Assembly: GCF_007741475.1 (NCBI RefSeq)
Contig: NZ_CP036261.1
Location: 3,349,798-3,413,797 of the forward strand
DNA from: Rosistilla ulvae
GTDB lineage: Bacteria; Planctomycetota; Planctomycetia; Pirellulales; Pirellulaceae
Reading direction: 5' to 3'
DNA length: 64,000 bases
A program made the position numbers and the translations under genes. This document shows, piece by piece, positions 1 to 64,000 of the stretch; position 1 is the stretch's first letter, and each line of letters starts with the position of its first letter. The notes below the pieces were generated by a model. The model did no database searches. It had not been told where the DNA came from and saw only the letters and a list, made by a program, of their open reading frames with translations.

Positions 1-1
1 A

Positions 2-1498
2 ACGGTCGTGTGGCAGGAAGAACTGAAGTCGTTAAATGTCGCCCAACGCCGGATCGATTTCGATTTGGCCGTGGAACCATTGGTCGAATCGGCGACGGAG
101 CGATTCGACGCCAAGATCGAACACCACAGCATGCCGTTGGAACTGACGGCCCAGATCGTGCCGGCCGATGGCGAAACGGAAGTCAACAACAACGCACAAA
201 CGATCCGGTTTGCCGCGGTCACCCAGCGGCAAAAGGTGCTGTTGATCGACAGCCGCAGCCGTTGGGAAACGCGTTATTTGAAGAACCTGTTCGAACGTGA
301 CTCGGGCTGGGAGATCCGCTCGGTCATCCTCGAAAACGAAAACGGTGAACATCGATTGCCAAAGGGGGATCTCGACGGGACCTTCCCCACTTCGAAGCAA
401 GCGTTGTTCGAATTCGACCTGATCATTTACGGCGATGTTTCGTCGGAGGTCTTCAACGCCACCGAAACGACGTGGCTGCGCGACTTCGTCGATCAACGCG
501 GGGGCGGAATGATCTTTATCGACGGCGCCCACAAGGCCCTTTCTCAACTGGATCCGCAGACCTTGGGGGTGCTGTTGCCGGTCACGTGGAGTTCGGCCGA
601 ACCGCCTCAGAAAACCGACCGCTTGCAATTGACCGACCTCGGCAGCCAGACGCCTGCCTTTGCCATGCAGGGAACGGGGAGCGAGAACGAACAATTCTGG
701 CAAAAATTTTCTCCACCGCATCGCATCGCATCGGTCGAAGCGGCGCCGGGAGCGGAAGTGTTGGCCGAAGCGGTTGTTGGAAAGGAAGTCTTTCCGGCGA
801 TCGTCAGTCGCAGTTTTGGCGGTGGCCGCGTCCTCTACTTCGCCTTCGACGAAACGTGGCGGTGGCGGTATCGCGTGGCCGATCACATCCACCAACGGTT
901 CTGGAACCAAGTGGCTCGGTGGGTGATGCCGCGACCGTTTGCCGTCAGCGATCAATACCTTGCGTTGGATAGTGGTCCGCCGCGGTATCAGGCAGGCCAA
1001 TCGGCTCCGGTTCGTGCGCAATTGCGGGGCCCCGATGGGAACCTTGTTTCCGATGCGACCGTCGATACACTCCTTTGGCGCGAAGGGCGGATCGTTGCCA
1101 CGGTCAGTTTGCAGCCGGAGGAAAATCTTCCGGGCACCTATGCCGCCGAAACCGCGGCGTTGGATCCAGGGGAATATGAAGTCACGATTCGGGCGAGTGG
1201 TTTCAACGAATCCGCTTTTGAAGCGAAGACGCAGTTTGTGGTCGCCGCGCCACAAAACAAGGAACTCGATCAGGTTGCCTGCAACGAAGCGTTGTTGTTG
1301 GACATGGCGACCGCCGGCGGGGGCCAGTACCTGCGAGAAGAGCAGCTGGGACAGATCGTCGAACTGTTGCAACCGCTCAGTTCCGGTCGCGTCGTCCAGT
1401 CGGAGACTTTGTTGTGGCAAAGCTGGCCGTGGTTCCTAACCATCGTCGGCCTGTTGAGCGTCGAATGGCTGCTCCGTAAACGCAGCGGATTGTTGTAG
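2..1498 (+). CDS. GATase-like membrane protein, 5' end outside window
   Basis: The frame is open to the left edge, so the start is missing; a GTG at 8 is only the first possible start codon inside the window. The visible 496 residues contain a class I glutamine-amidotransferase-like/flavodoxin-like fold (about 80-300, with VLLIDSRSRWETRYLKNLF and GGGMIFIDG). A beta-rich Ig-like stretch follows (about 320-420), then one C-terminal membrane helix (about 473-488) and a basic tail. No catalytic Cys-His-Glu set is evident, so it is probably not an active amidotransferase. Proteins of this build sit in planctomycete MoxR/DUF58/VWA-type gene sets with a large coiled-coil membrane protein, as here, where the next gene starts 27 nt downstream. 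The role is inferred to be in the cell envelope; no biochemical function is assigned. Confidence 0.7.
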   Translation, partial: TVVWQEELKSLNVAQRRIDFDLAVEPLVESATERFDAKIEHHSMPLELTAQIVPADGETEVNNNAQTIRFAAVTQRQKVLLIDSRSRWETRYLKNLFERDSGWEIRSVILENENGEHRLPKGDLDGTFPTSKQALFEFDLIIYGDVSSEVFNATETTWLRDFVDQRGGGMIFIDGAHKALSQLDPQTLGVLLPVTWSSAEPPQKTDRLQLTDLGSQTPAFAMQGTGSENEQFWQKFSPPHRIASVEAAPGAEVLAEAVVGKEVFPAIVSRSFGGGRVLYFAFDETWRWRYRVADHIHQRFWNQVARWVMPRPFAVSDQYLALDSGPPRYQAGQSAPVRAQLRGPDGNLVSDATVDTLLWREGRIVATVSLQPEENLPGTYAAETAALDPGEYEVTIRASGFNESAFEAKTQFVVAAPQNKELDQVACNEALLLDMATAGGGQYLREEQLGQIVELLQPLSSGRVVQSETLLWQSWPWFLTIVGLLSVEWLLRKRSGLL

Positions 1499-1525
1499 TC
1501 GTAGAGATACAGAAGGATTTTGGTG

Positions 1526-4500
1526 ATGTCGAATCTGAGCCCACAAACCGCGGCGAAGCTTTCGGAATTCGGAAGCCGCCAAAAACGCTTGCTGATCCTT
1601 CGCGCCGTCTGCGTCGGCATCGTGAGCCTATTGGTTCTGATGTCGTTGGTCGCTGTCGTCGATTGGCTGTGGATCCTTTCCAGCGGAACGCGGTGGGGAC
1701 TGAGCCTGGCGTCTTATACAATCGTCATCGGCTTGGTTTGGTGGACTTCACTGCGGCGATGGTTCGCACCGCAAGATCCCGAGTCGTTGGCGGCTAGTTT
1801 TGAAGTGGCGGAGCCCGAGTTGCGGGAGAATCTTCTGGCGGCGGTCGAGCTGTCGAAAGAGGAGGCTGCGTCGAACGGATCGAGCCAGTTCCGTCAGTTG
1901 TTGCAAGACAAAGTCGCCAGGAACATCGGCAGTGTCGATGTCCGCGGCCTGTTGCCCGTTCGTTTAATCGGGCGTTGGCTGGTCGGTGCGATTGCGATCG
2001 CGTGCCTGTTTGGAATCCTGGTGTCGATGCCGGGTTGGTCGTTTCGGCAATTGATCACGCGGGCGATGATACCGGGGGCGAACCTGGATCGGGTTTCGAA
2101 CACGAAGGTCCGGGTGCTGCAACCGAGTCCCGCGTCGCAGATCGTTCCTCGCGGCGAGACGGTGGGCGTCGTCGTCGAATTATCGGGGCCCGAAGTCAAC
2201 GAGGTCACGTTGGAATCGTACAGTGAATCGACGGGGCTGAATCGTCAGATGATGCGTGCTCAAGGGGAGCGGCGATTTGCGGCCAACATCACCGTTCGCG
2301 ATCCGCGCGTCGATTATCAAATTCTGGCGGGTGATGCGATCACGCGGCACTACTCGCTGGAATCGCGTCCGCGTCCGCGTGTCGAAGCGTTTCAAAAGAT
2401 CTATCACTATCCCGATTACACGCAACTGCAAGACGAAACGATCACCGAGACCAACGGCGATCTGATCGCGTTGGAAGGAACGCAAGTTGATCTGCTGCTT
2501 GGTACCGATCAACCGGTCACGAAAGCTCAACTGGTGATTGAGCCCTTGGGGACCGACAACCTTTGGACGATCGATGCGATCCGCCGCGACGATGGCTTGC
2601 TGGCGGCAACCGTTCCGATCCGCCAAGCCGGTGTCTTTAAGGTCCATCTGGAATCGGAAGAGACCGGTTTCGAAAACACGTTCAGCCCGAAATACGAGAT
2701 CCGCCCGGAACCCGACATGATCCCACGCGTTGGTTTTCTGCAGCAGCAGGAAACGACGCTGCTGCGTCCGGCCAACGATATCGTGCCGCTAATGGCCATG
2801 GCGGAAGACGACCTGCCGCTCGATACCCTGCGTCAAATGGTCTCGGTCAACGGCGGGCGTTGGATCGCCACGCCGCTTGAGATCACTCCTGCCGCTCAGG
2901 TCACCAAGAACTGGGAAATGGATCTCTTGGCGTTGAAGGTTAAAAGCGGCGATACGGTCTCGACCAAAATGGTTGCGATCGACCGCAAAGGACAACGCGG
3001 CGAATCGGTTCCTCTGAAAATTGTGATCACTTCGGACGATTTCGATGCCAACCGCCACGACGCATTGACGGTCAAAGCGTTTGTCGCAGATCGTCTCGGA
3101 CAGCTCACGCTCGCCTTGACCGCCAGTTCCGACAACGCCGACGAAATCTTCAAACGCAACCAAGAAACGCGTCAATTTTCGCAAGTCGACCGAGTTGCGT
3201 TGCTGGATATTGCGAACAAGATCGAACAGGAATCGGCCGACGCCGCCGCCGTCGTGGCGACGTTGATGCCAAAGATTCCGCCGGGCCTGGACGCCTACGA
3301 CCTGGAATTGACCCTTCGGATGTTGTCTAAAATCCAGCGTGAATTGGCTGGGGAATTGAAGTCATTTATCCCTGCGATGAACGTTGTCGAAGCCGATTGG
3401 AAGATCAAATCGGACCGCTACAAACACTATCACCATCACTTCAAACAGGCGGGCGAAACGGCACGTTGGTTGGATGATCGCTTCCGCACGATTGTCTCGC
3501 ATGATTTGATGGCGGGCGTCGCGATCGATCTCGATGGTATCTATCAACTGCAAAAAGCGATCGTCGATTCGGGCGATCGGTTCTCTGAAACGCGGCTTCG
3601 CCGTCAACAACACGTTGCCATCAACTACGTCCATGCGTTGGAAGACCTGATGGAAGCGCATGCCCCACGGCTTCGGCGGCAATCCGAAGGGACCTATCGC
3701 GGCGTCCAAGATATGGTCGCTCGTTTCCGAGAACAGATGCAATTGGCTTTGGACAACGCAGACGATCACAGTCCGTTGCAACGCGTGACCGAACAGTTTT
3801 CCAATGAGCTTCACAATCGGTTGAATCAATCGCTGCCCGACGGAAGCCTACCCGAACATCTGGGTAACGCGCGGCGCGACTTGGCTCAGCGGACACGGAC
3901 GTTGGCCGATCCGATCGATCTGACAAACCGCGAAGCTCAAGGACTCGCCGAGACTCAGAAAAAGCTGTTAGCAGCGAAAGACTCGGAAGACGTGGCCCTC
4001 GCCACCGAAGCGAATCGTCTGCAACGGGCTGCCTTCGATTGGCGGTTGGCTTCGATGCGCGATCAAGTCGCCGACCGTCGCAAGGCGAACGAATTGCGTC
4101 CCGATCCGCTGCCCAGCATGGTGGCCGATCTGAGTCTGTTGCAACGGGCGATCGACCATGTCTTCACGCAATGGGACGCAGCGGCGTCGGAAACTGAAAC
4201 ACAGCAGACGCTCCAGAACATGCGAATCATTCGCGATGCGTTTCGGCAACTGGAAGTGGGACATCGGATTGCCGCGGCGCAACCGTTGGCCGGAAAGTTG
4301 TTAGCTGAAGAACGATGGGATTCGCAGGCCTTCGCTTCGCGGGTCGAGGGGCCACGCTTGTGGGACGGAATTTCTAAAGAGATTGAAATCGCCGCGGCCG
4401 ATGCGAAGTCCGCGCGGTATCCCGACGACGTGGGCAATCGCATCAATGAATTGCGTTGGGGCGGACCGCTGGGCAAAGCGGGACAGTTGATCGCGATGCG

Positions 4501-7411
4501 CCGTTGGCGGCGTGAGCCGGTCTCGGCGGCGACCGGTGTCGAAACGATGGTCAATCGCTTCCAAGAACGGATGGTCGAAATCGCACCGATCATGGCCGAC
4601 GCTCGGAAACGGATTGCCGACCTGATCCCAAGCATTCCTCAGTTGGCCGAAACGCTCGCCGACAAGGCTCGCCAGCTGGAAGAAGAAACGGCGGCCCTCG
4701 CCGAAGAAGCGAAGGCTGACGCGGAGAAGGCGGAACAGGAAGCCAAGGCGGAGGAAAAATCGGCCGAAGCCGCCGCAGAACAGGCCGCCGAAAAAGCAGC
4801 GACCGAGGCGGCGCGTCAAGAAAAATTGGAGGCGTTGCAGGAGGAGCAACAGAGTTTGACGGAGGAGCTGCAGGCGTTGTTGGCCGCGCTTGCCGAAGAC
4901 GCCAGCAACCAAGATCTAATGGACGATGAAGGTCGCCAACGGGCGCGCGACGCCGACGACAGCATCGGCATGATCCAACAGCCGGCGGAAAAGAGTGCTC
5001 AGGAATTGCAGGCCGCTGCGGAATCCCCCGCTGCCAGCAAACAAGCCGAGGCGTTGCAGGAAGCCGCGAAACAACAGGAACAACTGGCCGACGCCTTAGA
5101 TCAGGTCGGCGAGCATTTTGAGAAACTGGACGCGGGAGAGGATGTCGCCGAGAGTCGTGAAACGCTTCGGCAGGCAGAAACTGAATTGCCCAACGGACGC
5201 GAGTTGGCGAAGGAGTACGCGCGGTTGGAGCGGTTGAGTGACATCGCTGAACGGGCTGAATCCGAACAGGAAAAGTTGTTGGCTCAATTGGAGCGAGAGC
5301 TTCAGAAGAGCCCCGAGATGCAGGCGGCGCTGTCGGATATCGCGGCCGAAGCGACGGCGCAAGCACTGCAGGCGTTGGACTTTGCGAAACAGCAAGAGGA
5401 TGAAACGCGGCGGGCGTTGGAGCGATCCGATCCCACGATTCGAGCGGAGAAACAGAAGCTGCAGCAAGACCTGCAACAAGTCGCTCGCGAAGCCTCGGCG
5501 GTCGCCGATCGGATGCTTGCGGTCGCCAATAACCAAGCGAAACGGGCCGATCAGCCGAAGACCGCCGAGAAGGCAAACCAGGCTCGCGAACAACTGCAAT
5601 CCGCAGCCAACGAGGCGCGACAACTTTCGGAGAACAACCTGTTGAGCGAGATGCAACAGGCGGCTGCTGATGTGAACAAGAAGCTTCAAGAGGCGATGGA
5701 ATCGGTCAAGCAGGTCTCACAGGAAGCGAAGCAAGCGGCCGACAAAGAGGTTTCCGATCAGAAACAAAAGGATCGAATGAAACGCGATGCCGAGAACGAT
5801 GCGAAACAATTGAAAACCCGGATGGTTCAGGAAGCACGTCAGGCGGAACAGCACGCGGACAATTACCAGCGTCAGGCGGACCAACGTATCCGTAGCGCCG
5901 AAGCGAATCTCCGCAATCAAGAACGCGAAGCGGCCAAAGCCGAGCAGGAGGCGAAAAAATATCCCGATAGCCAATGGCATCAAGAGAATGCCGAAAACAC
6001 GCGACAACGCGTGGAAGAGACACGGAAAGTCGCTGAGGCGGAGAAGCAATTAAGCGAAGATGCCAAGCAGCGTAAAAAGGCGGCCAGCGAAAGCAAGCAG
6101 CAGATGGAAAAGATGGATTTGGGAAAATTCGATGCGGCCAATCCGGCGGCGCAGCTGGCTCAGCGGGTCACGGAAAAGTCGGCGGAGATGATCGAGCAGC
6201 TGGCCCAAAAGATGGAAGCGGTCGCAGATAGTGCGATCGATGACAAGCAATTGGCCTCGACGGTTCCCGAACTGGAAGCGGCCCAACGGAAGCAGGAGAG
6301 TCTTGGTGAGGACGTCCAGGTCGCATCGGAAGACCTCGCGCGGGCAGCGCGCCACGAAAAACGAATGAATCAGTCCCCGGCGACGGCGGCGAAGTTGGAC
6401 AAAGCGGCTCAAGAGGTCGCGAAAGTGGCGGAGAACCAGATCGCTGCGGCAGAGAATAAGGCGGCGCAGGCAGCGGAAAAAGCTCGCAAGGGAGAAGACA
6501 AACCCGAGGGTGATGCGGCCACACCTGCGGCGCAAGCTGCCGAAGCGATCCAGCAGGCGCGGGACGCGATCGGCGAGCAAGCCGAAGGCGTTGCCGACAT
6601 GTTGGCTCAATCACAGGCTGCCAAAGCGGCGGCTGAACAACGATCGGACGCGAGCCCTTCGGATACGAATCCCTCGACAGCGGAATCCGCGGCGACACCC
6701 GCTAGCGATCCTGCCGATCCGTCGAACGGGAATCAAGCCAACGAAGCTTCTCCCACAGGTCAACCGCCTGCCGGTCAAACCGCATCGGCCAAACCGCCAT
6801 CGGGAGAATCGGCCGATTCCCCCGCAGCAAATCCGACGGGCGATTCCCCGGCGAATGATGAGCCTGCGGCAGCCGCGGGTTCACCCAGCGGCGAGGAGAC
6901 CGCGTCGGCAAGTCCGCCTGCTGGCCAAGGGGGCCAATCGCCAACAGCCTCCCGGCCGAATGAATCCACGGCAGCCCGAGGCCAACGTTTGGCGGAGATG
7001 TTAGACGATCTCGATCGTGCGATTGTGGCAGCGTCCAGCCAATCGGAACCTTCGGGTCAGTCGGGGCAACCCACGTCGACGCCGAGTGCGGCGTTGCCCA
7101 GCATCGCCGAAATGGCGGCCAACCAGGCCGCGGCCATGTCGAAACGCCGCTCCGAAAACCAACAACCTTCAAGTCCGCCGACACCTCCTGGCGAAGCGGC
7201 CGTTGCCGAAGGAGAAGGGGCTGAACTGGATCAGATGTCCGATCAAGCCCTCGCGGCTGGTAAGTTCGATCGCAGTGGCAGCGACTGGGGTAAGTTGCGT
7301 GAACAAAACGTGGAGAACGCAACTGCCGGAAATCGCAGTGAATTTGCGAGCCAGTACAGCGATCAAATCAAAGCGTACTTCAAAGTGATCGCCGAACGGT
7401 CTCGTAAATAA
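1526..7411 (+). CDS. Very large membrane-anchored coiled-coil protein (DUF4175-like)
   Basis: A 1961-residue protein. The ATG at 1526 is chosen because AGAAGG lies 9 nt upstream; the TTG at 1520 is too close to that site. The N-terminus has three likely membrane helices (about 22-45, 52-70 and 148-166). About 850 residues of mixed alpha/beta sequence follow, with Ig-like beta stretches around 190-390. Residues about 1030-1650 are almost pure Ala/Glu/Gln/Lys coiled coil, and about 1650-1890 are Pro/Ala/Ser-rich low complexity before a short conserved-looking C-terminus. The architecture resembles DUF4175-type proteins found beside BatA/MoxR-like genes. It is probably cotranscribed with the gene ending at 1498. 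The long rod suggests a scaffold spanning the periplasm; that is inference. Confidence 0.8.
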   Translation: MSNLSPQTAAKLSEFGSRQKRLLILRAVCVGIVSLLVLMSLVAVVDWLWILSSGTRWGLSLASYTIVIGLVWWTSLRRWFAPQDPESLAASFEVAEPELRENLLAAVELSKEEAASNGSSQFRQLLQDKVARNIGSVDVRGLLPVRLIGRWLVGAIAIACLFGILVSMPGWSFRQLITRAMIPGANLDRVSNTKVRVLQPSPASQIVPRGETVGVVVELSGPEVNEVTLESYSESTGLNRQMMRAQGERRFAANITVRDPRVDYQILAGDAITRHYSLESRPRPRVEAFQKIYHYPDYTQLQDETITETNGDLIALEGTQVDLLLGTDQPVTKAQLVIEPLGTDNLWTIDAIRRDDGLLAATVPIRQAGVFKVHLESEETGFENTFSPKYEIRPEPDMIPRVGFLQQQETTLLRPANDIVPLMAMAEDDLPLDTLRQMVSVNGGRWIATPLEITPAAQVTKNWEMDLLALKVKSGDTVSTKMVAIDRKGQRGESVPLKIVITSDDFDANRHDALTVKAFVADRLGQLTLALTASSDNADEIFKRNQETRQFSQVDRVALLDIANKIEQESADAAAVVATLMPKIPPGLDAYDLELTLRMLSKIQRELAGELKSFIPAMNVVEADWKIKSDRYKHYHHHFKQAGETARWLDDRFRTIVSHDLMAGVAIDLDGIYQLQKAIVDSGDRFSETRLRRQQHVAINYVHALEDLMEAHAPRLRRQSEGTYRGVQDMVARFREQMQLALDNADDHSPLQRVTEQFSNELHNRLNQSLPDGSLPEHLGNARRDLAQRTRTLADPIDLTNREAQGLAETQKKLLAAKDSEDVALATEANRLQRAAFDWRLASMRDQVADRRKANELRPDPLPSMVADLSLLQRAIDHVFTQWDAAASETETQQTLQNMRIIRDAFRQLEVGHRIAAAQPLAGKLLAEERWDSQAFASRVEGPRLWDGISKEIEIAAADAKSARYPDDVGNRINELRWGGPLGKAGQLIAMRRWRREPVSAATGVETMVNRFQERMVEIAPIMADARKRIADLIPSIPQLAETLADKARQLEEETAALAEEAKADAEKAEQEAKAEEKSAEAAAEQAAEKAATEAARQEKLEALQEEQQSLTEELQALLAALAEDASNQDLMDDEGRQRARDADDSIGMIQQPAEKSAQELQAAAESPAASKQAEALQEAAKQQEQLADALDQVGEHFEKLDAGEDVAESRETLRQAETELPNGRELAKEYARLERLSDIAERAESEQEKLLAQLERELQKSPEMQAALSDIAAEATAQALQALDFAKQQEDETRRALERSDPTIRAEKQKLQQDLQQVAREASAVADRMLAVANNQAKRADQPKTAEKANQAREQLQSAANEARQLSENNLLSEMQQAAADVNKKLQEAMESVKQVSQEAKQAADKEVSDQKQKDRMKRDAENDAKQLKTRMVQEARQAEQHADNYQRQADQRIRSAEANLRNQEREAAKAEQEAKKYPDSQWHQENAENTRQRVEETRKVAEAEKQLSEDAKQRKKAASESKQQMEKMDLGKFDAANPAAQLAQRVTEKSAEMIEQLAQKMEAVADSAIDDKQLASTVPELEAAQRKQESLGEDVQVASEDLARAARHEKRMNQSPATAAKLDKAAQEVAKVAENQIAAAENKAAQAAEKARKGEDKPEGDAATPAAQAAEAIQQARDAIGEQAEGVADMLAQSQAAKAAAEQRSDASPSDTNPSTAESAATPASDPADPSNGNQANEASPTGQPPAGQTASAKPPSGESADSPAANPTGDSPANDEPAAAAGSPSGEETASASPPAGQGGQSPTASRPNESTAARGQRLAEMLDDLDRAIVAASSQSEPSGQSGQPTSTPSAALPSIAEMAANQAAAMSKRRSENQQPSSPPTPPGEAAVAEGEGAELDQMSDQALAAGKFDRSGSDWGKLREQNVENATAGNRSEFASQYSDQIKAYFKVIAERSRK

Positions 7412-7465
7412 ACGGCAACTAACCGATTCAATCGCATTGCCGCGTCGGAAATCTCGCGGCGGCGA

Positions 7466-9325
7466 TCATTGAATCTTGGTGAAGAACAGCAGGCGGAAAT
7501 CCATCACTTGATCGCCGGGGATCTCCAACGCCTTCAATTGCAATTGGCCGGGACCCTCGGCTAATTCGATCCGCCCCAGCGTGACGACTTTAAAATCTTT
7601 GACGTACGATTCGGGGCGTTTGACGCGGTCGTTCTCGAATCCACGCAGCGGTGGATCGTGAGCTTCGGTCAACTTGCAAGTCAGTTTGCTGTCGCCAAAC
7701 GACAACTCGATCGTCGAACCGATGTCTTCGGCGGGGCAGGTGTAGTGCAGTTGCACCTCGTAGGTGCCGCTTGCGCCAACGGTCGCATCCCACGAGATGA
7801 ATTCATCGGTGCGGGTCCAGTTCGTCAGATACGAGCAGTTCGGATAGCGATTGGACCGTTGAATCTCGCCGTTGTAGGTCGCATCGCGGGCGGGGACTTG
7901 AGTGTACCGGTAATCGGCGTGCCCGATCGGGAAGAGGCGTTGGTCGTCGTCGTAGCCGGCCGCGACATTCGTCTTAAACGATTCGGCTTCCGCTTTCAGG
8001 TCCGCCATGACCTCGGGGAACTTTTCCGCGACGTTGACGCGTTGCTCCGGATCGGTTGCGATTTCAAACAGCTCGCCTCGATTGTCCAATCGGAACCGTT
8101 GATTGCGAACGCTGACTCGGTTCTTCCAGTGCGAGACGATCTTGCGATCGGGCCAGTCGGCGGCGTCGCCGGTCAGCAACGGTGCGAGTGAACGTCCGTC
8201 CAACGGCTTTGAACCGCCAACCTTTTGTCCAGTTAAAGCGGCCAGCGTCGGCAGCAGATCGATCGCCGCGGCGATTTCGGTAACCTGTTTCCCTGCCGGA
8301 ATGTTTTTGGGCCAGCGGATAAACAGCGGCGACCGGACGCCTCCCTCGTCGGTCGCTCCCTTGCGTCCCTTCATCCCTGCATTCCAACGCCAGCTGTTGG
8401 GGCCGTTGTCGCAGAAATAGATCACGATCGTATTGTCGGCGATCTGCCACTGGTCCAGCTTGGCCAACATCTTTCCGACGTTGTCGTCGATGTTTTCGCA
8501 CATCGCCAAGGCGGCGCGGGTGAAATCGACATCTTCCTTTTTCGGATCGCGATAACGCATCGCCAGCGGCTTGTCTTTGAAGCGATCCCAATACGGATCG
8601 GGAACCTGCATCGGGGCGTGCGGCGTATTGAACGGCACGTAGGTGAAAAACGGTTTGTTCTGCTTGACGCTGGATTCCATGAACGCGATCGCTTTGTTGG
8701 TGAAGTCGTCGATACAGAAGCCTTCGCCTTGAACGATCAGTCCGTTGTGGTCCAATGGCGGGCTGAAGTAGTCGCCCCAGTGACCGCTGCAAAAACCGTA
8801 GTACTCATCGAATCCGCGGCCATTGGGATGATACGGATACTGCATCCCGTTGTGCCATTTGCCAAACGCCCCGGTGGCGTAGCCTCCGTCGCGGAAGGTC
8901 TCCGCGATCGTTCGCTCATCGAGATTCATACGCTCGCCACCAGCCGACGTGCTGTAGACACCGCTTCGCGCGTGATAACGCCCCGTCAGAAATTCGGCTC
9001 GCGTTGGCGAACAGACGGGGCAGACGTAGAAGCGATCGAAACTGGCCCCATCGCGCGCCAAGCTGTCGATGTTGGGAGTGTTTAGGTTGGTGTTCCCATT
9101 GACGCTAAGATCGCCCCAACCTTGGTCATCGGTCAGTATGACAATGACGTTGGGTCGGTCGCTTGCCTGGGCCCGAAGTGACGACATGAAAACGGTTTGT
9201 GCGAACAGGGCTGCAAGCGTCGGAACAAAGAGTGTCGTCACTCTGTGTAGCAAACGACGTGGGAATGTTTGGCGGCAACCGGACGTTCTAGAAACACGCG
9301 TCGACGTGGCAAGGAACTGAATCAT
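7466..9325 (-). CDS. Exported sulfatase with C-terminal beta domain
   Basis: A 619-residue type I (formylglycine-dependent) sulfatase. It shows the metal-binding start [14 protein letters not shown] (D66, D67) and the sulfatase signature with catalytic Cys105 in CSPTR, which is the Cys/Ser-X-Pro-X-Arg site converted to formylglycine by the maturase. The GKWHNG motif (156-160) and DNGPNS are also present. A long N-terminus with a hydrophobic stretch (about 30-50, ending near RAQA) fits a signal peptide; a Met at residue 47 is a weaker alternative start. Residues about 480-619 lie beyond the sulfatase core and look like a beta-sandwich carbohydrate-binding-like domain. It is expected to remove sulfate esters from polysaccharides, a large family in marine planctomycetes. 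It stands alone and convergent with the preceding gene. Confidence 0.93.
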
Positions 9326-9925
9326 GTTGAATCCCCTTGTTGGAATGGCGGATGCCGTACGGACGATCGGTCAATGGCATTCGTTTCGAGCACGCGGCCC
9401 GCCACTCTTGGTGGCGACTTCTGCGCATATAAATTCAGGAGACCACGGTCGGAAAACCGAACGCCGATCCCTTGGTGGCAACGAACCGAACTCCGTTCCC
9501 GTCCAAAGTGTCTTCTCTTGGATTTCACAAGTCAATTCCCGGCGGCAATCGGAGCATGTCCAAATGCAGGCGATGTCACGCATCCAGACGCTCTCCATCA
9601 CGCAATCCACATCGCGCGATTTTGTTACTGCACATCATCTGTGATGGTACGTTTCGTCATGGCTCACCGGTTACCAACGCGTCCCCGATAACTCTCCAGT
9701 CCGTGCGAAGATCGACCAGCGGTCGACCGCTCTCTTCACCGGGCGATTGCTATGATGGCAGGTGATGAAACGCAAACGCGTAGAATGCATCGGCATCTCC
9801 AGTGCAGTCATTTTTCGCTCCATTGCGACAGAAGACGTAGACAAACATTGCGGATACGTGCCGCATATTATTTGGTTCTCTGGCTTGCTCTTACGCAATT
9901 CGATCCAGGGCGTTAATCTCTGCAG
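9326..9925. other. 600-nt gap, no convincing gene
   Basis: The frames here are short, overlap each other on both strands and have no ribosome binding site or recognisable domain. A perfect 14-bp palindrome, AGCGGTCGACCGCT, lies at 9718-9731. The left part must hold the sulfatase promoter and the right part that of the permease; no clear -35/-10 pair could be fixed. Confidence 0.5.
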
Positions 9926-11770
9926 ATGACTACTGACATCTGGATAGTGACGTGTATTCTGCTGGCGACGATCATTGCATTTGTGCTCGACCGTTTCCGG
10001 ATGGACTTGGTTGCCTTTGTTTCGCTGTTGGCGCTTCTGCTCACGGGCATCCTTTCACCAGCGGAAGCAACAGCGGGGTTTTCAAACTCGCTGGTCCTAA
10101 TGATCGCGGGACTCTTCGTGGTGGGGGGAGCGATCCTGGAGTCTGGCGTCGCCGATGTCGCGGGCAGGTGGTTAGGCCGACTTGGCGGTACTTCCACGAC
10201 CCGGCTAACGGTCGCCGTGATGCTAGCCAGCGCGTTGCTTTCGGCATTTCTCAGTTCGACCGGGACAGTCGCGGTGATGTTGCCCGTTGTCCTCAGTCTC
10301 TGTCGCCGCGCCGAAGTTTCGCCGTCCAAGTTGCTGATCCCTTTGGCGTTTTCCGCTTCGCTGGGAGGCATGCTGACGCTGATCGGTACACCGCCGAACA
10401 TGGTCGTCAATCAGGAACTACGCGGCGCGGGACTGGAGACCTTTCAATTCTTTTCATTTGCCCCTGCCGGGCTTCTAATGCTGGCTCTCGGCATTGTTTT
10501 TATGTGTACCCTCGGCACGCGTTTGCTGCCAGCGCAAGCGACCACTGCCGCAGACGCTGGCCGAAATCAAGGTCTCGTGTCGCGTCCGGAACTCATTCAC
10601 AGTTACGGCGTCGACGGTCAGATTTGCGAAATCCGTATCCCACGCGGATCGAACTTCGCCGAGCGCACGCTGCGCGATCTTGGCCTCCGTAGCACCTTTC
10701 ATATTAACGTGCTGGCCGTTTCCACGCCCGACAAGAATCGCTCCCGTGTGCGGTCGGCGATTGTACGCAAATGCTCTCCTGAAACGCTTCTCCGTGTTGG
10801 CGATACGCTGTTCATCAAGTCGGCGAACGAGGAAGCCATCGCGAAACTGATCCGCGAAGGGCTGGTCGAGATGGTGACCACGTCGGCGAGCTTGCCAAAC
10901 GTCGTCCATCTAGCTGAACTCATCGTTCCGCCGCGTTCAACATTTGTCGCCCGGACCGTACGGGATTTGGATTTCTTTCGTGTGTATGGGGCGGTGGTGC
11001 TGGCGCTACGCAAAGGAAACCAACCCGTCAGCACTCGGACATCGGACACGCCGCTGCATCCTGGTGACACGTTGCTGGTCGCGGCCAATGCGAGTGCGTT
11101 GAAGCGGCTTGGGAAATCGCGAAACGATGTTTTGCTGGTCAGCGAGCAATCCGAAGAAGGAGACGCGCCGCTCAAGCCGGTTGCCTACTGGGTCATCGGC
11201 ATCCTGATTGGAATGCTGATTGCGATGAGTACCGGCCTCTCGGAAAACGTAACCGCCGTGCTTGTGGCTGCTACTTTGATGGTGATTGCTGGAGCGTTTC
11301 GGGGAACCAATGCTTACCAGAGCATCAACTGGCAGAGCATTGTGCTGATTGCGTCCGTCATGCCGCTTGCGACCGCGCTGGATAAGACGGGGGCATTCGA
11401 TTTGGTGGTGGACGCGATTGTGGAGAGTCCTGGCCTGACGAGTCCGTGGATACTTCTGTTGTTGCTCTTCTTGGTGACTTCGGTTTTAAGTCAAGCGATC
11501 TCCAATACCGCAACCAGTGTCCTGATCGCACCGCTTGCACTCGAACTCGCCGCGCAGCTTGACGTCTCGCCCTATCCATTGCTGATGGGTGTCGCGCTAG
11601 CGGCGTCGACGGCATTTTCCACGCCCGTTGCATCGCCGATCAACGCTCTGGTCGCTGGTGCAGGGAGCTATCGATTTGGAGACTTCTTGAGAGTTGGCGT
11701 CCCGCTTCAACTGCTGATTCTCATTGCGACAATCGCCATTGTGCCGTTGCTTTTTCCGTTTAGTCCATGA
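9926..11770 (+). CDS. SLC13-family anion permease with two RCK_C domains
   Basis: A 614-residue transporter of the divalent anion:Na+ symporter (DASS/SLC13) type. The N-terminal half has about five helices, including FVLDRFRMDLVAFVSLLALL and the re-entrant SSTGTVAVMLPV and GGMLTLIGTPPNMVV motifs typical of this family (TGTVA, GTPPN). Two soluble TrkA_C/RCK_C domains follow (about 215-310 and 325-405). The C-terminal membrane half carries the second SNTATSVLIAPL motif and STAFSTPVASPINALV. Likely substrates are sulfate or dicarboxylates; the sequence does not decide. ATG at 9926 has no strong Shine-Dalgarno. It stands alone, between a sulfatase and a catalase; a link to sulfate released by the neighbouring sulfatase is possible but unproven. 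Confidence 0.88.
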   Translation: MTTDIWIVTCILLATIIAFVLDRFRMDLVAFVSLLALLLTGILSPAEATAGFSNSLVLMIAGLFVVGGAILESGVADVAGRWLGRLGGTSTTRLTVAVMLASALLSAFLSSTGTVAVMLPVVLSLCRRAEVSPSKLLIPLAFSASLGGMLTLIGTPPNMVVNQELRGAGLETFQFFSFAPAGLLMLALGIVFMCTLGTRLLPAQATTAADAGRNQGLVSRPELIHSYGVDGQICEIRIPRGSNFAERTLRDLGLRSTFHINVLAVSTPDKNRSRVRSAIVRKCSPETLLRVGDTLFIKSANEEAIAKLIREGLVEMVTTSASLPNVVHLAELIVPPRSTFVARTVRDLDFFRVYGAVVLALRKGNQPVSTRTSDTPLHPGDTLLVAANASALKRLGKSRNDVLLVSEQSEEGDAPLKPVAYWVIGILIGMLIAMSTGLSENVTAVLVAATLMVIAGAFRGTNAYQSINWQSIVLIASVMPLATALDKTGAFDLVVDAIVESPGLTSPWILLLLLFLVTSVLSQAISNTATSVLIAPLALELAAQLDVSPYPLLMGVALAASTAFSTPVASPINALVAGAGSYRFGDFLRVGVPLQLLILIATIAIVPLLFPFSP

Positions 11771-12225
11771 CCGCGGCTGAAACACGTTCGGCTTGACGGT
11801 CTCCGCTGCGCGGTGCTGGAAATCTTTACCGTCGTTATCCCTGGGGGCGATGTGGTCCATCGTGGTGGACGACATCACAAATACGAATTTGCATCGCTCG
11901 CCGTCCGTTCACTGGCACGGTTTTATTGGCGTTCTTCCATCGCATCGGTCCTGGCGAGCTCGACGTCGAATGCAAATGACGCGGTAATCCCAGATAGCCG
12001 TTGCGGCAAATCGCCCGAAGCGGATGAAGGTGTGATAGATTGGATCAGTCGAGACGACCAGCGGAACAATAGGTGCTGCAATGAGTCGTGGATCATGTCA
12101 CGAGTTCGGTGCTGTGGGACTCGCGACCTGATCCACTTAGTCAGTGACTTGTATTGGTTCGTTCACGCAGCTCCGACCGGCGGATCGGTCGCGCGATAGT
12201 ACTCCCAAATCAAAGGACTCTCAGC
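11771..12225. other. 455-nt gap with a palindromic repeat
   Basis: No supported gene. A 128-codon frame at 11813-12199 has no domain and no ribosome binding site. The notable content is the imperfect palindrome at 12088-12136, listed separately. The catalase promoter should lie at the right end. Confidence 0.5.
12088..12136. repeat. Imperfect 20-bp-arm palindrome, copy 1 of a dispersed family
   Basis: Left arm 12088-12107 pairs with right arm 12117-12136 at 17 of 20 positions around a 9-nt loop. The core GTCACGAGT / ACTCGCGAC and the outer GTGGATCA / TGATCCAC match the arms of the repeat near 38652-38672 and 39110-39130 at most positions (18 of 23 and 17 of 21 by eye), so this looks like a diverged copy of the same element. 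Confidence 0.55.
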
Positions 12226-13680
12226 ATGAAAAAGCACGACTCGAAGCCGACTACAACGGATGCGGGCTGCCCCGTCGCAAGCGACGAGCACTCGTTGACT
12301 GTCGGACCCAATGGCCCAATTTTGCTGCACGACCATTATTTGATCGAGCAGATGGCCAACTTCAATCGTGAACGCATTCCCGAACGACAACCGCACGCGA
12401 AAGGTTCCGGGGCGTTTGGGCATTTTGAAGTGACCCACGATGTCAGTGCCTACACCAAGGCGGCGGTGTTCCAACCGGGGACGAAGACCGACACGTTGAT
12501 TCGGTTCTCCACTGTGGCCGGCGAACGTGGGAGCCCCGACACCTGGCGTGACCCGCGCGGCTTTTCGGTGAAGTTCTACACCAGCGAAGGCAATTACGAC
12601 ATGGTCGGGAATAACACGCCCGTCTTCTTCCTTCGCGATCCGATGAAATTCCAGCACTTCATCCGTTCGCAAAAACGACGCGCTGACAACGGTCTGCGCG
12701 ACCACGATATGCAATGGGATTTCTGGTCATTGTCGCCCGAGTCGGCTCATCAAGTCACATGGCTGATGGGCGATCGCGGAATCCCCAAGACCTGGCGAAA
12801 CATGAACGGCTACTCCAGCCACACCTACATGTGGGTCAACGCTTCCGGAGAACGCTACTGGGTCAAGTATCATTTCAAAACCGACCAAGGAGTCGACTTT
12901 CTCACCCAAGACGATGCCGATCGATTGGCAGGAGCTGATGGCGATTATCACCGACGCGATCTGTTTGACGCCATCAAGCGAGGAGAGCATCCGAGTTGGA
13001 CACTGAAGATGCAGATCATGCCGTTCGAGGAGGCCAAGACCTATCGGATCAACCCTTTCGATTTGACCAAAGTTTGGCCGCATGACGACTATCCGCTTCA
13101 CGAAGTCGGTCGTCTGACCTTGAATCGCAACCCGACCGACTTCCATACGGAGATCGAGCAGGCTGCATTCGAGCCGAACAATCTTGTGCCGGGGATCGGC
13201 ATCAGCCCAGACAAAATGTTGCTTGGCCGCATGTTTGCTTACGCCGATGCCCACCGGCATCGACTCGGCGTGAACTACAAACAGATTCCCGTCAACGCTC
13301 CGCAATGTCCGGTGTTCAGCTACAGCAAGGATGGACAAGGTCGAACGCAAAACGTCTCGGATCCGGTTTACGCACCGAACTCGAAAGGTGGTCCGGCGGC
13401 GGATTGCGAGCGCTATCCCGAGGATACAACCTGGGCCGCCGACGGCGAGTTTACCCGCGCGGCCTATACGCTGCGAAAGGACGACGATGACTTTAGTCAG
13501 GCTGGCACGCTCGTTCGAGAGGTGATGGATGACGCATCGCGCGATCGATTGGTTTCCAATGTGGTTGGCCATCTGAAGGCGGGCGTTACGGATCCGGTAC
13601 TCGAACGTGCGTTCACCTACTGGCGAAACGTGGACGAAGAGATTGGCAATCGCATCGCAAACGGAGTCAAAGGATCCTGA
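12226..13680 (+). CDS. katA: Catalase, small-subunit heme type
   Basis: A 484-residue monofunctional heme catalase that turns hydrogen peroxide into water and oxygen. The length fits clade 3 small-subunit enzymes. Key residues are visible: distal His57 in [10 protein letters not shown], the Asn near 130 in GNNTPVFF, and proximal heme ligand Tyr339 in [14 protein letters not shown]. Start: ATG at 12226, with AAAGGA 8 nt upstream; the 24 codons of open frame before it are not part of the gene. It is probably cytoplasmic, since no signal peptide is present. It is a single gene with no OxyR or peroxide regulator beside it. The family assignment is very secure. Confidence 0.97.
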
Positions 13681-14144
13681 ATCCCAGGCGATACGGCCGG
13701 TGGCAATGATGCTCGCTCTTTGAGTCTGCTCGAGGTTGCTTCTGCGACAGGTCTGGCGTTGCGTTGGGTGAGACGACCGGCGGGACGCGCCAATGCACGA
13801 GGGTGCATTTGGGAGACGCTATCCAAGCGATGCGTAAACTGACGGGCGAATACTTATTTGTTTCGCTGTTTCGCTGTTTCGCGCGTGTGCGGAGTCCTTG
13901 GCTAGCGAGAACGCTAGTCGGTTGGCTGCGATGCAACGCGCCGACAAGAATATTGGAGAGCTGCTTCTGTCGCTCAACGTCTTCTATTGTCGTCAGCGAC
14001 AAAGCAGTATCGACGAAGAACGTCTTCGACGTCGTTTCTGGTTTTGAGGCGTTGGAACCTTGAACAACCTCGTTACGCTACAAGCAACGTGGCGTGTCAA
14101 AACAGCGGATGCCAGAGGACTTTATGCGATGGAACTGCTTTCGT
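13681..14144. other. 464-nt gap between convergent genes
   Basis: No supported gene. A small hairpin CTAGCG-AGAA-CGCTAG lies at 13902-13917, and CTGTTTCG is repeated twice near 13866-13880. The 13764-14063 frame has no domain or ribosome binding site. Confidence 0.45.
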
Positions 14145-15041
14145 TCATTCCAATAGAAGCCAATAACCGCCGATAAGAACGAGAAGCGTGGAAACCAACG
14201 CGATGCCCGATGCGACGACACGGATAGCTGTTGGGCTTTTCACGCCGACTAACTTCACCAGATTGCGCCCCGCTTTTTCTGATTGAAAGAACCGCGTGGG
14301 AAGCGTGGCGATTCCCGCTCCGATGACACAGCCCAAGGTGCCAAACGTTATCAAGATACATCCAAAACCAGGGCGGACCTCATCCACAAAAGAATCTTGG
14401 CGATACCAGTAGACGAGGGCGACGACGGCCGCCATCAGCAGGCAGGCTTTCCATGCGATCGACTTTGTCATTTGCCACTGATGCACTCCTGACGTCGGGC
14501 GACGACCGATCGCTGCGTCAATTTCGATTCGGACTTCGGCCATGCATTCATTGAACGCGCGAATTGCGTATTCGCTGACTCGGCGGTTGCCAATAGCCCG
14601 CGTCATCGTCGACGGAAAGATGAGCCGAACCAATAGAGTTGCTAAGTTTGCGAACGCTCTGGCAACAAGATGGTCAAAACCACTTTGCCCCAGACGCCTG
14701 TTGGGCCAATCGCTCCGTGTGACAATTCCTTCGACTGGTAATCCATTGATCGTCCCTTGAACCATCATGCCGACAGTTCCCTTCCCTGCATGAATATCAA
14801 GCTGCGTGACTTGAAGCCTTAGATCCACGTCGCGAATCGTGAGCTCGGTGATTGATTTTAGATGCCTTTGAAGCTGTCGTTCGATCTCCGATTCCAATAG
14901 CCGAGGATTTGGGATGTTTTTTGGAGCTTTGTATTCAACTTGAATTGACTGCATCAGATTGCCAACTTCTGGGACTCTAGATTTAGATTTAGATTTCGCG
15001 TTTGGTGTTCGGTCATGCGTCTTGCGACTATCGGATCCCAA
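14145..15041 (-). CDS. Membrane protein of unknown function
   Basis: Up to 298 residues. The TTG at 15041 overlaps the upstream gene by 14 nt; ATG at 14954 (269 residues) is the alternative, and neither has a clear ribosome binding site. The first half is soluble and mixed alpha/beta (YKAPKNIPNPRLLESEIERQ, then VQGTINGLPVEGIV). The second half has three likely membrane helices (about 200-215, 225-250, 275-297). No family is recognised. The tight arrangement with the DUF3592/WD40-like gene suggests that the two products act together in the membrane. Three AAATCT units at the start encode a short KSKSKS stretch. Confidence 0.65.
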   Translation of the reverse strand: MGSDSRKTHDRTPNAKSKSKSRVPEVGNLMQSIQVEYKAPKNIPNPRLLESEIERQLQRHLKSITELTIRDVDLRLQVTQLDIHAGKGTVGMMVQGTINGLPVEGIVTRSDWPNRRLGQSGFDHLVARAFANLATLLVRLIFPSTMTRAIGNRRVSEYAIRAFNECMAEVRIEIDAAIGRRPTSGVHQWQMTKSIAWKACLLMAAVVALVYWYRQDSFVDEVRPGFGCILITFGTLGCVIGAGIATLPTRFFQSEKAGRNLVKLVGVKSPTAIRVVASGIALVSTLLVLIGGYWLLLE

Positions 15042-17427
15042 ATAGCAACCCAGCGATACTTTCGGCCTCTTGTTGCAAACCGATGATGCTTTGCGGATCG
15101 CGTTGGCGCGACCTCGAATAGTTGAATGAGATTACATTTTTCCACGATAGCAACAGCGAACCGTCGAGCGATTCGATACTCCATCCCGGATGTTCGCACA
15201 GGAATTCGGCAAATTGGTCTGTGATGACGTCGGCCGCGCGATCGGGTTGCGAGCTGCGAAGTACATGTTTGATGGAGAATTTCCGTAGGCTCTCGGTGCG
15301 ATCCAAATCGATGTCTTGCCAACCCGCCAAGGCGGTGATCTTTGCGACAAGGTCTTCCGGAAAGATGTAGAGATCGGGCAGCTTCGAATCGGTATCAGGA
15401 TAAATGAAACAGAACTCACGATGGGTACGGTCCCTGTCGTTCGATCGCGTCGTCCACATAAACCACCCCATCAAAATCTCGCGATCGAGCGAAGGGCCAA
15501 CAACCGCGAATTCAAAATGACCACCGGCGCGTTGTTTCAGGAACTCAAAATCTGGAAGCGCTTCGACTGAGATCGAAGACGATTGTTCCCATCCTAATCG
15601 AGCGGTCACTTGGTCGATAATCGCTTCGCGTTTCTCGCGGGTTTTTCCATCAGCCAGCTTGGATAATTGAAGAACACACAGAAAGAAAAGCACTCCCGCA
15701 GCGGAAGTTCCAACCGGCCACACCCAGAAGGGTCGGTGGTATCCAACTCCTTCGAATTCTTGCGTTGTACTGGAGGTGTCGAGGACACGGAGTGTCGACT
15801 GATCGCGAGATCCGATTAGGGATGAAGCGTCCGGAGAAAAGATCACATTTTCCAATGGGAATGGTTGCTTGTTCCAGACCTGGGTCGCTGAGTTGGCCGA
15901 CAGGTCCCAAAGTTCTGCCCCCCCAGCTCGTTTGAAATTCAGCAGTAGGTCGGTGCCATCGGCTGATAGGGCGATCGTATCGACAGCGGTCGTTCCCGAG
16001 TGAAGTGTTTCCTGATGTTCACCAGCCAGCGAATAGAGCGTGGTCTGAGAAGTTAGGCGATCGCGTCCCGATACGATCAGCAAACGATCTGGATCGCCTG
16101 GCACAAATGCCAAGTGACTGATCTCATGCTCGAACATGATCGTGCGAACTTCATCTTTGGGATTCTTACGGTTCCACAACTGGACTGGGAACTGCGTCTG
16201 ATCGATGGAATTCGAGTCGATGGTGGTTGCGATCCAATCGCCGTCGCGACTGATCGCCAGCTTGTCAAACCGCGTCCCTTCGGCAGTAAGCGATGGGAGC
16301 GGGGTTTGTGTCTCCAGATCCCAGACATAAACTTGGTCCTTGCCGCTGACAGCAAGAATTTTTTCGTCGCTATCGACTGCGGCCGCTTGAAACTGAAGGT
16401 CCGAACCGCTGCTCAAGGTGGTGATCGGTTGGAGATCGGTTTGCAACAGTTCGATCGAGTCCCAGGAGAGAACGACGACGCGATCCGACTTGGGCAAGAC
16501 GACGGTTTTCGTGAGATAACCTTGCGTTGATCGACTGGCCAATTCCCGACCGGTTTCAAGGTCCAACAGAACAAGCTGACCGGGGGTGATCCCGTAGGAT
16601 GAGTCGCTCTTGAGCAAGCAGTGCATTAGCGCGGCGGAACCTGAACCATTTAAGAATCGTACCCAGATGGCCCCCCCTTCGCCCGCCGCCAACTTTGCAA
16701 CCTTGCGTTTTTCCTCGAGATCCCAGAGGACGACTTCAGCAAAGTCGTCGCCAGTGCTGGCCGATACTATTTTGGTTCCGTCGGGACTGATATCGATAGC
16801 GCGAATCGGAAACGCGTGGGCGGCTTGGTTGCGAACGAATCCCCAAGCCACGCCACCGAGCAGAAGGACCGCAACCGTCCCCAAAGCGATCCATGTCAAC
16901 GGTGAACATGGAGACTTCTTCGCTTCAAATTCCCGCTGCGAGGGGGACGGCGTTGGCTGTGGGGAGAGCGCTATTTGTTCGACAGCTTGCTTGCGTTTGG
17001 GGCGCAACAGGATGCTGCCCATGGTAAGTGTTATCCCACCGATGATGATGGACCATCCCCACAAGCTCCAAAATCGATTCGCTTGAACAAAAGTTGGATC
17101 GCGTGGATCGTAGAGGACTTCGATTGTTCCACCTTGGCGCAGACCGGTGAACTCTCCATTAATCGTTCCCTGCATGTTCCCACGCCCCTCGACGGGGTAG
17201 CTGATGGAGTACGTCGTACGGCTGCGTCGATTGGTTCCTGTACCGGAAGTGCGTGTTTCCACTTTCGTGCAGGTCGCTTGGACAACGGTACCCTGCGACA
17301 CCAGCCGGTACGAACGGTAACTCCAGTAAATCGCGAGCCCAAAAAGGAGCAAGACGATGACGCCAACAATTGCTCTCTCAATCGTTTTGTAAGACGAACG
17401 GGGGGGTGTCGGTTTTTTATTGTTCAT
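15028..17427 (-). CDS. DUF3592/WD40-like repeat membrane protein
   Basis: A 799-residue protein read from the ATG at 17427 (GGAG about 9 nt upstream); a Met four codons earlier is possible. Helix 1 lies at about 17-37. A DUF3592-like beta domain follows (about 45-115, SISYPVEGRGNMQGTI and EVLYDPRDP), then helices at about 120-140 and 170-190. A beta-propeller with degenerate WD40-like blades spans about 200-560 (IDISPDGTKIVSAS, VVLWDLEEK, IALSADGTDLLL, IFSPDASSLIGSRD). Another helix at about 570-590 leads to a roughly 210-residue C-terminal soluble domain that is not recognised. The combination suggests a membrane-attached sensor or scaffold; function is unknown. It is cotranscribed with the small membrane protein that overlaps its end. 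Confidence 0.75.
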   Translation of the reverse strand: MNNKKPTPPRSSYKTIERAIVGVIVLLLFGLAIYWSYRSYRLVSQGTVVQATCTKVETRTSGTGTNRRSRTTYSISYPVEGRGNMQGTINGEFTGLRQGGTIEVLYDPRDPTFVQANRFWSLWGWSIIIGGITLTMGSILLRPKRKQAVEQIALSPQPTPSPSQREFEAKKSPCSPLTWIALGTVAVLLLGGVAWGFVRNQAAHAFPIRAIDISPDGTKIVSASTGDDFAEVVLWDLEEKRKVAKLAAGEGGAIWVRFLNGSGSAALMHCLLKSDSSYGITPGQLVLLDLETGRELASRSTQGYLTKTVVLPKSDRVVVLSWDSIELLQTDLQPITTLSSGSDLQFQAAAVDSDEKILAVSGKDQVYVWDLETQTPLPSLTAEGTRFDKLAISRDGDWIATTIDSNSIDQTQFPVQLWNRKNPKDEVRTIMFEHEISHLAFVPGDPDRLLIVSGRDRLTSQTTLYSLAGEHQETLHSGTTAVDTIALSADGTDLLLNFKRAGGAELWDLSANSATQVWNKQPFPLENVIFSPDASSLIGSRDQSTLRVLDTSSTTQEFEGVGYHRPFWVWPVGTSAAGVLFFLCVLQLSKLADGKTREKREAIIDQVTARLGWEQSSSISVEALPDFEFLKQRAGGHFEFAVVGPSLDREILMGWFMWTTRSNDRDRTHREFCFIYPDTDSKLPDLYIFPEDLVAKITALAGWQDIDLDRTESLRKFSIKHVLRSSQPDRAADVITDQFAEFLCEHPGWSIESLDGSLLLSWKNVISFNYSRSRQRDPQSIIGLQQEAESIAGLLFGIR

Positions 17428-18301
17428 GCTTCGCTCCATCCCCGCTTGAATCGTTCAACGCTGTGTCGCCTGAGGGATAATTTGGGGCGGAGCGATGCGG
17501 ATAAGCCAATACTGAAATGCTGAAGTTCCCTTTCAGGTTGCAAGGCGAATCGGGTTCGCGACGTTGTCGCATCCTTCGCCACACGCGCCCGTGGCGGCGG
17601 ATTCTCGCCGTTGCAAACACCGTCCTGCCGCGATCACGAAGTCTTGCAAGAAGACTCACAAAACCAACGTATCGATGAGATAGGGATTACTAATTCAGAA
17701 GGCTTGTCGGGGATTATGGGGCATACTGTCCCCTCAGCATAGTGGGCCGCAATGCCGCGACCGATGCTTGTTCGCTAGCGTACGCTAGCGGAGCTTCGAG
17801 CGTTTGTTTTGGGCGGTGGTCCAAGACTTCAAAGCCCTGGCTCGCCGAGGTTTCGATTTCGCGGAATTCGGGAATCGATTCGCTCACCGCAATTCAAACC
17901 AACCGAGCGCTCGCTCGCACGCTGCGGGATCGGTCGTGTTGGTTCTGTTCGCGATGTCCTAATCGAGATCGCTCTGGAGCGGGGCGGCGGGATAGCTTGT
18001 CAGCTACTTCTTTTGGCGTTGCCTGGAGTTCTGTTAGCTAACGCACAATTGGGATTGCGCAGGCCGGGTAGACTGCGAAACAACGAACTGGCTGGCGACG
18101 TGTCTTAATATGACGACGCATCGTCGCCCCTTGATCCTGCGTTGGGCGCACGCTCCGACAGCAGTCGGATCGTGCGCTATATAACTTGGTGCGACGCGCC
18201 GCTGAGCGGCACGATCGAGCCGATGCATCAACGATTCGAAGGATGAACTGGCAGCAGGCCGTTTGTTGTTTACTTCAATATTCCGAAAGAAGGTACAAGC
18301 T
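17428..18301. other. 874-nt gap upstream of the bufferin operon
   Basis: No gene is supported; the frames at 17742-18108 are mutually overlapping and lack domains or ribosome binding sites. It contains an 18-bp perfect palindrome (17773-17790). The bufferin promoter is expected in the last 200 nt; a TATATAAC at 18178-18185 could be a -10 region, but no matching -35 is clear. Confidence 0.45.
17773..17790. repeat. Perfect 18-bp palindrome
   Basis: CGCTAGCGTACGCTAGCG equals its own reverse complement. Related CTAGCG/CGCTAG hairpins occur at 13902-13917 and within 38775-38855. It could be an operator or an extragenic palindrome. Confidence 0.6.
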
Positions 18302-18730
18302 ATGAGTGACACAAACATCGGACGCCGTAATTTTGGACGCATGGCAGTAATCGCAACCGGCGGGCTCGTTGCCGGCAGTAAAATGGCTTCGGCTGCAGAA
18401 GGTGGCAAGGCCGACTTGGGAGTCGATCCAGCGTTGTTGATCGCCGCTCCGAACACTTGCAAGGGCTTGAACACTTGCAAGGGCGAAGGCAAAGGCGATC
18501 ACAATTGCGCCGGTATGGGATCTTGTGCAAGCGTTGCAAAACACGACTGCGCGGGTGCCAATGAGTGCAAGGGAGCAGGCGGCTGCGGCGGCTATCCCGG
18601 ACAGAACACCTGCAAAGGCAAGGGCAGCTGCAGTGTGCCTTTGAACGCCAACGCTTGGAAATTGGCTCGCAAGCAGTTCGAGCAATTGATGACAGCTGCC
18701 GACAAGAAGGTCGGTCCAGCACCTAAATAA
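18302..18730 (+). CDS. bufA: Bufferin-type Cys-rich exported metallophore precursor (BufA2-like)
   Basis: A 142-residue precursor read from ATG 18302, with AGAAGG 8 nt upstream. The N-terminus has a twin-arginine-like signal (RRNFGR at 8-13, hydrophobic 14-25, Ala-Ser-Ala near 29-31), so export to the periplasm is likely. The mature part has nine Cys (53, 59, 69, 75, 83, 89, 95, 104, 110), many in Cys-Lys-Gly or Cys-Ala-Gly units, followed by a short helical tail. Bufferins are RiPPs whose Cys residues are modified by a DUF692 multinuclear iron oxygenase, giving copper-binding peptides. The next two genes are exactly that enzyme and its partner, which makes the call firm although the peptide itself is variable. 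An 18-nt tandem duplication encodes the first two NTCKG units. Confidence 0.85.
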   Translation: MSDTNIGRRNFGRMAVIATGGLVAGSKMASAAEGGKADLGVDPALLIAAPNTCKGLNTCKGEGKGDHNCAGMGSCASVAKHDCAGANECKGAGGCGGYPGQNTCKGKGSCSVPLNANAWKLARKQFEQLMTAADKKVGPAPK

Positions 18731-18836
18731 AGCGTTACACGCAGCAAACCATGTTCGTTAACCGATTCCAACGGCTGGTCCTGTTTCGTCACGACCAGCC
18801 GTTGTTCGTTGCTACACCTCCGAGAGTCTTGAACCA

Positions 18837-19829
18837 ATGACCGATTCGAATCGACAACCGTCGTCTGCCACATCCGGCTTGGGGCTTGGCGTCGGGCTGC
18901 GGACCGCCCACTTTGCACATATTTTAGAGCACCAACCAGCGGTCGATTGGTTTGAGATCATCTCGGAAAATTTCATGGATTGCCAGGGGCGTCCACGCTA
19001 CGTTCTCGATCAAATCGCCGAGCGGTATCCGATCGTGATGCACGGGGTTTCGATGTCGATCGGCAGCAGCGATCCCTTGAACCTCGAATACTTGCGAAAG
19101 CTGAAACGACTGGCCGATGAGATCGGGGCACGCTGGGTTTCGGATCACGTCTGTTGGACCGGGATCGCAGCAAAAAACACACACGATCTGTTACCAATCC
19201 CTTACAACGAAGAATCGCTGCGGCACGTCTGCGATCGAATTCGGATCGTTCAGGAAATCCTCGAGCGGCCGTTGGTCCTGGAGAATCCAAGCACCTACGT
19301 CACCTTCCGCGATTCGACGATGAGCGAATGGGAGTTCATCCGCCGGATGACGATCGAAAGCGGATGCCAGTTGTTGTTGGACGTCAACAACGTCTACGTC
19401 TCCAGCGTCAACCACGATTTTTCACCTACCGAATACCTCGATTCGATCCCCGCAGATCGCGTCGTTCAGTTTCATTTGGCGGGGCACACCGACCTGGGAA
19501 CCCACTGCATCGATACGCACGATGGCCGCGTTGTCGATCGCGTCTGGGAGCTGTTTCGATACGCTTACCAACGCGGCATCCGGGCTTCGACGCTATTGGA
19601 ATGGGACGCCAATATCCCCGAGTTCGACGTGCTGCATGCCGAGGTGTTGAAGGCTAAGGCTTATCTGATGTCGGCGCAAGCGGAGCCGTCGGACGTTGAT
19701 GATGTTTCGCCGGAATTGGCCAGCGTGCGTCCGACAATTCCCGTCGAGACGACCGTCGATCGGGCGGCGGCGACGCGTCGCAATGCGATTCCGCAGCCTG
19801 CGTTGTTCAGCCGAGCGGAGGTCGAATAG
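18837..19829 (+). CDS. bufB: DUF692 multinuclear iron oxygenase (MNIO), bufferin maturase
   Basis: A 330-residue TIM-barrel protein of the DUF692/MNIO family, which uses two or three iron ions to oxidise Cys side chains of RiPP precursors. Conserved ligand-type positions are visible: E40/E44 in WFEIISEN, H69 in VMHGVSMS, H104 in SDHVCW, E149 in LEN, D182/N184 in LDVNNVYV, H213 and H217 in FHLAGH, the DTHDG near 226-230 and Glu in LLEWD. The length is slightly above the usual 270-300 because of a roughly 45-residue C-terminal tail. It lies 106 nt downstream of the precursor gene and its stop touches the start of the DUF2063 gene. It is cytoplasmic and expected to act on the precursor before export. 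Confidence 0.93.
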   Translation: MTDSNRQPSSATSGLGLGVGLRTAHFAHILEHQPAVDWFEIISENFMDCQGRPRYVLDQIAERYPIVMHGVSMSIGSSDPLNLEYLRKLKRLADEIGARWVSDHVCWTGIAAKNTHDLLPIPYNEESLRHVCDRIRIVQEILERPLVLENPSTYVTFRDSTMSEWEFIRRMTIESGCQLLLDVNNVYVSSVNHDFSPTEYLDSIPADRVVQFHLAGHTDLGTHCIDTHDGRVVDRVWELFRYAYQRGIRASTLLEWDANIPEFDVLHAEVLKAKAYLMSAQAEPSDVDDVSPELASVRPTIPVETTVDRAAATRRNAIPQPALFSRAEVE

Positions 19830-20741
19830 ATGGAATCCCAGTCACGCGGATTGCAGAGCGTTCAGCAATGGATGCAGGCGGTGATCACGCATCCCGAGGG
19901 GGTGCAGAGCGGTTCGCGGTCGGAGACGGCCCGAGACGCTTTGGGAGAAGCCGCCGAGGCGAGCTTGGAAGACTTGATCCTGCCATCGCAAAGACTCGAC
20001 AGCCAGCAGCGAATCGAAGTCTACGCCAACGCGTATTATGCGCGACTGTTGGAGTGTTTAAGCGAAGAGTTTCCCGCTTTGGTGCAACTGTTGGGCGAGG
20101 AGACGTTCAACGCGTTTGCTGTCGAGTATCTGCAGTTCTTTCCGTCGCAGAGCTACACACTGGCCGATCTTGGTGCCAACTTTCATCACTTCCTCAGCCA
20201 GTATCGCGACGCCGCTCAGGAGGATACAGACGCCGATTCGCAGGAACGGTCGTGGAGCGACTTGATGATCGATCTTGCCCAGCTGGAGCGAACCTACAGC
20301 GAGGTTTTCAGCGGACCAGGGATCGAACGGATGGACACTCTTCTCGGTGATGCGTTGGCGACGGTCCCGCCGCAGTCGATGGGGCGGATCTGCTTGACGC
20401 CGGCTCCATGCCTGCGGCTGTTGCAACTGGACTGTGCGGCGCATGAATATGCGATTGCCGTTCGCAAACAGGCTGATCTCGAAGGCGCGTTTCCGCAGGT
20501 ACGACCGACCTACCTCGCGATCACGCGGATCCGTTACGTCGTCCGCACGATCGAGCTGGAGCCTGGCGAGTTTCAAATCCTGCAGCAGCTGTGCGAGGGC
20601 ATTTCGTTGGAAACGGCGATCGCAAATGTCGCGGTGTTGGACGCTCTGGACGATACTGTGCTGGCACAACAGCTGCTAGCGTGGTTCCAGAAGTGGGCGA
20701 CCGACCAGATGTTTGTCGACTTTCGCGTCGCCTCATGCTAA
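19830..20741 (+). CDS. bufC: DUF2063 / HvfC-BufC-type partner protein
   Basis: A 303-residue protein whose ATG directly follows the stop of bufB with no spacer. Residues about 50-135 match the HvfC/BufC N-terminal (DUF2063) pattern: QRIEVYANAYYARLLECL, EEFPALVQLLGEE, and FPSQSYTLADLGANFHHFL. The C-terminal part (about 140-300) is a less conserved mixed alpha/beta region. In the MNIO systems studied, this protein binds the leader of the precursor and forms a complex with the DUF692 enzyme. The immediate gene junction indicates translational coupling and supports one complex with BufB. Confidence 0.9.
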   Translation: MESQSRGLQSVQQWMQAVITHPEGVQSGSRSETARDALGEAAEASLEDLILPSQRLDSQQRIEVYANAYYARLLECLSEEFPALVQLLGEETFNAFAVEYLQFFPSQSYTLADLGANFHHFLSQYRDAAQEDTDADSQERSWSDLMIDLAQLERTYSEVFSGPGIERMDTLLGDALATVPPQSMGRICLTPAPCLRLLQLDCAAHEYAIAVRKQADLEGAFPQVRPTYLAITRIRYVVRTIELEPGEFQILQQLCEGISLETAIANVAVLDALDDTVLAQQLLAWFQKWATDQMFVDFRVASC

Positions 20742-21117
20742 CGGCGTCGAAAGCTCGCCAACGTAGGCAGCAAAGGTTGAGCGTCGGTCGATGTGTCCTG
20801 TTCCAATCGATTGCTGGCGCAGACGAAAGCGGAGGTTCGTTCGGTTCGGCGTGCGATCTGTAGCAATCGTGCGAGTTGTGCGATCTCGACCAACCGATGC
20901 TAGCGTTGGCCGGTAGCGCCCGCAGAACCTGCGAAACCGCCATCGCATGGAACTCTTTGAATTGGTGTGAACGGGGGGCCGATAGAATTACTTGTCGGGG
21001 ACCTTCAATCGCTTCCCGTACAGTCTCCCATGACCATCTTGCGAGCGCGTGCCGCTCTGCTCGGCGTTATGGAATTTTGCATATATTCACACAACCCGAA
21101 CATTCAAAGAGAGCACC
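20742..21117. other. 376-nt gap, no gene seen
   Basis: It lies between bufC and csrA, both on the plus strand. The frames at 20591-20863 and 20876-21167 are shadows without ribosome binding sites. The csrA promoter should be near 21050-21100, where TATGGAATTTTGCATATAT gives an AT-rich stretch. Confidence 0.45.
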
Positions 21118-21339
21118 ATGCTTGTTCTATCACGCCACCGCGACGAAAGCATCATGATCGGAGATGACGTTGTGGTCACTATCGTCGACATCCGTGGTGA
21201 TAAAGTACGGTTGGGGATCGATGCCCCACAAAGCATCCCGGTGCATCGCCAAGAGGTGTACGATGCGATCCAACGCGAGAATCAACGCGCATCGCAATTG
21301 GGAACCGACGCAACGAAATCGGTACGCGGGCAAGAGTAG
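21118..21339 (+). CDS. csrA: Carbon storage regulator CsrA
   Basis: A 73-residue RNA-binding translational regulator. It begins with the family hallmark MLVLSRHRDESIMIGDDV and continues with VVTIVDIRGDKVRLGIDAP and the usual VHRQEVYDAIQREN helix. CsrA dimers bind GGA-containing hairpins in mRNA leaders. The ATG at 21118 has a purine-rich AAAGAGAG upstream. It is about 10 residues longer than typical enterobacterial CsrA, with a variable C-terminal tail. It is a single gene here; no flagellar genes are adjacent, unlike many CsrA loci. Confidence 0.96.
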   Translation: MLVLSRHRDESIMIGDDVVVTIVDIRGDKVRLGIDAPQSIPVHRQEVYDAIQRENQRASQLGTDATKSVRGQE

Positions 21340-21489
21340 TCTTGTCGAGCGTGTCGCTGTGAAAAAGCGAGGCCGCCAGCCGTCGTAATTTACCGCTGGG
21401 CTCCACGGTTCGATAGAACCGATCGTTGCGATCCGCTCGACATTTGGACCTGAGGGCACCCGTCCTTGGTTCACACCTACCACCCCAAC

Positions 21490-21960
21490 CTACTCGTTGT
21501 GGTACTTCTCGCCTCGCAGTATCGTGAACGCGCGATAGATCTGTTCGATCAGAAAAATGCGAGCCATGTCGTGAGTCAATGTCAGCTTTGACAGCGACCA
21601 AACCCAGTCGGCCCGTTGGTTCACTTTTGGATCAACGCCCCACGCCCCTCCGATCACCAGCGTCATCCGCGGTGTGGCGATATTCATCTTCGCCTGCACC
21701 CACTCGGACAGTTCGATCGACGTCAGTTGACGTCCGCGCTCGTCCATCAGGACCATTAGATCTTGGTCGGCAACCTGACGCAGCAGCAGATCCGCCTCCT
21801 TCTTCATCAGCTCACCAGCCGACAAGCGGCCGGGTTTGAGTTCTTTGATCTCGGCGATCTCCAGCGAACAGTAGTGCGATAAACGCTTGCGATACTGATC
21901 GATCAAGTCGGCAAAGTTCTTGTCTTTGGAGCGACCGATCCAAACGAGCTTGATTTTCAA
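21490..21960 (-). CDS. rlmH: 23S rRNA (pseudouridine1915-N3)-methyltransferase RlmH
   Basis: A 156-residue SPOUT-class methyltransferase that methylates pseudouridine 1915 in helix 69 of 23S rRNA, using S-adenosylmethionine. The family pattern is clear: MKIKLVWIG start, MVLMDERG, the SAM-loop TLVIGGAWGVD, and the C-terminal SLSKLTLTHDMARIFLIEQIYRA stretch that forms the trefoil knot. The length matches the family. It lies 21 nt downstream of pyrF, probably in one transcript. Confidence 0.96.
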   Translation of the reverse strand: MKIKLVWIGRSKDKNFADLIDQYRKRLSHYCSLEIAEIKELKPGRLSAGELMKKEADLLLRQVADQDLMVLMDERGRQLTSIELSEWVQAKMNIATPRMTLVIGGAWGVDPKVNQRADWVWSLSKLTLTHDMARIFLIEQIYRAFTILRGEKYHNE

Positions 21961-21981
21961 CCTGGCTGCCTCTTCGCAATA

Positions 21982-22890
21982 CTATCGCTGCAGTTGCTCG
22001 TTCATCTGACGGGTCGCCGCTTCGACAGCTTCCTGCCAACGCGCGTCGCCAAAGCTCTCTTTGAACTCCGGACGGGCGTGAGCAAAGATGATGTGACGCG
22101 AATTGTTGACGATCGCGCCGAGTCCCTTGTCATCAAAACCGGCAGCGACGTCGGCAGCCGATCCGCCTTGAGCGCCGAAGCCCGGGATCAGGATCCAAGC
22201 CGACGGCATCCGTTGACGCAGTTCGGCGAGTTGTTCGGGGTACGTCGCCCCAACAACCGCTCCAACCGGTCCGTAGCCGCTGGTTCCCAGCCGGTCGGCA
22301 TTCTGTTGAGTGACCAGATTGGCAACCGCTTCGTAGACGCTGCCGTCTTCGCCGCGGCGATCTTGCAGCAGCCCGCCGCCGGGATTCGATGTCTTCACCA
22401 AGACAAAGATCCCCGCCTGCCGCGAGTCGCACATCTCGACAAACGGTTCGATGCTGTCAGCCCCTAAATACGGACTGACCGTCAATGCGTCGCTGCCCCA
22501 TGCGCTGCGGTCGCCGGCACCGAGATAGGCCGAAGCGTAGGCGGCCGCGGTCGAACCGATATCGTTCCGCTTGCCATCCAGGATCACCATCAAACCCTTG
22601 CGATGGGCATATTCGATCGTTTCGGCAAGCGCCATCGTGCCATGGGGCCCCAATTGTTCGAAGAAGGCAGCTTGCGGTTTGACGACCGGAACCAAAGGGG
22701 CCACGACGTCGATAATCTCTCGGCAGAATTGGCTGAACGCCGCGGCGCGACCCTGCGGACTGGCGGCTGCCGCATCGCGTAGACCGGTTGGTAATTGCTC
22801 GAATCGCGGGTCCAACCCGACGCAAACAACCGATTTCTTGTCCGTAACCGCTTGTGCCAATCGATCGCCAAATGCTGCGTTTTCGCTCAT
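21982..22890 (-). CDS. pyrF: Orotidine 5'-phosphate decarboxylase, type 2
   Basis: A 302-residue enzyme for the last step of UMP synthesis (OMP to UMP plus CO2). It belongs to the longer type-2 PyrF group: CVGLDPRFEQLP near the N-terminus, VKPQAAFFEQLG, and the catalytic DGKRNDIGSTAAAYA motif (Asp-X-Lys-Arg-X-Asp). The phosphate-binding end has ILIPGFGAQGG and IVNNSRHIIFA. It starts at the ATG at 22890. It precedes rlmH on the minus strand and is divergent from the GIY-YIG gene. No other pyrimidine gene is in the window. Confidence 0.96.
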   Translation of the reverse strand: MSENAAFGDRLAQAVTDKKSVVCVGLDPRFEQLPTGLRDAAAASPQGRAAAFSQFCREIIDVVAPLVPVVKPQAAFFEQLGPHGTMALAETIEYAHRKGLMVILDGKRNDIGSTAAAYASAYLGAGDRSAWGSDALTVSPYLGADSIEPFVEMCDSRQAGIFVLVKTSNPGGGLLQDRRGEDGSVYEAVANLVTQQNADRLGTSGYGPVGAVVGATYPEQLAELRQRMPSAWILIPGFGAQGGSAADVAAGFDDKGLGAIVNNSRHIIFAHARPEFKESFGDARWQEAVEAATRQMNEQLQR

Positions 22891-23164
22891 GATCTCTAAA
22901 TTCGTATTGATTGCCGCGGTAAATCAAACACCCGTTTGCCACATCCGCCACGTCGAAAGCGACAGCATTAGATTATCAGTCATCGACGCGGTTGAAACCC
23001 CACATCTTTGCTGCGGATCCACCAGCGAGTCTCGCTGGTCGGATTGGGAGCTCCAGTTGCCGGTCGATTTTCTCAAAGTGTCCGTTGTTTTTTGGCAAAA
23101 CGATGTCATCGCCAGCATTCCCTTTCTGCTACGATTCCGCGACCGCCAGGACTTCGCTTTCGAT

Positions 23165-23563
23165 TTGCGATGTCTGTTGTCGCCTTCTCTCTCCAAACAC
23201 GCAACCGTTACGAGCATCCCGCACGTGTCGACGTCATCCTCGCCGCAAACGCCATCCGAATCCTCCCAACCGTCGTCATCCCCGTCGGGGTGGTTCGTCT
23301 ATATCGTGCGCTGCGGCGATGGCTCGCTGTACACCGGTATCACCAAAGATCTCCGTCGGCGGCTGAAACAGCACAATGCCGGAACCGCCTCGCGCTACAC
23401 TCGGGTTCGGTTGCCCGTGGCGTTTGTCTACCAGGAGACGCAGCCGGATCAAAGTTCCGCACTAAAGCGAGAACTGGCGATCAAAGCGCTCACGCGACCG
23501 GCGAAAGATCGTTTGATCGGTTCGGAAACCAATCGACTTGGGGAACTGGATTGTTCGCCGTGA
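23165..23563 (+). CDS. GIY-YIG nuclease-superfamily protein
   Basis: The recognisable part is a small single-domain GIY-YIG protein of the UPF0213 type: FVYIVRCGDGSLYTGITKD, with the Tyr-Ile and Tyr-Thr-Gly pair, RRLKQHNAGTASRYTR, then PVAFVYQE and the ALKRELAIKALTRPAKDRLI helix. Family members are usually 80-110 residues. The start is uncertain: the frame is open from 22571, but no ATG lies close to the domain. TTG at 23165, CTG at 23174 or TTG at 23177 would leave about 38 residues of Ser/Pro-rich sequence before the domain. An upstream ATG at 22889 would give a much longer, unlikely protein. It may take part in nucleic-acid processing; substrates of bacterial stand-alone members are mostly unknown. 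Confidence 0.75.
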   Translation: MRCLLSPSLSKHATVTSIPHVSTSSSPQTPSESSQPSSSPSGWFVYIVRCGDGSLYTGITKDLRRRLKQHNAGTASRYTRVRLPVAFVYQETQPDQSSALKRELAIKALTRPAKDRLIGSETNRLGELDCSP

Positions 23564-23638
23564 ACCGAGCGGACCACGAATTGGCCCGGCTCCCTGTTGC
23601 GTCGATCTCCTCTCACATGCTGGTTACGACACTAACTG

Positions 23639-24280
23639 ATGACAAAACAATCTGAGACCGATCTAGCGATCGCTCATTTGCGAGCCGCCGATCCCATCAT
23701 GAGCCAGATGATCGATGATGTCGGTGAGTTTAAGATGCGCCGTCAGCGAGACCGATTCGGAATGCTGGTTCGATCGATCGTCTCGCAACAGATTTCAACC
23801 GGTGCGGCGCGGTCGATTCATGCCCGGTTGGTACAGCTTGCCGGCGACGAGGGGCTGACCGCCGAGAATTTGGCTCGCTTCTCCGCCGAAGACCTGCGAA
23901 CGGCCGGGATCTCGATGCAGAAGGCAAAATACCTGTTGGATTTGACCGACAAGGTTATCGGTGGAGAATTGAATTTGCGACCGATCGGCCGGTTTTCGGA
24001 CGCCCAGATCATCGAACAGTTAACGATTGTCAAAGGGATCGGAAAATGGACTGCGCAAATGTTCTTGATCTTCTCGCTCGGCCGAATGGACGTCTTTCCG
24101 CACGACGATCTGGGCGTTCGCGCTGCGATTCGGAAACGCTACGGTCTTGAGGAACTGCCCGACGTTGCGACCAGCCAGTCGATCGCGGCCAATTGGCGAC
24201 CTTATGCATCGGTCGCCAGTTGGTACTGTTGGCAGTCGTTGGAGCACGACAAACGGATGCAGGCCAATGGGGATCATTAG
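23639..24280 (+). CDS. DNA-3-methyladenine glycosylase II, AlkA-type (HhH-GPD)
   Basis: A 213-residue base-excision-repair glycosylase that removes alkylated purines. The HhH-GPD superfamily is plain: SIVSQQISTGAARSIHARL (helix after the first loop), the helix-hairpin-helix VKGIGKWTAQMFLIF, and the catalytic Asp in FPHDDLGVRAAIRKRYGL. The usual C-terminal W-x-P-x-R-S/A region appears as ANWRPYASVASWYCWQSLE. It lacks the N-terminal extension of E. coli AlkA, like other short bacterial members. The next gene (AlkB-like) starts about 42 nt downstream, so the two alkylation-repair functions are probably cotranscribed. Confidence 0.93.
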   Translation: MTKQSETDLAIAHLRAADPIMSQMIDDVGEFKMRRQRDRFGMLVRSIVSQQISTGAARSIHARLVQLAGDEGLTAENLARFSAEDLRTAGISMQKAKYLLDLTDKVIGGELNLRPIGRFSDAQIIEQLTIVKGIGKWTAQMFLIFSLGRMDVFPHDDLGVRAAIRKRYGLEELPDVATSQSIAANWRPYASVASWYCWQSLEHDKRMQANGDH

Positions 24281-24322
24281 TCGCGGCGTCGGTTCGTCCC
24301 AACCTGTGGTCGAGAGAACGAG

Positions 24323-24904
24323 GTGGATGTGTTGGACTTCTTGGAACTAGATGATGGCGGGCTGCTGCATTTCCAGCCCAACTTTCTGCCGGCCGAAGTT
24401 TCAGATCGCTGCTTTGAACAGCTCCGCGACCAAGTCGATTGGCATCAGAAGCCGGCGCTCTTCGGTCACATGCAACCGCGGCTGTCGGCATCTTTTGGAG
24501 ACGTCGGTGTCACGTACCGCTATTCGGGGACGGTCAACATCGCATTGCCCTGGATCGCGCCGCTGTTGGAGATCAAGCAGCGGATCGAATCGGTTTTCGG
24601 CAGCTACAATTTCTGTCTGCTGAATCGCTATCGTTCGGGGGCCGACAGCATGGGGATGCATGCCGACGACGAACCGGGAATGGGAAACGTGATCGGATCG
24701 GTTTCGCTGGGGGCGTCGCGATCGTTTCGGATCCGGCACAACAGGACAAAAGAAACGAGAACTTTCCCGGCGGGAAATGGTACGCTGATCATCATGGCGG
24801 GAACGATGCAGCAGTTCTGCAAACATGATGTCCCGAAGACAAAAGCCGATGTCGGCGAACGGATCAATCTGACGTTTCGCCAAATTGCCATGGAGACAAA
24901 CTGA
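24323..24904 (+). CDS. AlkB-like 2-oxoglutarate/Fe(II) DNA dioxygenase
   Basis: A 193-residue oxygenase of the AlkB family, which reverses N-alkyl damage such as 1-methyladenine by oxidative demethylation. The iron ligands are visible: His-X-Asp in GMHADDEP and a distal His in CKHDVPKT. The 2-oxoglutarate-binding Arg follows in RINLTFR. NRYRSGADSMGMHADDE and the SLGASRSFRIRHN strand are typical of ALKBH2/AlkB-like bacterial proteins. The start is uncertain: GTG at 24323 is used here, but GTG 24329 or TTG 24332 fit GAGG at 24320-24323 better. Its stop TGA shares one base with the next ATG. It lies directly after an AlkA-type glycosylase. Confidence 0.93.
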   Translation: MDVLDFLELDDGGLLHFQPNFLPAEVSDRCFEQLRDQVDWHQKPALFGHMQPRLSASFGDVGVTYRYSGTVNIALPWIAPLLEIKQRIESVFGSYNFCLLNRYRSGADSMGMHADDEPGMGNVIGSVSLGASRSFRIRHNRTKETRTFPAGNGTLIIMAGTMQQFCKHDVPKTKADVGERINLTFRQIAMETN

Positions 24905-25452
24905 TGGTGAATCGACTCGCTCTTCTGATTGCGATCCTCATGGCAACCGAAGGCATCGCCTGCGACCTGCCGGCGAGCGAAGGAGCGATGCCGCAATTCA
25001 TCATCACGACAAAACGATCGGACGACAAAGTGGTCGTATCACAGCAGGGGGCGGAGACGCGGTTTGCGATCCAATGCCCATTCGGAATCGGTCGAGCGGT
25101 GATTCGACGAACCGCCGACGCCTGGCCAAGCGACGTGACGATTCGACTGTATTTGAAAGGGCTTGAAGATTTCCGAATCGACAATGGCAGCATCGTGCTG
25201 CAAGCCTTCGTTGCTTCGTCCGACAAGGATGGCTCCGCAGCGAAAACCGTGTTGATCGAAGGAGATGCGTCGAGAGAGATCGATCGGTCGAACCCCTATT
25301 GGATCGAGATCCGGAGGGGATCAGGCGACGTGCGATCCGAAGACGATGGCAAGCCCGAAGAACGCTATTTCGACTTGCGATTGCCCCAAGCGATCTTCCT
25401 GACGAATCCGGTGGAGCTGAAGCTGCGATGGATCGATTTCTATCGCAGTTGA
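24904..25452 (+). CDS. Small exported protein of unknown function
   Basis: A 182-residue protein. The N-terminus looks like a signal peptide (hydrophobic LALLIAILMATEGIA, about 5-19). The mature part is beta-rich (FIITTKRSDDKVVVSQQG, VTIRLYLKGLEDFRID, RYFDLRLPQAIF, LKLRWIDFYRS). No family is recognised. The ATG overlaps the stop of the AlkB-like gene by one base (TGATG), so it is translationally coupled, but export makes a direct repair role unlikely. Confidence 0.75.
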   Translation: MVNRLALLIAILMATEGIACDLPASEGAMPQFIITTKRSDDKVVVSQQGAETRFAIQCPFGIGRAVIRRTADAWPSDVTIRLYLKGLEDFRIDNGSIVLQAFVASSDKDGSAAKTVLIEGDASREIDRSNPYWIEIRRGSGDVRSEDDGKPEERYFDLRLPQAIFLTNPVELKLRWIDFYRS

Positions 25453-25465
25453 GTGGCGGCGTACG

Positions 25466-27520
25466 TTAGACGAACAAGTCTTCCAGGTCGGTCTCCAACC
25501 AATCCTCGTCCTCGTCGAACGGCTCTTGATCCGCGTCGGCGACCATCAACGGTTGAGCGATCGATGGCGCGGCGAAGTGATCTTGATTCGCAGCCGATTC
25601 GGTTTGCGCGGCCTCGGCAATCGATTCACCTTCCGGTGACGGCGGTGCATCCTCGGTCGATTCCGATTCGCCGATCGGCGGGAAACCGCCACCTGGGATC
25701 GACTTCAGATTGCTGATCGTATTGAGTTCGTTGACGACGATCAAAGCGTCCAGTGGGGTCAGCAGACCGTCGCCGTTGACGTCGAGATAGTATTCGCCGT
25801 CGAAGGGGGAATTCAGCGGTCGTGGGCCACCTTCGTTAAGCGAATTGAGGATGATCAGGACATCTTGCGGAGTGATCACGTTGTCGTTGTTGACATCGAG
25901 ACTCTCGGGAAGGTTCTGCCACGGCGACGCGTTTTCAAGGATCGGGATCGTGACCTCGGATTCCACCGAATAATTCGCATCCGAATTTTCTGTCGCGGTG
26001 ATATTCATCGTGATCGACGACGAGGGCCCGGCGTAGTCGACGGTCTGATCGTCGCGAAGCTTCAAGACACCGGCGACAATTTCAAATCGTGGATCGCTGA
26101 TCGTGTAATGGTAAGTATCGTGCGGATCGGGATCGATCACGGTCACCGGGCCGACGGTGGCACCATAGATCTTCTCCCGCAGCCCGCCACTAACGTTCAA
26201 TGCGGTAGGCGGGTCGTTGAGGTTGAAGACAGTGATCGTGATCTGGTTGGTATGTTGGGTCCCACCTGGGGCGGGATCGTCGACCGTATAGTTTACGACC
26301 AAACCATCGTCGTCGGGATAAGTCAACGCTTCGTCGTCGCGAAGTTTCAGCATCCCGTTAACGATTTCAAAGCGACTGTCTTCGACCTCGATCGTATGTT
26401 GTTCGCCAACGTCTTCATCCTCGACGTAAACGATTCCGAACGAGGTTCCGGTCGCATGTTCGTCGGTGTCGCCGTATTCGGGGCCACCCAAAAACCGGAT
26501 GGGATCATCGGCGTCGGAGACGGGGATCACGATTTCGACTTGGGAAACCTCCTCGCCAAGATCGAGGTCGAGCACTTGGACGAGGACTCTCACCTCGGGA
26601 GCGACTTCAAAGTTCACCAAGGCGGGATCGGCTAGGATCAACAGGTTGTCGTTGATTTGCACATGGTGGGTTAGCGGTGCAAAAACAATGTTTCCTTGCA
26701 GGCTGGGGGCGAGGACCGACAATTTCCCGATCACCGTTCCTGCGGGTGAATTCTCGGGCAGCGGATCGCCATCGAAGACTACGGTTTGTAGCGGAGCGTC
26801 TTTGTCGACCACATCGACCGTCAACGTGATCGGATCAGAGGCATCGCGTCCGTCGTGCAGCACATACGTCGCGGTGTCCTGGCCGACGAAATCATCGGCC
26901 GGGATGTAGTGCAGTCCCCCCGCGAGACTGATCTCGACCAAACTGTTTTCCGATTCGGACGTTTGCAATGCGACAAATGTCTGATTGGGGGTATCGGCAC
27001 CATGCTTGTAAACCAAACCGTTGGGAAACGGCAGCACAAAGGAGAGCCCTTGTTTGGTCGCGTAATGGACTGGATCGGAGATGGGTGCCTCGTTTTCGCC
27101 CGATATCTGGACGCCAAAATCGATTTGCCCCACGCTGGCGTCGGCGGTCAGGAAGATCGAATGAACGCCCGATTCGGGGGCGGTGATTTTTTGGGTGCCG
27201 GTGCCATCGAACATTCGCAGCGAATATGCGTCGGCGGGAAGATCTTCGAACGCAAACGATCCCGATCCATCGGTCAACTGGTACGGTTCGGCACCGTTCA
27301 AGCGATTGTCATGGTTTTGATCGATGTAGACGATCCGGTTTGGCAGTCCCGATTCGCCGTTGTCCTGGAGACCGGAAAGGTCGTCGTCGGCAAAGACAAC
27401 CCCGGTGATCGACGCGAGTACCCGCCGCGAGTCCAAGCTCTCAAAGCCTAACGCCAAAATTCGTGCCCGGCGTCGTTGTCGACGCAATGTTTCTTTATTC
27501 GATGGTTGTCGTGAAAACAT
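25466..27520 (-). CDS. Surface protein with SdrD-B-like, cadherin-like and dockerin domains
   Basis: 684 residues from the ATG at 27520; in-frame ATGs at 27532 and 27565 are possible. A basic N-terminus (RRQRRRARILALGFE) leads to ESLDSRRVLA, a planctomycete motif found at the N-terminus of many large secreted proteins. An SdrD B-like/Cna-B-like domain follows (about 40-125, VFADDDLSGLQDNGESGLPN). Several cadherin/Ig-like beta modules span about 135-530. A type I dockerin pair of Ca-binding loops lies near the end (LDVNNDNVITPQDVLIILN and LDVNGDGLLTPLDALIVVNELN). The acidic tail is rich in Glu/Asp. It is probably cell-surface or secreted; in planctomycetes dockerins are common without a cellulosome. 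It is alone, convergent with the exported protein before it. Confidence 0.85.
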   Translation of the reverse strand: MFSRQPSNKETLRRQRRRARILALGFESLDSRRVLASITGVVFADDDLSGLQDNGESGLPNRIVYIDQNHDNRLNGAEPYQLTDGSGSFAFEDLPADAYSLRMFDGTGTQKITAPESGVHSIFLTADASVGQIDFGVQISGENEAPISDPVHYATKQGLSFVLPFPNGLVYKHGADTPNQTFVALQTSESENSLVEISLAGGLHYIPADDFVGQDTATYVLHDGRDASDPITLTVDVVDKDAPLQTVVFDGDPLPENSPAGTVIGKLSVLAPSLQGNIVFAPLTHHVQINDNLLILADPALVNFEVAPEVRVLVQVLDLDLGEEVSQVEIVIPVSDADDPIRFLGGPEYGDTDEHATGTSFGIVYVEDEDVGEQHTIEVEDSRFEIVNGMLKLRDDEALTYPDDDGLVVNYTVDDPAPGGTQHTNQITITVFNLNDPPTALNVSGGLREKIYGATVGPVTVIDPDPHDTYHYTISDPRFEIVAGVLKLRDDQTVDYAGPSSSITMNITATENSDANYSVESEVTIPILENASPWQNLPESLDVNNDNVITPQDVLIILNSLNEGGPRPLNSPFDGEYYLDVNGDGLLTPLDALIVVNELNTISNLKSIPGGGFPPIGESESTEDAPPSPEGESIAEAAQTESAANQDHFAAPSIAQPLMVADADQEPFDEDEDWLETDLEDLFV

Positions 27521-27565
27521 AGCACTTCGCATGTGTTGCTCGGCCCGTGACGTTTCTGCCCGCAT

Positions 27566-27996
27566 CCTAAATATAACGCGTGTGCCAATTTTAAGGGAGC
27601 ATTACGCGCGGATTAGAAGCGATTGTTGGGGAGCCGCAATTACGTAGGGAGATCGCTTCGATCGACGGCTTCGAATGGTCCGGTCGTTTTCCAGGTCATT
27701 AAGGGGGGCGATCATCCCTATTGTAGATAGGGGCTCGATGCTTAGAAGCTGATTACAGCGATTTAGTTCCCGAAACGTTGCTCCCGATTTTGCGCCGATC
27801 GCAAAGACAACCGGGTTGTCGGGGAGACTGGCAGCGTTTGCAAGCTTCCCCGTCGTTTGTATTGCAAGCAATTCGCGGGGTTAGAGGCGTGAATCCCCCG
27901 ATTTGCTCGACTTTTTGGTATAAAGTCGGCATACTACTTTCTTACCGCTTTTATGGCGGAGATTTTGGCTACGTCGACTCTTTTCAGGGAATAACG
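27566..27996. other. 431-nt gap between divergent genes
   Basis: It holds the promoters of the dockerin protein (left) and the lipoprotein (right). The frame open from 27778 is the upstream extension of the lipoprotein and is not taken as coding. TTTTGGTATAAAGTC at about 27914-27928 is a possible -10 area. Nothing else was recognised. Confidence 0.4.
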
Positions 27997-29739
27997 ATGC
28001 ATTTGCATTCCGTTGGCTTAGGTATTCTGTTGCTTTCGACTCTCGCGTTGGCCGGATGCAGTTCCGAGCCCGCTCCGACCGCTAGCGAACCGGAAGCCGC
28101 GGAAGTTGCGATGACTCCCGACGCGCCGAGCGAATCGGATCCGGGGATGGTGATGGATCCCGCGGCGGTGATGCCGGACGAGGCTCCTCTTCCCGACATG
28201 TCGGGAGAGCAATCCCCAGCGATGACTGAAGAGATGGCGATGGAGTCGGAGGGCGTTTCCGAATCCCCCGAAATGATTCCTGGCAGTCCCGAGATGGCGA
28301 TGGAGATGGCCGCTTCGGGGCACCCCGCTGGCTCCGAAGAAGCGATGATGGCGTCGATGGAGCCCGGGATGATGGATGGGATGGCGCCGGCCTCGGGCGA
28401 GATGATCATTGGGGCCGAGGGGGAAATTCAAGGGATTGCGAACGGGGCAGCATCCGAAAGCGAGCCGGAACCCGAGCCTTTGCCAAGCGATTATATGTCG
28501 CAAGCCAAGTTGGCGTTTGCCGCCGGGATGGAGACGCGTGCCTATGACCTGTTGTTAGCCCATCTCGTTGCCGAGCCGGAACTGGCCGCTGCGTCCCAGT
28601 CGTATCAAAAGGTCGGATGGTCCGAAGCGACCAAGCGTCCCACTTGGGGCTTGCGCGTCGGCGTCGGATTGAACATCGCGGCGGTCAAACACACCGGGAA
28701 CTTGCATCCGGTGCGCGAGAACATGAAGGCCCCCAAAGAAGCGGGGCGAAACCCAAATGGCGGCCCCGCGGAGGGCCTGTCTGAATCGGTTCCAATGGGC
28801 GAAGGAATGGCTGGTGGACGGGCAACCGCTAGCGCAGCGGGGCCCGCGGGGGAGATCGAACAACATGTCGGTTTGGTCGGGGAGATCGCACTGGATCTGT
28901 TCGCTGAAAATTTCAGCAGTGGAGACTTTGGCAGCATCTTTTCGTCGGTCACGGCAATCGCTCCCGACAAAGAGGAACCGAAGGGACGGTCGGCCGAGCA
29001 GCGGGGGATGGAAGAGGGAATGGAAAGTGCCATGGCGGCGGAGATGATGGCCGAAGGGGGGTTGGAGAACATGGCGGCAGAGATGTCGGCGGAAGGGCCC
29101 GCTGGTGACGCGGCCGCTGCGCCGGGGGGGATGGCAGGAATGCTGGGGATGGCCGCGGGGCCCCCTCGCGTTAGCCCGGGGTTGGTCTATCTGGGCGCCG
29201 CGCGGCCGAAAGAGCTGTTGGAAAAGGCGAAGCAGGCGGGATTGGACGCCTACTTGCAGATCGATGTTTCGGTGAACAAGAACGAAGTCAACGGTTGGGT
29301 CAACAACGATTCGAGCGTCCGCTGGATCTTGGTCTCCACGGGCCGGCCGATCGGACGTGCGTCGAAGAAGATCAACAACAAATCGATCCACCAAGCGATG
29401 GAGAGCCGCGAGTTGGATCCACGCGAATTGGTCCTCGACGATTTGCAAGGTGTCTTCAAAGGGGGGAGCGAGGATCTGCGACTCAAACCGCTGCCAGCGT
29501 TGACACCCGAAATGGTCACCGCGCGGGTCGGTTCGTTGATCATGAGTCCTCCCGAAAATCCATTGGTCGCCTTGGCTGAGGTGCGATTGTACGCATCCCA
29601 AGGTCTGATGACCGAAGATCAGGTCTATTTGGCATTCGATCTGATCATGGGGGATGATGGGCTGATCTTGGCTTCCGGACCGATGGAAGAACGGGTGCTG
29701 TTGATCGAACCGTTTGCGCCCAAGCTGACTTCTTATTAA
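27997..29739 (+). CDS. Met/Glu/Ala-rich lipoprotein of unknown function
   Basis: A 580-residue protein. The ATG at 27997 is chosen for its AGGGA 6 nt upstream and because it gives a textbook lipoprotein signal: hydrophobic core then lipobox LALAGC with Cys21. Residues about 22-165 are low complexity, dominated by Met, Glu, Ala, Pro, Ser. A block around 165-250 is helical (SQAKLAFAAGMETRAYDLLLAHL), and more Met/Glu/Gly-rich sequence spans about 320-400. The C-terminal 190 residues look folded (VYLGAARPKELLEKAKQAGLDAYLQIDVSV...). No domain is recognised. It is anchored to a membrane and probably works with the coiled-coil protein encoded 208 nt downstream. Confidence 0.75.
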   Translation: MHLHSVGLGILLLSTLALAGCSSEPAPTASEPEAAEVAMTPDAPSESDPGMVMDPAAVMPDEAPLPDMSGEQSPAMTEEMAMESEGVSESPEMIPGSPEMAMEMAASGHPAGSEEAMMASMEPGMMDGMAPASGEMIIGAEGEIQGIANGAASESEPEPEPLPSDYMSQAKLAFAAGMETRAYDLLLAHLVAEPELAAASQSYQKVGWSEATKRPTWGLRVGVGLNIAAVKHTGNLHPVRENMKAPKEAGRNPNGGPAEGLSESVPMGEGMAGGRATASAAGPAGEIEQHVGLVGEIALDLFAENFSSGDFGSIFSSVTAIAPDKEEPKGRSAEQRGMEEGMESAMAAEMMAEGGLENMAAEMSAEGPAGDAAAAPGGMAGMLGMAAGPPRVSPGLVYLGAARPKELLEKAKQAGLDAYLQIDVSVNKNEVNGWVNNDSSVRWILVSTGRPIGRASKKINNKSIHQAMESRELDPRELVLDDLQGVFKGGSEDLRLKPLPALTPEMVTARVGSLIMSPPENPLVALAEVRLYASQGLMTEDQVYLAFDLIMGDDGLILASGPMEERVLLIEPFAPKLTSY

Positions 29740-29947
29740 TCGAACCCGGTTCGGTTGCGTCGAACGCTGTCCGCGCAATTTCATCTTTTCTGAACAGGGA
29801 TTTCCCCTGAACCGTTCGCGCCGGCGCTTTGTTTCGGCGGTCGGAAATGTTAACCTCAATCGAGTGCCTGTCGCATTGGGGCGGCCGGCAGACGGGCGAG
29901 GCGTCTTTTGTCTTTTTACTGAAACAATTTTAGTTGAGAAAGCGGAT

Positions 29948-31195
29948 ATGAGCGAAGCAAACCAACAAGCCCAGGCACCCACGACGGCCGGTGCGGAAGC
30001 GTCCACCAGTCCTGCGTCGGCGACCAGCGGATCGATGCATAAATATCTCGATCGAGCGTTGAACGTGCTCGACAAATTTGGATTGTCGAAACGGGAAGAT
30101 ACGCCGCAAGAGATGATCCATTTGTTGGAGAGCGTCAAACATGTCGACGAAGCCCGCGTGTTGGCGATCGCCGAAGTGATCCAACACATGAGCACGTTCA
30201 ACCAATTGGTTCGCGAGAACGTCGAAAACATCCAGGTCGGCAATCGCTATCTGGAGATCACGCAGATGTTCGATTCGGTCCGCGAGGACAGCAAGATGTT
30301 GATCGCCCAATTGGACGATGGGCGGATAGGATTCACTGAAAAGTGGCAGAACTGGTGGATGAAGATCCGTCGTGGAACCCCTTCGGATCGGTTCGATCAA
30401 ATCATCGATGTCTACCGGGATGTAACGGCCGACACGAAGGACCAATTGAGCCGCGAAGAAGCGATCATGGATGGCTACATCGATTTTCGCTTTGCCCTGA
30501 AGGAAGCGGAGGTGTTGGCTAGCGAACTGTTGGACAAACATGGTCCCACGTTAGCCGCGGCGCAACAGAGCCTGGCCGAAGCGCAATCGGCGATCGATGA
30601 TTTCCAAGGAGAGGACGAAGGGTCGCGCTCGCGGCTTGAATTGGCTCGCGACGAAGCGCGGCAGAAGTTCGAGGAAGAGGATCGGACGTTCCAATTGCTG
30701 AAAGACATTACCGAGAACCTATCGATCGGTTACGACGTCGGCGAGACATTGATCACGAAACTGAAACAGACACACGACGTCAAAGACCGTGTCTTCCGGC
30801 GTTCGGTCACCTTCTTCACGACCAACGAACACGTCTTCACGATCTTGGGAACCGTCTACACGTCGCAACAGGGACTGCACGAAGTCACACAGGCGACCGA
30901 GGCGATGAAAGAAGGAGTCAACAAGGGGCTCGAAGATGTCGCGGATCTTGGCCGTGAACTCGAACGCGCCGCGCTGCGTGCCGGTTACGGTTCGACTGTC
31001 GACCCCGAATCGGTTCAGAAACTTGTCGATGCGATCAGCGACTTCCAAATCGAATCGCTGACGATGATCACCGAACTGCGGAAAGAGAGCGAAGAGAGTA
31101 CGCGACAGATTCGCGCGGTTGTCGAGAAGGGGAAGAAGCGTTTCCAGGAAACGGTCGCCCGACACGCTCAAGAGAAAGAAGCCCAGAAGCTGTAA
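29948..31195 (+). CDS. Coiled-coil protein of unknown function
   Basis: 415 residues from the ATG at 29948, with GAGAAAG about 6 nt upstream; the upstream 28 codons of open frame are excluded. After an Ala/Ser/Thr-rich 30-residue N-terminus, nearly the whole protein is alpha-helical: EMIHLLESVKHVDEARVLAI, the charged EKWQNWWMKIRRGTP patch near 110-125, a coiled coil at about 190-250 (AAAQQSLAEAQSAIDDF), and a C-terminal helix rich in Glu/Lys. There is no signal peptide or membrane helix. Proteins of this type in planctomycetes are usually labelled only as cell-surface or hypothetical; no function is assigned. A good terminator follows at 31220. Confidence 0.75.
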   Translation: MSEANQQAQAPTTAGAEASTSPASATSGSMHKYLDRALNVLDKFGLSKREDTPQEMIHLLESVKHVDEARVLAIAEVIQHMSTFNQLVRENVENIQVGNRYLEITQMFDSVREDSKMLIAQLDDGRIGFTEKWQNWWMKIRRGTPSDRFDQIIDVYRDVTADTKDQLSREEAIMDGYIDFRFALKEAEVLASELLDKHGPTLAAAQQSLAEAQSAIDDFQGEDEGSRSRLELARDEARQKFEEEDRTFQLLKDITENLSIGYDVGETLITKLKQTHDVKDRVFRRSVTFFTTNEHVFTILGTVYTSQQGLHEVTQATEAMKEGVNKGLEDVADLGRELERAALRAGYGSTVDPESVQKLVDAISDFQIESLTMITELRKESEESTRQIRAVVEKGKKRFQETVARHAQEKEAQKL

Positions 31196-31219
31196 ACCGC
31201 CCCGCGGCAGATTCAGACC

Positions 31220-31249
31220 GCGGCGGCCGATTGGCCGTCGCGTCTTTTT
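31220..31249 (+). terminator. Rho-independent terminator
   Basis: GCGGCGGCC (31220-31228), loop GATT, then GGCCGTCGC (31233-31241) form a 9-bp stem with one G-U pair, followed by GTCTTTTT. It ends the plus-strand transcript of the coiled-coil gene and separates it from the convergent response regulator gene. Confidence 0.8.
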
Positions 31250-31291
31250 ATCGAGACCTTCATGGAACGACCGATGGAAGTGCCGACACGA

Positions 31292-31921
31292 TCACTCGCT
31301 GGTCGGATCATCTGGGGCTCGTTTTCGCAATTTGCGTTGCAGCGATCGGCGGTGGATCCCCAAGCGGCGTGCCGCTTCGGAGATGTTGCCGCTGCAATCC
31401 GAAAGAACGCGATGGATGTGTTCCCATTCGGCACGAGCCAGCGAGGGGACCGGGAATTCCGAACCATCCAAGCCGTGGGTTTGCGGTTGATCGCCCCGGA
31501 CAAAGGCGTTCAGAATGTCATCGACATCGGCCGGTTTGGAAAGGAAATTGGTCGCTCCCATGCGGACGGCGTCGATCGCCGCGGCGATGCTGCCAAATCC
31601 CGATAGGATCACAACTTTGGTCTCGGGGTGGATTCGTTTGATCGAGATCAACAGGTCCAAACCGCTGCGGCCGGGCATCCGCAAATCGATGACCGCCAGA
31701 TCGGTTGGCCGTGAACTGAATCTAGCGATTGCTTCGTCGTAATCGCCCGCTTGTTCGACGCGAAACCCACGCTGCTGGAATGCCAGGCTCAGTCGATCGC
31801 GAAGCACAAAGGTATCGTCGACAACAATGATGCTCGACGCCCCCAAGGCTTCGGCATCCAGCCCACGCGTGATGGGATCCGCATTGGATTCGAGACTTGC
31901 GGAACTCGTTGGCTCGGTCAT
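31292..31921 (-). CDS. Response regulator, RegA/ActR/PrrA type
   Basis: 209 residues. The receiver domain (about 28-145) has the acidic pair D35/D36, phospho-acceptor D79 in AVIDLRMPG, and Lys129 in FLSKP. The C-terminus is a short Fis-type helix-turn-helix (about 165-200, NISEAARRLGIHRRSLQRKLRK), the layout of RegA/ActR/PrrA, redox-linked global regulators in proteobacteria. The upstream gene on the same strand, 60 nt away, is a membrane kinase of matching RegB type, so the two form a two-component pair. The regulon in this organism is unknown. A 20-residue Ser/Pro-rich N-terminal extension precedes the receiver. Confidence 0.93.
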   Translation of the reverse strand: MTEPTSSASLESNADPITRGLDAEALGASSIIVVDDTFVLRDRLSLAFQQRGFRVEQAGDYDEAIARFSSRPTDLAVIDLRMPGRSGLDLLISIKRIHPETKVVILSGFGSIAAAIDAVRMGATNFLSKPADVDDILNAFVRGDQPQTHGLDGSEFPVPSLARAEWEHIHRVLSDCSGNISEAARRLGIHRRSLQRKLRKRAPDDPTSE

Positions 31922-31981
31922 GTCGCTGCAGTGATCCTTGGGCTGATGTAGGGCGAACCGACGCGATTCGCAAGGCTTTTC

Positions 31982-33373
31982 CTATTCTAAACCATTGTGC
32001 GTTATTTGCGATGCGTCGTCGCCATGGATTTCGGGGTTGATCTGCTGGCGGCGAGGCAGACGAACGATTGCGCGGGTACCGCGGCCGATCTGGGTGTCGA
32101 ATTCCAAGGTGCCGCCCAGTCGCGTGATCACGTTGCGAGTCAGGAACAACCCCAACCCCATTCCGCTGCCCGGTTGCTTCGTCGTGAAGAAAGGTTCGAC
32201 GGCGCGTTGGGCGACTTCGTCCGGCATCCCTTCTCCCGAATCGATCACCTCCAAAATGAAGTGCTCCTCCTCGGCGCTGACTTCCATCGCAACGGAGGCT
32301 TCTGCAGGGCTGGCATCCAACGCGTTGCCGATCAAATTCCGAATCGCTTGGGCGACAGCTTCCATCGGAATCCAGAGCGTGTAGTTTTCGAAGCTGTCGA
32401 CGTCGTCGGAGACCTCCACACGGTGCGGATCGCGAACGCCTTCGAGAATCGCATCGACCAGATCGACCAGCGTGATCCGATCCCAATGCTCTGCCGCTTG
32501 ATCGCCGGCAGCGTTTCGCATCCGCGACAGGATCGCCTTGCAGTGATTGACTTCCGATTCGATCAGGCTGAGATCCTGGCGGACCGCCGCGGGAACATCT
32601 GCATCGGCCGCGTGCCGCTGCATTTCGTGAACGACCACGGCGATCGTTGAAAGTGGTGAGGCGAGTTCGTGGGCGGCGCCGGCGGCGAGCGTCGTCAGCG
32701 CTTCCAAGCGTTGGCTGCGCGATTGTTGTTGCAGCGCGGTCCGCAGTTGCGTTTGGCGAACGGTCAGTTCTTCGGCGATCCGAGAGACAAAATAGGTCAC
32801 GACCGCAGCGCAGGTCGAAAACGCTATCAACATTCCATGCTCGCGGATCCGATATCCGGCCGCGTGCGAATCGATCGAAAGCAATTCGATCGGCGTTCGG
32901 TAATAGGTCAACAGGGCAAAGCTGGCGATCGACATGCTGGTCAAGATCCACGCCCAGACGGGCCGCAAGACGACGCCAGCGACGGCAAGATTGACAAAAA
33001 AGAAGAAGACAAAGGGATTGTCGACGCCGCCGGAGAAGTAGAGCATCGCCGCCAAGGTCAACAGATCCAGCGTCATCAACAGCGAGGCGACTTCGGTGCG
33101 ATAGAGCGCATCGTCGGTCGCTTGCGGTTCGGTCGGTTCGCGCGTTCCCAGCCAGATCGTGTAGGCCAAGTTCGACGCGGCGGTGAAGCCGATCAGCGCG
33201 AACAACGGCTCCAGCGGCAATTCGATCGGGAAAAATCGGGCGACGGCAGTGATCGTGACCAATTGGCCCACGACAGCAAACCATCTCAGCTGCAACAGCC
33301 AGGTCGATGTCCCCAGCGGAGACCGAAGCATCACGCTAGGATGAAACAGCCGGGTGAGGGCGGCGAACGGCAT
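31982..33373 (-). CDS. Sensor histidine kinase, RegB/ActS/PrrB type
   Basis: 463 residues. The N-terminal half is membrane-embedded with about six helices; the first includes LRWFAVVGQL, a stretch similar to the RegB family's Leu-Arg-Trp-x-Ala-x-x-Gly-Gln. The dimerisation helix carries phospho-acceptor His235 in AAGAAHELASPLSTI. The ATPase domain has the N box LIGNALDAS, DSGEGMP and GMGLGLFLTRNVITRLGG. The family GAAHELASPL H-box is characteristic of RegB-like redox kinases. A redox-active Cys in the linker, as in RegB, is not evident. It lies 60 nt upstream of the response regulator gene and 14 nt downstream of the UVR-motif gene. Confidence 0.93.
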   Translation of the reverse strand: MPFAALTRLFHPSVMLRSPLGTSTWLLQLRWFAVVGQLVTITAVARFFPIELPLEPLFALIGFTAASNLAYTIWLGTREPTEPQATDDALYRTEVASLLMTLDLLTLAAMLYFSGGVDNPFVFFFFVNLAVAGVVLRPVWAWILTSMSIASFALLTYYRTPIELLSIDSHAAGYRIREHGMLIAFSTCAAVVTYFVSRIAEELTVRQTQLRTALQQQSRSQRLEALTTLAAGAAHELASPLSTIAVVVHEMQRHAADADVPAAVRQDLSLIESEVNHCKAILSRMRNAAGDQAAEHWDRITLVDLVDAILEGVRDPHRVEVSDDVDSFENYTLWIPMEAVAQAIRNLIGNALDASPAEASVAMEVSAEEEHFILEVIDSGEGMPDEVAQRAVEPFFTTKQPGSGMGLGLFLTRNVITRLGGTLEFDTQIGRGTRAIVRLPRRQQINPEIHGDDASQITHNGLE

Positions 33374-33387
33374 GATTGGAATCCGCC

Positions 33388-34140
33388 CTAATTCATCGAT
33401 CGCTTGGCCAATTCGTCGCGCAATCGCGCGGCCAATTCGTATTGTTCGCTCTCGACTGCCTCTTGCAATCGTTCTTGCAAGGTGCGGCCGACCGAATACT
33501 CGCGCCGCAACGACTCCCGCAGCTCACGCAATCGAACGACCAATTCGTCGGTTTCAAAATGCTCTTCGGCGTCGTGTTGGTCGAATATCTCTTGGATCGA
33601 TTCCAGTCCCGCATTGATCGCTGAAACCGCCTGTTCCGCCCCGTCGTCTTCGAGTTCGGCGAGGGCGTGGGCCTGGGTGCGATGGAACCAGACAAAAGGA
33701 CGGTACTGTTCGTGTGTCGTCGACCAATCCTCGTCGGGCGAATGCAAGCGAGCCGCATCCATCAATTGCAACGTGTGGTCGGCGTCCAGGACGGCGCGGC
33801 GATAGTGTTGCAGACGCAGCCAGCAGATGCGGCGATGGTAGAACTGCATGAACTCGCGATCGACCTGATTGCATTGTTCGTCGCTGAGCGTAAAGCCGAC
33901 TTCATCGAGTTCCTGCTTGCGAATCGCCTCGAGAATCGAACTGCAACCCTCGGGATGTTCACCATCGGGGCGGTCGGTCGTTTCCAGCTGCAAGATCCCC
34001 ATGTCGACCCGCATTTGGATGACATCGCGGCCATCCTCTCCTTTGACCATCCGAACGCTCAGATTTTGCGAGTCGAAAGGCCATTTGCGTAACAGCGGAT
34101 CGAGATGTTGCTTTTGATTTGTCCCCAAGATGATATCCAA
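33388..34140 (-). CDS. UVR-motif protein of unknown function
   Basis: A 250-residue soluble protein. The C-terminal 35 residues form a UvrB/UvrC-type UVR motif (LQERLQEAVESEQYELAARLRDELAKR). The N-terminal part (MDIILGTNQKQHLDPLLRKWPF...) contains alternating beta and helix, and the middle has a Trp/Tyr/His-rich helical segment (FMQFYHRRICWLRLQHYRRAVLDAD). No nuclease motif was seen. UVR motifs mediate contact between proteins, for example in UvrB, UvrC and McsA. Its stop lies 14 nt before the RegB-like kinase start, so it should be cotranscribed with the two-component genes. Confidence 0.75.
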   Translation of the reverse strand: MDIILGTNQKQHLDPLLRKWPFDSQNLSVRMVKGEDGRDVIQMRVDMGILQLETTDRPDGEHPEGCSSILEAIRKQELDEVGFTLSDEQCNQVDREFMQFYHRRICWLRLQHYRRAVLDADHTLQLMDAARLHSPDEDWSTTHEQYRPFVWFHRTQAHALAELEDDGAEQAVSAINAGLESIQEIFDQHDAEEHFETDELVVRLRELRESLRREYSVGRTLQERLQEAVESEQYELAARLRDELAKRSMN

Positions 34141-34482
34141 TCTGTGTCCAAGCGGCCCGGCGTTCCATATCCTGGCGACCCTTCGAATCGCCCTACGCTA
34201 ATATAAAATATAACCGATTGCCTGGTTCAAAGAAGGACCGTTGGATCCCCGGGGCTCTCAAGGGCTTCAAACGGAAGCGTCGGTGAAAATAGCAATCGGT
34301 CAAACCGCCATCCCACGGCGGCCGATATCGCTAACCGAACGCGAGGTTGCCGGCAAAATGCCCTGGGCCGGCAAAGGGAGATCGCAAATGAAGGGGCAGC
34401 CACAATGGGGATCCACGCACGTGATCCGCCAAGAGTCGATGGGCGACGACATGTCAGGTCGTTGCCACGTACGATTCGGTTC
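34141..34482. other. 342-nt gap, no convincing gene
   Basis: It carries the AT-rich CTAATATAAAATATAACC at about 34198-34215, a likely promoter area for the minus-strand UVR/RegBA operon. An 81-codon plus-strand frame (34241-34486) has no ribosome binding site or domain and is not taken as a gene. Confidence 0.45.
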
Positions 34483-35496
34483 TTAGAGGTGGCTGGCGAT
34501 CCACTCCTTGATCATCTCCAGGGCGGGCAGTTCCAATTCGATGTCCATGTTCCGTCGCCGCACCGCCTTCCAGATCTCGACGATCGTATAGGTCGACAGC
34601 GCTGTTGTGAGCGTGATGATGATCCCCCAGAGGAAGCGTTGCTTCAGCCAACGCCAGCGGCCCAGCGATTGGGTCCGTCGCATAATTTGGGCTGTCAACA
34701 GATCGGGGTCGATCGATTGCCGAGGCGGTGTTGGACGCCCTTTTTTCTTCGACTTTGCCAAGACTAAATCTCCCTCCTGCGTACGAGGTGCGGAACGGTG
34801 TCGACGCGCTACTGCCCATGGGCGTACGACAAACGGGTCGGCAGGACGATGGAATCGACCGATTCCGACAGCGCCGACTTGAAACATTACATCGGTCAAA
34901 TTTTGCCATGTCGCGCCGGCACGTGGGACAGCGTGGTCTGCGGGGCACAGCGATAGGTACCAAAGTTGGTCTTCGACGACGATCAACGCCCCCTGGCACG
35001 GTTGCAAGCCGACCGAACGCAGCCGCAGCGAACTGGGGTGATCGGCGCCGATCAGAGTCACCCGACGGTGCAAGCGCAACCGACGACGACGATGCAGGTA
35101 GGTGAGTTCCAGATCGGGCGGCTGGAACGCGACCGCGGGGCGCGAACCGTTGGGGGGCGTTTCAACGCGAACCGTGATTCGATTTTTGCCAACATGAAAG
35201 CTCACCCCGCCGTTAAACGCTTCGACGCTGATTTGCAGCTTCGGCACCAGCGGAGTGATTTCCACTTGGCTTCCGAAAACGCAGACCAAACCGACGACAT
35301 CGGGCAGCGAACTGTCGGCCAGATGGATCTGGCAACCAGGATGGGAACCAACCAACGCAAACGGAAAGGGGAAGGCTTGCGAAACCCGTCGTGCACCGCT
35401 GGCGGTGGCGATTTGCACCCCCCAAGGCTCGACAGGCCAAAATCGGCTGAAATCATGCGATTGCGACCGTATGAGTTTCAAGCGTGGTGGTTCCAT
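34483..35496 (-). CDS. FHA-like membrane protein
   Basis: 337 residues from the ATG at 35496 (GTG at 35505 is an alternative; no clear ribosome binding site). The N-terminal region (about 35-85) resembles a degenerate forkhead-associated fold: FALVGSHPGCQIHLADSSLPDVVG keeps the Gly-Ser pair and the spaced hydrophobic strands, but lacks the usual Arg and Asn. A second beta-rich region follows (about 125-180, LHRRVTLIGADHPSSLRL). The C-terminus has a basic stretch, one membrane helix (about 293-312, GIIITLTTALSTYTIVEI) and an amphipathic end. It may be a membrane-linked phosphopeptide reader that has lost binding residues. It stands alone upstream of a gap. Confidence 0.55.
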   Translation of the reverse strand: MEPPRLKLIRSQSHDFSRFWPVEPWGVQIATASGARRVSQAFPFPFALVGSHPGCQIHLADSSLPDVVGLVCVFGSQVEITPLVPKLQISVEAFNGGVSFHVGKNRITVRVETPPNGSRPAVAFQPPDLELTYLHRRRRLRLHRRVTLIGADHPSSLRLRSVGLQPCQGALIVVEDQLWYLSLCPADHAVPRAGATWQNLTDVMFQVGAVGIGRFHRPADPFVVRPWAVARRHRSAPRTQEGDLVLAKSKKKGRPTPPRQSIDPDLLTAQIMRRTQSLGRWRWLKQRFLWGIIITLTTALSTYTIVEIWKAVRRRNMDIELELPALEMIKEWIASHL

Positions 35497-35505
35497 CAAC
35501 GGCAC

Positions 35506-35889
35506 AGCAAATCACATCGACTATTTGAACGCCCCGGGGAAAAACAATGCTTCGGTTCGATCGGCCAGCAGACGCCACCGGTTTGTCGGTTTCGCAATCC
35601 GAAGCGTCAGTGAGTGACTGATCCGAACCCAGCACTTTCGTGTGGGGCCTGAACGCGTCAGGCCAATCGCGATGAGGCAACGAAAACGACAATCCGCTAG
35701 GACGCGGCGAGTTCGCCAAAACACAAAAACGATAGAGCCCTCGCGTATGTTAACCTCCCAGTGAAAGATCCCATACACCTGGTGAGGGAAGGGCTGCAGA
35801 TTGACTGGGGTGCAGCGGCCGACCGATTCGATTTTGCGGACGATTCGGCGCCGTCTCACGACCGCGCGAAAGCCCCTCTCCTCGGACGG
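35506..35889. other. 384-nt gap, no convincing gene
   Basis: An Arg-rich 112-codon minus-strand frame (35521-35859) lacks a domain and ribosome binding site. The gap separates the FHA-like gene from the long EPS region. Confidence 0.4.
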
Positions 35890-36960
35890 CTAGGGGATCC
35901 CGCGAACGATGCTCGGTCCAATCGATTTTGTCAGCCAAACGGGTAGCTTCTGCCAGATCTTGATCCGCCGCTGATTCGCTTGCGAATTGGGACGCATCGC
36001 ATCGACATCCCCATTGCGGACGTAGTACTGCCAAATCGCGGGCGTCGGCACAGCTCCCCATTGCGCTTTGAACCTGTGCGTGCCGCTGTCGAGGCTGCTG
36101 CGGCCAAAGTCGAATGTGTGGCTGCCACGCTCGATCGCTCGGCGCAGCAGATGCCGGTACATCCACATATTGGCTCCCGTATGATTTTGTGATCGCAGGC
36201 AGCTCGCACTGGGGACCTCGGTCACACCGTCGGCGTGCACCAACAATGCGGCAGCGCGGGGCTGTCGATCGCCGCTGACAACACACAGCTCCGCATCGCC
36301 GGCAAAGGCGTCGAGGATCTTGGCGAACAGCCCTTTGGAGAAGACAGGCGTCCCGAGATCGCGCATGTTGACGGCGAAGACGTTGTAGAAGTGGTCCAAC
36401 AATTCGCGGCCTCCCCAAGCGATGCGATGATTCGATTGGTCCGCCTTGCGAACCTGGCTGCGGAGCTTCGATTTAAACGATTTGTCGAGCAGATCATCGG
36501 TGGCGGGCAAGGGCAACCGCATGTGGACCTTCTCGGTCCGTTGAAAGTTCAGCCGCGGATGTTCAACAGGCAGCTCGTGTCGGAGTTCCAGGTATTTGAC
36601 ATCCAGATCGTCGGCCAACTGGCACGCTCGATCGATCAACCGCGTCGCCGCATCAGTATCGCTCGCCCAGACGCCGCCGGTATTGATGTAGGGGAGCGAG
36701 ACCAAAAAGCTGCCAAAGATCGGCCCTTTGACGAGCACCAGCGGCAGCATGCCGGCGATCCGATCGCCATCGCGGTCCGTGATCAGGTATCCCGAGTGCC
36801 CCAGCCCCAACCGAATTGCATCCCACCAGGCGGGATTATGGGCTGCCAAGCGAGGCCACGACGCGTCGTCATCGGACGATAGATCGAGCCGCAGCCGATC
36901 GCAGTCTTTCAGGTCTTCAACCTCGACGATCAGCTCGGTCACCGACACAGACACAACCAC
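35890..36960 (-). CDS. FemAB-related GNAT-like protein (PEP-CTERM/EPS-associated)
   Basis: 356 residues. GTG at 36960 is the longest start, followed by three more in-frame GTG codons, so the exact start is open. The sequence has a double GNAT-like fold of the FemAB/peptidoglycan-bridge type: LGLGHSGYLITDRDGDRIAGMLPLVLVKGPIFG (N-terminal acetyltransferase-like) and, in the second half, FDFGRSSLDSGTHRFKAQWGAVP, the phrase characteristic of the FemAB-related family linked to PEP-CTERM/exosortase EPS loci (TIGR03019). It probably transfers an acyl or aminoacyl group to an envelope or exopolysaccharide acceptor. It is the last gene of the minus-strand EPS region, after the PEP-CTERM gene and a terminator. 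Confidence 0.88.
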   Translation of the reverse strand: MVVSVSVTELIVEVEDLKDCDRLRLDLSSDDDASWPRLAAHNPAWWDAIRLGLGHSGYLITDRDGDRIAGMLPLVLVKGPIFGSFLVSLPYINTGGVWASDTDAATRLIDRACQLADDLDVKYLELRHELPVEHPRLNFQRTEKVHMRLPLPATDDLLDKSFKSKLRSQVRKADQSNHRIAWGGRELLDHFYNVFAVNMRDLGTPVFSKGLFAKILDAFAGDAELCVVSGDRQPRAAALLVHADGVTEVPSASCLRSQNHTGANMWMYRHLLRRAIERGSHTFDFGRSSLDSGTHRFKAQWGAVPTPAIWQYYVRNGDVDAMRPNSQANQRRIKIWQKLPVWLTKSIGPSIVRGIP

Positions 36961-36993
36961 CTCAAAACCATCGCAAAACTTAGAAACCTCGGA

Positions 36994-37032
36994 ACAAAAA
37001 AAGGCAGGTCCTCGATGCGAGAACCTGCCTTC
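36994..37032 (-). terminator. Strong Rho-independent terminator of the PEP-CTERM gene
   Basis: On the minus strand a 14-bp stem (37018-37031 with 37001-37014, one G-U pair) closes a 3-nt loop and runs into seven T at 37002-36996. It lies about 53 nt past the stop of the PEP-CTERM gene, so the FemAB-like gene beyond it needs its own promoter or read-through. Confidence 0.88.
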
Positions 37033-37084
37033 AAAACTCGATCAACGCCTCCTCATCCAAGGAGGCCCCGAATCATCGGAAGCC

Positions 37085-37981
37085 TTAAGCGGCGCGTGCA
37101 GCTTTGCGACGACGACGTCCCATCGCACAAGCTCCACCAACGCAACCCAAAAGAGTCAGCATCGAAGCGGGTTCGGGAATGGGATTAACAGCCCCCACAG
37201 CCGCACCGGATAGCGAACCAACCCCGCCTAAAGCGGGCGCTGTAGTAAACAGCGACGTACCTGGCGGTCCTGGCAATGATCCGCTTGACCCTACGAAAAG
37301 ATCGTACGATCCGGGCAAACCGCTACCGGGCATTGTTGCCGGCAAGAATGTAACAGGCTCAAAAGTTGTGGCCAATTTAGTAAAGCCAAACTCAGCATTC
37401 AATGTCGTCAACACGCCACCACCAACACCTGCTGCCAGGTCAAAAAGCCCCTCAACTTGATAATCAGTGCTATCGAAAGTAGACACAAATTCGCCGAGAG
37501 TATCCAAATTAGCTGCATCAATCGAACCAAAGTCTAACGTCGTGCTTGTCAGCAAGGCAGCAGAGGACGCTGCTATATCACCGTTAGTGAAGAGCGGAGA
37601 AAGCTGGGCGTTTGGAAGTACATCGCCAATAGAGTAGCCGGAACGGGTGGTTGCCTCCAGCAAACCAGCAACCTCCCCAGGTCCGATTCCTATAAAGTCT
37701 GCCGATACAATCAGTGCAGCATAGCTTCCAGGAGCAAGTGGATCCCCACCAATCGTTGAAAGCGAATATAGGCCAAGAAGCGTATCACCATGAACGGCTA
37801 AGCTGTTCAAAAATGGCTGGGTTGCTGGTCCATGCACGTATGTTCCCTTAACTCCCGCAAAAGTTAAGTCATCTTGAACTCCGTCATACCCACCAGGATC
37901 CACAATTGAAGGAAAAAGACTCGCAGCATTGGCGGATGTCGACGCCAGCAGTAGGGCTAGTAAAGCAAAATATTTAGTCAT
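37085..37981 (-). CDS. PEP-CTERM sorting-signal protein
   Basis: A 298-residue exported protein. The ATG at 37981 follows GAGGA by about 8 nt and opens a clean signal peptide (FALLALLLASTSANA). The C-terminus is a full PEP-CTERM tripartite signal: Pro-Glu-Pro in NPIPEPASM, a hydrophobic stretch LTLLGCVGGACAMG, and the basic tail RRRRKAARAA. An exosortase would remove this and attach or export the protein. The mature part is Gly/Ser/Thr/Ala-rich and beta-like, with no enzyme motif. No exosortase gene is in the window. The gene is visibly lower in GC than its neighbours and has its own terminator. Confidence 0.93.
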   Translation of the reverse strand: MTKYFALLALLLASTSANAASLFPSIVDPGGYDGVQDDLTFAGVKGTYVHGPATQPFLNSLAVHGDTLLGLYSLSTIGGDPLAPGSYAALIVSADFIGIGPGEVAGLLEATTRSGYSIGDVLPNAQLSPLFTNGDIAASSAALLTSTTLDFGSIDAANLDTLGEFVSTFDSTDYQVEGLFDLAAGVGGGVLTTLNAEFGFTKLATTFEPVTFLPATMPGSGLPGSYDLFVGSSGSLPGPPGTSLFTTAPALGGVGSLSGAAVGAVNPIPEPASMLTLLGCVGGACAMGRRRRKAARAA

Positions 37982-38036
37982 AAGAAGAATCCTCGTCATT
38001 TCGTTAGTAAAGAAAGTCATTCTGTTTGGTCTTGTG

Positions 38037-38408
38037 TCAAACAAGAATGAGCCGAGGTATGTCGTCTAACAGTTGCACTCTGCGAAGCTCGTCGACCCGC
38101 TCACGACGCCAGCGAATCCAACGACCGTCGTGATCCTTGACAACGTTCGTTCGACCGGCCGCCAATCCGAACAAGGGGCCGCTTGGCGTCGAACCGTCGA
38201 CCATCTGAAACCCAAAATCGATCGGCGCCTCTTCGATAACATTCGGCGCGTCGTCCGCCGCAGGAGCCATCGAAACCACGTCGGGCAAATTGGAATCCAA
38301 CCCCACATCGATCGCAGCATGCGCAGACGAACTCCCCGCTGCGCTGCAGAAGAGCGCAACAGCGATCCACAGGGTGCGGGAGACGATTCGAGTTCGAAGG
38401 AGTTCCAT
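38037..38408 (-). CDS. Small exported protein of unknown function
   Basis: 123 residues from the ATG at 38408; an ATG 12 codons upstream is possible. The N-terminus looks like a signal peptide (LWIAVALFCSAAGSSSAHAA, about 12-31). The rest is short, with FGFQMVDGSTPSGPLFGLAAG and a charged WIRWRRERVDELRRVQLLDD end. No family is recognised. Its end lies 56 nt upstream of the PEP-CTERM start, so it may be cotranscribed with it. Confidence 0.6.
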   Translation of the reverse strand: MELLRTRIVSRTLWIAVALFCSAAGSSSAHAAIDVGLDSNLPDVVSMAPAADDAPNVIEEAPIDFGFQMVDGSTPSGPLFGLAAGRTNVVKDHDGRWIRWRRERVDELRRVQLLDDIPRLILV

Positions 38409-38651
38409 ATGCCAAACATTAACCCCCAGAGGAGGTGGGTGCAATCGTTTTCATCGTTAAATTTTGCATCTGCCGGAAATTCTTCGTTGCCCGCTCGCTT
38501 GTGGCCTTTCGCTCCGCAAAAGTGCGTTCCCTCGAATCGCCCGACCGAGCGCCATCACCCGGTCCAGCCGCAGCTTGCTCTTGAAAATTTTGACGCTCAA
38601 CCTCTCTGAGAACTCTTCCTACCTAGCGCTTCATCCACATTTGCATTTTGG

Positions 38652-38726
38652 GGTAGTGGACGAGGTCACGAGTCCTTTCGCGCCATAGATTATTGGGACT
38701 CGTGACCTCCTGTCGATTACCCACAA
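38652..38726. repeat. Palindromic repeat unit, left copy
   Basis: A perfect 14-bp hairpin pairs 38662-38675 with 38696-38709 (GAGGTCACGAGTCC). The outer 21 bp at 38652-38672 is repeated exactly, inverted, at 39110-39130, and 38711-38726 is repeated exactly, inverted, at 39093-39108. A diverged copy lies at 12088-12136. Confidence 0.85.
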
Positions 38727-38774
38727 ATATCCCCAAGAGGCTGTGACTTAGTGAGTAGCCGTATTCGAGATCCG

Positions 38775-38855
38775 TGAGCGGCGAGGCGCTAGCCGCCGGT
38801 TTTTCCCTGATGAATGCATTGAGTTCCGAACCGGCGGCTAGCGTCTCGCCGCTCA
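38775..38855. repeat. 26-bp inverted repeat (stem with one mismatch)
   Basis: 38775-38800 is the inverted copy of 38830-38855 with a single mismatch; the loop is 29 nt. It contains the GGCTAGCG/CGCTAGCC core related to the palindrome at 17773-17790. Confidence 0.85.
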
Positions 38856-38896
38856 TTTGAAAAGAATCACAGCCTCGAAGGGATTGGGGCAATTAG

Positions 38897-38925
38897 CCGT
38901 AGGTAGGCGCAAACGCCACCTACGG
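38897..38925. repeat. Hairpin with 12-bp stem and one bulge
   Basis: CCGTAGGT then GGCG (38897-38904, 38906-38909) pairs with CGCC then ACCTACGG (38914-38925), one bulged A, loop 4 nt. Confidence 0.75.
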
Positions 38926-38942
38926 TTCCTAAATCCATCGCC

Positions 38943-38968
38943 TCTGTGACCGCGAAGCCGGTCACAGA
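38943..38968. repeat. Hairpin with 10-bp stem
   Basis: TCTGTGACCG (38943-38952) pairs with CGGTCACAGA (38959-38968), loop CGAAGC. Confidence 0.75.
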
Positions 38969-39092
38969 ATCATATGCAGGTGCGCTGCGACCGCCTGCGG
39001 GGGCGAAACGTCGCGACTCGCTACATTCCGGTGGTATCGCGTACGCTCAGCCACTGGCGAATGGCTGCGGGCGCCTGAGGCGTAGTTGCGAC

Positions 39093-39130
39093 TTGTGGGT
39101 AATCGACAGCTCGTGACCTCGTCCACTACC
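39093..39130. repeat. Palindromic repeat unit, right copy (inverted)
   Basis: Two exact inverted matches to the left copy: 16 bp (39093-39108 with 38711-38726) and 21 bp (39110-39130 with 38652-38672). Together the two copies bound a 479-nt segment. Confidence 0.85.
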
Positions 39131-39196
39131 ATCACGCCTAAAATCAAAGTTGGACAAACCGCTAGGTCGCACTCGCGGACCGGATTTGCGCCGCGT

Positions 39197-40084
39197 CTAT
39201 TGCCCGACCATCCCGGCCAGGATTTCGTAGGCGGCAACGGTTGTCTGGTGCACAGCGAACGCCTTCGGCACAATACCGACCGGTCCCAATGATCCCTCGC
39301 CCCGACCAAGGAAAACGATCGGCAGCGGTTCGATTGACAGTCCCGCTCGCTTTGTCAGTCTCAAAACTCTCGGCATATGACCCGCATTGGTGATCATCCC
39401 CCAACGCTGCTCTTCATCGGTTGCATCAAACCGTGTTGTCAGAAGCGCAATCTCTTCCCGGGTGTTGTTTCCCTCAAGAGACTCGATCGACGCAGCTGGC
39501 ACGCCGATCGATTCAAGGAGGATCCGAGCTTGTTGCGCATGCGATATTTCCCCGTCGGAGAATGCTGGGTTACCGCCGGTTACAAGAATCCGCGATGTGC
39601 GGCCACTGTGATACATTTGAGCGGCCAAGATCAGGCGCTGACCGTCCCACAATAGCTCCGGCTGCCCACTGAGCCCCATCTTTGTGCTTCCCCCCAGCAA
39701 AACGACCGTGTCAAACGACTGATCTGCGGAGTGCTTAAACGGCAACACGGGGCGTTCCAGCAAGTAGTTCATCCGCGCCGCCACCCAGCTGTTTCCCGCA
39801 ACCCCCAATAGCACGACAAACGCCAAATAGTGCCAGGCAAGCCGGTCTTGTCGCCGCCAAAAGGCAACCAGACAGCCGGCGATGGCGAGATTCCAGATCA
39901 GCCCCACCGGCATGACAAAATGGGTGAGGATTTTTTCCACGGCCTGCCAACCTTGTTGGAACCATCCCCAACCGGGCAACCCGAGCCAGAGTCCACCCGC
40001 GACCAGCAGGACCCACCAACGGCGCCGTATGAAAATTGAAGTTTTGGATTGTTCGTTCACGGCAGCGAGTGTCTCCAAATTCAT
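39197..40084 (-). CDS. DUF218/YdcF-family membrane protein
   Basis: 295 residues from the ATG at 40084, which avoids overlap with the upstream glycosyltransferase; an ATG at 40123 is possible. Three likely membrane helices lie in the first 110 residues. They are followed by a DUF218 domain (about 125-280): TVVLLGGSTKMG, ILVTGGNPAFSDGEISHAQ, IESLEGNNTREE and MITNAGHMPRVLRL are typical spacing for SanA/YdcF/ElyC proteins. These take part in envelope or polysaccharide metabolism; ElyC affects lipid-carrier use in peptidoglycan synthesis. It lies directly after the GT4 gene on the minus strand and is likely in the EPS operon. Confidence 0.87.
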   Translation of the reverse strand: MNLETLAAVNEQSKTSIFIRRRWWVLLVAGGLWLGLPGWGWFQQGWQAVEKILTHFVMPVGLIWNLAIAGCLVAFWRRQDRLAWHYLAFVVLLGVAGNSWVAARMNYLLERPVLPFKHSADQSFDTVVLLGGSTKMGLSGQPELLWDGQRLILAAQMYHSGRTSRILVTGGNPAFSDGEISHAQQARILLESIGVPAASIESLEGNNTREEIALLTTRFDATDEEQRWGMITNAGHMPRVLRLTKRAGLSIEPLPIVFLGRGEGSLGPVGIVPKAFAVHQTTVAAYEILAGMVGQ

Positions 40085-40091
40085 AGCAAAG

Positions 40092-41351
40092 TTAAACTGA
40101 GACCGGTTGCTGCAGGCCATCATAAACGGCCGCCATCATTTGCATCCGTTTTGCAAAACAAAAACGTTGTTCCACCGTCGCGCGAGCCGCTTGCCCCAGT
40201 TGCAGCCGCAACTCGGGCTGGCACAGCAACTCGCCGATCGCCGCCGATAACTTTTCACGATCGCCACAATCGACCAGACGGCCGTTGGTCTGGCCATCGA
40301 TAAGCCGAGGGACACCGGCGACACGCGTGGAAACGACCGGCACTTCGTACGCCATCGCTTCTAACAAAACGTTTGGCAATCCCTCCCGTAGACTACTGAG
40401 CGCGTAGATGTCCATCGCTTGGTAGTGCATGGCGGGGTCGGCGACAAATCCAGCCAAATGGATCCTATCCCCCAGCTCCAGGTCGGCGATCTGTTGTTCC
40501 AGCTCGCCCCGCGCCGGCCCCTCCCCCACGATGCTCAAGCCGACATCGATTCCAGCGCGGATCTGCTGGGCGACCGCATCGATCAACAGATGGAAACCTT
40601 TTTCGGGCGACAATCGCCCCACCGCTCCGACCAGCAATCGGGACTCAGGCCAGCCGAGTTCCCCCTTGGCCTGGGCTATCGATTGGCTGCGCCGCGTTTG
40701 CATTAGATCGATTGCATTGTCGACAAGCATCAACGACTTCGACTTCACTCCCATCCCCTGGCACGTCTCCAACAGGTCGGTGGAAACGCAGATCACCGCC
40801 TCGCAGCGTCGCAGAGACCAGCGATCGATCGCGTAATAAAGGGGCGTCTTCCATGTCTTGAGCACCCATCCGTGGACTGTCGAGACGATCCGCATTCGAT
40901 GGGTTCTGCGCAACCAGATCCCAACGAGATTGCTTTTGTAGTCGTGGCCGTGCCAAATCAACGGCCTGTTGCCGACCAAGGAGAGCAGCCCCTTGGCGCG
41001 TCGCAAGATACCGCGATCGGTAGGTCCAAAATCATCGATCGCCACCAGCGGCGCATCCGCCTCTTGGGCTCGCGCTTCGATCGATTCAAACCCGCTATCG
41101 GCGGGATCACGGAAGTAGACGCACAAGCAGTCGTACCCCAGATCGTTCAGGAAGCGAGGCGAATGGAGGATCGTCTTCTCCGGACCACCTCCGGTACCAT
41201 TGACGACCCGCGTATGCAGCACCAACGGCCACGAACCGGGCGTCGCGATCAACGCAGCGGCGCGAGAATTCAACGACACGCCCGCTGGCAGTTGCAAATC
41301 GGTCGGCAGGGTATCGTTGGTCACTGGGAAAACATTCAAGTCAATCGACAC
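40092..41351 (-). CDS. Glycosyltransferase, GT4 family
   Basis: A 419-residue GT-B fold enzyme. The N-terminal domain starts after about 40 residues (LVLHTRVVNGTGGGPEKTI). The C-terminal GT4 domain has LVGAVGRLSPEKGFHLLIDAV and the catalytic E-x7-E region SSLREGLPNVLLEAMAYEVPVVS. It transfers a sugar from a nucleotide donor to a lipid-linked EPS intermediate; the sugar cannot be told. The gap to the VanZ-like gene upstream is 23 nt. No membrane helix is seen, so it is cytoplasmic or peripheral. Confidence 0.93.
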   Translation of the reverse strand: MSIDLNVFPVTNDTLPTDLQLPAGVSLNSRAAALIATPGSWPLVLHTRVVNGTGGGPEKTILHSPRFLNDLGYDCLCVYFRDPADSGFESIEARAQEADAPLVAIDDFGPTDRGILRRAKGLLSLVGNRPLIWHGHDYKSNLVGIWLRRTHRMRIVSTVHGWVLKTWKTPLYYAIDRWSLRRCEAVICVSTDLLETCQGMGVKSKSLMLVDNAIDLMQTRRSQSIAQAKGELGWPESRLLVGAVGRLSPEKGFHLLIDAVAQQIRAGIDVGLSIVGEGPARGELEQQIADLELGDRIHLAGFVADPAMHYQAMDIYALSSLREGLPNVLLEAMAYEVPVVSTRVAGVPRLIDGQTNGRLVDCGDREKLSAAIGELLCQPELRLQLGQAARATVEQRFCFAKRMQMMAAVYDGLQQPVSV

Positions 41352-41374
41352 GGAAAATAGTATCGTCGCGCCGA

Positions 41375-42814
41375 CTACTGATAAAGTCTAGAATAAGAGC
41401 CGTTACTGGATGGATCGGGTGTCAAACCCCAGGTCACTATCGATCGATAGAAGCCCCATCCGCAGAAGGCGCCCACGGCATAGATCAATACATCCGCGGC
41501 GTCGCCGTAAAACGGTACCAGGTAGATTTGCGAGATTTCGATGGCAACCCCGGCCCCAACGACAATCGCAAGCGACACGCAACAGGAAGCAAGTCGGGGA
41601 GGTGAAACGCGCTGACCTGGTCGCGAGAACGCGTTGCACAACGCCCCCCCCAATATACTAAACGCGATCAATTTGCCCATCAGATTTGAACCTGCCATAA
41701 ACTCGCTTGTGTAATAATATTTTACGAATGGCGGCGTCCAAAATTGGGACCACGCGTAGGCGACTTCCGCATCGCTGGCGATCCGTTCGTAGCGGCCAAG
41801 AAATGCCATCACAACGGCCGCTAATGCGGTAACAACGGCAGCCACACGCACGGCCAGCCGGTCATTGAAACGCGCGATCGGTTCCAATTGCAGCCCGACA
41901 ACCATCCCCAACAGACCTCCACCCCAACCGCACAACGCGTCTGCAAAGGTTGTAAAACGTGTGAAGATGGGAGCCTGCAACAGTTCGATCAGGATCGGAA
42001 CTCCTATCAACAGCGCTAAGCCACGTTGTCGCCAGCCCGACACGACCAACAACAAACCGACAGGTAACATGCGAGCCGCGGAGAGTACTAGGCTTAGCGC
42101 GAGATGCAATGTGCCTCGCTGCAGATCGATCGAAACCAAATTCAGTTCCGGAACCCAAGCAAAACGGCCTGCCTGCCACTTTGCTTGCCATTCGTTCCCC
42201 GAAAACATGATGTCCAAAGGCAACACCGAATACGCGATCAACAGAGATAGATACATCAGCAACAACCAACCCGTGATCCGTCGCGATGAAGGACCGTCCC
42301 AGGTCAGTCGACGGACTTGCCGCCATGCGGCGACAGCCGGGCGTCCAACAAACATCCAGGCCAGTGGACCGATCGTGGCCCCGATACAGCCGGCTGCGAT
42401 ATCGTTTTGGGAAACGGTCCGCCGTGGATACCACAGTTGCAGGAATTCGATCGCCACGACGAGCGCATTGCCAAAAACGATGATCGCCAACAGCGCCAAC
42501 GCATACCGGCCCGTCGTGCGGGAATCGCGATCGGCAGCTCCAGCCAGCAGGAAACCGAACGGAAATGCCACCAAACCGTTGGCGACCCAATCCGCCCTTC
42601 GGTAGACACCCAGGTTCAACCAAGGGATTTCCGGGAACCGTTTGATCGCCTCGGCAAACGAAAGGGGCTGGAATTCCAGCGGGACAATCGACGCGTAGAT
42701 CAATCCCAAAACAGCAAACATCCCGCCCCAGCCGAGCCAACAGCGGAGTCGATGAACAGCGACGGGTGCTGGTGAAAGCATGTTGGTCTGGCGGTCGCTT
42801 GTGCTGGTAGCCAA
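41375..42814 (-). CDS. VanZ-like membrane protein
   Basis: A 479-residue polytopic protein with about ten to twelve helices, built as two VanZ-type halves (ADWVANGLVAFPFGFLLAGA, ALVVAIEFLQLWYPRRTVSQNDIAAGCIGATIG, then LALLIGVPILIELLQAPIFTRFTTFADALCGWGGGLLG). The Glu-hydrophobic-Gln and Asp residues within helices are typical of VanZ. VanZ proteins are frequent in exosortase-linked EPS loci, but the biochemical role is unsettled. It lies 6 nt downstream of the HprK/nucleotidyltransferase fusion gene. Confidence 0.88.
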   Translation of the reverse strand: MATSTSDRQTNMLSPAPVAVHRLRCWLGWGGMFAVLGLIYASIVPLEFQPLSFAEAIKRFPEIPWLNLGVYRRADWVANGLVAFPFGFLLAGAADRDSRTTGRYALALLAIIVFGNALVVAIEFLQLWYPRRTVSQNDIAAGCIGATIGPLAWMFVGRPAVAAWRQVRRLTWDGPSSRRITGWLLLMYLSLLIAYSVLPLDIMFSGNEWQAKWQAGRFAWVPELNLVSIDLQRGTLHLALSLVLSAARMLPVGLLLVVSGWRQRGLALLIGVPILIELLQAPIFTRFTTFADALCGWGGGLLGMVVGLQLEPIARFNDRLAVRVAAVVTALAAVVMAFLGRYERIASDAEVAYAWSQFWTPPFVKYYYTSEFMAGSNLMGKLIAFSILGGALCNAFSRPGQRVSPPRLASCCVSLAIVVGAGVAIEISQIYLVPFYGDAADVLIYAVGAFCGWGFYRSIVTWGLTPDPSSNGSYSRLYQ

Positions 42815-42820
42815 GGTGGA

Positions 42821-45001
42821 TCAAACGTCTTTGGTAAATTGGATGCGTTTTGTCCAAGTCAAAGGATCCAACCAGGTTTGGAAGCGAGGCAACGGGTAGT
42901 GCTCCATCTTCCACATCGCGAACCGGCGGCCCCTGGAACGCAATGTGGGTCCGTCGGGTACGGCGGCTCGCCGCATGTCTTTGTATAATCGCCGGCGCCG
43001 CATCCTCTCTGGTCTTTCCTGTAGCAACAGCTGACAGACGTGCTGGGGCCGACCACGTCCGACTAGGTCAGCGACCAAAAGCAATATCGTCGCCACAGCG
43101 CGACCAATGCCAAGCTGGGTGGTTCGCTTTGCGAAAATGTCCCAATCGAACGGCGTCGCGGAGTTCCCGTGCGGATTTCCTGGTCCACCTTCGATCAAGC
43201 AATAGATGTCCCATAGATCCCGATAAGCGCGTCGGTAATCGCCGATGTGAGCAATATTGATGATCGCATGCAGTGTTCGATCGATCGGATCGAGCATCCG
43301 AAATGGACTTCCAGCGATCGGGACCGAGCGTTCGATGAATTCGTCCGCACAAAAACTGTTTGGGTCAGCGCGGGGCAACAAACGGAAGTGAACGTCGAGT
43401 TCTAATCGTCGATAGGGATGGTGCAGTGGTGGCGTTTCGTGAAGCCAGCGTCGATAGTACCGAGCATCCGCGTCGGATATCTTTTCGTCCGATTGATATC
43501 CCGCATCGACCAAAGCACGCTCGACGCAAGCAACCGATTCCTCGGGAACCAGCAGGTCGAGATCGTTGGTGTTTCGTCCCCGTGCCCACGGAAGATCGGC
43601 GGCGATATAGGCAGCTCCCTTCAACAAGACGACCCGGTCACAAACCGCAAGTAGAAATTGCCGCAGATGAAGCAATTCGAATTCGACCGTCTTGCGAATC
43701 AATTCCTCTCGCTGATTCACTCGCAGCAAAACGTGTTGAACCACCTCAGGTAAAGAGAAAAGTTCAGGATCGGAGAGCCGCCGGGCAATCCGAGGCAACA
43801 ACTCGGTGTGATTGGCGATTAATATCAAATGATTCCATTGCTTAAGTGTCAGCTCTGCAAGTAAATCCGGCGTATGTAGAGCTTCGACCAACAATTGCAA
43901 ACCATCGGCCACTCCGCCAACATCGCGAATCGCCGGACCGTGTGGAGGACTCGCCGATCGATGCAACTTTGGAACGCTTTGCGACGGCGTTTCACGCGTC
44001 TGCGGCTTGCGAATATTAGATGATGCTGGCCCTTTCCGCGGTGCAGCACGACCCGTTGAAGACTCGGTCAAGCCCAAGGATGGAATGTCATCGAATAGAG
44101 AGTTGTCACGCAGGAATTTTTCTGCATCGGCGGCGTCGTCGTAGACCAAATCGTAAGCGGGCAAGTGCTTGGCAAGTTCAACAGCAAATTCAAACCCTCG
44201 CTTCCCGAGCAAGCGGAAGTTCAATCCATGTTGCAATAGCCTGGAAAACAACGTCCCCCGTTCAACGCGACTCAGTTGCAGTTCGACATTTGGAGAACGG
44301 TGTGGAAAGACGATCGCGACGGGCGCAAAACGTTGACCCGAGAGCTTCCGCGTCTCCTCGGTGGGCAATAGATGGGCGACCCGCACTGGTGGATCGAGAA
44401 TCCTTCCCGAGGGACCAAAGACGGCCCTTTCTCCATAACGCTGGGACATCATCTCCAATGAATGCCCCTTCAATATCGTCGGGCGACCGAGGCCGGTTAT
44501 TCGAAAGTCAGCGAGATCGAACAGCGAGATCTCGTCGCTCAACAGGCCCCAGCCCGACATCATTAGCGTCGACGCCAGCGTACTTTTCCCCGCTCCCGAT
44601 TGCCCCGGAAAAACGATCGCGCCGCCGTTTCCACCGGGACGCACCGCTGCAGCTGCATGTACCGCCAATGCATCATCCGCACCGCGAAATATGCAGTGGC
44701 TGAATATCCACTCGATCGCACCGACGGTCAGCCGCGCTGGCCATTGGTGCCAAACTTTACCATTGACCGTTGATATCACCCCTCGTTTTCCACGAACGAT
44801 TGTCGGATCGTGTCGCACTTGGAACGTTGAGAAATCGGCCGGATCCCTCAGCGGATGGTGGGGATACAACCGGTGCACGCCAACGGCAATTTCAGCAATG
44901 GGAGACTGCAATCGAAACTCATAGAGCCCCAGGGTCAATCCGATCCCGTTGCCTCTCAATCGCCGCCGGACTTCACGAAGCGTCGCCTCACCAATGCTCA
45001 A
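42821..45001 (-). CDS. HprK-related kinase A fused to nucleotidyltransferase
   Basis: 726 residues in two parts. Residues about 1-300 are an HprK-related P-loop kinase: Walker A at 133-141 (GQSGAGKST), followed by WGLLSDEISLFDL with D156/E157; this is the HPr-rel-A type (TIGR04352) rather than true HPr kinase. A Ser/Pro-rich linker (about 305-360) follows. Residues about 365-720 match the NTP_transf_5-type family PF14907 (LLKGAAYIAADL, NTNDLDLLVPEE, and ELDVHFRLLP). Both parts are usually separate genes. It overlaps the PqqD-like gene by 4 nt (ATGA). Kinase and nucleotidyltransferase next to a PqqD-like carrier suggest peptide modification by phosphorylation and nucleotidylation; the substrate is not shown. 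Confidence 0.9.
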   Translation of the reverse strand: MSIGEATLREVRRRLRGNGIGLTLGLYEFRLQSPIAEIAVGVHRLYPHHPLRDPADFSTFQVRHDPTIVRGKRGVISTVNGKVWHQWPARLTVGAIEWIFSHCIFRGADDALAVHAAAAVRPGGNGGAIVFPGQSGAGKSTLASTLMMSGWGLLSDEISLFDLADFRITGLGRPTILKGHSLEMMSQRYGERAVFGPSGRILDPPVRVAHLLPTEETRKLSGQRFAPVAIVFPHRSPNVELQLSRVERGTLFSRLLQHGLNFRLLGKRGFEFAVELAKHLPAYDLVYDDAADAEKFLRDNSLFDDIPSLGLTESSTGRAAPRKGPASSNIRKPQTRETPSQSVPKLHRSASPPHGPAIRDVGGVADGLQLLVEALHTPDLLAELTLKQWNHLILIANHTELLPRIARRLSDPELFSLPEVVQHVLLRVNQREELIRKTVEFELLHLRQFLLAVCDRVVLLKGAAYIAADLPWARGRNTNDLDLLVPEESVACVERALVDAGYQSDEKISDADARYYRRWLHETPPLHHPYRRLELDVHFRLLPRADPNSFCADEFIERSVPIAGSPFRMLDPIDRTLHAIINIAHIGDYRRAYRDLWDIYCLIEGGPGNPHGNSATPFDWDIFAKRTTQLGIGRAVATILLLVADLVGRGRPQHVCQLLLQERPERMRRRRLYKDMRRAAVPDGPTLRSRGRRFAMWKMEHYPLPRFQTWLDPLTWTKRIQFTKDV

Positions 45002-45399
45002 TTTGTCACTTCCACATAAACAATTCCGATTTCCGCCATCTGGCCCAACGACAACTCCACATACTGCGACAGCTGATGGTCAATCGGCAGGTCGAGCGCC
45101 ACAGATACTTCGCCGACCAACGTTTGCTGGTTGGCAGCGGAAGAGGGGACCCTGTTCAGAATACGAAGGATTTCGGCATCGATGGCGTTGAGCAAGAAGG
45201 CATCCGCAAAACGCGGATTATAAACGGCAAATTCATGCTCCGAGAGTGCTTCAACGACCAAGTCGTCGACCAGAATTCGCCAGCGAAAGGACGCTGTCGA
45301 TGACTTTAAGTCCAACGGTGGACCCTGTGAAGCTTCCTGTTCGGAGAGCATCAGTGGTTTTGAATGTTGAAGAAGCTGAGAAACGGATCGACTAGTCAT
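44998..45399 (-). CDS. HPr-rel-A system PqqD-like peptide chaperone
   Basis: 133 residues. The core (about 40-125) follows the PqqD/RRE pattern: FRWRILVDDLVVEALSEHEFAVYNP, then AFLLNAIDAEILRIL and the helix SQYVELSLGQMAEIGIVYV. PqqD-type domains bind leader peptides in PQQ and other RiPP pathways. The match is to the PqqD-like family that accompanies HprK-related kinase A in EPS loci (TIGR04353). It overlaps the kinase gene downstream by 4 nt and the short peptide gene upstream by 8 nt. An N-terminal 35-residue Ser/Gln-rich extension precedes the core. Confidence 0.88.
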   Translation of the reverse strand: MTSRSVSQLLQHSKPLMLSEQEASQGPPLDLKSSTASFRWRILVDDLVVEALSEHEFAVYNPRFADAFLLNAIDAEILRILNRVPSSAANQQTLVGEVSVALDLPIDHQLSQYVELSLGQMAEIGIVYVEVTN

Positions 45400-45610
45400 C
45401 CGTGTCGGTGATCGTGCCGCCCGATACGCCTGAACCGCCTCCGTCGGCGTAGGCCTTTTGAGCCGATCCAGCCACGATCAAAGGTCCGCCCGCCATCGCG
45501 GCGGTGAGCAACATCCGCCGGCGTTGCTTCATCGATTTGATGTTGTCGGAGTCCGCAAACAGACATTCGTCTTCCGATTTGATCGGTAGATTCTCTTTTT
45601 TCACGTTCAT
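45392..45610 (-). CDS. Short exported peptide, possible precursor of the HPr-rel-A system
   Basis: 72 residues from the ATG at 45610; Met27 at 45532 is an alternative, and neither has a strong ribosome binding site. The frame is open further upstream to 45910, but that part reads like shadow sequence. After an acidic/charged 26-residue start comes a basic-hydrophobic stretch MKQRRRMLLTAAMAGGPLIVA, then KAYADGGG and a Gly/Ser/Thr/Asp tail. The RRR plus hydrophobic segment and Ala-Tyr-Ala would fit a Tat/Sec signal; alternatively the whole is a leader-core precursor. The stop codon overlaps the PqqD-like gene's start by 8 nt. It is not a known family; the role as modified peptide is inferred only from position and size. 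Confidence 0.6.
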   Translation of the reverse strand: MNVKKENLPIKSEDECLFADSDNIKSMKQRRRMLLTAAMAGGPLIVAGSAQKAYADGGGSGVSGGTITDTDD

Positions 45611-45922
45611 AGCATCACACTTTGCAGAAGACGGAAAGGAAACGGTAGATCGGTCGGCGAAGCGGCGTTGCAGCAGCATACCACAAGAGGGGCAACCTGT
45701 CAGCCACTTACAACAAAAATGGATGAGATAACGCCCAATTGGAAGTAGGCGATTGGCTGGGCGCCCCCGTTCTCCATGTTCGACAAAACGGTGTTGGCAT
45801 TCGCAAACAGCAACCGGTAGGAACGAAGAGACGATTGCAGGCGGCCGGAAGCCACATGAAAGTAGAGTCGAGTCATCGCCATCCCCCCGGGGCCACTGCG
45901 TATGCGACACTGCAAACGCAAC
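45611..45922. other. 312-nt gap upstream of the HPr-rel-A genes
   Basis: It should carry the promoter of the peptide/PqqD/kinase genes. Overlapping frames on both strands here (45700-46146 minus, 45739-46056 plus) have no domain. Cys-rich translated stretches look like chance. Confidence 0.4.
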
Positions 45923-47071
45923 TTAACTGGTGGGCAGTATCCGAGTTCGAAACTGTGCCGCCTTCGCTTGCCAACTCTCGCTGGCGAGCCGCGCAGCAAG
46001 CCGCTCAATTCGTTTTGACGATCCCGCTTCGCGCTGTTGCATCGCCTGAATCGTAGCGGCGACAAATTCTTGTTTATTGGTGACCATCTCCAGACAATCT
46101 CGCCAATCGCTGACCGCTGGCAGCGAGGCCGCCACGACGGGAACACCTGTCGCCAGGTATTCTTTCAGTTTCAATGGCTGCATCGCGCGGGTGACCGGCA
46201 GGTCGGCATAAGGCATGATCAACACCGACGCCTGACGAGCCAACGCGGGCAATTGAGCAAATGGGACGGGACCGATCGCGGCGATCCGCGGATGCAAAAG
46301 GAGCCGCGGATCGGGATCCTGTTGAGGTCCCGCCAATACGATCGTCCCCGAGTTGATCCGATCGGCCAGAGCGAGGACCCATTCGGCATTCATCCGCCGG
46401 TCGACGACACCCCAAAAAACAGCCAGCGGACCCGGCAATGAAGCGATCTCCGCCGGCGGTTCCCCGGTTGGTTTCGCCCAGAAATCGCAATCGACCCCGT
46501 GGGTCAAGATCGAGACGTTGGGATGCAGAGGACGAATCGCATCGGCGAGATTTTCAGAAGCGGCGACGACACAATCGACTTTTTCTAAAAGCGAGCGTTC
46601 CATCATCCGCATCGCATTGGCGGAGAGCCCGGGCCAGACGGAAAAATCATCGACGCAGTAATAGACCCAACGCCGGACCGGCAGCCGGCCGACGAGATCG
46701 GCAACGATTGGGATTGTCGTCACCGCGATCGCCCCATCGGAGACATCGTGCAACTGCCGTGTCAACAGTTGTGCGTTCAACGCCTGGTCCCAGCGGTGCG
46801 ACATCCAGGGCCACATCGTTGGATTGCGAATTGCCAGGGCGGCGGGGAGCGGGGCGGCAGAGACTTGGTCTGCGGCCGACAACCATTGATGCAGCTTTTC
46901 AGCGCCACGTGCAACCGTCATTCGGTCCCATCGCGGCGGGCGCATCCCAACCGTGTTGACCCAGGTCGCCGAGAGCTCGGGCAACAGCTCGCCGACGAGA
47001 TGCTGACAGCTGCTCGGGTGCCGCCCCCAATCATCGGAAAAGACCAGCAACTGGTTCGTCGTTTCAGACAC
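45923..47071 (-). CDS. Glycosyltransferase, GT-B fold
   Basis: 382 residues from the GTG at 47071, which overlaps the stop of the previous gene by 8 nt (GTGTCTGA); the frame's first start at 47203 would overlap 140 nt and is not favoured. The N-terminal half (TNQLLVFSDDWGRHPSSCQHL) and the region RRWVYYCVDDFSVWPGLS resemble GT4-like enzymes that lack the usual E-x7-E. The C-terminal half has ILTHGVDCDFW, LAVFWGVVDRRMNAEWVLALAD and AMQPLKLKEYLATGVPVVA, the donor-binding pattern of the GT1/GT4-like EPS transferases. The sugar is unknown. Confidence 0.88.
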   Translation of the reverse strand: MSETTNQLLVFSDDWGRHPSSCQHLVGELLPELSATWVNTVGMRPPRWDRMTVARGAEKLHQWLSAADQVSAAPLPAALAIRNPTMWPWMSHRWDQALNAQLLTRQLHDVSDGAIAVTTIPIVADLVGRLPVRRWVYYCVDDFSVWPGLSANAMRMMERSLLEKVDCVVAASENLADAIRPLHPNVSILTHGVDCDFWAKPTGEPPAEIASLPGPLAVFWGVVDRRMNAEWVLALADRINSGTIVLAGPQQDPDPRLLLHPRIAAIGPVPFAQLPALARQASVLIMPYADLPVTRAMQPLKLKEYLATGVPVVAASLPAVSDWRDCLEMVTNKQEFVAATIQAMQQREAGSSKRIERLAARLASESWQAKAAQFRTRILPTS

Positions 47072-48218
47072 GGTTCGCCAGCACCGACCAATCGAATTCT
47101 CGCTTGGCCCGTTGCCGGCCGGCACGGCCCATCGAGTCTTTGACCGTCGAATCTTGGAGTAACTGAACGGTTGCGGAGGCGATTTCATGAGGCGAACGTG
47201 CATCGACCAACCGGCCGGTCACGCCATCTTCGATCGCTTCGTAGGTTCCTCCCGAACGGCCTGCAATCGTTGCTTTGCCACAGGCCGCGGCCTCCAGCAA
47301 TACCATCCCAAAGCCCTCCACGTCGCTTCCGATCTGGCGATTCGGTAACGCAAACAAATCGCATTGCTGATACATCTGCAATAAGCTGCTGTCGGACACC
47401 TTGGGGTGCCAACAGATCGACGTCGATACTCCCGTTTCCGCTGCCAAAGCGTGAAGTGCTTGGCGTTCTTCGCCATCGCCCGCGATCGCATATTTCAACT
47501 TGGGAATCGCAGAAAGGATTTCAGGCAAGGCACGAATCATTTGATCGTGCCCCTTGCGTTTCTGTAATCGCCCCACCGTCAGGACGACGGGAGCATCGTT
47601 CCAGCCTAAAGCATACCGGACGCTCAAGTTTCGAACGGAGGGACAAAATGTTTGCGTATCAACGCCCGGATTTAGAACGGTGATTTTACCCGCAGGAACG
47701 TTCCATTGCTCGGTCAGTATCCGTCGCGTGTTTTCGCTGTTTGCGATCATCCCTTGAGCCCGGCAGAGTACCTTGCGCGCCATCCAGCGATGTTGCCGAC
47801 TGGCCATCACCCCTCCGTCCTCGCTTCCCTGGAGGTTCAATTCCTCGCCATGCGCGTAACAATGGTACGGAGTTCCGGTTCGCATCGAATGCAGATAGGC
47901 TAACCAACCCTCGGGGAGCACACGAGCGGCGTGGAGCACGACATTCTCTTGGGATGGCAGTTCGGCTGCAATACGTCGTAGCAGACGCCAATACCCCCAA
48001 ACGCCGCGCGGTGACAATCCGCCGGTGTCTGCAAGTGAAAAAACAATTCGCCGAATCCAGCTATCTGCGTCCACAAGTTCGTCCGCTCCAGACGCTAACC
48101 GATCGACGATCGCAAGGGTCGAATCGCGCGGCTGACGTCGAGCTAGCTCATACAACCAGCGTCCACTTCCGCCATGCGTCGGCGGAAAAATCTCCGACAA
48201 ATAAACCCTATGCATCAA
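47064..48218 (-). CDS. Glycosyltransferase, GT4 family
   Basis: 384 residues. The N-terminal domain begins YLSEIFPPTHGGSGRWLYEL, which is the acceptor-domain loop (Gly-Gly-Ser-Gly). The C-terminal domain has VLTVGRLQKRKGHDQMIRAL, AGDGEERQALHALA and the E-x7-E region DVEGFGMVLLEAAACGKATIAG, with GRSGGTYEAIEDGVTG. A retaining GT4 enzyme for EPS assembly, donor unknown. The start overlaps the end of the O-antigen ligase gene by 11 nt, so translation is coupled. Confidence 0.93.
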   Translation of the reverse strand: MMHRVYLSEIFPPTHGGSGRWLYELARRQPRDSTLAIVDRLASGADELVDADSWIRRIVFSLADTGGLSPRGVWGYWRLLRRIAAELPSQENVVLHAARVLPEGWLAYLHSMRTGTPYHCYAHGEELNLQGSEDGGVMASRQHRWMARKVLCRAQGMIANSENTRRILTEQWNVPAGKITVLNPGVDTQTFCPSVRNLSVRYALGWNDAPVVLTVGRLQKRKGHDQMIRALPEILSAIPKLKYAIAGDGEERQALHALAAETGVSTSICWHPKVSDSSLLQMYQQCDLFALPNRQIGSDVEGFGMVLLEAAACGKATIAGRSGGTYEAIEDGVTGRLVDARSPHEIASATVQLLQDSTVKDSMGRAGRQRAKREFDWSVLANRV

Positions 48219-49524
48219 GCGTTTCTGTGGCAGGCTGGTCGCCGAAATCGGTTAGAGCGGGTTCAACGGCCATGCGGTTTGCGACAATCCAAGTCGCGAG
48301 GCCAACCGAACCCAATAGATAGGACGACTCCAACATCGCGCCACTGGAAAACATGCTGGCGGCAAGGTAACCAGGCAATCCCGCCACAACCGCTAGGATT
48401 GCCGTGCCGATCCATATCCCCTCTTCGCCATCGAAGACCAGCGTCTTTGAGAGACTTAAGGCCGCGAACCAGGCGATCCCAAAAAAGGAGAAATACAATA
48501 TCGCCGCTGGTATGCCACAACCCGTGGAAATCTCGAACAGCAGATTATGCAGCCCCTTGTTTTCCGTCTTGAGTCCACCTTCGTAGTATTTAGGCACCAG
48601 ACGACTTCCTGCGTAGGGCCCCACGCCCAGCAGGGGATGGTCTAACGTGATCGCAGCCCCAGCCTTCCACAATTTAAACCGACTCTCTGCCGATCCATCA
48701 CGATCTTCGGTTGATTCAAAACTGGACATGAATTCTTTGACAACCGGCGGTCCCGCCAACACCATGGCTGCCGCCACGCCGAGCCCAGCGGCGCTCAACG
48801 TATAGCGATTGCGTGGCATCTTAACGGCCACAATGCCCATCATGCCAACCGTAGCCAACATGCCGCCGCGAGATTCCATCAACATGATCTGATGAATTTG
48901 CAGAAGGAAGATTCCACCTGCGATCCCTCGCATCCACCATCCCGTCGCAAACAAGGCGATCGCCGCGGAACAACCGGCAATCGGAACCGTCATAATCGTG
49001 TACAGATTGTTGTCCCCCTTGGTCCCCCATGGCCGGTTTGCGTACATGGAAAACCCGTCTTGGAAATACTGTTCATTGATTCGAAATGCGCTATACCCCT
49101 GCGCCAGGATCATAACCCACAACATGATGTAGATCTTTTTTGGTGAATCGAGCAATACGACGGCCATGAGGGCCATCAGCACGATCTTCCAAAAATTGCT
49201 CATGTAAAACGCACTCGCCTCGGGGGCGATCGACTGGTTCATACTGACAAAGGCTAATGCGAGGAACGCAACGAGGCACAGGCACGCGGACTGCGATTTG
49301 CCCCAGAGGCGGTTCCCTTGCATGCCAGACAACATGAATCCAATCAACGTGGCAGCGGCGATGTAGGGTTGAAATTGCTGGTCCTGAGGAATCGACCATC
49401 GCCAGTTCCAATTCGGTTCTAGAAGGACAAATCCATAAAACCCTACCACTCCGATCCATGGGCGGAAGATTGCGGCCAGGCAGATTCCCAGGAAGGCGGG
49501 ATAGATGAAGAGGAGACCAAGCAT
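48208..49524 (-). CDS. O-antigen ligase-family polymerase/ligase
   Basis: 438 residues from the ATG at 49524; a TTG at 49554 would overlap the previous gene by 17 nt. Polytopic, with about ten to twelve helices. The large periplasmic loop contains the Wzy_C/O-antigen-ligase signature ESRFKLWKAGAAITLDHPLLGVGPYAGSRLV and later KGLHNLLFEISTGCGIPAAILY (conserved His-Asn). The early part (WIGVVGFYGFVLLEPNW) resembles the exosortase-A-associated O-glycosylation ligase family (TIGR03097). It should polymerise EPS repeats or attach glycan to a carrier. It is a core gene of the EPS locus. Confidence 0.9.
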   Translation of the reverse strand: MLGLLFIYPAFLGICLAAIFRPWIGVVGFYGFVLLEPNWNWRWSIPQDQQFQPYIAAATLIGFMLSGMQGNRLWGKSQSACLCLVAFLALAFVSMNQSIAPEASAFYMSNFWKIVLMALMAVVLLDSPKKIYIMLWVMILAQGYSAFRINEQYFQDGFSMYANRPWGTKGDNNLYTIMTVPIAGCSAAIALFATGWWMRGIAGGIFLLQIHQIMLMESRGGMLATVGMMGIVAVKMPRNRYTLSAAGLGVAAAMVLAGPPVVKEFMSSFESTEDRDGSAESRFKLWKAGAAITLDHPLLGVGPYAGSRLVPKYYEGGLKTENKGLHNLLFEISTGCGIPAAILYFSFFGIAWFAALSLSKTLVFDGEEGIWIGTAILAVVAGLPGYLAASMFSSGAMLESSYLLGSVGLATWIVANRMAVEPALTDFGDQPATETLDA

Positions 49525-49537
49525 AGGATTGGAAAAG

Positions 49538-50395
49538 CTATCGCGGTGAGTCAACCAGGTGGCCGATATCTAACCGTTGGGCCGTTTCCTGCAGGTCAAA
49601 ATTCAGTGTCAGCTCCTTGCCCAATAATTTACGGCTAACGTGTTCCAAACGTTTATAATCCGGATGGTTGATCGACGTACAGTGCCCTTCTTCCAAGGAG
49701 GGGCGATCGAGCGGCACAACGTCCCCACCGCAGTGCCGGCGCCAGTACATGATTCCGGTACCGTGGTCGTAGTAGTGTTTCGCCCTCCGTCGGCGTTCAC
49801 GGTCGCTGGGGCAATTCGGATGGCAATCAAAACGTTGCCACCAACCGGTACCGTGGCGAAATTGATCTTCGCTGGCCGCCGCCGTCGTGCACGCTGCCAG
49901 CTCCCAATACCGATGCTTTCGAAAATTCAGCCAATTTCGTCGCCCCCCCAGATCTCGCACGGCGGCGATCTGTCCATCGGTCAGAGCTTCAAACGTTCTG
50001 GCGAGTCTTTCCATCACATCCATGCGGCACAGTAGATCTGAATGCCAGAACGCAAGCCGCGGGGTCCAGAGAAAGGCAAATTCCAGCGGAAAATGCATGT
50101 ACATCAGTGGCAGGTCGAAGCCACGATTGAAGTCCACGACCACGGCATCGAGCGCTGCCGACGGGGCACCAAACCGAGGGTCGAAGCCGACGACAGGCGT
50201 CCAGCCAACGGCTTGGACGAGGCGGGTTTGCAGCATCGTCCAGTGGTCGTTGACGTGCCAGCACAACCAGGGCCGTTCGATGCCCCGTACTGCCGCCTGC
50301 CAATCCGCAGCGGCGTGGTAGAGACGTTCGAGCGGGAACGGAAAGGCATGCCAATTGCCGATTCCGGTGTGGTGGTCGATTGCTTGCTCAGCCAT
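49538..50395 (-). CDS. Protein of unknown function in the EPS locus
   Basis: 285 residues, start ATG at 50395. Rich in Trp, His, Asp and Cys, for example HVNDHWTMLQTRL, VVGFDPRFGAPSAALD, VVVDFNRGFDLPLMYMHFPLEF and HYYDHGTGIMYWRRHCGG. No signal peptide or membrane helix. No family is recognised; the many acidic and His residues could bind metal or carry out a sugar-modifying reaction. Its position between the O-antigen ligase and a glycosyltransferase implies an EPS role. Confidence 0.65.
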   Translation of the reverse strand: MAEQAIDHHTGIGNWHAFPFPLERLYHAAADWQAAVRGIERPWLCWHVNDHWTMLQTRLVQAVGWTPVVGFDPRFGAPSAALDAVVVDFNRGFDLPLMYMHFPLEFAFLWTPRLAFWHSDLLCRMDVMERLARTFEALTDGQIAAVRDLGGRRNWLNFRKHRYWELAACTTAAASEDQFRHGTGWWQRFDCHPNCPSDRERRRRAKHYYDHGTGIMYWRRHCGGDVVPLDRPSLEEGHCTSINHPDYKRLEHVSRKLLGKELTLNFDLQETAQRLDIGHLVDSPR

Positions 50396-50467
50396 GAATT
50401 AAGGAGCAGGACGGTCTAAAAATAAAACCCTGCCGTAGGAGATCTCCCTGAGATGTAACGCACACTG

Positions 50468-51586
50468 TCATTGCAACGCCTCTCGATTTCTGCCCACAGT
50501 TTTAACAACGGACAAAAACGAACGCATCGCTGACTCCGGCGAATATAGTTCACGCACGATACGTTGTCCTTGTTCCGCGGCTCGAATGCGAGTTTCCGGG
50601 TCGGATAGGAGTCGATCGCAACACTCAGCAAAGTCTTCTATTGCGTCAGCACGACAAACTCCCGAATCCTTCCCAAGTGCTAGGCCGTATGCCCCGATGG
50701 TCGTGCTCACCACACATCGTTTCAGCGCCAATGATTCCAATATTTTGATACGCGTTCCACGGCCCTCCAACAGCGGGCAAATACTGAGGGTCGTTGAATC
50801 GAGGTAGGGGGGAATCGAGGGAACTGAGCCGACGAACTCCACTCCATCAGCGAACCGCCAGTCCCAAGCATCCGGTATTTTGGCAGGTACTCGCCCCACG
50901 ACACGCAGCGTCGTCCCAGGTCGCTTCCGTCGAATCTTCGGGAACACATGCTCTATAAACCAACGCAATCCCTGCTCATTGGGCTTGTACGCTAGTTCGC
51001 CCACAAACAGCAAATCGGAGGGTTCAATCGCAGTTGAATCGTCACTTACAATTGCTTCACGCGGGAACGCGTTGTGTACGACGTGAACGTTATCAAGCCC
51101 TAAATACCGCGCATCGTCCTCACTGCAAACGAGAACTGCCCCAAACCGCTTGAGGCTTTGTTTTTCGGCTTGCCGGACCCAGCAGAAACGTAACCACTTA
51201 AGCGGCGCAAGGATCCTGGGGCCACGACAGAGTCCCTGTTCGCAAATCTGCGACGGAATATCATCGACATCCACGATACACTTCGCCAGGTCAGATGGAG
51301 CCGATGCCCACGCGGCTCCCAAGCGATGCAATACCACTACATCACTGTCTCGTTGGGCTGCGGCAACCTTTGCCGCGAACCGCGAATTGGGGAAGAACAA
51401 CCACCCCCAACGCGCCGCCAACTCGGACGCTCGTCCACCGTTAGCAGCATAGGGAAAATGATCTACGACTTGCGTGTCAATCCGATCGGAAGACATGCAA
51501 GCCTGTTCAAGACATAGCAACCGCAAGTCCGAACCGTTTCGTGGAGGCTCGTTGCGTTTCCAGGAAGTGATCAGAAATACCTGCAT
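50468..51586 (-). CDS. Glycosyltransferase, GT4-like
   Basis: 372 residues from the ATG at 51586 (MQVFLITSWKR), which gives the expected first strand; earlier in-frame ATGs at 51640 and 51790 would add unstructured sequence. The donor domain shows DLLFVGELAYKPNEQGLRWF, LRVVGRVPAKIPD and ICPLLEGRGTRIKILESLALKRCVVST, the E-x7-E-like pattern of the GT4/Glyco_trans_1_4 group. The sugar is unknown. It is followed downstream by a 72-nt gap to the unknown protein gene. Confidence 0.88.
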   Translation of the reverse strand: MQVFLITSWKRNEPPRNGSDLRLLCLEQACMSSDRIDTQVVDHFPYAANGGRASELAARWGWLFFPNSRFAAKVAAAQRDSDVVVLHRLGAAWASAPSDLAKCIVDVDDIPSQICEQGLCRGPRILAPLKWLRFCWVRQAEKQSLKRFGAVLVCSEDDARYLGLDNVHVVHNAFPREAIVSDDSTAIEPSDLLFVGELAYKPNEQGLRWFIEHVFPKIRRKRPGTTLRVVGRVPAKIPDAWDWRFADGVEFVGSVPSIPPYLDSTTLSICPLLEGRGTRIKILESLALKRCVVSTTIGAYGLALGKDSGVCRADAIEDFAECCDRLLSDPETRIRAAEQGQRIVRELYSPESAMRSFLSVVKTVGRNREALQ

Positions 51587-51854
51587 GTCGCTATCGGATT
51601 CTACCGCCCGTACGGATCGATTTTCGCTAAGGTTGTCCATGCAAACAAAGTCTTGTGAGAACTTTGAGCCAACGCGTAAATGCCATTTCCGGCCTGGCTC
51701 AGTCGCTTCACATTTCGCAGTGAAAAGAAAATACTTGCCTGTGCAAAGTCCGCAAATATTATTCAGAACTTGAAGCAACTTACATAACAAGTGATAATAC
51801 TATTGTATGCAGCCACCAATCAAACGCGTGAAATCTCATAACCGATGTCCACGG

Positions 51855-52691
51855 TCAATTCCAGTCGGCTCGCAACTTTACGACCTCTGCGTCGAGCTTT
51901 TCCAAAATTTCGTCTAGACGAAAGTCCGTGCTAAGTTGTGGACGGCTTCGAATCGCCAGCTTGAGCGCGGTGGCTTTTTCAACTACAGCGTCCTGAACGC
52001 ACAAGGGATTCACCCAAGCACGTTTACGGATTCGAGGCGAGATTACAGGCGACTCAACTTCACTTGACACCCCAACGCCGCTTGCTCAGTCTGCCCACTT
52101 CCACTCCGTGACACCTTCTGCCTCAATTTGGTGCTGCAATGATTTGATACGTATCCATGGGACACGAAAACAATCAGCAACGATGGCGCCATGCATCGCT
52201 TCTGCAATGATACACTCGCTCGACCGAATCTCATCTATGATATCACAGACGGATCTACATGGATCAATGTAGTGAAAACCAGCTTTCCGACAGGCAAGCT
52301 TCCACTCTAGTCCCCGGTTAAGAAACCACGGTACAAAAGAGACTTTGTGTCTTTTTTTCAAAACCGGCCAAGGCAATAGCCGCAAACAATATGCACCATC
52401 ACAGATCGATTCACAATTTCCAAGTGCCGCAGCGGACCTTTCCCCTCTCACAAAGCGAATGTCCCACGTTTCGTCTATTGCTGGTAAGCATGCAATACTT
52501 CGAACTCCGGCTCCGAAAACAATTTTTTTATCGAGCGCCGGAATGCGCTGATCCAGAATCGTACCAATTCCAATAAAGAGATCTTCGTCCCGTTCGTCAA
52601 ATACATCACCGAATAGTTGTGGCCACAAAAATGAATTGATCTCGTCGCCGAAGTTTGGAAACTTTTTGTTGCAATAATAGAATAACTTCAC
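51855..52691 (-). pseudogene. Polysaccharide pyruvyltransferase-like gene interrupted by in-frame TGA
   Basis: The GTG at 52691 is chosen (AAGG 8 nt upstream). The first part, down to a TGA at 52086-52088, reads VKLFYYCNKKFPNFGDEIN, then IGIGTILDQ, VFGAGVRS, RFVRGERSAAALG, and the IIAEAMHGAIVADCFRVPW loop with the conserved Glu/His of CsaB-like pyruvyl or polysaccharide pyruvyltransferases. The same frame continues past the TGA for 77 codons, ASGVGVSSEVESPV... to QLSTDFRLDEILEKLDAEVV, and ends at 51855. The TGA stands exactly where family proteins often have Trp (KWAD-[W]), so one G-to-A change would explain it. The truncated 201-residue product may keep partial function. Confidence 0.75.
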
Positions 52692-52829
52692 TGAATCCAC
52701 CTTGCTTTGCTCACCCAACACTATTGTTCTGCAACACATGATCGGCGGAGTTCTCGCCGCGCCCGGAGTTCACCTTGCGATTGGTCTTTACGATCGACAC
52801 GCAGTCTGCGACAGAGTCATTTAGCACAA

Positions 52830-53960
52830 TCATTCAACTCTTACTCTAACGCTGCTATAAACTTCGACCGCGGACCGTACATGGGCTTGTAGGCTGAAAA
52901 GCGTTTCGCAACGCTGACGTCCATTCCGTCCCATCTTTTCCCGTTCCGCACGGTTCTTTATGGCAGTTGTCAGGAGAGCGGCCAACGCAGGAGAGTCTGC
53001 GACTGGCGACAACCATCCGGTTTCGTTGTCAACAATCATTTCAGGTATCCCTCCAGTATCGCCGCCGATTACAGGCAGTCCATAAGCCATCGCCTCCAAC
53101 GTGGCATTGCCAAGCGGTTCGATACGCGAAGGCACAACCGCTAGATCGGATGCGGTCAGCCACGCAGGTACATCTTTGCGAAAACCTTTGAATTGCGCCA
53201 CGACCCCAAGTTCGGCAGCCAGTTGCTCCATGGCCTGTCGGTAGGCGCCGGCATGCTGAATGTCGTCGCCCACAATCAACAATTCGGCCATTTCACGTAC
53301 AGGATGCGCCAACAACGACCAAGCCTTGATCAAATCGGAAACCCCTTTGCGTTCCACGATCTGCCCCGCATACAGCACGATGACTTTATCGGCAGGCAAT
53401 CCCAACTGCTGCCGCATTCGAAGTCGAGCATCTGCAGAAGGCACCGTTGTGAGAGGCAAGCCGTCGTACAGCACACATCCCGTTTGCCTGGCTAATCTTG
53501 GCGATGCTTGCTGCAGCGTTTCCATCAGATATCTCGAGACAAAAACATGCTGTTCGGCCCCGGCGCGATTCATCCAGTCAATTGCGTTCTTATCGTAAAC
53601 GAACCGGTGATGGCAGACGCGGGGGATGTTCAAATTCACCGCTGCCGAGGAGACGATCTGATGGGTAGGCAAGTCATTGCTGTGAATGATATCGGGTTGG
53701 AAGGCACGGAAGAATTTCCGCAACCGATGGCGTGAATTTAAATAACGCGGGAGCTTCCACTTGTCTCGCATGGGTAAGTCATAGACACGACAGTCTAAAC
53801 CCGCCAAGCGAAAGCGCTCAGCCACTTCGTTTTCAAAGCCTGTGAGCACCACCACTTCATGCCCCGCCTCGACAAGTCCAACAGCCAATCGTTCACAGGC
53901 GACTTCCGCGCCGCCCAAAAAAGGCGAACGGGCGGCAAGACAGATACGCAGGGTACTCAT
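52830..53960 (-). CDS. Glycosyltransferase, GT4 family
   Basis: 376 residues. N-terminal acceptor loop: AARSPFLGGAEVACERLAVGLVEAGHEVVVLTG. Donor domain: VIVLYAGQIVERKGVSDLIKAW, LLIVGDDIQHAG and E-x7-E in PSRIEPLGNATLEAMAYGLPVIGGDTGGIPEMI. A standard cytoplasmic retaining GT4 enzyme; donor and acceptor unknown. Its start overlaps the stop of the acyltransferase gene by 4 nt (ATGA). Confidence 0.94.
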   Translation of the reverse strand: MSTLRICLAARSPFLGGAEVACERLAVGLVEAGHEVVVLTGFENEVAERFRLAGLDCRVYDLPMRDKWKLPRYLNSRHRLRKFFRAFQPDIIHSNDLPTHQIVSSAAVNLNIPRVCHHRFVYDKNAIDWMNRAGAEQHVFVSRYLMETLQQASPRLARQTGCVLYDGLPLTTVPSADARLRMRQQLGLPADKVIVLYAGQIVERKGVSDLIKAWSLLAHPVREMAELLIVGDDIQHAGAYRQAMEQLAAELGVVAQFKGFRKDVPAWLTASDLAVVPSRIEPLGNATLEAMAYGLPVIGGDTGGIPEMIVDNETGWLSPVADSPALAALLTTAIKNRAEREKMGRNGRQRCETLFSLQAHVRSAVEVYSSVRVRVE

Positions 53961-55039
53961 AAGACAACTCGCTTGGCATTGCGTTGCTCAACCATGGACG
54001 TAAAAACTTCATCCGAATGGTTGTGGCTTGCCCCCCAACGCCGGAGTATTCGATGCGCCGGCTTTTCCACACTGTATGTCACCACGACAGCAACCAGCAC
54101 GGAAACTAATGCCGCCAGCCATTGCCCACTCCATAGTGGCCAACCGTGCTTGGTGGCGGTGCGAACAATCGCATAGCCGACGTTTTCATGCACTAGATAC
54201 AGCGAATAGGAAATCGTGCCCAACCAAATCAGCCAACGATTCTCTAGCCAGACCAACCACCCCGACGAGGCCGCATAGAGCACTAAGCCCAGAGAGGCAA
54301 TGATCGCTAGCGGATACAACTCGACTCCACGTCCGTACGCGTTTAACAAGCAAAGCATTGCAACGACTGGTAACATCGCAGACCAACGCGTACGGGCTTG
54401 GTAAACCCAAACACCGAAGGTGAACAGGTACAGATGGCGAAGCAGGGGGAAATAAAGCGGCAACTTCCACCATCCGGGCACCCGGTCCCAAGCCTGAGGA
54501 AATACAGCCAAAGTATCGAACAGCACGACAGCCGCCATCGCCCAAGGCAACCATTGAATCCGACGGATCGCGAGCGTAAGCGCGACGCAAAGGTAGAACA
54601 ACAACTCAATATACAACGTCCAAAACGAACTATTGACGTTTGGAACGTCCCATGCGGTCTGCAGCATCGTGACATTCGCAATCACAACACCAAGAGAAAG
54701 TGGCCTTTCGGGGACCAAACCGGAGACGAGGACCGCAGCGACAGACAACAACAATGCTACCCAATAGGCAGGATAGAGACGAGCAAATCTTCCCCACAGG
54801 AAGCGTGTAGAACTGGACTGACGCGAGGCGGACATCAAGATTACAAAGCCACTGATCATAAAGAACAGATGGACTCCGTATTTTCCATCATGAAAACCTG
54901 CAGCCTGGACACCGGACATAGGTGCAAAAACCGTGTAGTGGTACACCACGACTGCAACCGCTGCAAGACCGCGTAACGCGTCAAGCTGCATTAGCCTTGC
55001 TGCAGATTGTCCTTTGACTTTGTTAGTTGGCTGTTCCAT
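53957..55039 (-). CDS. Acyltransferase 3 family membrane protein
   Basis: 360 residues with about ten helices. The family signature appears at the N-terminus (MQLDALRGLAAVAVVVYHY, with the conserved Arg and His) and continues with GKYGVHLFFMISGFVILMSAS and FLWGRFARLYPAYWVALL. Such proteins (OafA/ExoZ type) move acetyl or succinyl groups across the membrane onto glycans. In this locus it probably O-acetylates the exopolysaccharide. It overlaps the GT4 gene downstream by 4 nt. Confidence 0.94.
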   Translation of the reverse strand: MEQPTNKVKGQSAARLMQLDALRGLAAVAVVVYHYTVFAPMSGVQAAGFHDGKYGVHLFFMISGFVILMSASRQSSSTRFLWGRFARLYPAYWVALLLSVAAVLVSGLVPERPLSLGVVIANVTMLQTAWDVPNVNSSFWTLYIELLFYLCVALTLAIRRIQWLPWAMAAVVLFDTLAVFPQAWDRVPGWWKLPLYFPLLRHLYLFTFGVWVYQARTRWSAMLPVVAMLCLLNAYGRGVELYPLAIIASLGLVLYAASSGWLVWLENRWLIWLGTISYSLYLVHENVGYAIVRTATKHGWPLWSGQWLAALVSVLVAVVVTYSVEKPAHRILRRWGASHNHSDEVFTSMVEQRNAKRVVL

Positions 55040-55100
55040 AAAATGTCGGGGACATCAACCACCACTCATGCCACGGGGGCATCGCAAGCGTTGAACCGGG

Positions 55101-56261
55101 TCACGCTTCTGGATCCGAACAGGACGAGTTGTTGCTACCTCTACAATCCTGACGAAGTAGGGTACGGTAAAGACTTAAAAGCTCAGGAACTCTTGCGACA
55201 GAATTAAACTTTGTCGCGACACGTTCACGACCTCTCCTCCCCACTTCCTCTAGTGCTAGACGGTCTTCGAGCATCCTAGCTAACCTCTCAGTCAATTCAT
55301 CGATATCGCCATTGGCAACAACCTGGCGTGGATCCCCAACGACCTCGGCTACTGACCCACCTTCATATCCTACCACTGGCTTACCACACGCCATCGCCTC
55401 GCATACGCTGTTGCCAAAGGTCTCCAGTTCACTGGTACTGACAAAAATATCCATTGACTGCAGAACGGGTTCGATATCATCGACGTGTCCGGTTCGGAGA
55501 ATCCAAGCGTCGGCATTAAGAGATGTGATCATTGCATTGATTTGCTTCCAATAGTCTTCCAGGCCAGGAACGGCACCGCCCGCGATCATCCCGACCACAT
55601 GAGGATATCTGCATCGCAACTGACGGATAATTTCCACGAAGTCCTCCAACCGCTTTACCGGCCGAAAAGCACTCGCAGTGCCAACCACAAGAGTTTCACT
55701 ACCAATGTCATGTTGGGATCGGAGCAATTCACGCTCGGAGGCGCGGCGGCCAAAGTCCCGCAAGTCAAGGCCTAACCTTACTACGCGCTGTCGATCAGAA
55801 GGAACCACTCCCTTGACGATTGGCGCACAACGCTTTTGCTGGTTCAAGCTTGTCCACAACAACGCCGCGGGAGCACCGTAGGAACCGAACATCCAATCCG
55901 CCAACTTTCGATCAATATCAAAACGAACATGACAAACAACCGGTTTTCGTATCAGACGCCCTAAGAGGGCCCCAAACGGATACACGTTGTGCTCGTTGCA
56001 ATGGATGATATCAGCGTTCTTTCCCCATACTGCGACACGTGCCTGGGCGCCTGCGGCGGCCCAAGGCCGACGTCGGTCGAACCAAGGCAAACTGGAATTT
56101 AGTGTCGCAATGCCTTTAGCCGTAAGAGTCTGGGACAATCTTCCCGTCGGACAGACCACGCGCACCTCATGCCCTTCTCGCTGAATTTCCTCCGCCCAAG
56201 TCAATAGCGCGCGCGCCGTACTCCCTAGATTTGGATTGTTGGTAAGGAACAGGATATTCAT
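55101..56261 (-). CDS. Glycosyltransferase, GT4 family
   Basis: 386 residues. The acceptor loop reads FLTNNPNLGSTARALLTWAEEI; the donor domain has LVVGTASAFRPVKRLEDFVEII, GMIAGGAVPGLEDYW and STSELETFGNSVCEAMACGKPVVGYEGGSVAEVVGD (E-x7-E). A retaining GT4 for EPS. It starts 4 nt inside the end of the FkbM gene (ATGA-type overlap at 56258-56261). The base composition is lower in GC than the genes before 48 kb. Confidence 0.93.
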   Translation of the reverse strand: MNILFLTNNPNLGSTARALLTWAEEIQREGHEVRVVCPTGRLSQTLTAKGIATLNSSLPWFDRRRPWAAAGAQARVAVWGKNADIIHCNEHNVYPFGALLGRLIRKPVVCHVRFDIDRKLADWMFGSYGAPAALLWTSLNQQKRCAPIVKGVVPSDRQRVVRLGLDLRDFGRRASERELLRSQHDIGSETLVVGTASAFRPVKRLEDFVEIIRQLRCRYPHVVGMIAGGAVPGLEDYWKQINAMITSLNADAWILRTGHVDDIEPVLQSMDIFVSTSELETFGNSVCEAMACGKPVVGYEGGSVAEVVGDPRQVVANGDIDELTERLARMLEDRLALEEVGRRGRERVATKFNSVARVPELLSLYRTLLRQDCRGSNNSSCSDPEA

Positions 56262-57178
56262 ACAGAAGCACCGTTAACATCCACAAGATCGCTAAGCGTG
56301 GCGGGTGGCGATCCAGGAAAAGCAACGATATTAAACTGTGCGTTCCCGTGGGCGTCTACGTTTGCGAGCAATTTGATTCGGTCCCATTCAATCCGGTAGC
56401 AGCTGTAACCGAGCTGCTGAAGTTGGCTGACTAAATCAGCGGCATTGTCTCCAAACACCTTTAAGAAAGCTGGAGATAGTTCTAGAACAAGACACGGAGC
56501 AGATTCCCCCCACTGTCCAAGAAGAGCGCTAAGCCCTCGCAACACGCACATCTCGGCCCCTTCGACATCGATCTTTATAATTGACGGGGGATCGTCGACA
56601 GACAATAATTCGTCGAGTCTTATCGTTTCGATCTCCTCGGTCGTTCCGCATGTTTCTAATGGACGTAAACTGGATATTCCTGAATGCTCTCGAGGACCGA
56701 TATTGATACTCGCGTCGCCAGTCACATCGGAGGCAGCTTGCCGTCTGACAGAAATATTCACGCAGCCATTTAAGTCACAATTGCGGACCAAACGGCTTCG
56801 AGTTGATGTGACAGGCTCGAACGCTAGCACCCGCCCATTTTTGCCCTCACATTGCGCCCCAAGCAAAGTGAAATAGCCGATATTTGCGTCAATGTCGATG
56901 AAAAAGCCGTCACGCTGCAGAGTGCGTTTAAGGATCTCTCGTACCATCGTTTCGTAGGTACCTGTCGCGTAAATATGTTGATCCACATAGTCCGACAGAT
57001 CCAGTTCCATTAAAAACCCGTCTGTTGTGCGAACTGTTTTGCGTCCGCGTGGACCACTAGGACGGCGCAAGGCAGCAAGCGTGTGCCGCCGCAGACGCCA
57101 TTTCCCGGGAAAGTGGACGTTCGCACGAACCAACGCCGCATAACAGCCTAATCCGTATTGCTTGAGCACCTTCATCAT
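56258..57178 (-). CDS. FkbM-family methyltransferase
   Basis: 306 residues, SAM-dependent O-methyltransferase fold. Motif I reads FFIDIDANIGYFTLLGAQ, where most FkbM proteins have Gly at the second Asp position, so cofactor binding may differ. Post-I is VLAFEPVTSTRSRLVRN, and the family hallmark IIKIDVEGAEMCVLRG is complete. FkbM-type enzymes methylate sugar hydroxyls in EPS and glycolipids. A 4-nt overlap on each side links it to the GT4 and GT2 neighbours. Confidence 0.9.
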   Translation of the reverse strand: MMKVLKQYGLGCYAALVRANVHFPGKWRLRRHTLAALRRPSGPRGRKTVRTTDGFLMELDLSDYVDQHIYATGTYETMVREILKRTLQRDGFFIDIDANIGYFTLLGAQCEGKNGRVLAFEPVTSTRSRLVRNCDLNGCVNISVRRQAASDVTGDASINIGPREHSGISSLRPLETCGTTEEIETIRLDELLSVDDPPSIIKIDVEGAEMCVLRGLSALLGQWGESAPCLVLELSPAFLKVFGDNAADLVSQLQQLGYSCYRIEWDRIKLLANVDAHGNAQFNIVAFPGSPPATLSDLVDVNGASV

Positions 57179-58221
57179 CCCTTCTCAACCTTCGTCTCTG
57201 CAGACTGTTGGGCATCGGTGGTGCACACTGGCCTTGCTAACGCGAGCAGATAGGTCTTTCGGTATCTCCAATTCCACGGATCAAGCTGAATACTTTTTCG
57301 ATAGGCTGCTATGGCAGCCTGTTTGTCACCGAAACGCCAATGGGAGTGATACCCAAGGTGCCACATGTATAATTTGGCTAGCTTTCTACGCAGGGCTAAC
57401 TTTGACGCGCCCGATAGCGCAACCTGTTCCGACAGTTGTTCGTATCCACGAATTAGCCCCTCCGAAAGTCGGAGCTGCTTGTGCCGTGGTAAATTGAGCG
57501 CGGCGCCCGATGAATTATTATCGTGCACACAGTACTCCACATGAACGCTATCGAAATACGCAAAACGAATATTCGCCGCCAGAGCCCGAATTACGATTAC
57601 CTGGTCTTCCGCTTCGTTGTAAAACTCCGTCGCAAAGCGGCGTCCTTGAAAAAAGCGAGACCGAATTACAGAATTCTGTAATCCCGAGTAGAGCCCGGCG
57701 CCATCCAGCACTGCTTCCATCAAACCGGCCTGCTTCAAGACATACAAATCGTCCCGGCGTTCGACAGGCAGATTTCGAAATTTCCGTGCTCTTCCTCCCT
57801 CCTGAAAACAATTCTCATTCAAAACCCGCTCCGACGCGAAGTCGACGATGCGACTAGCGGAATAGACCCAGTCGACATCCTGATTCAACTCTAGAGCGGT
57901 GACACATTTCTGCAGGTGGTGCGGCAACCACAAGTCATCACTGTCATAGAACGCGACGTACTTACCACGAACGTAGTCGAGCCCGGTGTTTCTGGCGGCG
58001 TATGCCCCTTGGTTCTCCTGGCGTAGGTATCGATACGCTTGAGGCATTCCGTTAACCAGCTTGCGCAGCAGGGGAGCGGTTTGATCGGTACTGCCGTCGT
58101 CGATCACAATCAATTCCCAATCCGTCAACTGCTGCTCGCGGATCGCAGCAATCGCCTTAGGCAGAAAGGAAGCCCGATTGAACGTAGGCAGGATAATACT
58201 GACTAACGGCTGACGGCTCAT
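57175..58221 (-). CDS. Glycosyltransferase, GT2 family
   Basis: 348 residues from the ATG at 58221, whose ATGA overlaps the stop of the upstream gene; an earlier start at 58248 would overlap more. The GT-A core is evident: VSIILPTFNRASFLPKAI, LIVIDDGSTDQTAPLL and the DXD-type FYDSDDLWLPHHL. The C-terminal helices include the WHLGYHSHWRFGDKQAAIAAYRKSI stretch shared with other GT2 proteins of this locus, a tetratricopeptide-like end. Inverting transferase; donor unknown. Confidence 0.93.
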   Translation of the reverse strand: MSRQPLVSIILPTFNRASFLPKAIAAIREQQLTDWELIVIDDGSTDQTAPLLRKLVNGMPQAYRYLRQENQGAYAARNTGLDYVRGKYVAFYDSDDLWLPHHLQKCVTALELNQDVDWVYSASRIVDFASERVLNENCFQEGGRARKFRNLPVERRDDLYVLKQAGLMEAVLDGAGLYSGLQNSVIRSRFFQGRRFATEFYNEAEDQVIVIRALAANIRFAYFDSVHVEYCVHDNNSSGAALNLPRHKQLRLSEGLIRGYEQLSEQVALSGASKLALRRKLAKLYMWHLGYHSHWRFGDKQAAIAAYRKSIQLDPWNWRYRKTYLLALARPVCTTDAQQSAETKVEKG

Positions 58222-59462
58222 CCGCAGGCCTCGAAAATCTCGTCGCACAAACGGTTCATTTGGATCGAAAGCTCATACGATTTACAAATGGTTTCCATCG
58301 CTCGCCTAGAAATTTCCTGCAAATCCGGTCGAGGCGTGCGCATCGCTCTGGTGAGTGTCGCATCATAGTCGGCAGGCTCGATGGAGTGAGCGAGAAAGCC
58401 ATTTTCTTGATGTCGGATTACATCCGGCACACCGCCGACCGGTGTGGCAACCGGAGCACAGCCACATGCCATGGCCTCTAGAAGCCCCAGTGGCAGTCCT
58501 TCCTGACGGCTGGAAAGCAAAAATAAATCAAATGCTGGATACACATTCCATGGCTCGGACGTCGCCCCCATCCAGCGAATCTTGTCTGAAATTGCAGTCG
58601 CTTGCGATTGCTCGATCAACGTTGACTTCAATGGCCCGTCGCCGTAGATCAACAAGTAGGGTGAGGTTTCGATCGAGGCCAATGCAACCGATTCGAACGC
58701 GCGAATAGCAACATCGATGGCCTTCGCATCGACAAACCGACAAACCATTCCGCACACAAGCGCTTGCTCGGGAATCTGTTGCTCTTGCCGGATCTGATCG
58801 CGTCTGCTCGCAACCGGCCGAAACCGATCTGTGGCGACTCCATTCGGGACCGCTACCGTCCGCCTGACCGGATAACCAAACAGACTGACCAATCGATTTC
58901 GCGCCGTACAGCTGACCGCTACAATTCTAGCCGGTCCAATCGACCTGCGCCATCGACGCAAGCGATACGTAAATTGCCAATACCCCAATCGGGGAAAAAA
59001 TCGTCGGTCCGCGTAGACAGGTTGTCTTGGAGCCGTATGTTCAATGGTTACGATCCGGCGCCCGTACAGCCTGGCATATGATTCAAGCTTGCCGGAACCG
59101 GATCCCAAGCCGCCCTTCGGGCATACATATATGTCGGCCGCGTAGTTCCTGAACAGTCGCCGACATGCCGCCCAAGACATATCCTCTGCGAGCGGAAACT
59201 CATCGATCGGAACCTCGGACGCGTCGACGCCGTGTAAGCGTAAGAAATTTAACAGAGCACTTCGCTGACCTGCCTTGACAACGAGGGCCACCCGTTCGCA
59301 ACGTTGCCGGAGGCATTCGACCAATTGAATCGAATGCAACTCGGCTCCTCCTTTGTAGCCGTCAAAGAACAGCAACACGCAAACAGACCGTCCGGACATC
59401 TCAGCGATTGCCTTGGGGGAAACGCCGCAATCAACTGCATTTCCTGAATGCTGCAACGGCAT
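58218..59462 (-). CDS. Glycosyltransferase, GT4 family
   Basis: 414 residues from the ATG at 59462, which shares one base with the stop of the upstream GT2 (TGATG); the frame is open 31 codons further. Acceptor domain: CVLLFFDGYKGGAELHSIQLVECL. Donor domain: GMVCRFVDAKAIDVAIRAF, YLLIYGDGPLKSTLIEQ and LSSRQEGLPLGLLEAMACGCAPVATPVGGVPDVI (E-x7-E). Retaining GT4, sugar unknown. A 20-residue unstructured N-terminus precedes the first strand, so Met at about residue 22 is another possible start. Confidence 0.92.
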   Translation of the reverse strand: MPLQHSGNAVDCGVSPKAIAEMSGRSVCVLLFFDGYKGGAELHSIQLVECLRQRCERVALVVKAGQRSALLNFLRLHGVDASEVPIDEFPLAEDMSWAACRRLFRNYAADIYVCPKGGLGSGSGKLESYARLYGRRIVTIEHTAPRQPVYADRRFFPRLGYWQFTYRLRRWRRSIGPARIVAVSCTARNRLVSLFGYPVRRTVAVPNGVATDRFRPVASRRDQIRQEQQIPEQALVCGMVCRFVDAKAIDVAIRAFESVALASIETSPYLLIYGDGPLKSTLIEQSQATAISDKIRWMGATSEPWNVYPAFDLFLLSSRQEGLPLGLLEAMACGCAPVATPVGGVPDVIRHQENGFLAHSIEPADYDATLTRAMRTPRPDLQEISRRAMETICKSYELSIQMNRLCDEIFEACG

Positions 59463-60469
59463 CACCGCAGCCACCCTTGCCGCAGATAGCTCAACAAATA
59501 GGTCTTCCAAAAACGCAGATTTCTTGGCTCCCACCTCATGGCTCGTCGAAAGCACGAACGAGCTTCTGCATAATGCTTCTGTTGCAAATGTCCATGATAC
59601 CCAATCTGCCAGAATCGCCCCGCCGCCATCATGTGACGGATTCTTCGCCGCTGATCTACCGTTAGCTCAAACGACGCCAGCGTTTTCTCGCCCAAACCTT
59701 CAAGGTCCTCATAGAGTCGGATCAGTTCGTGGGCAGAAAGTTGTCTACCGCCTGCCGAGGTTGTGTTTGCATCATGAGCCCACATGATCGCGTGCGGATC
59801 GAACAGCCGAAGCACCCCGAGGCCACGATCGGCCAATGAAGCAAAAAAGAAACCATCTTCACCGATCCGCAAATCCTCGGGAAATCGAGTGTCCCCCAAG
59901 GCTTCGCGGCGAATCACAAACGTTTGGATTTCCAATGGCCCTTTGCCTTGAATGTAGGACTCAAGCACTTCCGCCGCCTGCAAAACAACCTGCTCGCCAA
60001 CACCATCGGGATTCAGTTCACCGCCAACCCCAAGACTCGCTCCAAACGTCTCGCCGGTCGCTTCCAGACGCCTTTCTGCGGATGCGGAACAGGCCTGGAC
60101 GGCCCCGTCGTACTGATCGAGCGCAACCAACGATTTTTCGAGGTGCGATGGCATCCATTCGTCGTCACTGTCCAGAAACGCAACATAATCTCCTCGCGCG
60201 GCATCAATCCCCGTGTTGCGGGCGCCGGAGACCCCTTTTCCGCGGCAATTGCGGAGCACTTGGATGCGGGCATCCTCTGCCGCGAAGGATTCCAGCAACG
60301 CCATCGATTGATCCGTGCTGCCATCATCCACCACGAGCAATTCCCAGTCTTGAAAGGTCTGGTTTTGCACCGACGCGATCGACCGCGGCAACCACCGCTC
60401 GCGATTGAACGTTGGGATGATCACGGTGATCCGAGGTGCCAGCTTAACAGGATCGCGATTTTCAGCCAT
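59462..60469 (-). CDS. Glycosyltransferase, GT2 family
   Basis: 335 residues, start ATG at 60469. GT-A core: ITVIIPTFNRERWLPRSIASVQNQTFQDWE, LLVVDDGSTDQSMALL and the metal-binding FLDSDDEWMPSHL. The C-terminus has WQIGYHGHLQQKHYAEARSCFRRAM, a stretch shared in form with the GT2 at 57175-58221. The pseudogene at 61740-62165 is a close relative of this gene. Inverting transferase in the EPS locus; donor unknown. Confidence 0.94.
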   Translation of the reverse strand: MAENRDPVKLAPRITVIIPTFNRERWLPRSIASVQNQTFQDWELLVVDDGSTDQSMALLESFAAEDARIQVLRNCRGKGVSGARNTGIDAARGDYVAFLDSDDEWMPSHLEKSLVALDQYDGAVQACSASAERRLEATGETFGASLGVGGELNPDGVGEQVVLQAAEVLESYIQGKGPLEIQTFVIRREALGDTRFPEDLRIGEDGFFFASLADRGLGVLRLFDPHAIMWAHDANTTSAGGRQLSAHELIRLYEDLEGLGEKTLASFELTVDQRRRIRHMMAAGRFWQIGYHGHLQQKHYAEARSCFRRAMRWEPRNLRFWKTYLLSYLRQGWLR

Positions 60470-60699
60470 CGTTATTGCTCGAATTGAGCCGGAACTGCGT
60501 CACAAGGGGAGGGGAGGAAATAGAGAAATCACTTCGCAACCTTTGTTTTGGGCTTTTATACAAAGCCTAGCCCCCGGCAGCACAAAACTGGATGAACCAC
60601 ACGAACACCTACTTACTGACGGCCGTTCGGCACTCGACAGCCAGACCACTTCGTGACTCTTACCCCGCACAAAGTCAAACCAGTCAGTTCCAACGAGGG

Positions 60700-61581
60700 T
60701 TAGCAATTACCATGCAGGCCAGGCAATCGACGAGCAATTGCCTCATCCTCACACGGAATAAACAGATAGTTACTCAAGGATAATTCACCGTGAGTTTCGA
60801 TTCCATTTTGCAAGCTGGCAACAGTCCCATCGTCGAAGGCACGGTAAATACAATAACTATGGCGTTCCAATACTGACTGCAATTCGTCTGTTCTGCGCCG
60901 TCGTTCTCGTCCTCGATCAGACAAATCCTCGTACACGGGTAGCACTTCACAACAGATAAAAGGGCGGGTCCGAGCAATTGTACTCCCAAGGCCTTTCAAC
61001 ACGCCTAACTCTCCACCTTCCACGTCAATTTTAACAACCGCGATACCGTCAATGCCTATCTCCGCCAGCAAATCATCACCTCTCATCACCGGAACGTACT
61101 TGCTCATTGAATAAAAGCTCTCGTCCCGAAACCCGCGGATGGCACTCGCCGACGAATCGAGATCATGCTGCAGGAACAACTCAACGAGAGCGGAGTTCTC
61201 CGCCATTCCGACAGATACAACATTTGCATTTGCAAGACCATTTAAGGCAATTATCTTATTGGCGTATGTTGCCGCAGCCGGATTCGGCTCAAATCCGTAA
61301 TACCCACTACTTGAATTGAGGCTCATCCATTTGACGAGCGTCTGGCCAACGTTGACTCCCACATCAATAAAGGCTCCCGTTTTACTTTCGACCAAGACTT
61401 TCAAAATCGGGGTCAACCAATTTTCTCTCTCCACCGCATTTCTAAGTCCAGAAGCTAACTCTGATGGAACAAGAATTTCGCTCCCATGAAGGACAAATTT
61501 CTGCGTGGCGTCTATTGTTTTGGACAACCCGCAGTATTCGAGTAACTTTGACGCAAATTGTTTGGCGACGTTGTTCATCAT
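60700..61581 (-). CDS. FkbM-family methyltransferase
   Basis: 293 residues from the second ATG region at 61581. Motif I is complete (GAFIDVGVNVGQTLVKW), followed by YYGFEPNPAAATYANKI and the FkbM hallmark AVVKIDVEGGELGVLKGL. It probably O-methylates an EPS sugar. The gap of 230 nt to the GT2 downstream shows no gene. Lower GC than the rest of the locus. Confidence 0.92.
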   Translation of the reverse strand: MMNNVAKQFASKLLEYCGLSKTIDATQKFVLHGSEILVPSELASGLRNAVERENWLTPILKVLVESKTGAFIDVGVNVGQTLVKWMSLNSSSGYYGFEPNPAAATYANKIIALNGLANANVVSVGMAENSALVELFLQHDLDSSASAIRGFRDESFYSMSKYVPVMRGDDLLAEIGIDGIAVVKIDVEGGELGVLKGLGSTIARTRPFICCEVLPVYEDLSDRGRERRRRTDELQSVLERHSYCIYRAFDDGTVASLQNGIETHGELSLSNYLFIPCEDEAIARRLPGLHGNC

Positions 61582-61739
61582 GGTGCTTTCGGGAATGCAG
61601 CTGCAACCTTATTCTTGGCGAGGCAGTACTGCCCCATAATACTATTTCTATTCGAGTTACCCACCCCAAGAGCAAGCAACGCTTTCGCTTGGCTTTGGTT
61701 GCTGCCCCTTACAGGTGTGAAGCGACAGTGAAGCACTCT

Positions 61740-62165
61740 TCGCACAATTGCCCCTTTACGAACAGAGAGCCGTCAGAGCTACGGCGTCGCTCCACAACGG
61801 CGCAAGTCGCAACGCACCCGCTATCGCCCTTCAACAAAAAGCCCTTTGACGCGGAAAAATGGAGCGGCATCCATTCATCGTCGCTATAGAGAAACGCTTC
61901 AAACTCACCTCGCGCGGCATCGCTTCCCGCATTGCGCGTTCCGGCAACGCCTTTGCAACGTTGACTACGAAGCGGTCGAATGCGTTAGTCTTTTTCAGCC
62001 AATTCGTATCGTAGCCCCAAACTCCCATCCGTACTGCCATTTTCTACAACCAGCATTTCCCAATCTTGAAAAGTCTGGTTCTGCACCGACGCTATCAACC
62101 TGAGCAAGCAACGCTCGGGATTGAAAGTGGGATGGTCACCGATACTAAGGGAGCCCCCGAATCGG
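61740..62165 (-). pseudogene. Degraded GT2 glycosyltransferase remnant
   Basis: In one minus-strand frame the sequence reads HPTFNPERCLLRLIASVQNQTFQDWE, MLVVENGSTDGS, AEKD, a TAA stop (near 61984), then CKGVAGTRNAGSDAARGEFEAF and LYSDDEWMPLHF before losing similarity. It aligns stepwise with the GT2 at 59462-60469 (ASVQNQTFQDWELLVV, GVSGARNTGIDAARGDYVAF, LDSDDEWMPSHL). The start is also damaged, with one base missing just before PTFN, and the rest of the enzyme is gone. It is a dead duplicate, bounds approximate. Confidence 0.8.
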
Positions 62166-62216
62166 ATTGTCCTAGCCCTGCGCCCGCCGCCCCGGTCGAC
62201 GATGAATGTTGTACGC

Positions 62217-63173
62217 TCACTCGCAAAGACTGTGGCTGCTCGATTTCGCAACGGAATTCTGGCGCCACTTGACTTGGACACAGTCCTTCGCGATCGACAA
62301 GGCCTCACGGAAGGTCGTAGAAGCCCAAACTCCACCCACAATCGCGTCTCGGAGATGCTTGCCACAATAATGCACCGCTCCCTGATGCATCGCGATTCTG
62401 GCACAACGAAGGTGAAACATGCTCCGTCGCTCCCGCAAGGTCCGGGGGGGACCTAGCAATTGGCTAGGCGACCACTCGACCCCCAGTACAGCAAGGGATT
62501 GCTGCAAAGCGATCAGCTCGTCCTCGGTACAGCTTTGATTTGCACTCGCGGGATGTTGTCGGTACTGGATCGCTGGCCACGAAACATTTGCCAAAAGGCC
62601 AATGCTACTAAGCCTTAAAAAAAACTCAATATCCTCGCCGTACTTCAGTGTAAGGTTATATCCGCCAACAGAGTCTACCGCGGATCTGTGAAACATGCTG
62701 GCGCCCTGCGTAAGCGCATCCCCATCGCCCGTCCGCAGGCGGTCCACAATCCCTTGATGATCATGTAAGTGCACCGATCCTGCAATTTCCATACCATAGG
62801 GGCAGATCTTGATGTGCTCTGCTCCCACGCAAACAACATCAGGATGATCCTCCAAAAAACGAAAGTGTCTTTCCAACCGCCAGGGGAACGCGATGTCATC
62901 CGGATCCATCATCGCAATGTATTTACCGCGCGAGATGTCAATGCCTCGCTGGCGAGTAACGGCGCGTCCCATATTCAACTGATGAACAACACGAATTCGA
63001 TGATCCTGAGCAGCCAAGGCATCGAGTATTGCGCCGGAGCGATCACATGAACCATCATCTAAAGCGACGATTTCAAAGTCACTCAATGTCTGCCGCAGCA
63101 AGCTATTGATTGCCTCAGCGACAAACGGTTGCTGGTTATAAACGGGAACGACGACTGAGACTGTAGGTGTCAT
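62217..63173 (-). CDS. Glycosyltransferase, GT2 family
   Basis: 318 residues, ATG at 63173. GT-A core: VSVVVPVYNQQPFVAEAINSLLRQT, VALDDGSCDRSGAIL and the DXD-type MMDPDDIAFPWRLERHF. The middle has QGASMFHRSAVDSVGGYNLTLKYGEDIEFFLRL, typical acceptor-side sequence. Inverting transferase, sugar unknown. It is the intact gene directly upstream of the GT2 remnant. Confidence 0.93.
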   Translation of the reverse strand: MTPTVSVVVPVYNQQPFVAEAINSLLRQTLSDFEIVALDDGSCDRSGAILDALAAQDHRIRVVHQLNMGRAVTRQRGIDISRGKYIAMMDPDDIAFPWRLERHFRFLEDHPDVVCVGAEHIKICPYGMEIAGSVHLHDHQGIVDRLRTGDGDALTQGASMFHRSAVDSVGGYNLTLKYGEDIEFFLRLSSIGLLANVSWPAIQYRQHPASANQSCTEDELIALQQSLAVLGVEWSPSQLLGPPRTLRERRSMFHLRCARIAMHQGAVHYCGKHLRDAIVGGVWASTTFREALSIAKDCVQVKWRQNSVAKSSSHSLCE

Positions 63174-63302
63174 AGAAATCGAAATGCGATGACTTGGGAA
63201 ACGGAGGCATCTCGGATCAGCGGTGAATCAAGACCATGTCGCCGCCAGCCTTCAAGTACAACAACGCTCCACACACACCTAGCAGCCCAATCGAGAAATA
63301 GC

Positions 63303-64000
63303 TCAACGCGACGCAAAACTTTCAATTGCGTCTTTCAAACAATAAAGCCAACGCGGATAGAGCTTTTTCGTAAGCTCTGATGGCAATTCGATATCCGGCG
63401 AAGCCATTTCGCCGAGCAGCTTCCGATAACGAAAAACACCGTCCAGATCTCGCTTCCAAAACAACATCTGATGTGGGTACACCAACCGCTCAATTAGATT
63501 TTTCCGGACCACCAGCGATTCGCTCCGAGTGAACTCAGCTTCATGCTCATTAAACCACCCAAACAAGGCCTGTGTAGAGCGGAACAGGTGATCCGGCTGT
63601 TCTGTCTGTTGGGACGCAGTACGCCGATAGAATGTTAGGGGATCCGCAATTCTCGAGAACGGGCCGAGGTTTCGCAGTTCCAAGAAGAAAATAATATCTT
63701 CACTGTCACGCACGTGCTCGGGAAATCGAACCCGTGCAGCAAGCTCCCTTCGCACCAAAGCGGTCGAAGGGAGGACACACCACTCCAAAAGCATCTTCGT
63801 CTGAAAGCCAGGGGCTGAGTGACTCTCCGGCCGTGCAGGAGCCTCAACAGGGACGCCGTTTACCAATAGGCAAAAGTCCGTATAGACACATGACAATTCC
63901 GGAACCCGGTTGAACTGAGATATCTGAGCCTCGAGCTTATTTGGCTCCCATAGGTCGTCAGCATCTAAGAACGCAACAAAATCACCTTTTGCTAGCTCGA
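63303..64000 (-). CDS. Glycosyltransferase, GT2 family, 5' end outside window
   Basis: The gene runs past the right edge. Between 63897 and the edge the same frame reads LAKGDFVAFLDADDLWEPNKLEAQI, which is the GT2 metal-binding DXD region, so the visible Met at 63896 is internal. The remaining 197 residues are the acceptor side and C-terminal helices (FPEHVRDSEDIIFFLELRNLGPFSRI, then a helical end). An inverting EPS transferase; sugar unknown. A 129-nt gap separates it from the next GT2. Confidence 0.9.
   Translation of the reverse strand, partial: ELAKGDFVAFLDADDLWEPNKLEAQISQFNRVPELSCVYTDFCLLVNGVPVEAPARPESHSAPGFQTKMLLEWCVLPSTALVRRELAARVRFPEHVRDSEDIIFFLELRNLGPFSRIADPLTFYRRTASQQTEQPDHLFRSTQALFGWFNEHEAEFTRSESLVVRKNLIERLVYPHQMLFWKRDLDGVFRYRKLLGEMASPDIELPSELTKKLYPRWLYCLKDAIESFASR

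Follow-up and report, generated by a model that had tools for sequence, protein, structure and literature searches.

The NCBIfam names of the HprK-related kinase and of the PqqD-like protein give no substrate, and no paper naming either of these HPr-rel-A families was found by name in the open-access literature. What such proteins act on is the question raised by a three-gene cassette of Rosistilla ulvae, located in a stretch of 64,000 nucleotides of contig NZ_CP036261.1 (hereafter the window), where a 72-residue peptide, a PqqD-like protein and an HprK-related kinase fused to a nucleotidyltransferase are encoded side by side:

45675..45703, minus strand: promoter-like site upstream of the peptide gene (CTGACA, 17 nt, TATGCT, extended -10; consensus scan)
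45392..45610, minus strand: peptide of 72 aa, candidate substrate (ORF; purifying selection; leader-model rank)
45524..45610, minus strand: N-terminal extension, peptide residues 1-29 (conserved in the congener but not in the third genome)
45446..45523, minus strand: Tat-like leader RRRMLLTAAMAGGPLIVAGSAQKAYA, peptide residues 30-55 (19/26 identity in another genus)
45395..45445, minus strand: Gly/Ser/Thr/Asp tail with S..SG motif, peptide residues 56-72 (S..SG in the three closest peptides)
44998..45399, minus strand: PqqD-like (predicted RRE-fold) protein of 133 aa (TIGR04353 27.5 bits, below cut-off; likeness to TbiB1/TfuB1)
45001-45309, minus strand: conserved part of the PqqD-like protein, residues 31-133 (alignment with the congener)
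42821..45001, minus strand: HprK-related kinase fused to NTP_transf_5 nucleotidyltransferase, 726 aa, TTG start (family matches)
44108..44938, minus strand: HprK_rel_A kinase domain, residues 22-298 (H115, P-loop 136-141, D156, E157)
43061..43840, minus strand: NTP_transf_5 domain, residues 388-647 (K461, G462, D480-x-D482, D536)

The three genes are real. All three open reading frames of the first-pass annotation are present on the minus strand, and that of the peptide is not a chance ORF, as a congener and a member of another genus both have it at the corresponding position and it shows purifying selection against the congener (dN 0.131, dS 0.840, dN/dS 0.155). The reported overlap of 4 nt between the PqqD-like and kinase-fusion genes is present in the ORF coordinates. 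The 8-nt overlap between the peptide and PqqD-like genes is present as well, but is not conserved (the gap is about 90 and about 300 nt in the two nearest relatives) and may stem from the choice of start: residues 1-30 of the PqqD-like ORF are unaligned in the congener and of low confidence in the structure model, and with the alternative ATG at 45351 the overlap would vanish. The promoter-like site was found once where the consensus scan expected 0.3, a count which is itself no evidence of function; upstream of the peptide gene of the congener lies a similar arrangement of CTGACG, 17 nt and TATAAT.

The fused enzyme joins, as had been proposed, an HprK-related kinase (TIGR04352 HprK_rel_A, 148.4 bits, 151.5 in the genome search, below the cut-off of 200) to an NTP_transf_5-type domain (PF14907, 129.2 bits, above the cut-off of 31.2); it carries the motifs GQSGAGKST and LLSDE, and the active-site residues of both domains are kept. 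The PqqD-like protein reaches 27.5 bits against TIGR04353 PqqD_rel_X, with a cut-off of 35. The homologous kinase and PqqD-like protein beside NTP_transf_5, in the same gene order, are those of the HPr-rel-A system (TIGR04352/TIGR04353), of which the window system is a divergent relative, since both NCBIfam scores lie below the curated cut-off. Among 74 kinases, 47 positions show conservation of 93% or more, and the window kinase deviates at 11 of these; kinase-NTP fusions occur in the window and in loci L018, L019, L178, L180 and L181.

The structure model suggests that the PqqD-like protein has an RRE fold akin to lasso-peptide leader-binding domains, in line with the leader-binding type assigned to it at first: TbiB1 and TfuB1 leader complexes occupy ranks 1-4 of the Foldseek search with probability 1.00 and a best E of 2.5e-3 (no match below 0.001; methyltransferase domains next at E 0.016), and both are also its PDB profile matches. 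In two genomes (L185, L186) a PqqD domain is fused to a leader like that of the window peptide, which indirectly supports binding of this leader by the RRE. In the AlphaFold model of a natural fusion of this kind the RRE is confident, while the leader is of low confidence (block pLDDT 47-51) and no interface is predicted, an outcome that speaks neither clearly for nor clearly against the interface which the first-pass annotation had required.

What had been described as the basic-hydrophobic middle of the peptide is reread here as a Tat-like signal, by motif only (twin arginine, short hydrophobic region and A-x-A), and tatC is present in the genome. The leader is identical at 19 of 26 positions in another genus, whereas three Tat-type signals taken from other proteins reach 9-10/26; in the same other-genus comparison the PqqD-like protein is 34% and the fused enzyme 49% identical. 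Across the family the pattern is RR-x-hydrophobic, an Ala/Gly-rich stretch, often Pro-x-hydrophobic, and then A-x-A. That the leader is unique to the cassette had to be rejected: in its own genome four other places score at least as well with the leader profile, the ORFs there resemble Tat-signal enzymes, and Tat-type signals on enzymes score better. Neither the peptide nor ten relatives gave a Pfam or NCBIfam match above cut-off.

The tail ends in DTDD and its S..SG motif is kept in 3/3 closest peptides. On the side of the 82 kinase loci described below, SG[NGPD] has a density of 14.0 per 1000 residues directly behind the leader versus 3.4 elsewhere. It lies near the leader in 39/74 loci of other phyla and in 9/19 loci of the window's phylum; SG is absent from the tails of L178, L180 and L181. 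SGN-x-S as a universal modification site was rejected, the motif being enriched, yet not universal.

The first-pass annotation had named a lack of conservation of the peptide ORF in related genomes as a refutation; this does not apply, since the ORF is kept in the congener and in a second genus, and its leader recurs as a family in other phyla. The conserved leader with variable tail that had been expected was found as well (leader models, identities, tail-motif counts). P0003 as the only query retrieved no relative from named genomes; an alignment of nine kinases did, and the best 80 of 168 were kept. The loci fetched for the kinase number 82 and, judged by their titles, come almost entirely from Proteobacteria; the kinase and NTP models matched in 82/82 of them and the PqqD model in 75/82. 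An ORF with the same leader was found in 76/82 of these loci by a leader model partly trained on them, versus 2/32 control PqqD loci, weakly (among 13,572 ORFs). The control set is not kinase-free, as nine of the 32 loci (L067, L072, L074, L078, L081, L086, L088, L089, L093) match the kinase weakly, at 21-80 bits; L072, L081, L086, L088 and L089 were set aside, with no leader peptide seen and weaker kinase matches (40-80 bits). L089 has a radical-SAM-type protein lying upstream. No leader peptide was seen in L184, L187 and L188; the match in L059 looks like chance and that in L191 is false, caused by a proline run.

When only the 82-locus side is used to train the leader model, the ORF of the window peptide takes first rank among the 596 ORFs of the window, and the candidate scores best in 18/19 loci of the window's phylum (E<0.01 in 11 of the 18); a planctomycete-trained model ranks it best in 60/75 loci, with E<0.01 in only 28/75, the 19 and 75 loci all having been picked for an already seen candidate. 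The leaders of L115 and L155, cut at the wrong RR, are included in the 76/82, cross-trained and SG[NGPD] counts, and that of L158 lacks RR because the contig begins inside it. The leader ORF lies downstream in L127, L166 and L161 and between the PqqD and kinase genes in L183; that its association with the cassette persists although gene position varies was counted for a dedicated substrate. Recurrence with PqqD-like protein, kinase and nucleotidyltransferase in many distant bacteria makes the peptide a likely target, and from sequence a small protein with an export-type signal is the likely candidate for the enzymes of the cassette, most of the candidates in other phyla being proteins of about 170-290 aa.

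The assignment to an exopolysaccharide locus held in part. A Wzy-like ligase and the following genes surround the cassette:

45923..47203, minus strand: glycosyltransferase upstream of the peptide (EPS context; family match)
41375..42814, minus strand: VanZ-like membrane protein (EPS context; family match; relatives in L018, L019, L020)
40092..41351, minus strand: GT4 glycosyltransferase (EPS context; family match)
39197..40123, minus strand: ElyC-like DUF218 protein (EPS context; family match)
35890..36960, minus strand: FemAB family XrtA/PEP-CTERM-associated protein, about 6 kb from the cassette (over the NCBIfam cut-off)

Relatives of the EPS genes occur within the fetched flanks of 6/23 loci on the window's side, so that the link stands for its close lineage, but were seen in only six of the 82 other loci, a count to be read as at least 6/82.

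Known systems give the cassette a chemical context. Linear polyphosphorylated peptides (LPP) of Bacillota (PMC13381572) share with the window a discrete RRE, an HprK-like kinase and an NTP transferase, a precursor whose leader is conserved and whose tail varies, the lack of a macrolactam cyclase and, often, a polysaccharide locus; they further possess a SpI-like peptidase, an MsbA-like transporter and the leader YxxPxVLxHQxIxFETxxS. In contrast, the leader here is Tat-like and many candidate substrates have about 200 aa; YxxP is absent from the window peptide, and no SpI-like signal peptidase, MsbA-like/ABC exporter family, lasso macrolactam synthetase/cyclase or B2 protease was found among 26 other window ORFs, most of them scanned in one library. 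Phosphorylated and phosphoglycosylated lasso peptides (paeninodin, pseudomycoidin) are likewise associated with an RRE (B1), an HprK-like kinase acting on Ser and a nucleotidyltransferase gene linked to the hexose that phosphoserine carries (PMC9266682, PMC8498205), and their kinase motif His-Lys-Asp-Asp corresponds by position to His-Lys-Asp-Glu in the window kinase. The C-terminal Ser that is phosphorylated in paeninodin-type peptides is missing here, where the peptide ends in Asp-Asp. The pseudomycoidin nucleotidyltransferase gene is required for hexoses on phosphoserine, with a host glycosyltransferase contribution that could not be excluded (PMC9266682), and the LPP nucleotidyltransferase LppN had no activity in a heterologous host (PMC13381572), which together leave the second chemical step weak even in relatives.

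On balance, it is somewhat more probable than not that the cassette forms a complete system for modifying a protein substrate that it encodes itself, with Tat export of the decorated peptide. Some Tat substrates undergo cytoplasmic maturation before export with a dedicated chaperone on the signal; the chaperone proposed here would differ by its RRE fold, and the maturation by being phosphate-based. We infer leader binding, both chemistries, export and final role as follows. The Tat-like signal of the precursor would double as recognition leader in front of a short Ser/Thr-bearing tail, and the PqqD-like protein would bind it and so hold out the tail to the fused enzyme, whose HprK-type domain may then phosphorylate a Ser/Thr of the tail, for instance either serine in S..SG, whereupon the NTP_transf_5 domain could put a sugar or nucleotidyl group on the phosphate. 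Tat would export the finished peptide, with a cut after A-Y-A, and the phospho-decorated peptide would end up outside a cell whose same locus makes exopolysaccharide. The observed base of this reading is the recurring cassette (76/82 vs 2/32), the conserved leader with its identity to that of another genus, natural fusions, the RRE-fold model, kept active-site residues and tatC; purifying selection, the cross-trained models, the SG[NGPD] enrichment, the TbiB1/TfuB1 profile matches and the chemistry of the relatives (PMC9266682, PMC8498205, PMC13381572) were also counted for it. Counted against it were the missing predicted interface, the likeness of the leader to ordinary Tat signals, the non-universal tail motif, the few cross-trained matches at E<0.01, the deviations of the window kinase (11/47) and the weak second step in relatives.

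The peptide might instead be an ordinary small Tat-exported envelope protein co-regulated with the cassette, the enzymes acting on a sugar precursor or another exported protein. A leader plausible as a Tat signal, like those of other proteins in its own genome, and the position among EPS genes in the window's lineage agree with this, but the association in 76/82 loci with EPS genes nearby in only 6/82, the two PqqD-leader fusions and a leader far more constrained than the three control Tat-type signals render it unlikely. A direct role of the modified peptide in the EPS locus, as a primer or anchor for polysaccharide attachment, would fit the surrounding glycosyltransferases, Wzy-like ligase and VanZ, the XrtA-associated FemAB protein 6 kb away and the hexose requirement described in PMC9266682; as relatives of the window's EPS genes lie in the fetched flanks of only 6/82 related cassettes, a lower bound, it appears improbable.

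By analogy with LPP, the RR segment could also serve solely as a leader bound by the RRE; a peptidase would cleave it off and set free a short linear phosphopeptide acting as a signal or antimicrobial. This conventional RiPP would share the enzyme trio of LPP (PMC13381572), and a hydrophobic-x-x-P-x-hydrophobic stretch (Ala counted) in 18/19 leaders of the window's phylum and 45/74 others comes near the published W/Y/LxxP/L/I RRE motif (PMC12710340). The stricter [YWL]xx[PLI]x-hydrophobic, however, is found in only 11/19 and 14/74 (L115 and L155 being cut correctly in both pattern counts), the RR segment ends with A-x-A in the style of export signals, the candidates of other phyla are mostly about 170-290 aa rather than short cores, and the peptidase and exporter families are missing from the scanned window ORFs, so that this possibility is quite improbable.

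With respect to the preferred reading of a dedicated, Tat-exported substrate, it is tentatively conceivable, at somewhat less than even chance, that a widespread class of systems exists in which a Tat signal is the leader read by an RRE-fold chaperone, with a kinase and a nucleotidyltransferase placing a phosphate-linked group on Ser/Thr directly behind this signal before export by Tat; the window would then present a minimal form of this class, with a 17-residue tail beside exopolysaccharide genes. For families named without a substrate, a linked, conserved candidate is now in hand, which makes the question directly testable. If true, phosphate chemistry of the lasso-peptide type would be tied to Tat export and would reach beyond short peptides to proteobacterial proteins of about 200 residues.

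The three genes that the first-pass annotation had described as a peptide, a PqqD-like protein and an HprK-related kinase fused to a nucleotidyltransferase are present in the window, all on the minus strand:

45392-45610, minus strand: peptide ORF
44998-45399, minus strand: PqqD-like ORF (TIGR04353 match of 27.5 bits, cut-off 35)
42821-45001, minus strand: HprK-NTP fusion ORF (TIGR04352, 148.4 bits, cut-off 200; C-terminal domain PF14907, 129.2 bits, cut-off 31.2)

A promoter-like site lies 5' of the peptide ORF, and the peptide has no match in Pfam or NCBIfam. Kinase and nucleotidyltransferase also share one ORF in L018 (the congener), L019 (another genus), L178, L180 and L181, loci fetched from related genomes. 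The 8-nt overlap between the peptide and PqqD-like genes, part of the original description, is not kept in relatives, and residues 1-30 of the PqqD-like ORF find no alignment in the congener.

The peptide is 86% identical over 64 residues in the congener (dN 0.131, dS 0.840, ratio 0.155; ratio 0.107 for residues 1-56) and is also kept in L019. Compared with the congener, five locus genes within 40092-45610 are 52-84% identical and three control genes 97-100%, and the cassette locus thus changes, by divergence or exchange, at a much higher rate than these controls. EPS-type genes related to those of the window lie on the flanks of the cassette in six of 23 loci of the window's phylum (window, L018, L019, L020, L021 and L022) and in 6/82 other kinase loci, both counts being lower bounds from stretches of 17-20 kb for the first three and mostly <13 kb for the rest. 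The window's EPS locus also holds a 285-aa ORF (49538-50395, minus strand) with no Pfam or NCBIfam match. A PEP-CTERM-like protein, with motif scores below the cut-off, adjoins a small conserved secreted-looking ORF once in the window (37085-38044 and 38037-38444, minus strand) and twice in L018 (1635-2941 and 3851-4989), where the pairs adjoin full and shortened FemAB copies.

Relatives of the cassette protein P0003, used as query, occur in 8/147 related genomes including its own, TIGR04353 matches in 45/392 genomes of the phylum (13 above cut-off) and TIGR04352 matches in 15/397 genomes of the class (7 above cut-off). Named genomes were searched with a nine-kinase alignment, and 80 of 168 relatives were kept (nearly all Proteobacteria by record title). 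With two records of plasmids, from Vibrio alfacsensis and Sphingomonas parapaucimobilis, these gave 82 further loci, all matched by the kinase and NTP models and 75 by the PqqD model. In these loci, the ORF lying 5' of PqqD usually encodes ~170-290 residues, with an N-terminal leader of the same kind as the Tat-like segment at residues 30-55 of the window peptide, and an iterated leader-plus-SGN model finds such an ORF at this position in 71/82.

The first-pass annotation had proposed looking for short ORFs just upstream of PqqD-like and kinase genes in other planctomycetes. A joint leader model built from both sides matches anywhere in the locus in 76/82 of these loci (E up to 1, 13,572 ORFs) and in 22/27 kinase loci of the window's side, where the full list gives a fairer frequency than chosen loci. 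The six misses among the 82 comprise L132, with a leader visible by eye, four loci cut by a contig end (L145, L149, L158, L172), and L150, where a transposase-like ORF occupies the expected position. The L150 locus is from Phycisphaeraceae, and that ORF (4816-5655) directly precedes its PqqD gene. On the window's side, the match in L059 is probably due to chance and L084 and L085 have weak matches that lie downstream, while L012 stops within the kinase, a leader is visible in L185, and neither the joint model nor inspection of the locus found a leader peptide in L184, L187 and L188. Of 32 control PqqD loci in which no close HprK_A relative occurs, 9 hold a weak kinase match and two gave weak leader matches (11-12 bits).

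As some of the loci counted had also served to train the joint model, models were cross-trained. With the model from the 82 loci alone, the window peptide's ORF scores 11.9 bits (E 0.0058) and tops all 596 window ORFs, the runner-up having 8.1 bits. By that model the candidate also outscores the other ORFs in 18/19 loci of the window's phylum, chosen because a candidate had already been seen there (11 of 18 with E <0.01; L019, L070 and L185 at E >0.1; L058 fails). The reverse model puts the candidate best in 60/75 loci, likewise chosen for a visible candidate, 28 of them with E <0.01. That the peptide is the dedicated partner of the cassette is well supported.

The position of the candidate varies, being downstream of the enzymes in L127, L161 and L166 and between PqqD and kinase in L183, while in L185 and L186 a single ORF runs from a PqqD domain through the leader into a tail that is polyproline or collagen-like. 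Two tandem substrate-like genes follow the enzymes in L161 (2541-4043) and L166 (5689-7107). In L071 (4254-5953) a radical-SAM-type gene stands between leader peptide and PqqD gene, a hint that this cassette may carry out a further type of chemistry. L064 (4838-6442) and L075 (5030-6733), without an HprK_A kinase match, carry short Tat-like Lys/Pro-rich ORFs followed by a 395-aa protein whose N-terminal part resembles PqqD.

The textbook Tat motif has Ser/Thr before the twin arginine. Among the candidates of the 82 loci and of the window's phylum, respectively, RR with a hydrophobic fourth position occurs in 73/75 and 18/19, a preceding Ser/Thr in 41/75 and 6/19, and a mid-leader Pro-x-hydrophobic in 31/74 and 18/19. 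A tatC gene is present in the window's genome (145.3 bits, cut-off 132.7). A leader specific to the cassette was considered and rejected: the leader profile scores four better places in the window's own genome, where the ORFs look like Tat-signal enzymes. Between the window's genome and that of the other genus, the 26-residue leader segment is identical at 19/26 positions, compared with 10, 10 and 9 of 26 for the signals of the three tested out of those four apparent Tat-signal enzymes (mature parts 73, 71 and 58% identical) and with 34% and 49% for the PqqD-like and kinase-NTP proteins. This unusual constraint, beyond that on control signals and on the cassette's own proteins, points to a partner that would read the leader.

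The predicted PqqD-like model (pLDDT 84.0) comes closest to lasso leader complexes of TbiB1 (TM to target 0.71) and of TfuB1 (0.64), at probability 1.00 and with a lowest E of 2.5e-3, no match falling below 0.001; methyltransferase domains come next and PqqD itself ranks 19. Among solved structures, the profile of the PqqD-like protein matches TbiB1 (E 3.3e-4), TfuB1 and a lasso-peptide chaperone of the PqqD family, along with designed helical repeat proteins, one of which scores best. In the predicted fold of a natural PqqD-leader fusion the leader is modelled with low confidence, and no interface is visible. Binding of the leader by the PqqD-like protein is likely.

The kinase profile matches HPr kinases at E 1.1e-4, and other P-loop proteins too. 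H115, the P-loop and D156-E157 are kept, as are K461-G462, D480-x-D482 and D536 of the nucleotidyltransferase, residues that we take to be catalytic from family knowledge; the kinase differs at 11/47 strongly conserved positions and the nucleotidyltransferase at 1/44. Serine within 40 residues after the leader (74/74 and 19/19) says little by itself. SG[NGPD] is enriched just after the leader in the 82 loci (41 in 2932 residues vs 33 in 9575), is found near it in only 39/74 and 9/19, and an S..SG pattern is common to the window's three closest peptides.

The open-access literature yielded no paper under the family names and, in the results listed, no title or abstract opening on this cassette, and the texts of two RRE surveys (PMC12710340, PMC7470986) hold no kinase or HPr terms. 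Linear polyphosphorylated peptides (LPPs; PMC13381572) have an RRE, a kinase and an NTP transferase in common with the window system and undergo kinase-dependent polyphosphorylation of a core serine, their NTP transferase being inactive in the heterologous host; their YxxP leader is missing here. For pseudomycoidin, PMC9266682 and PMC8498205 make phosphorylation and hexose addition dependent on the kinase and nucleotidyltransferase gene, though a host glycosyltransferase may take part. Lasso kinases (PMC9266682) use His-Lys-Asp-Asp, whereas the window kinase has His-Lys-Asp-Glu. Because the YxxP leader is missing, and a scan of 26 other window ORFs, mostly against a single library, turned up no LPP peptidase or LPP transporter and no lasso cyclase or B2 family, the system is not filed as either class. 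For the peptide itself, export through Tat is probable, phosphorylation of the tail (residues 56-72) appears somewhat favoured, and the nucleotidyltransferase might or might not, in about equal measure, decorate this tail.
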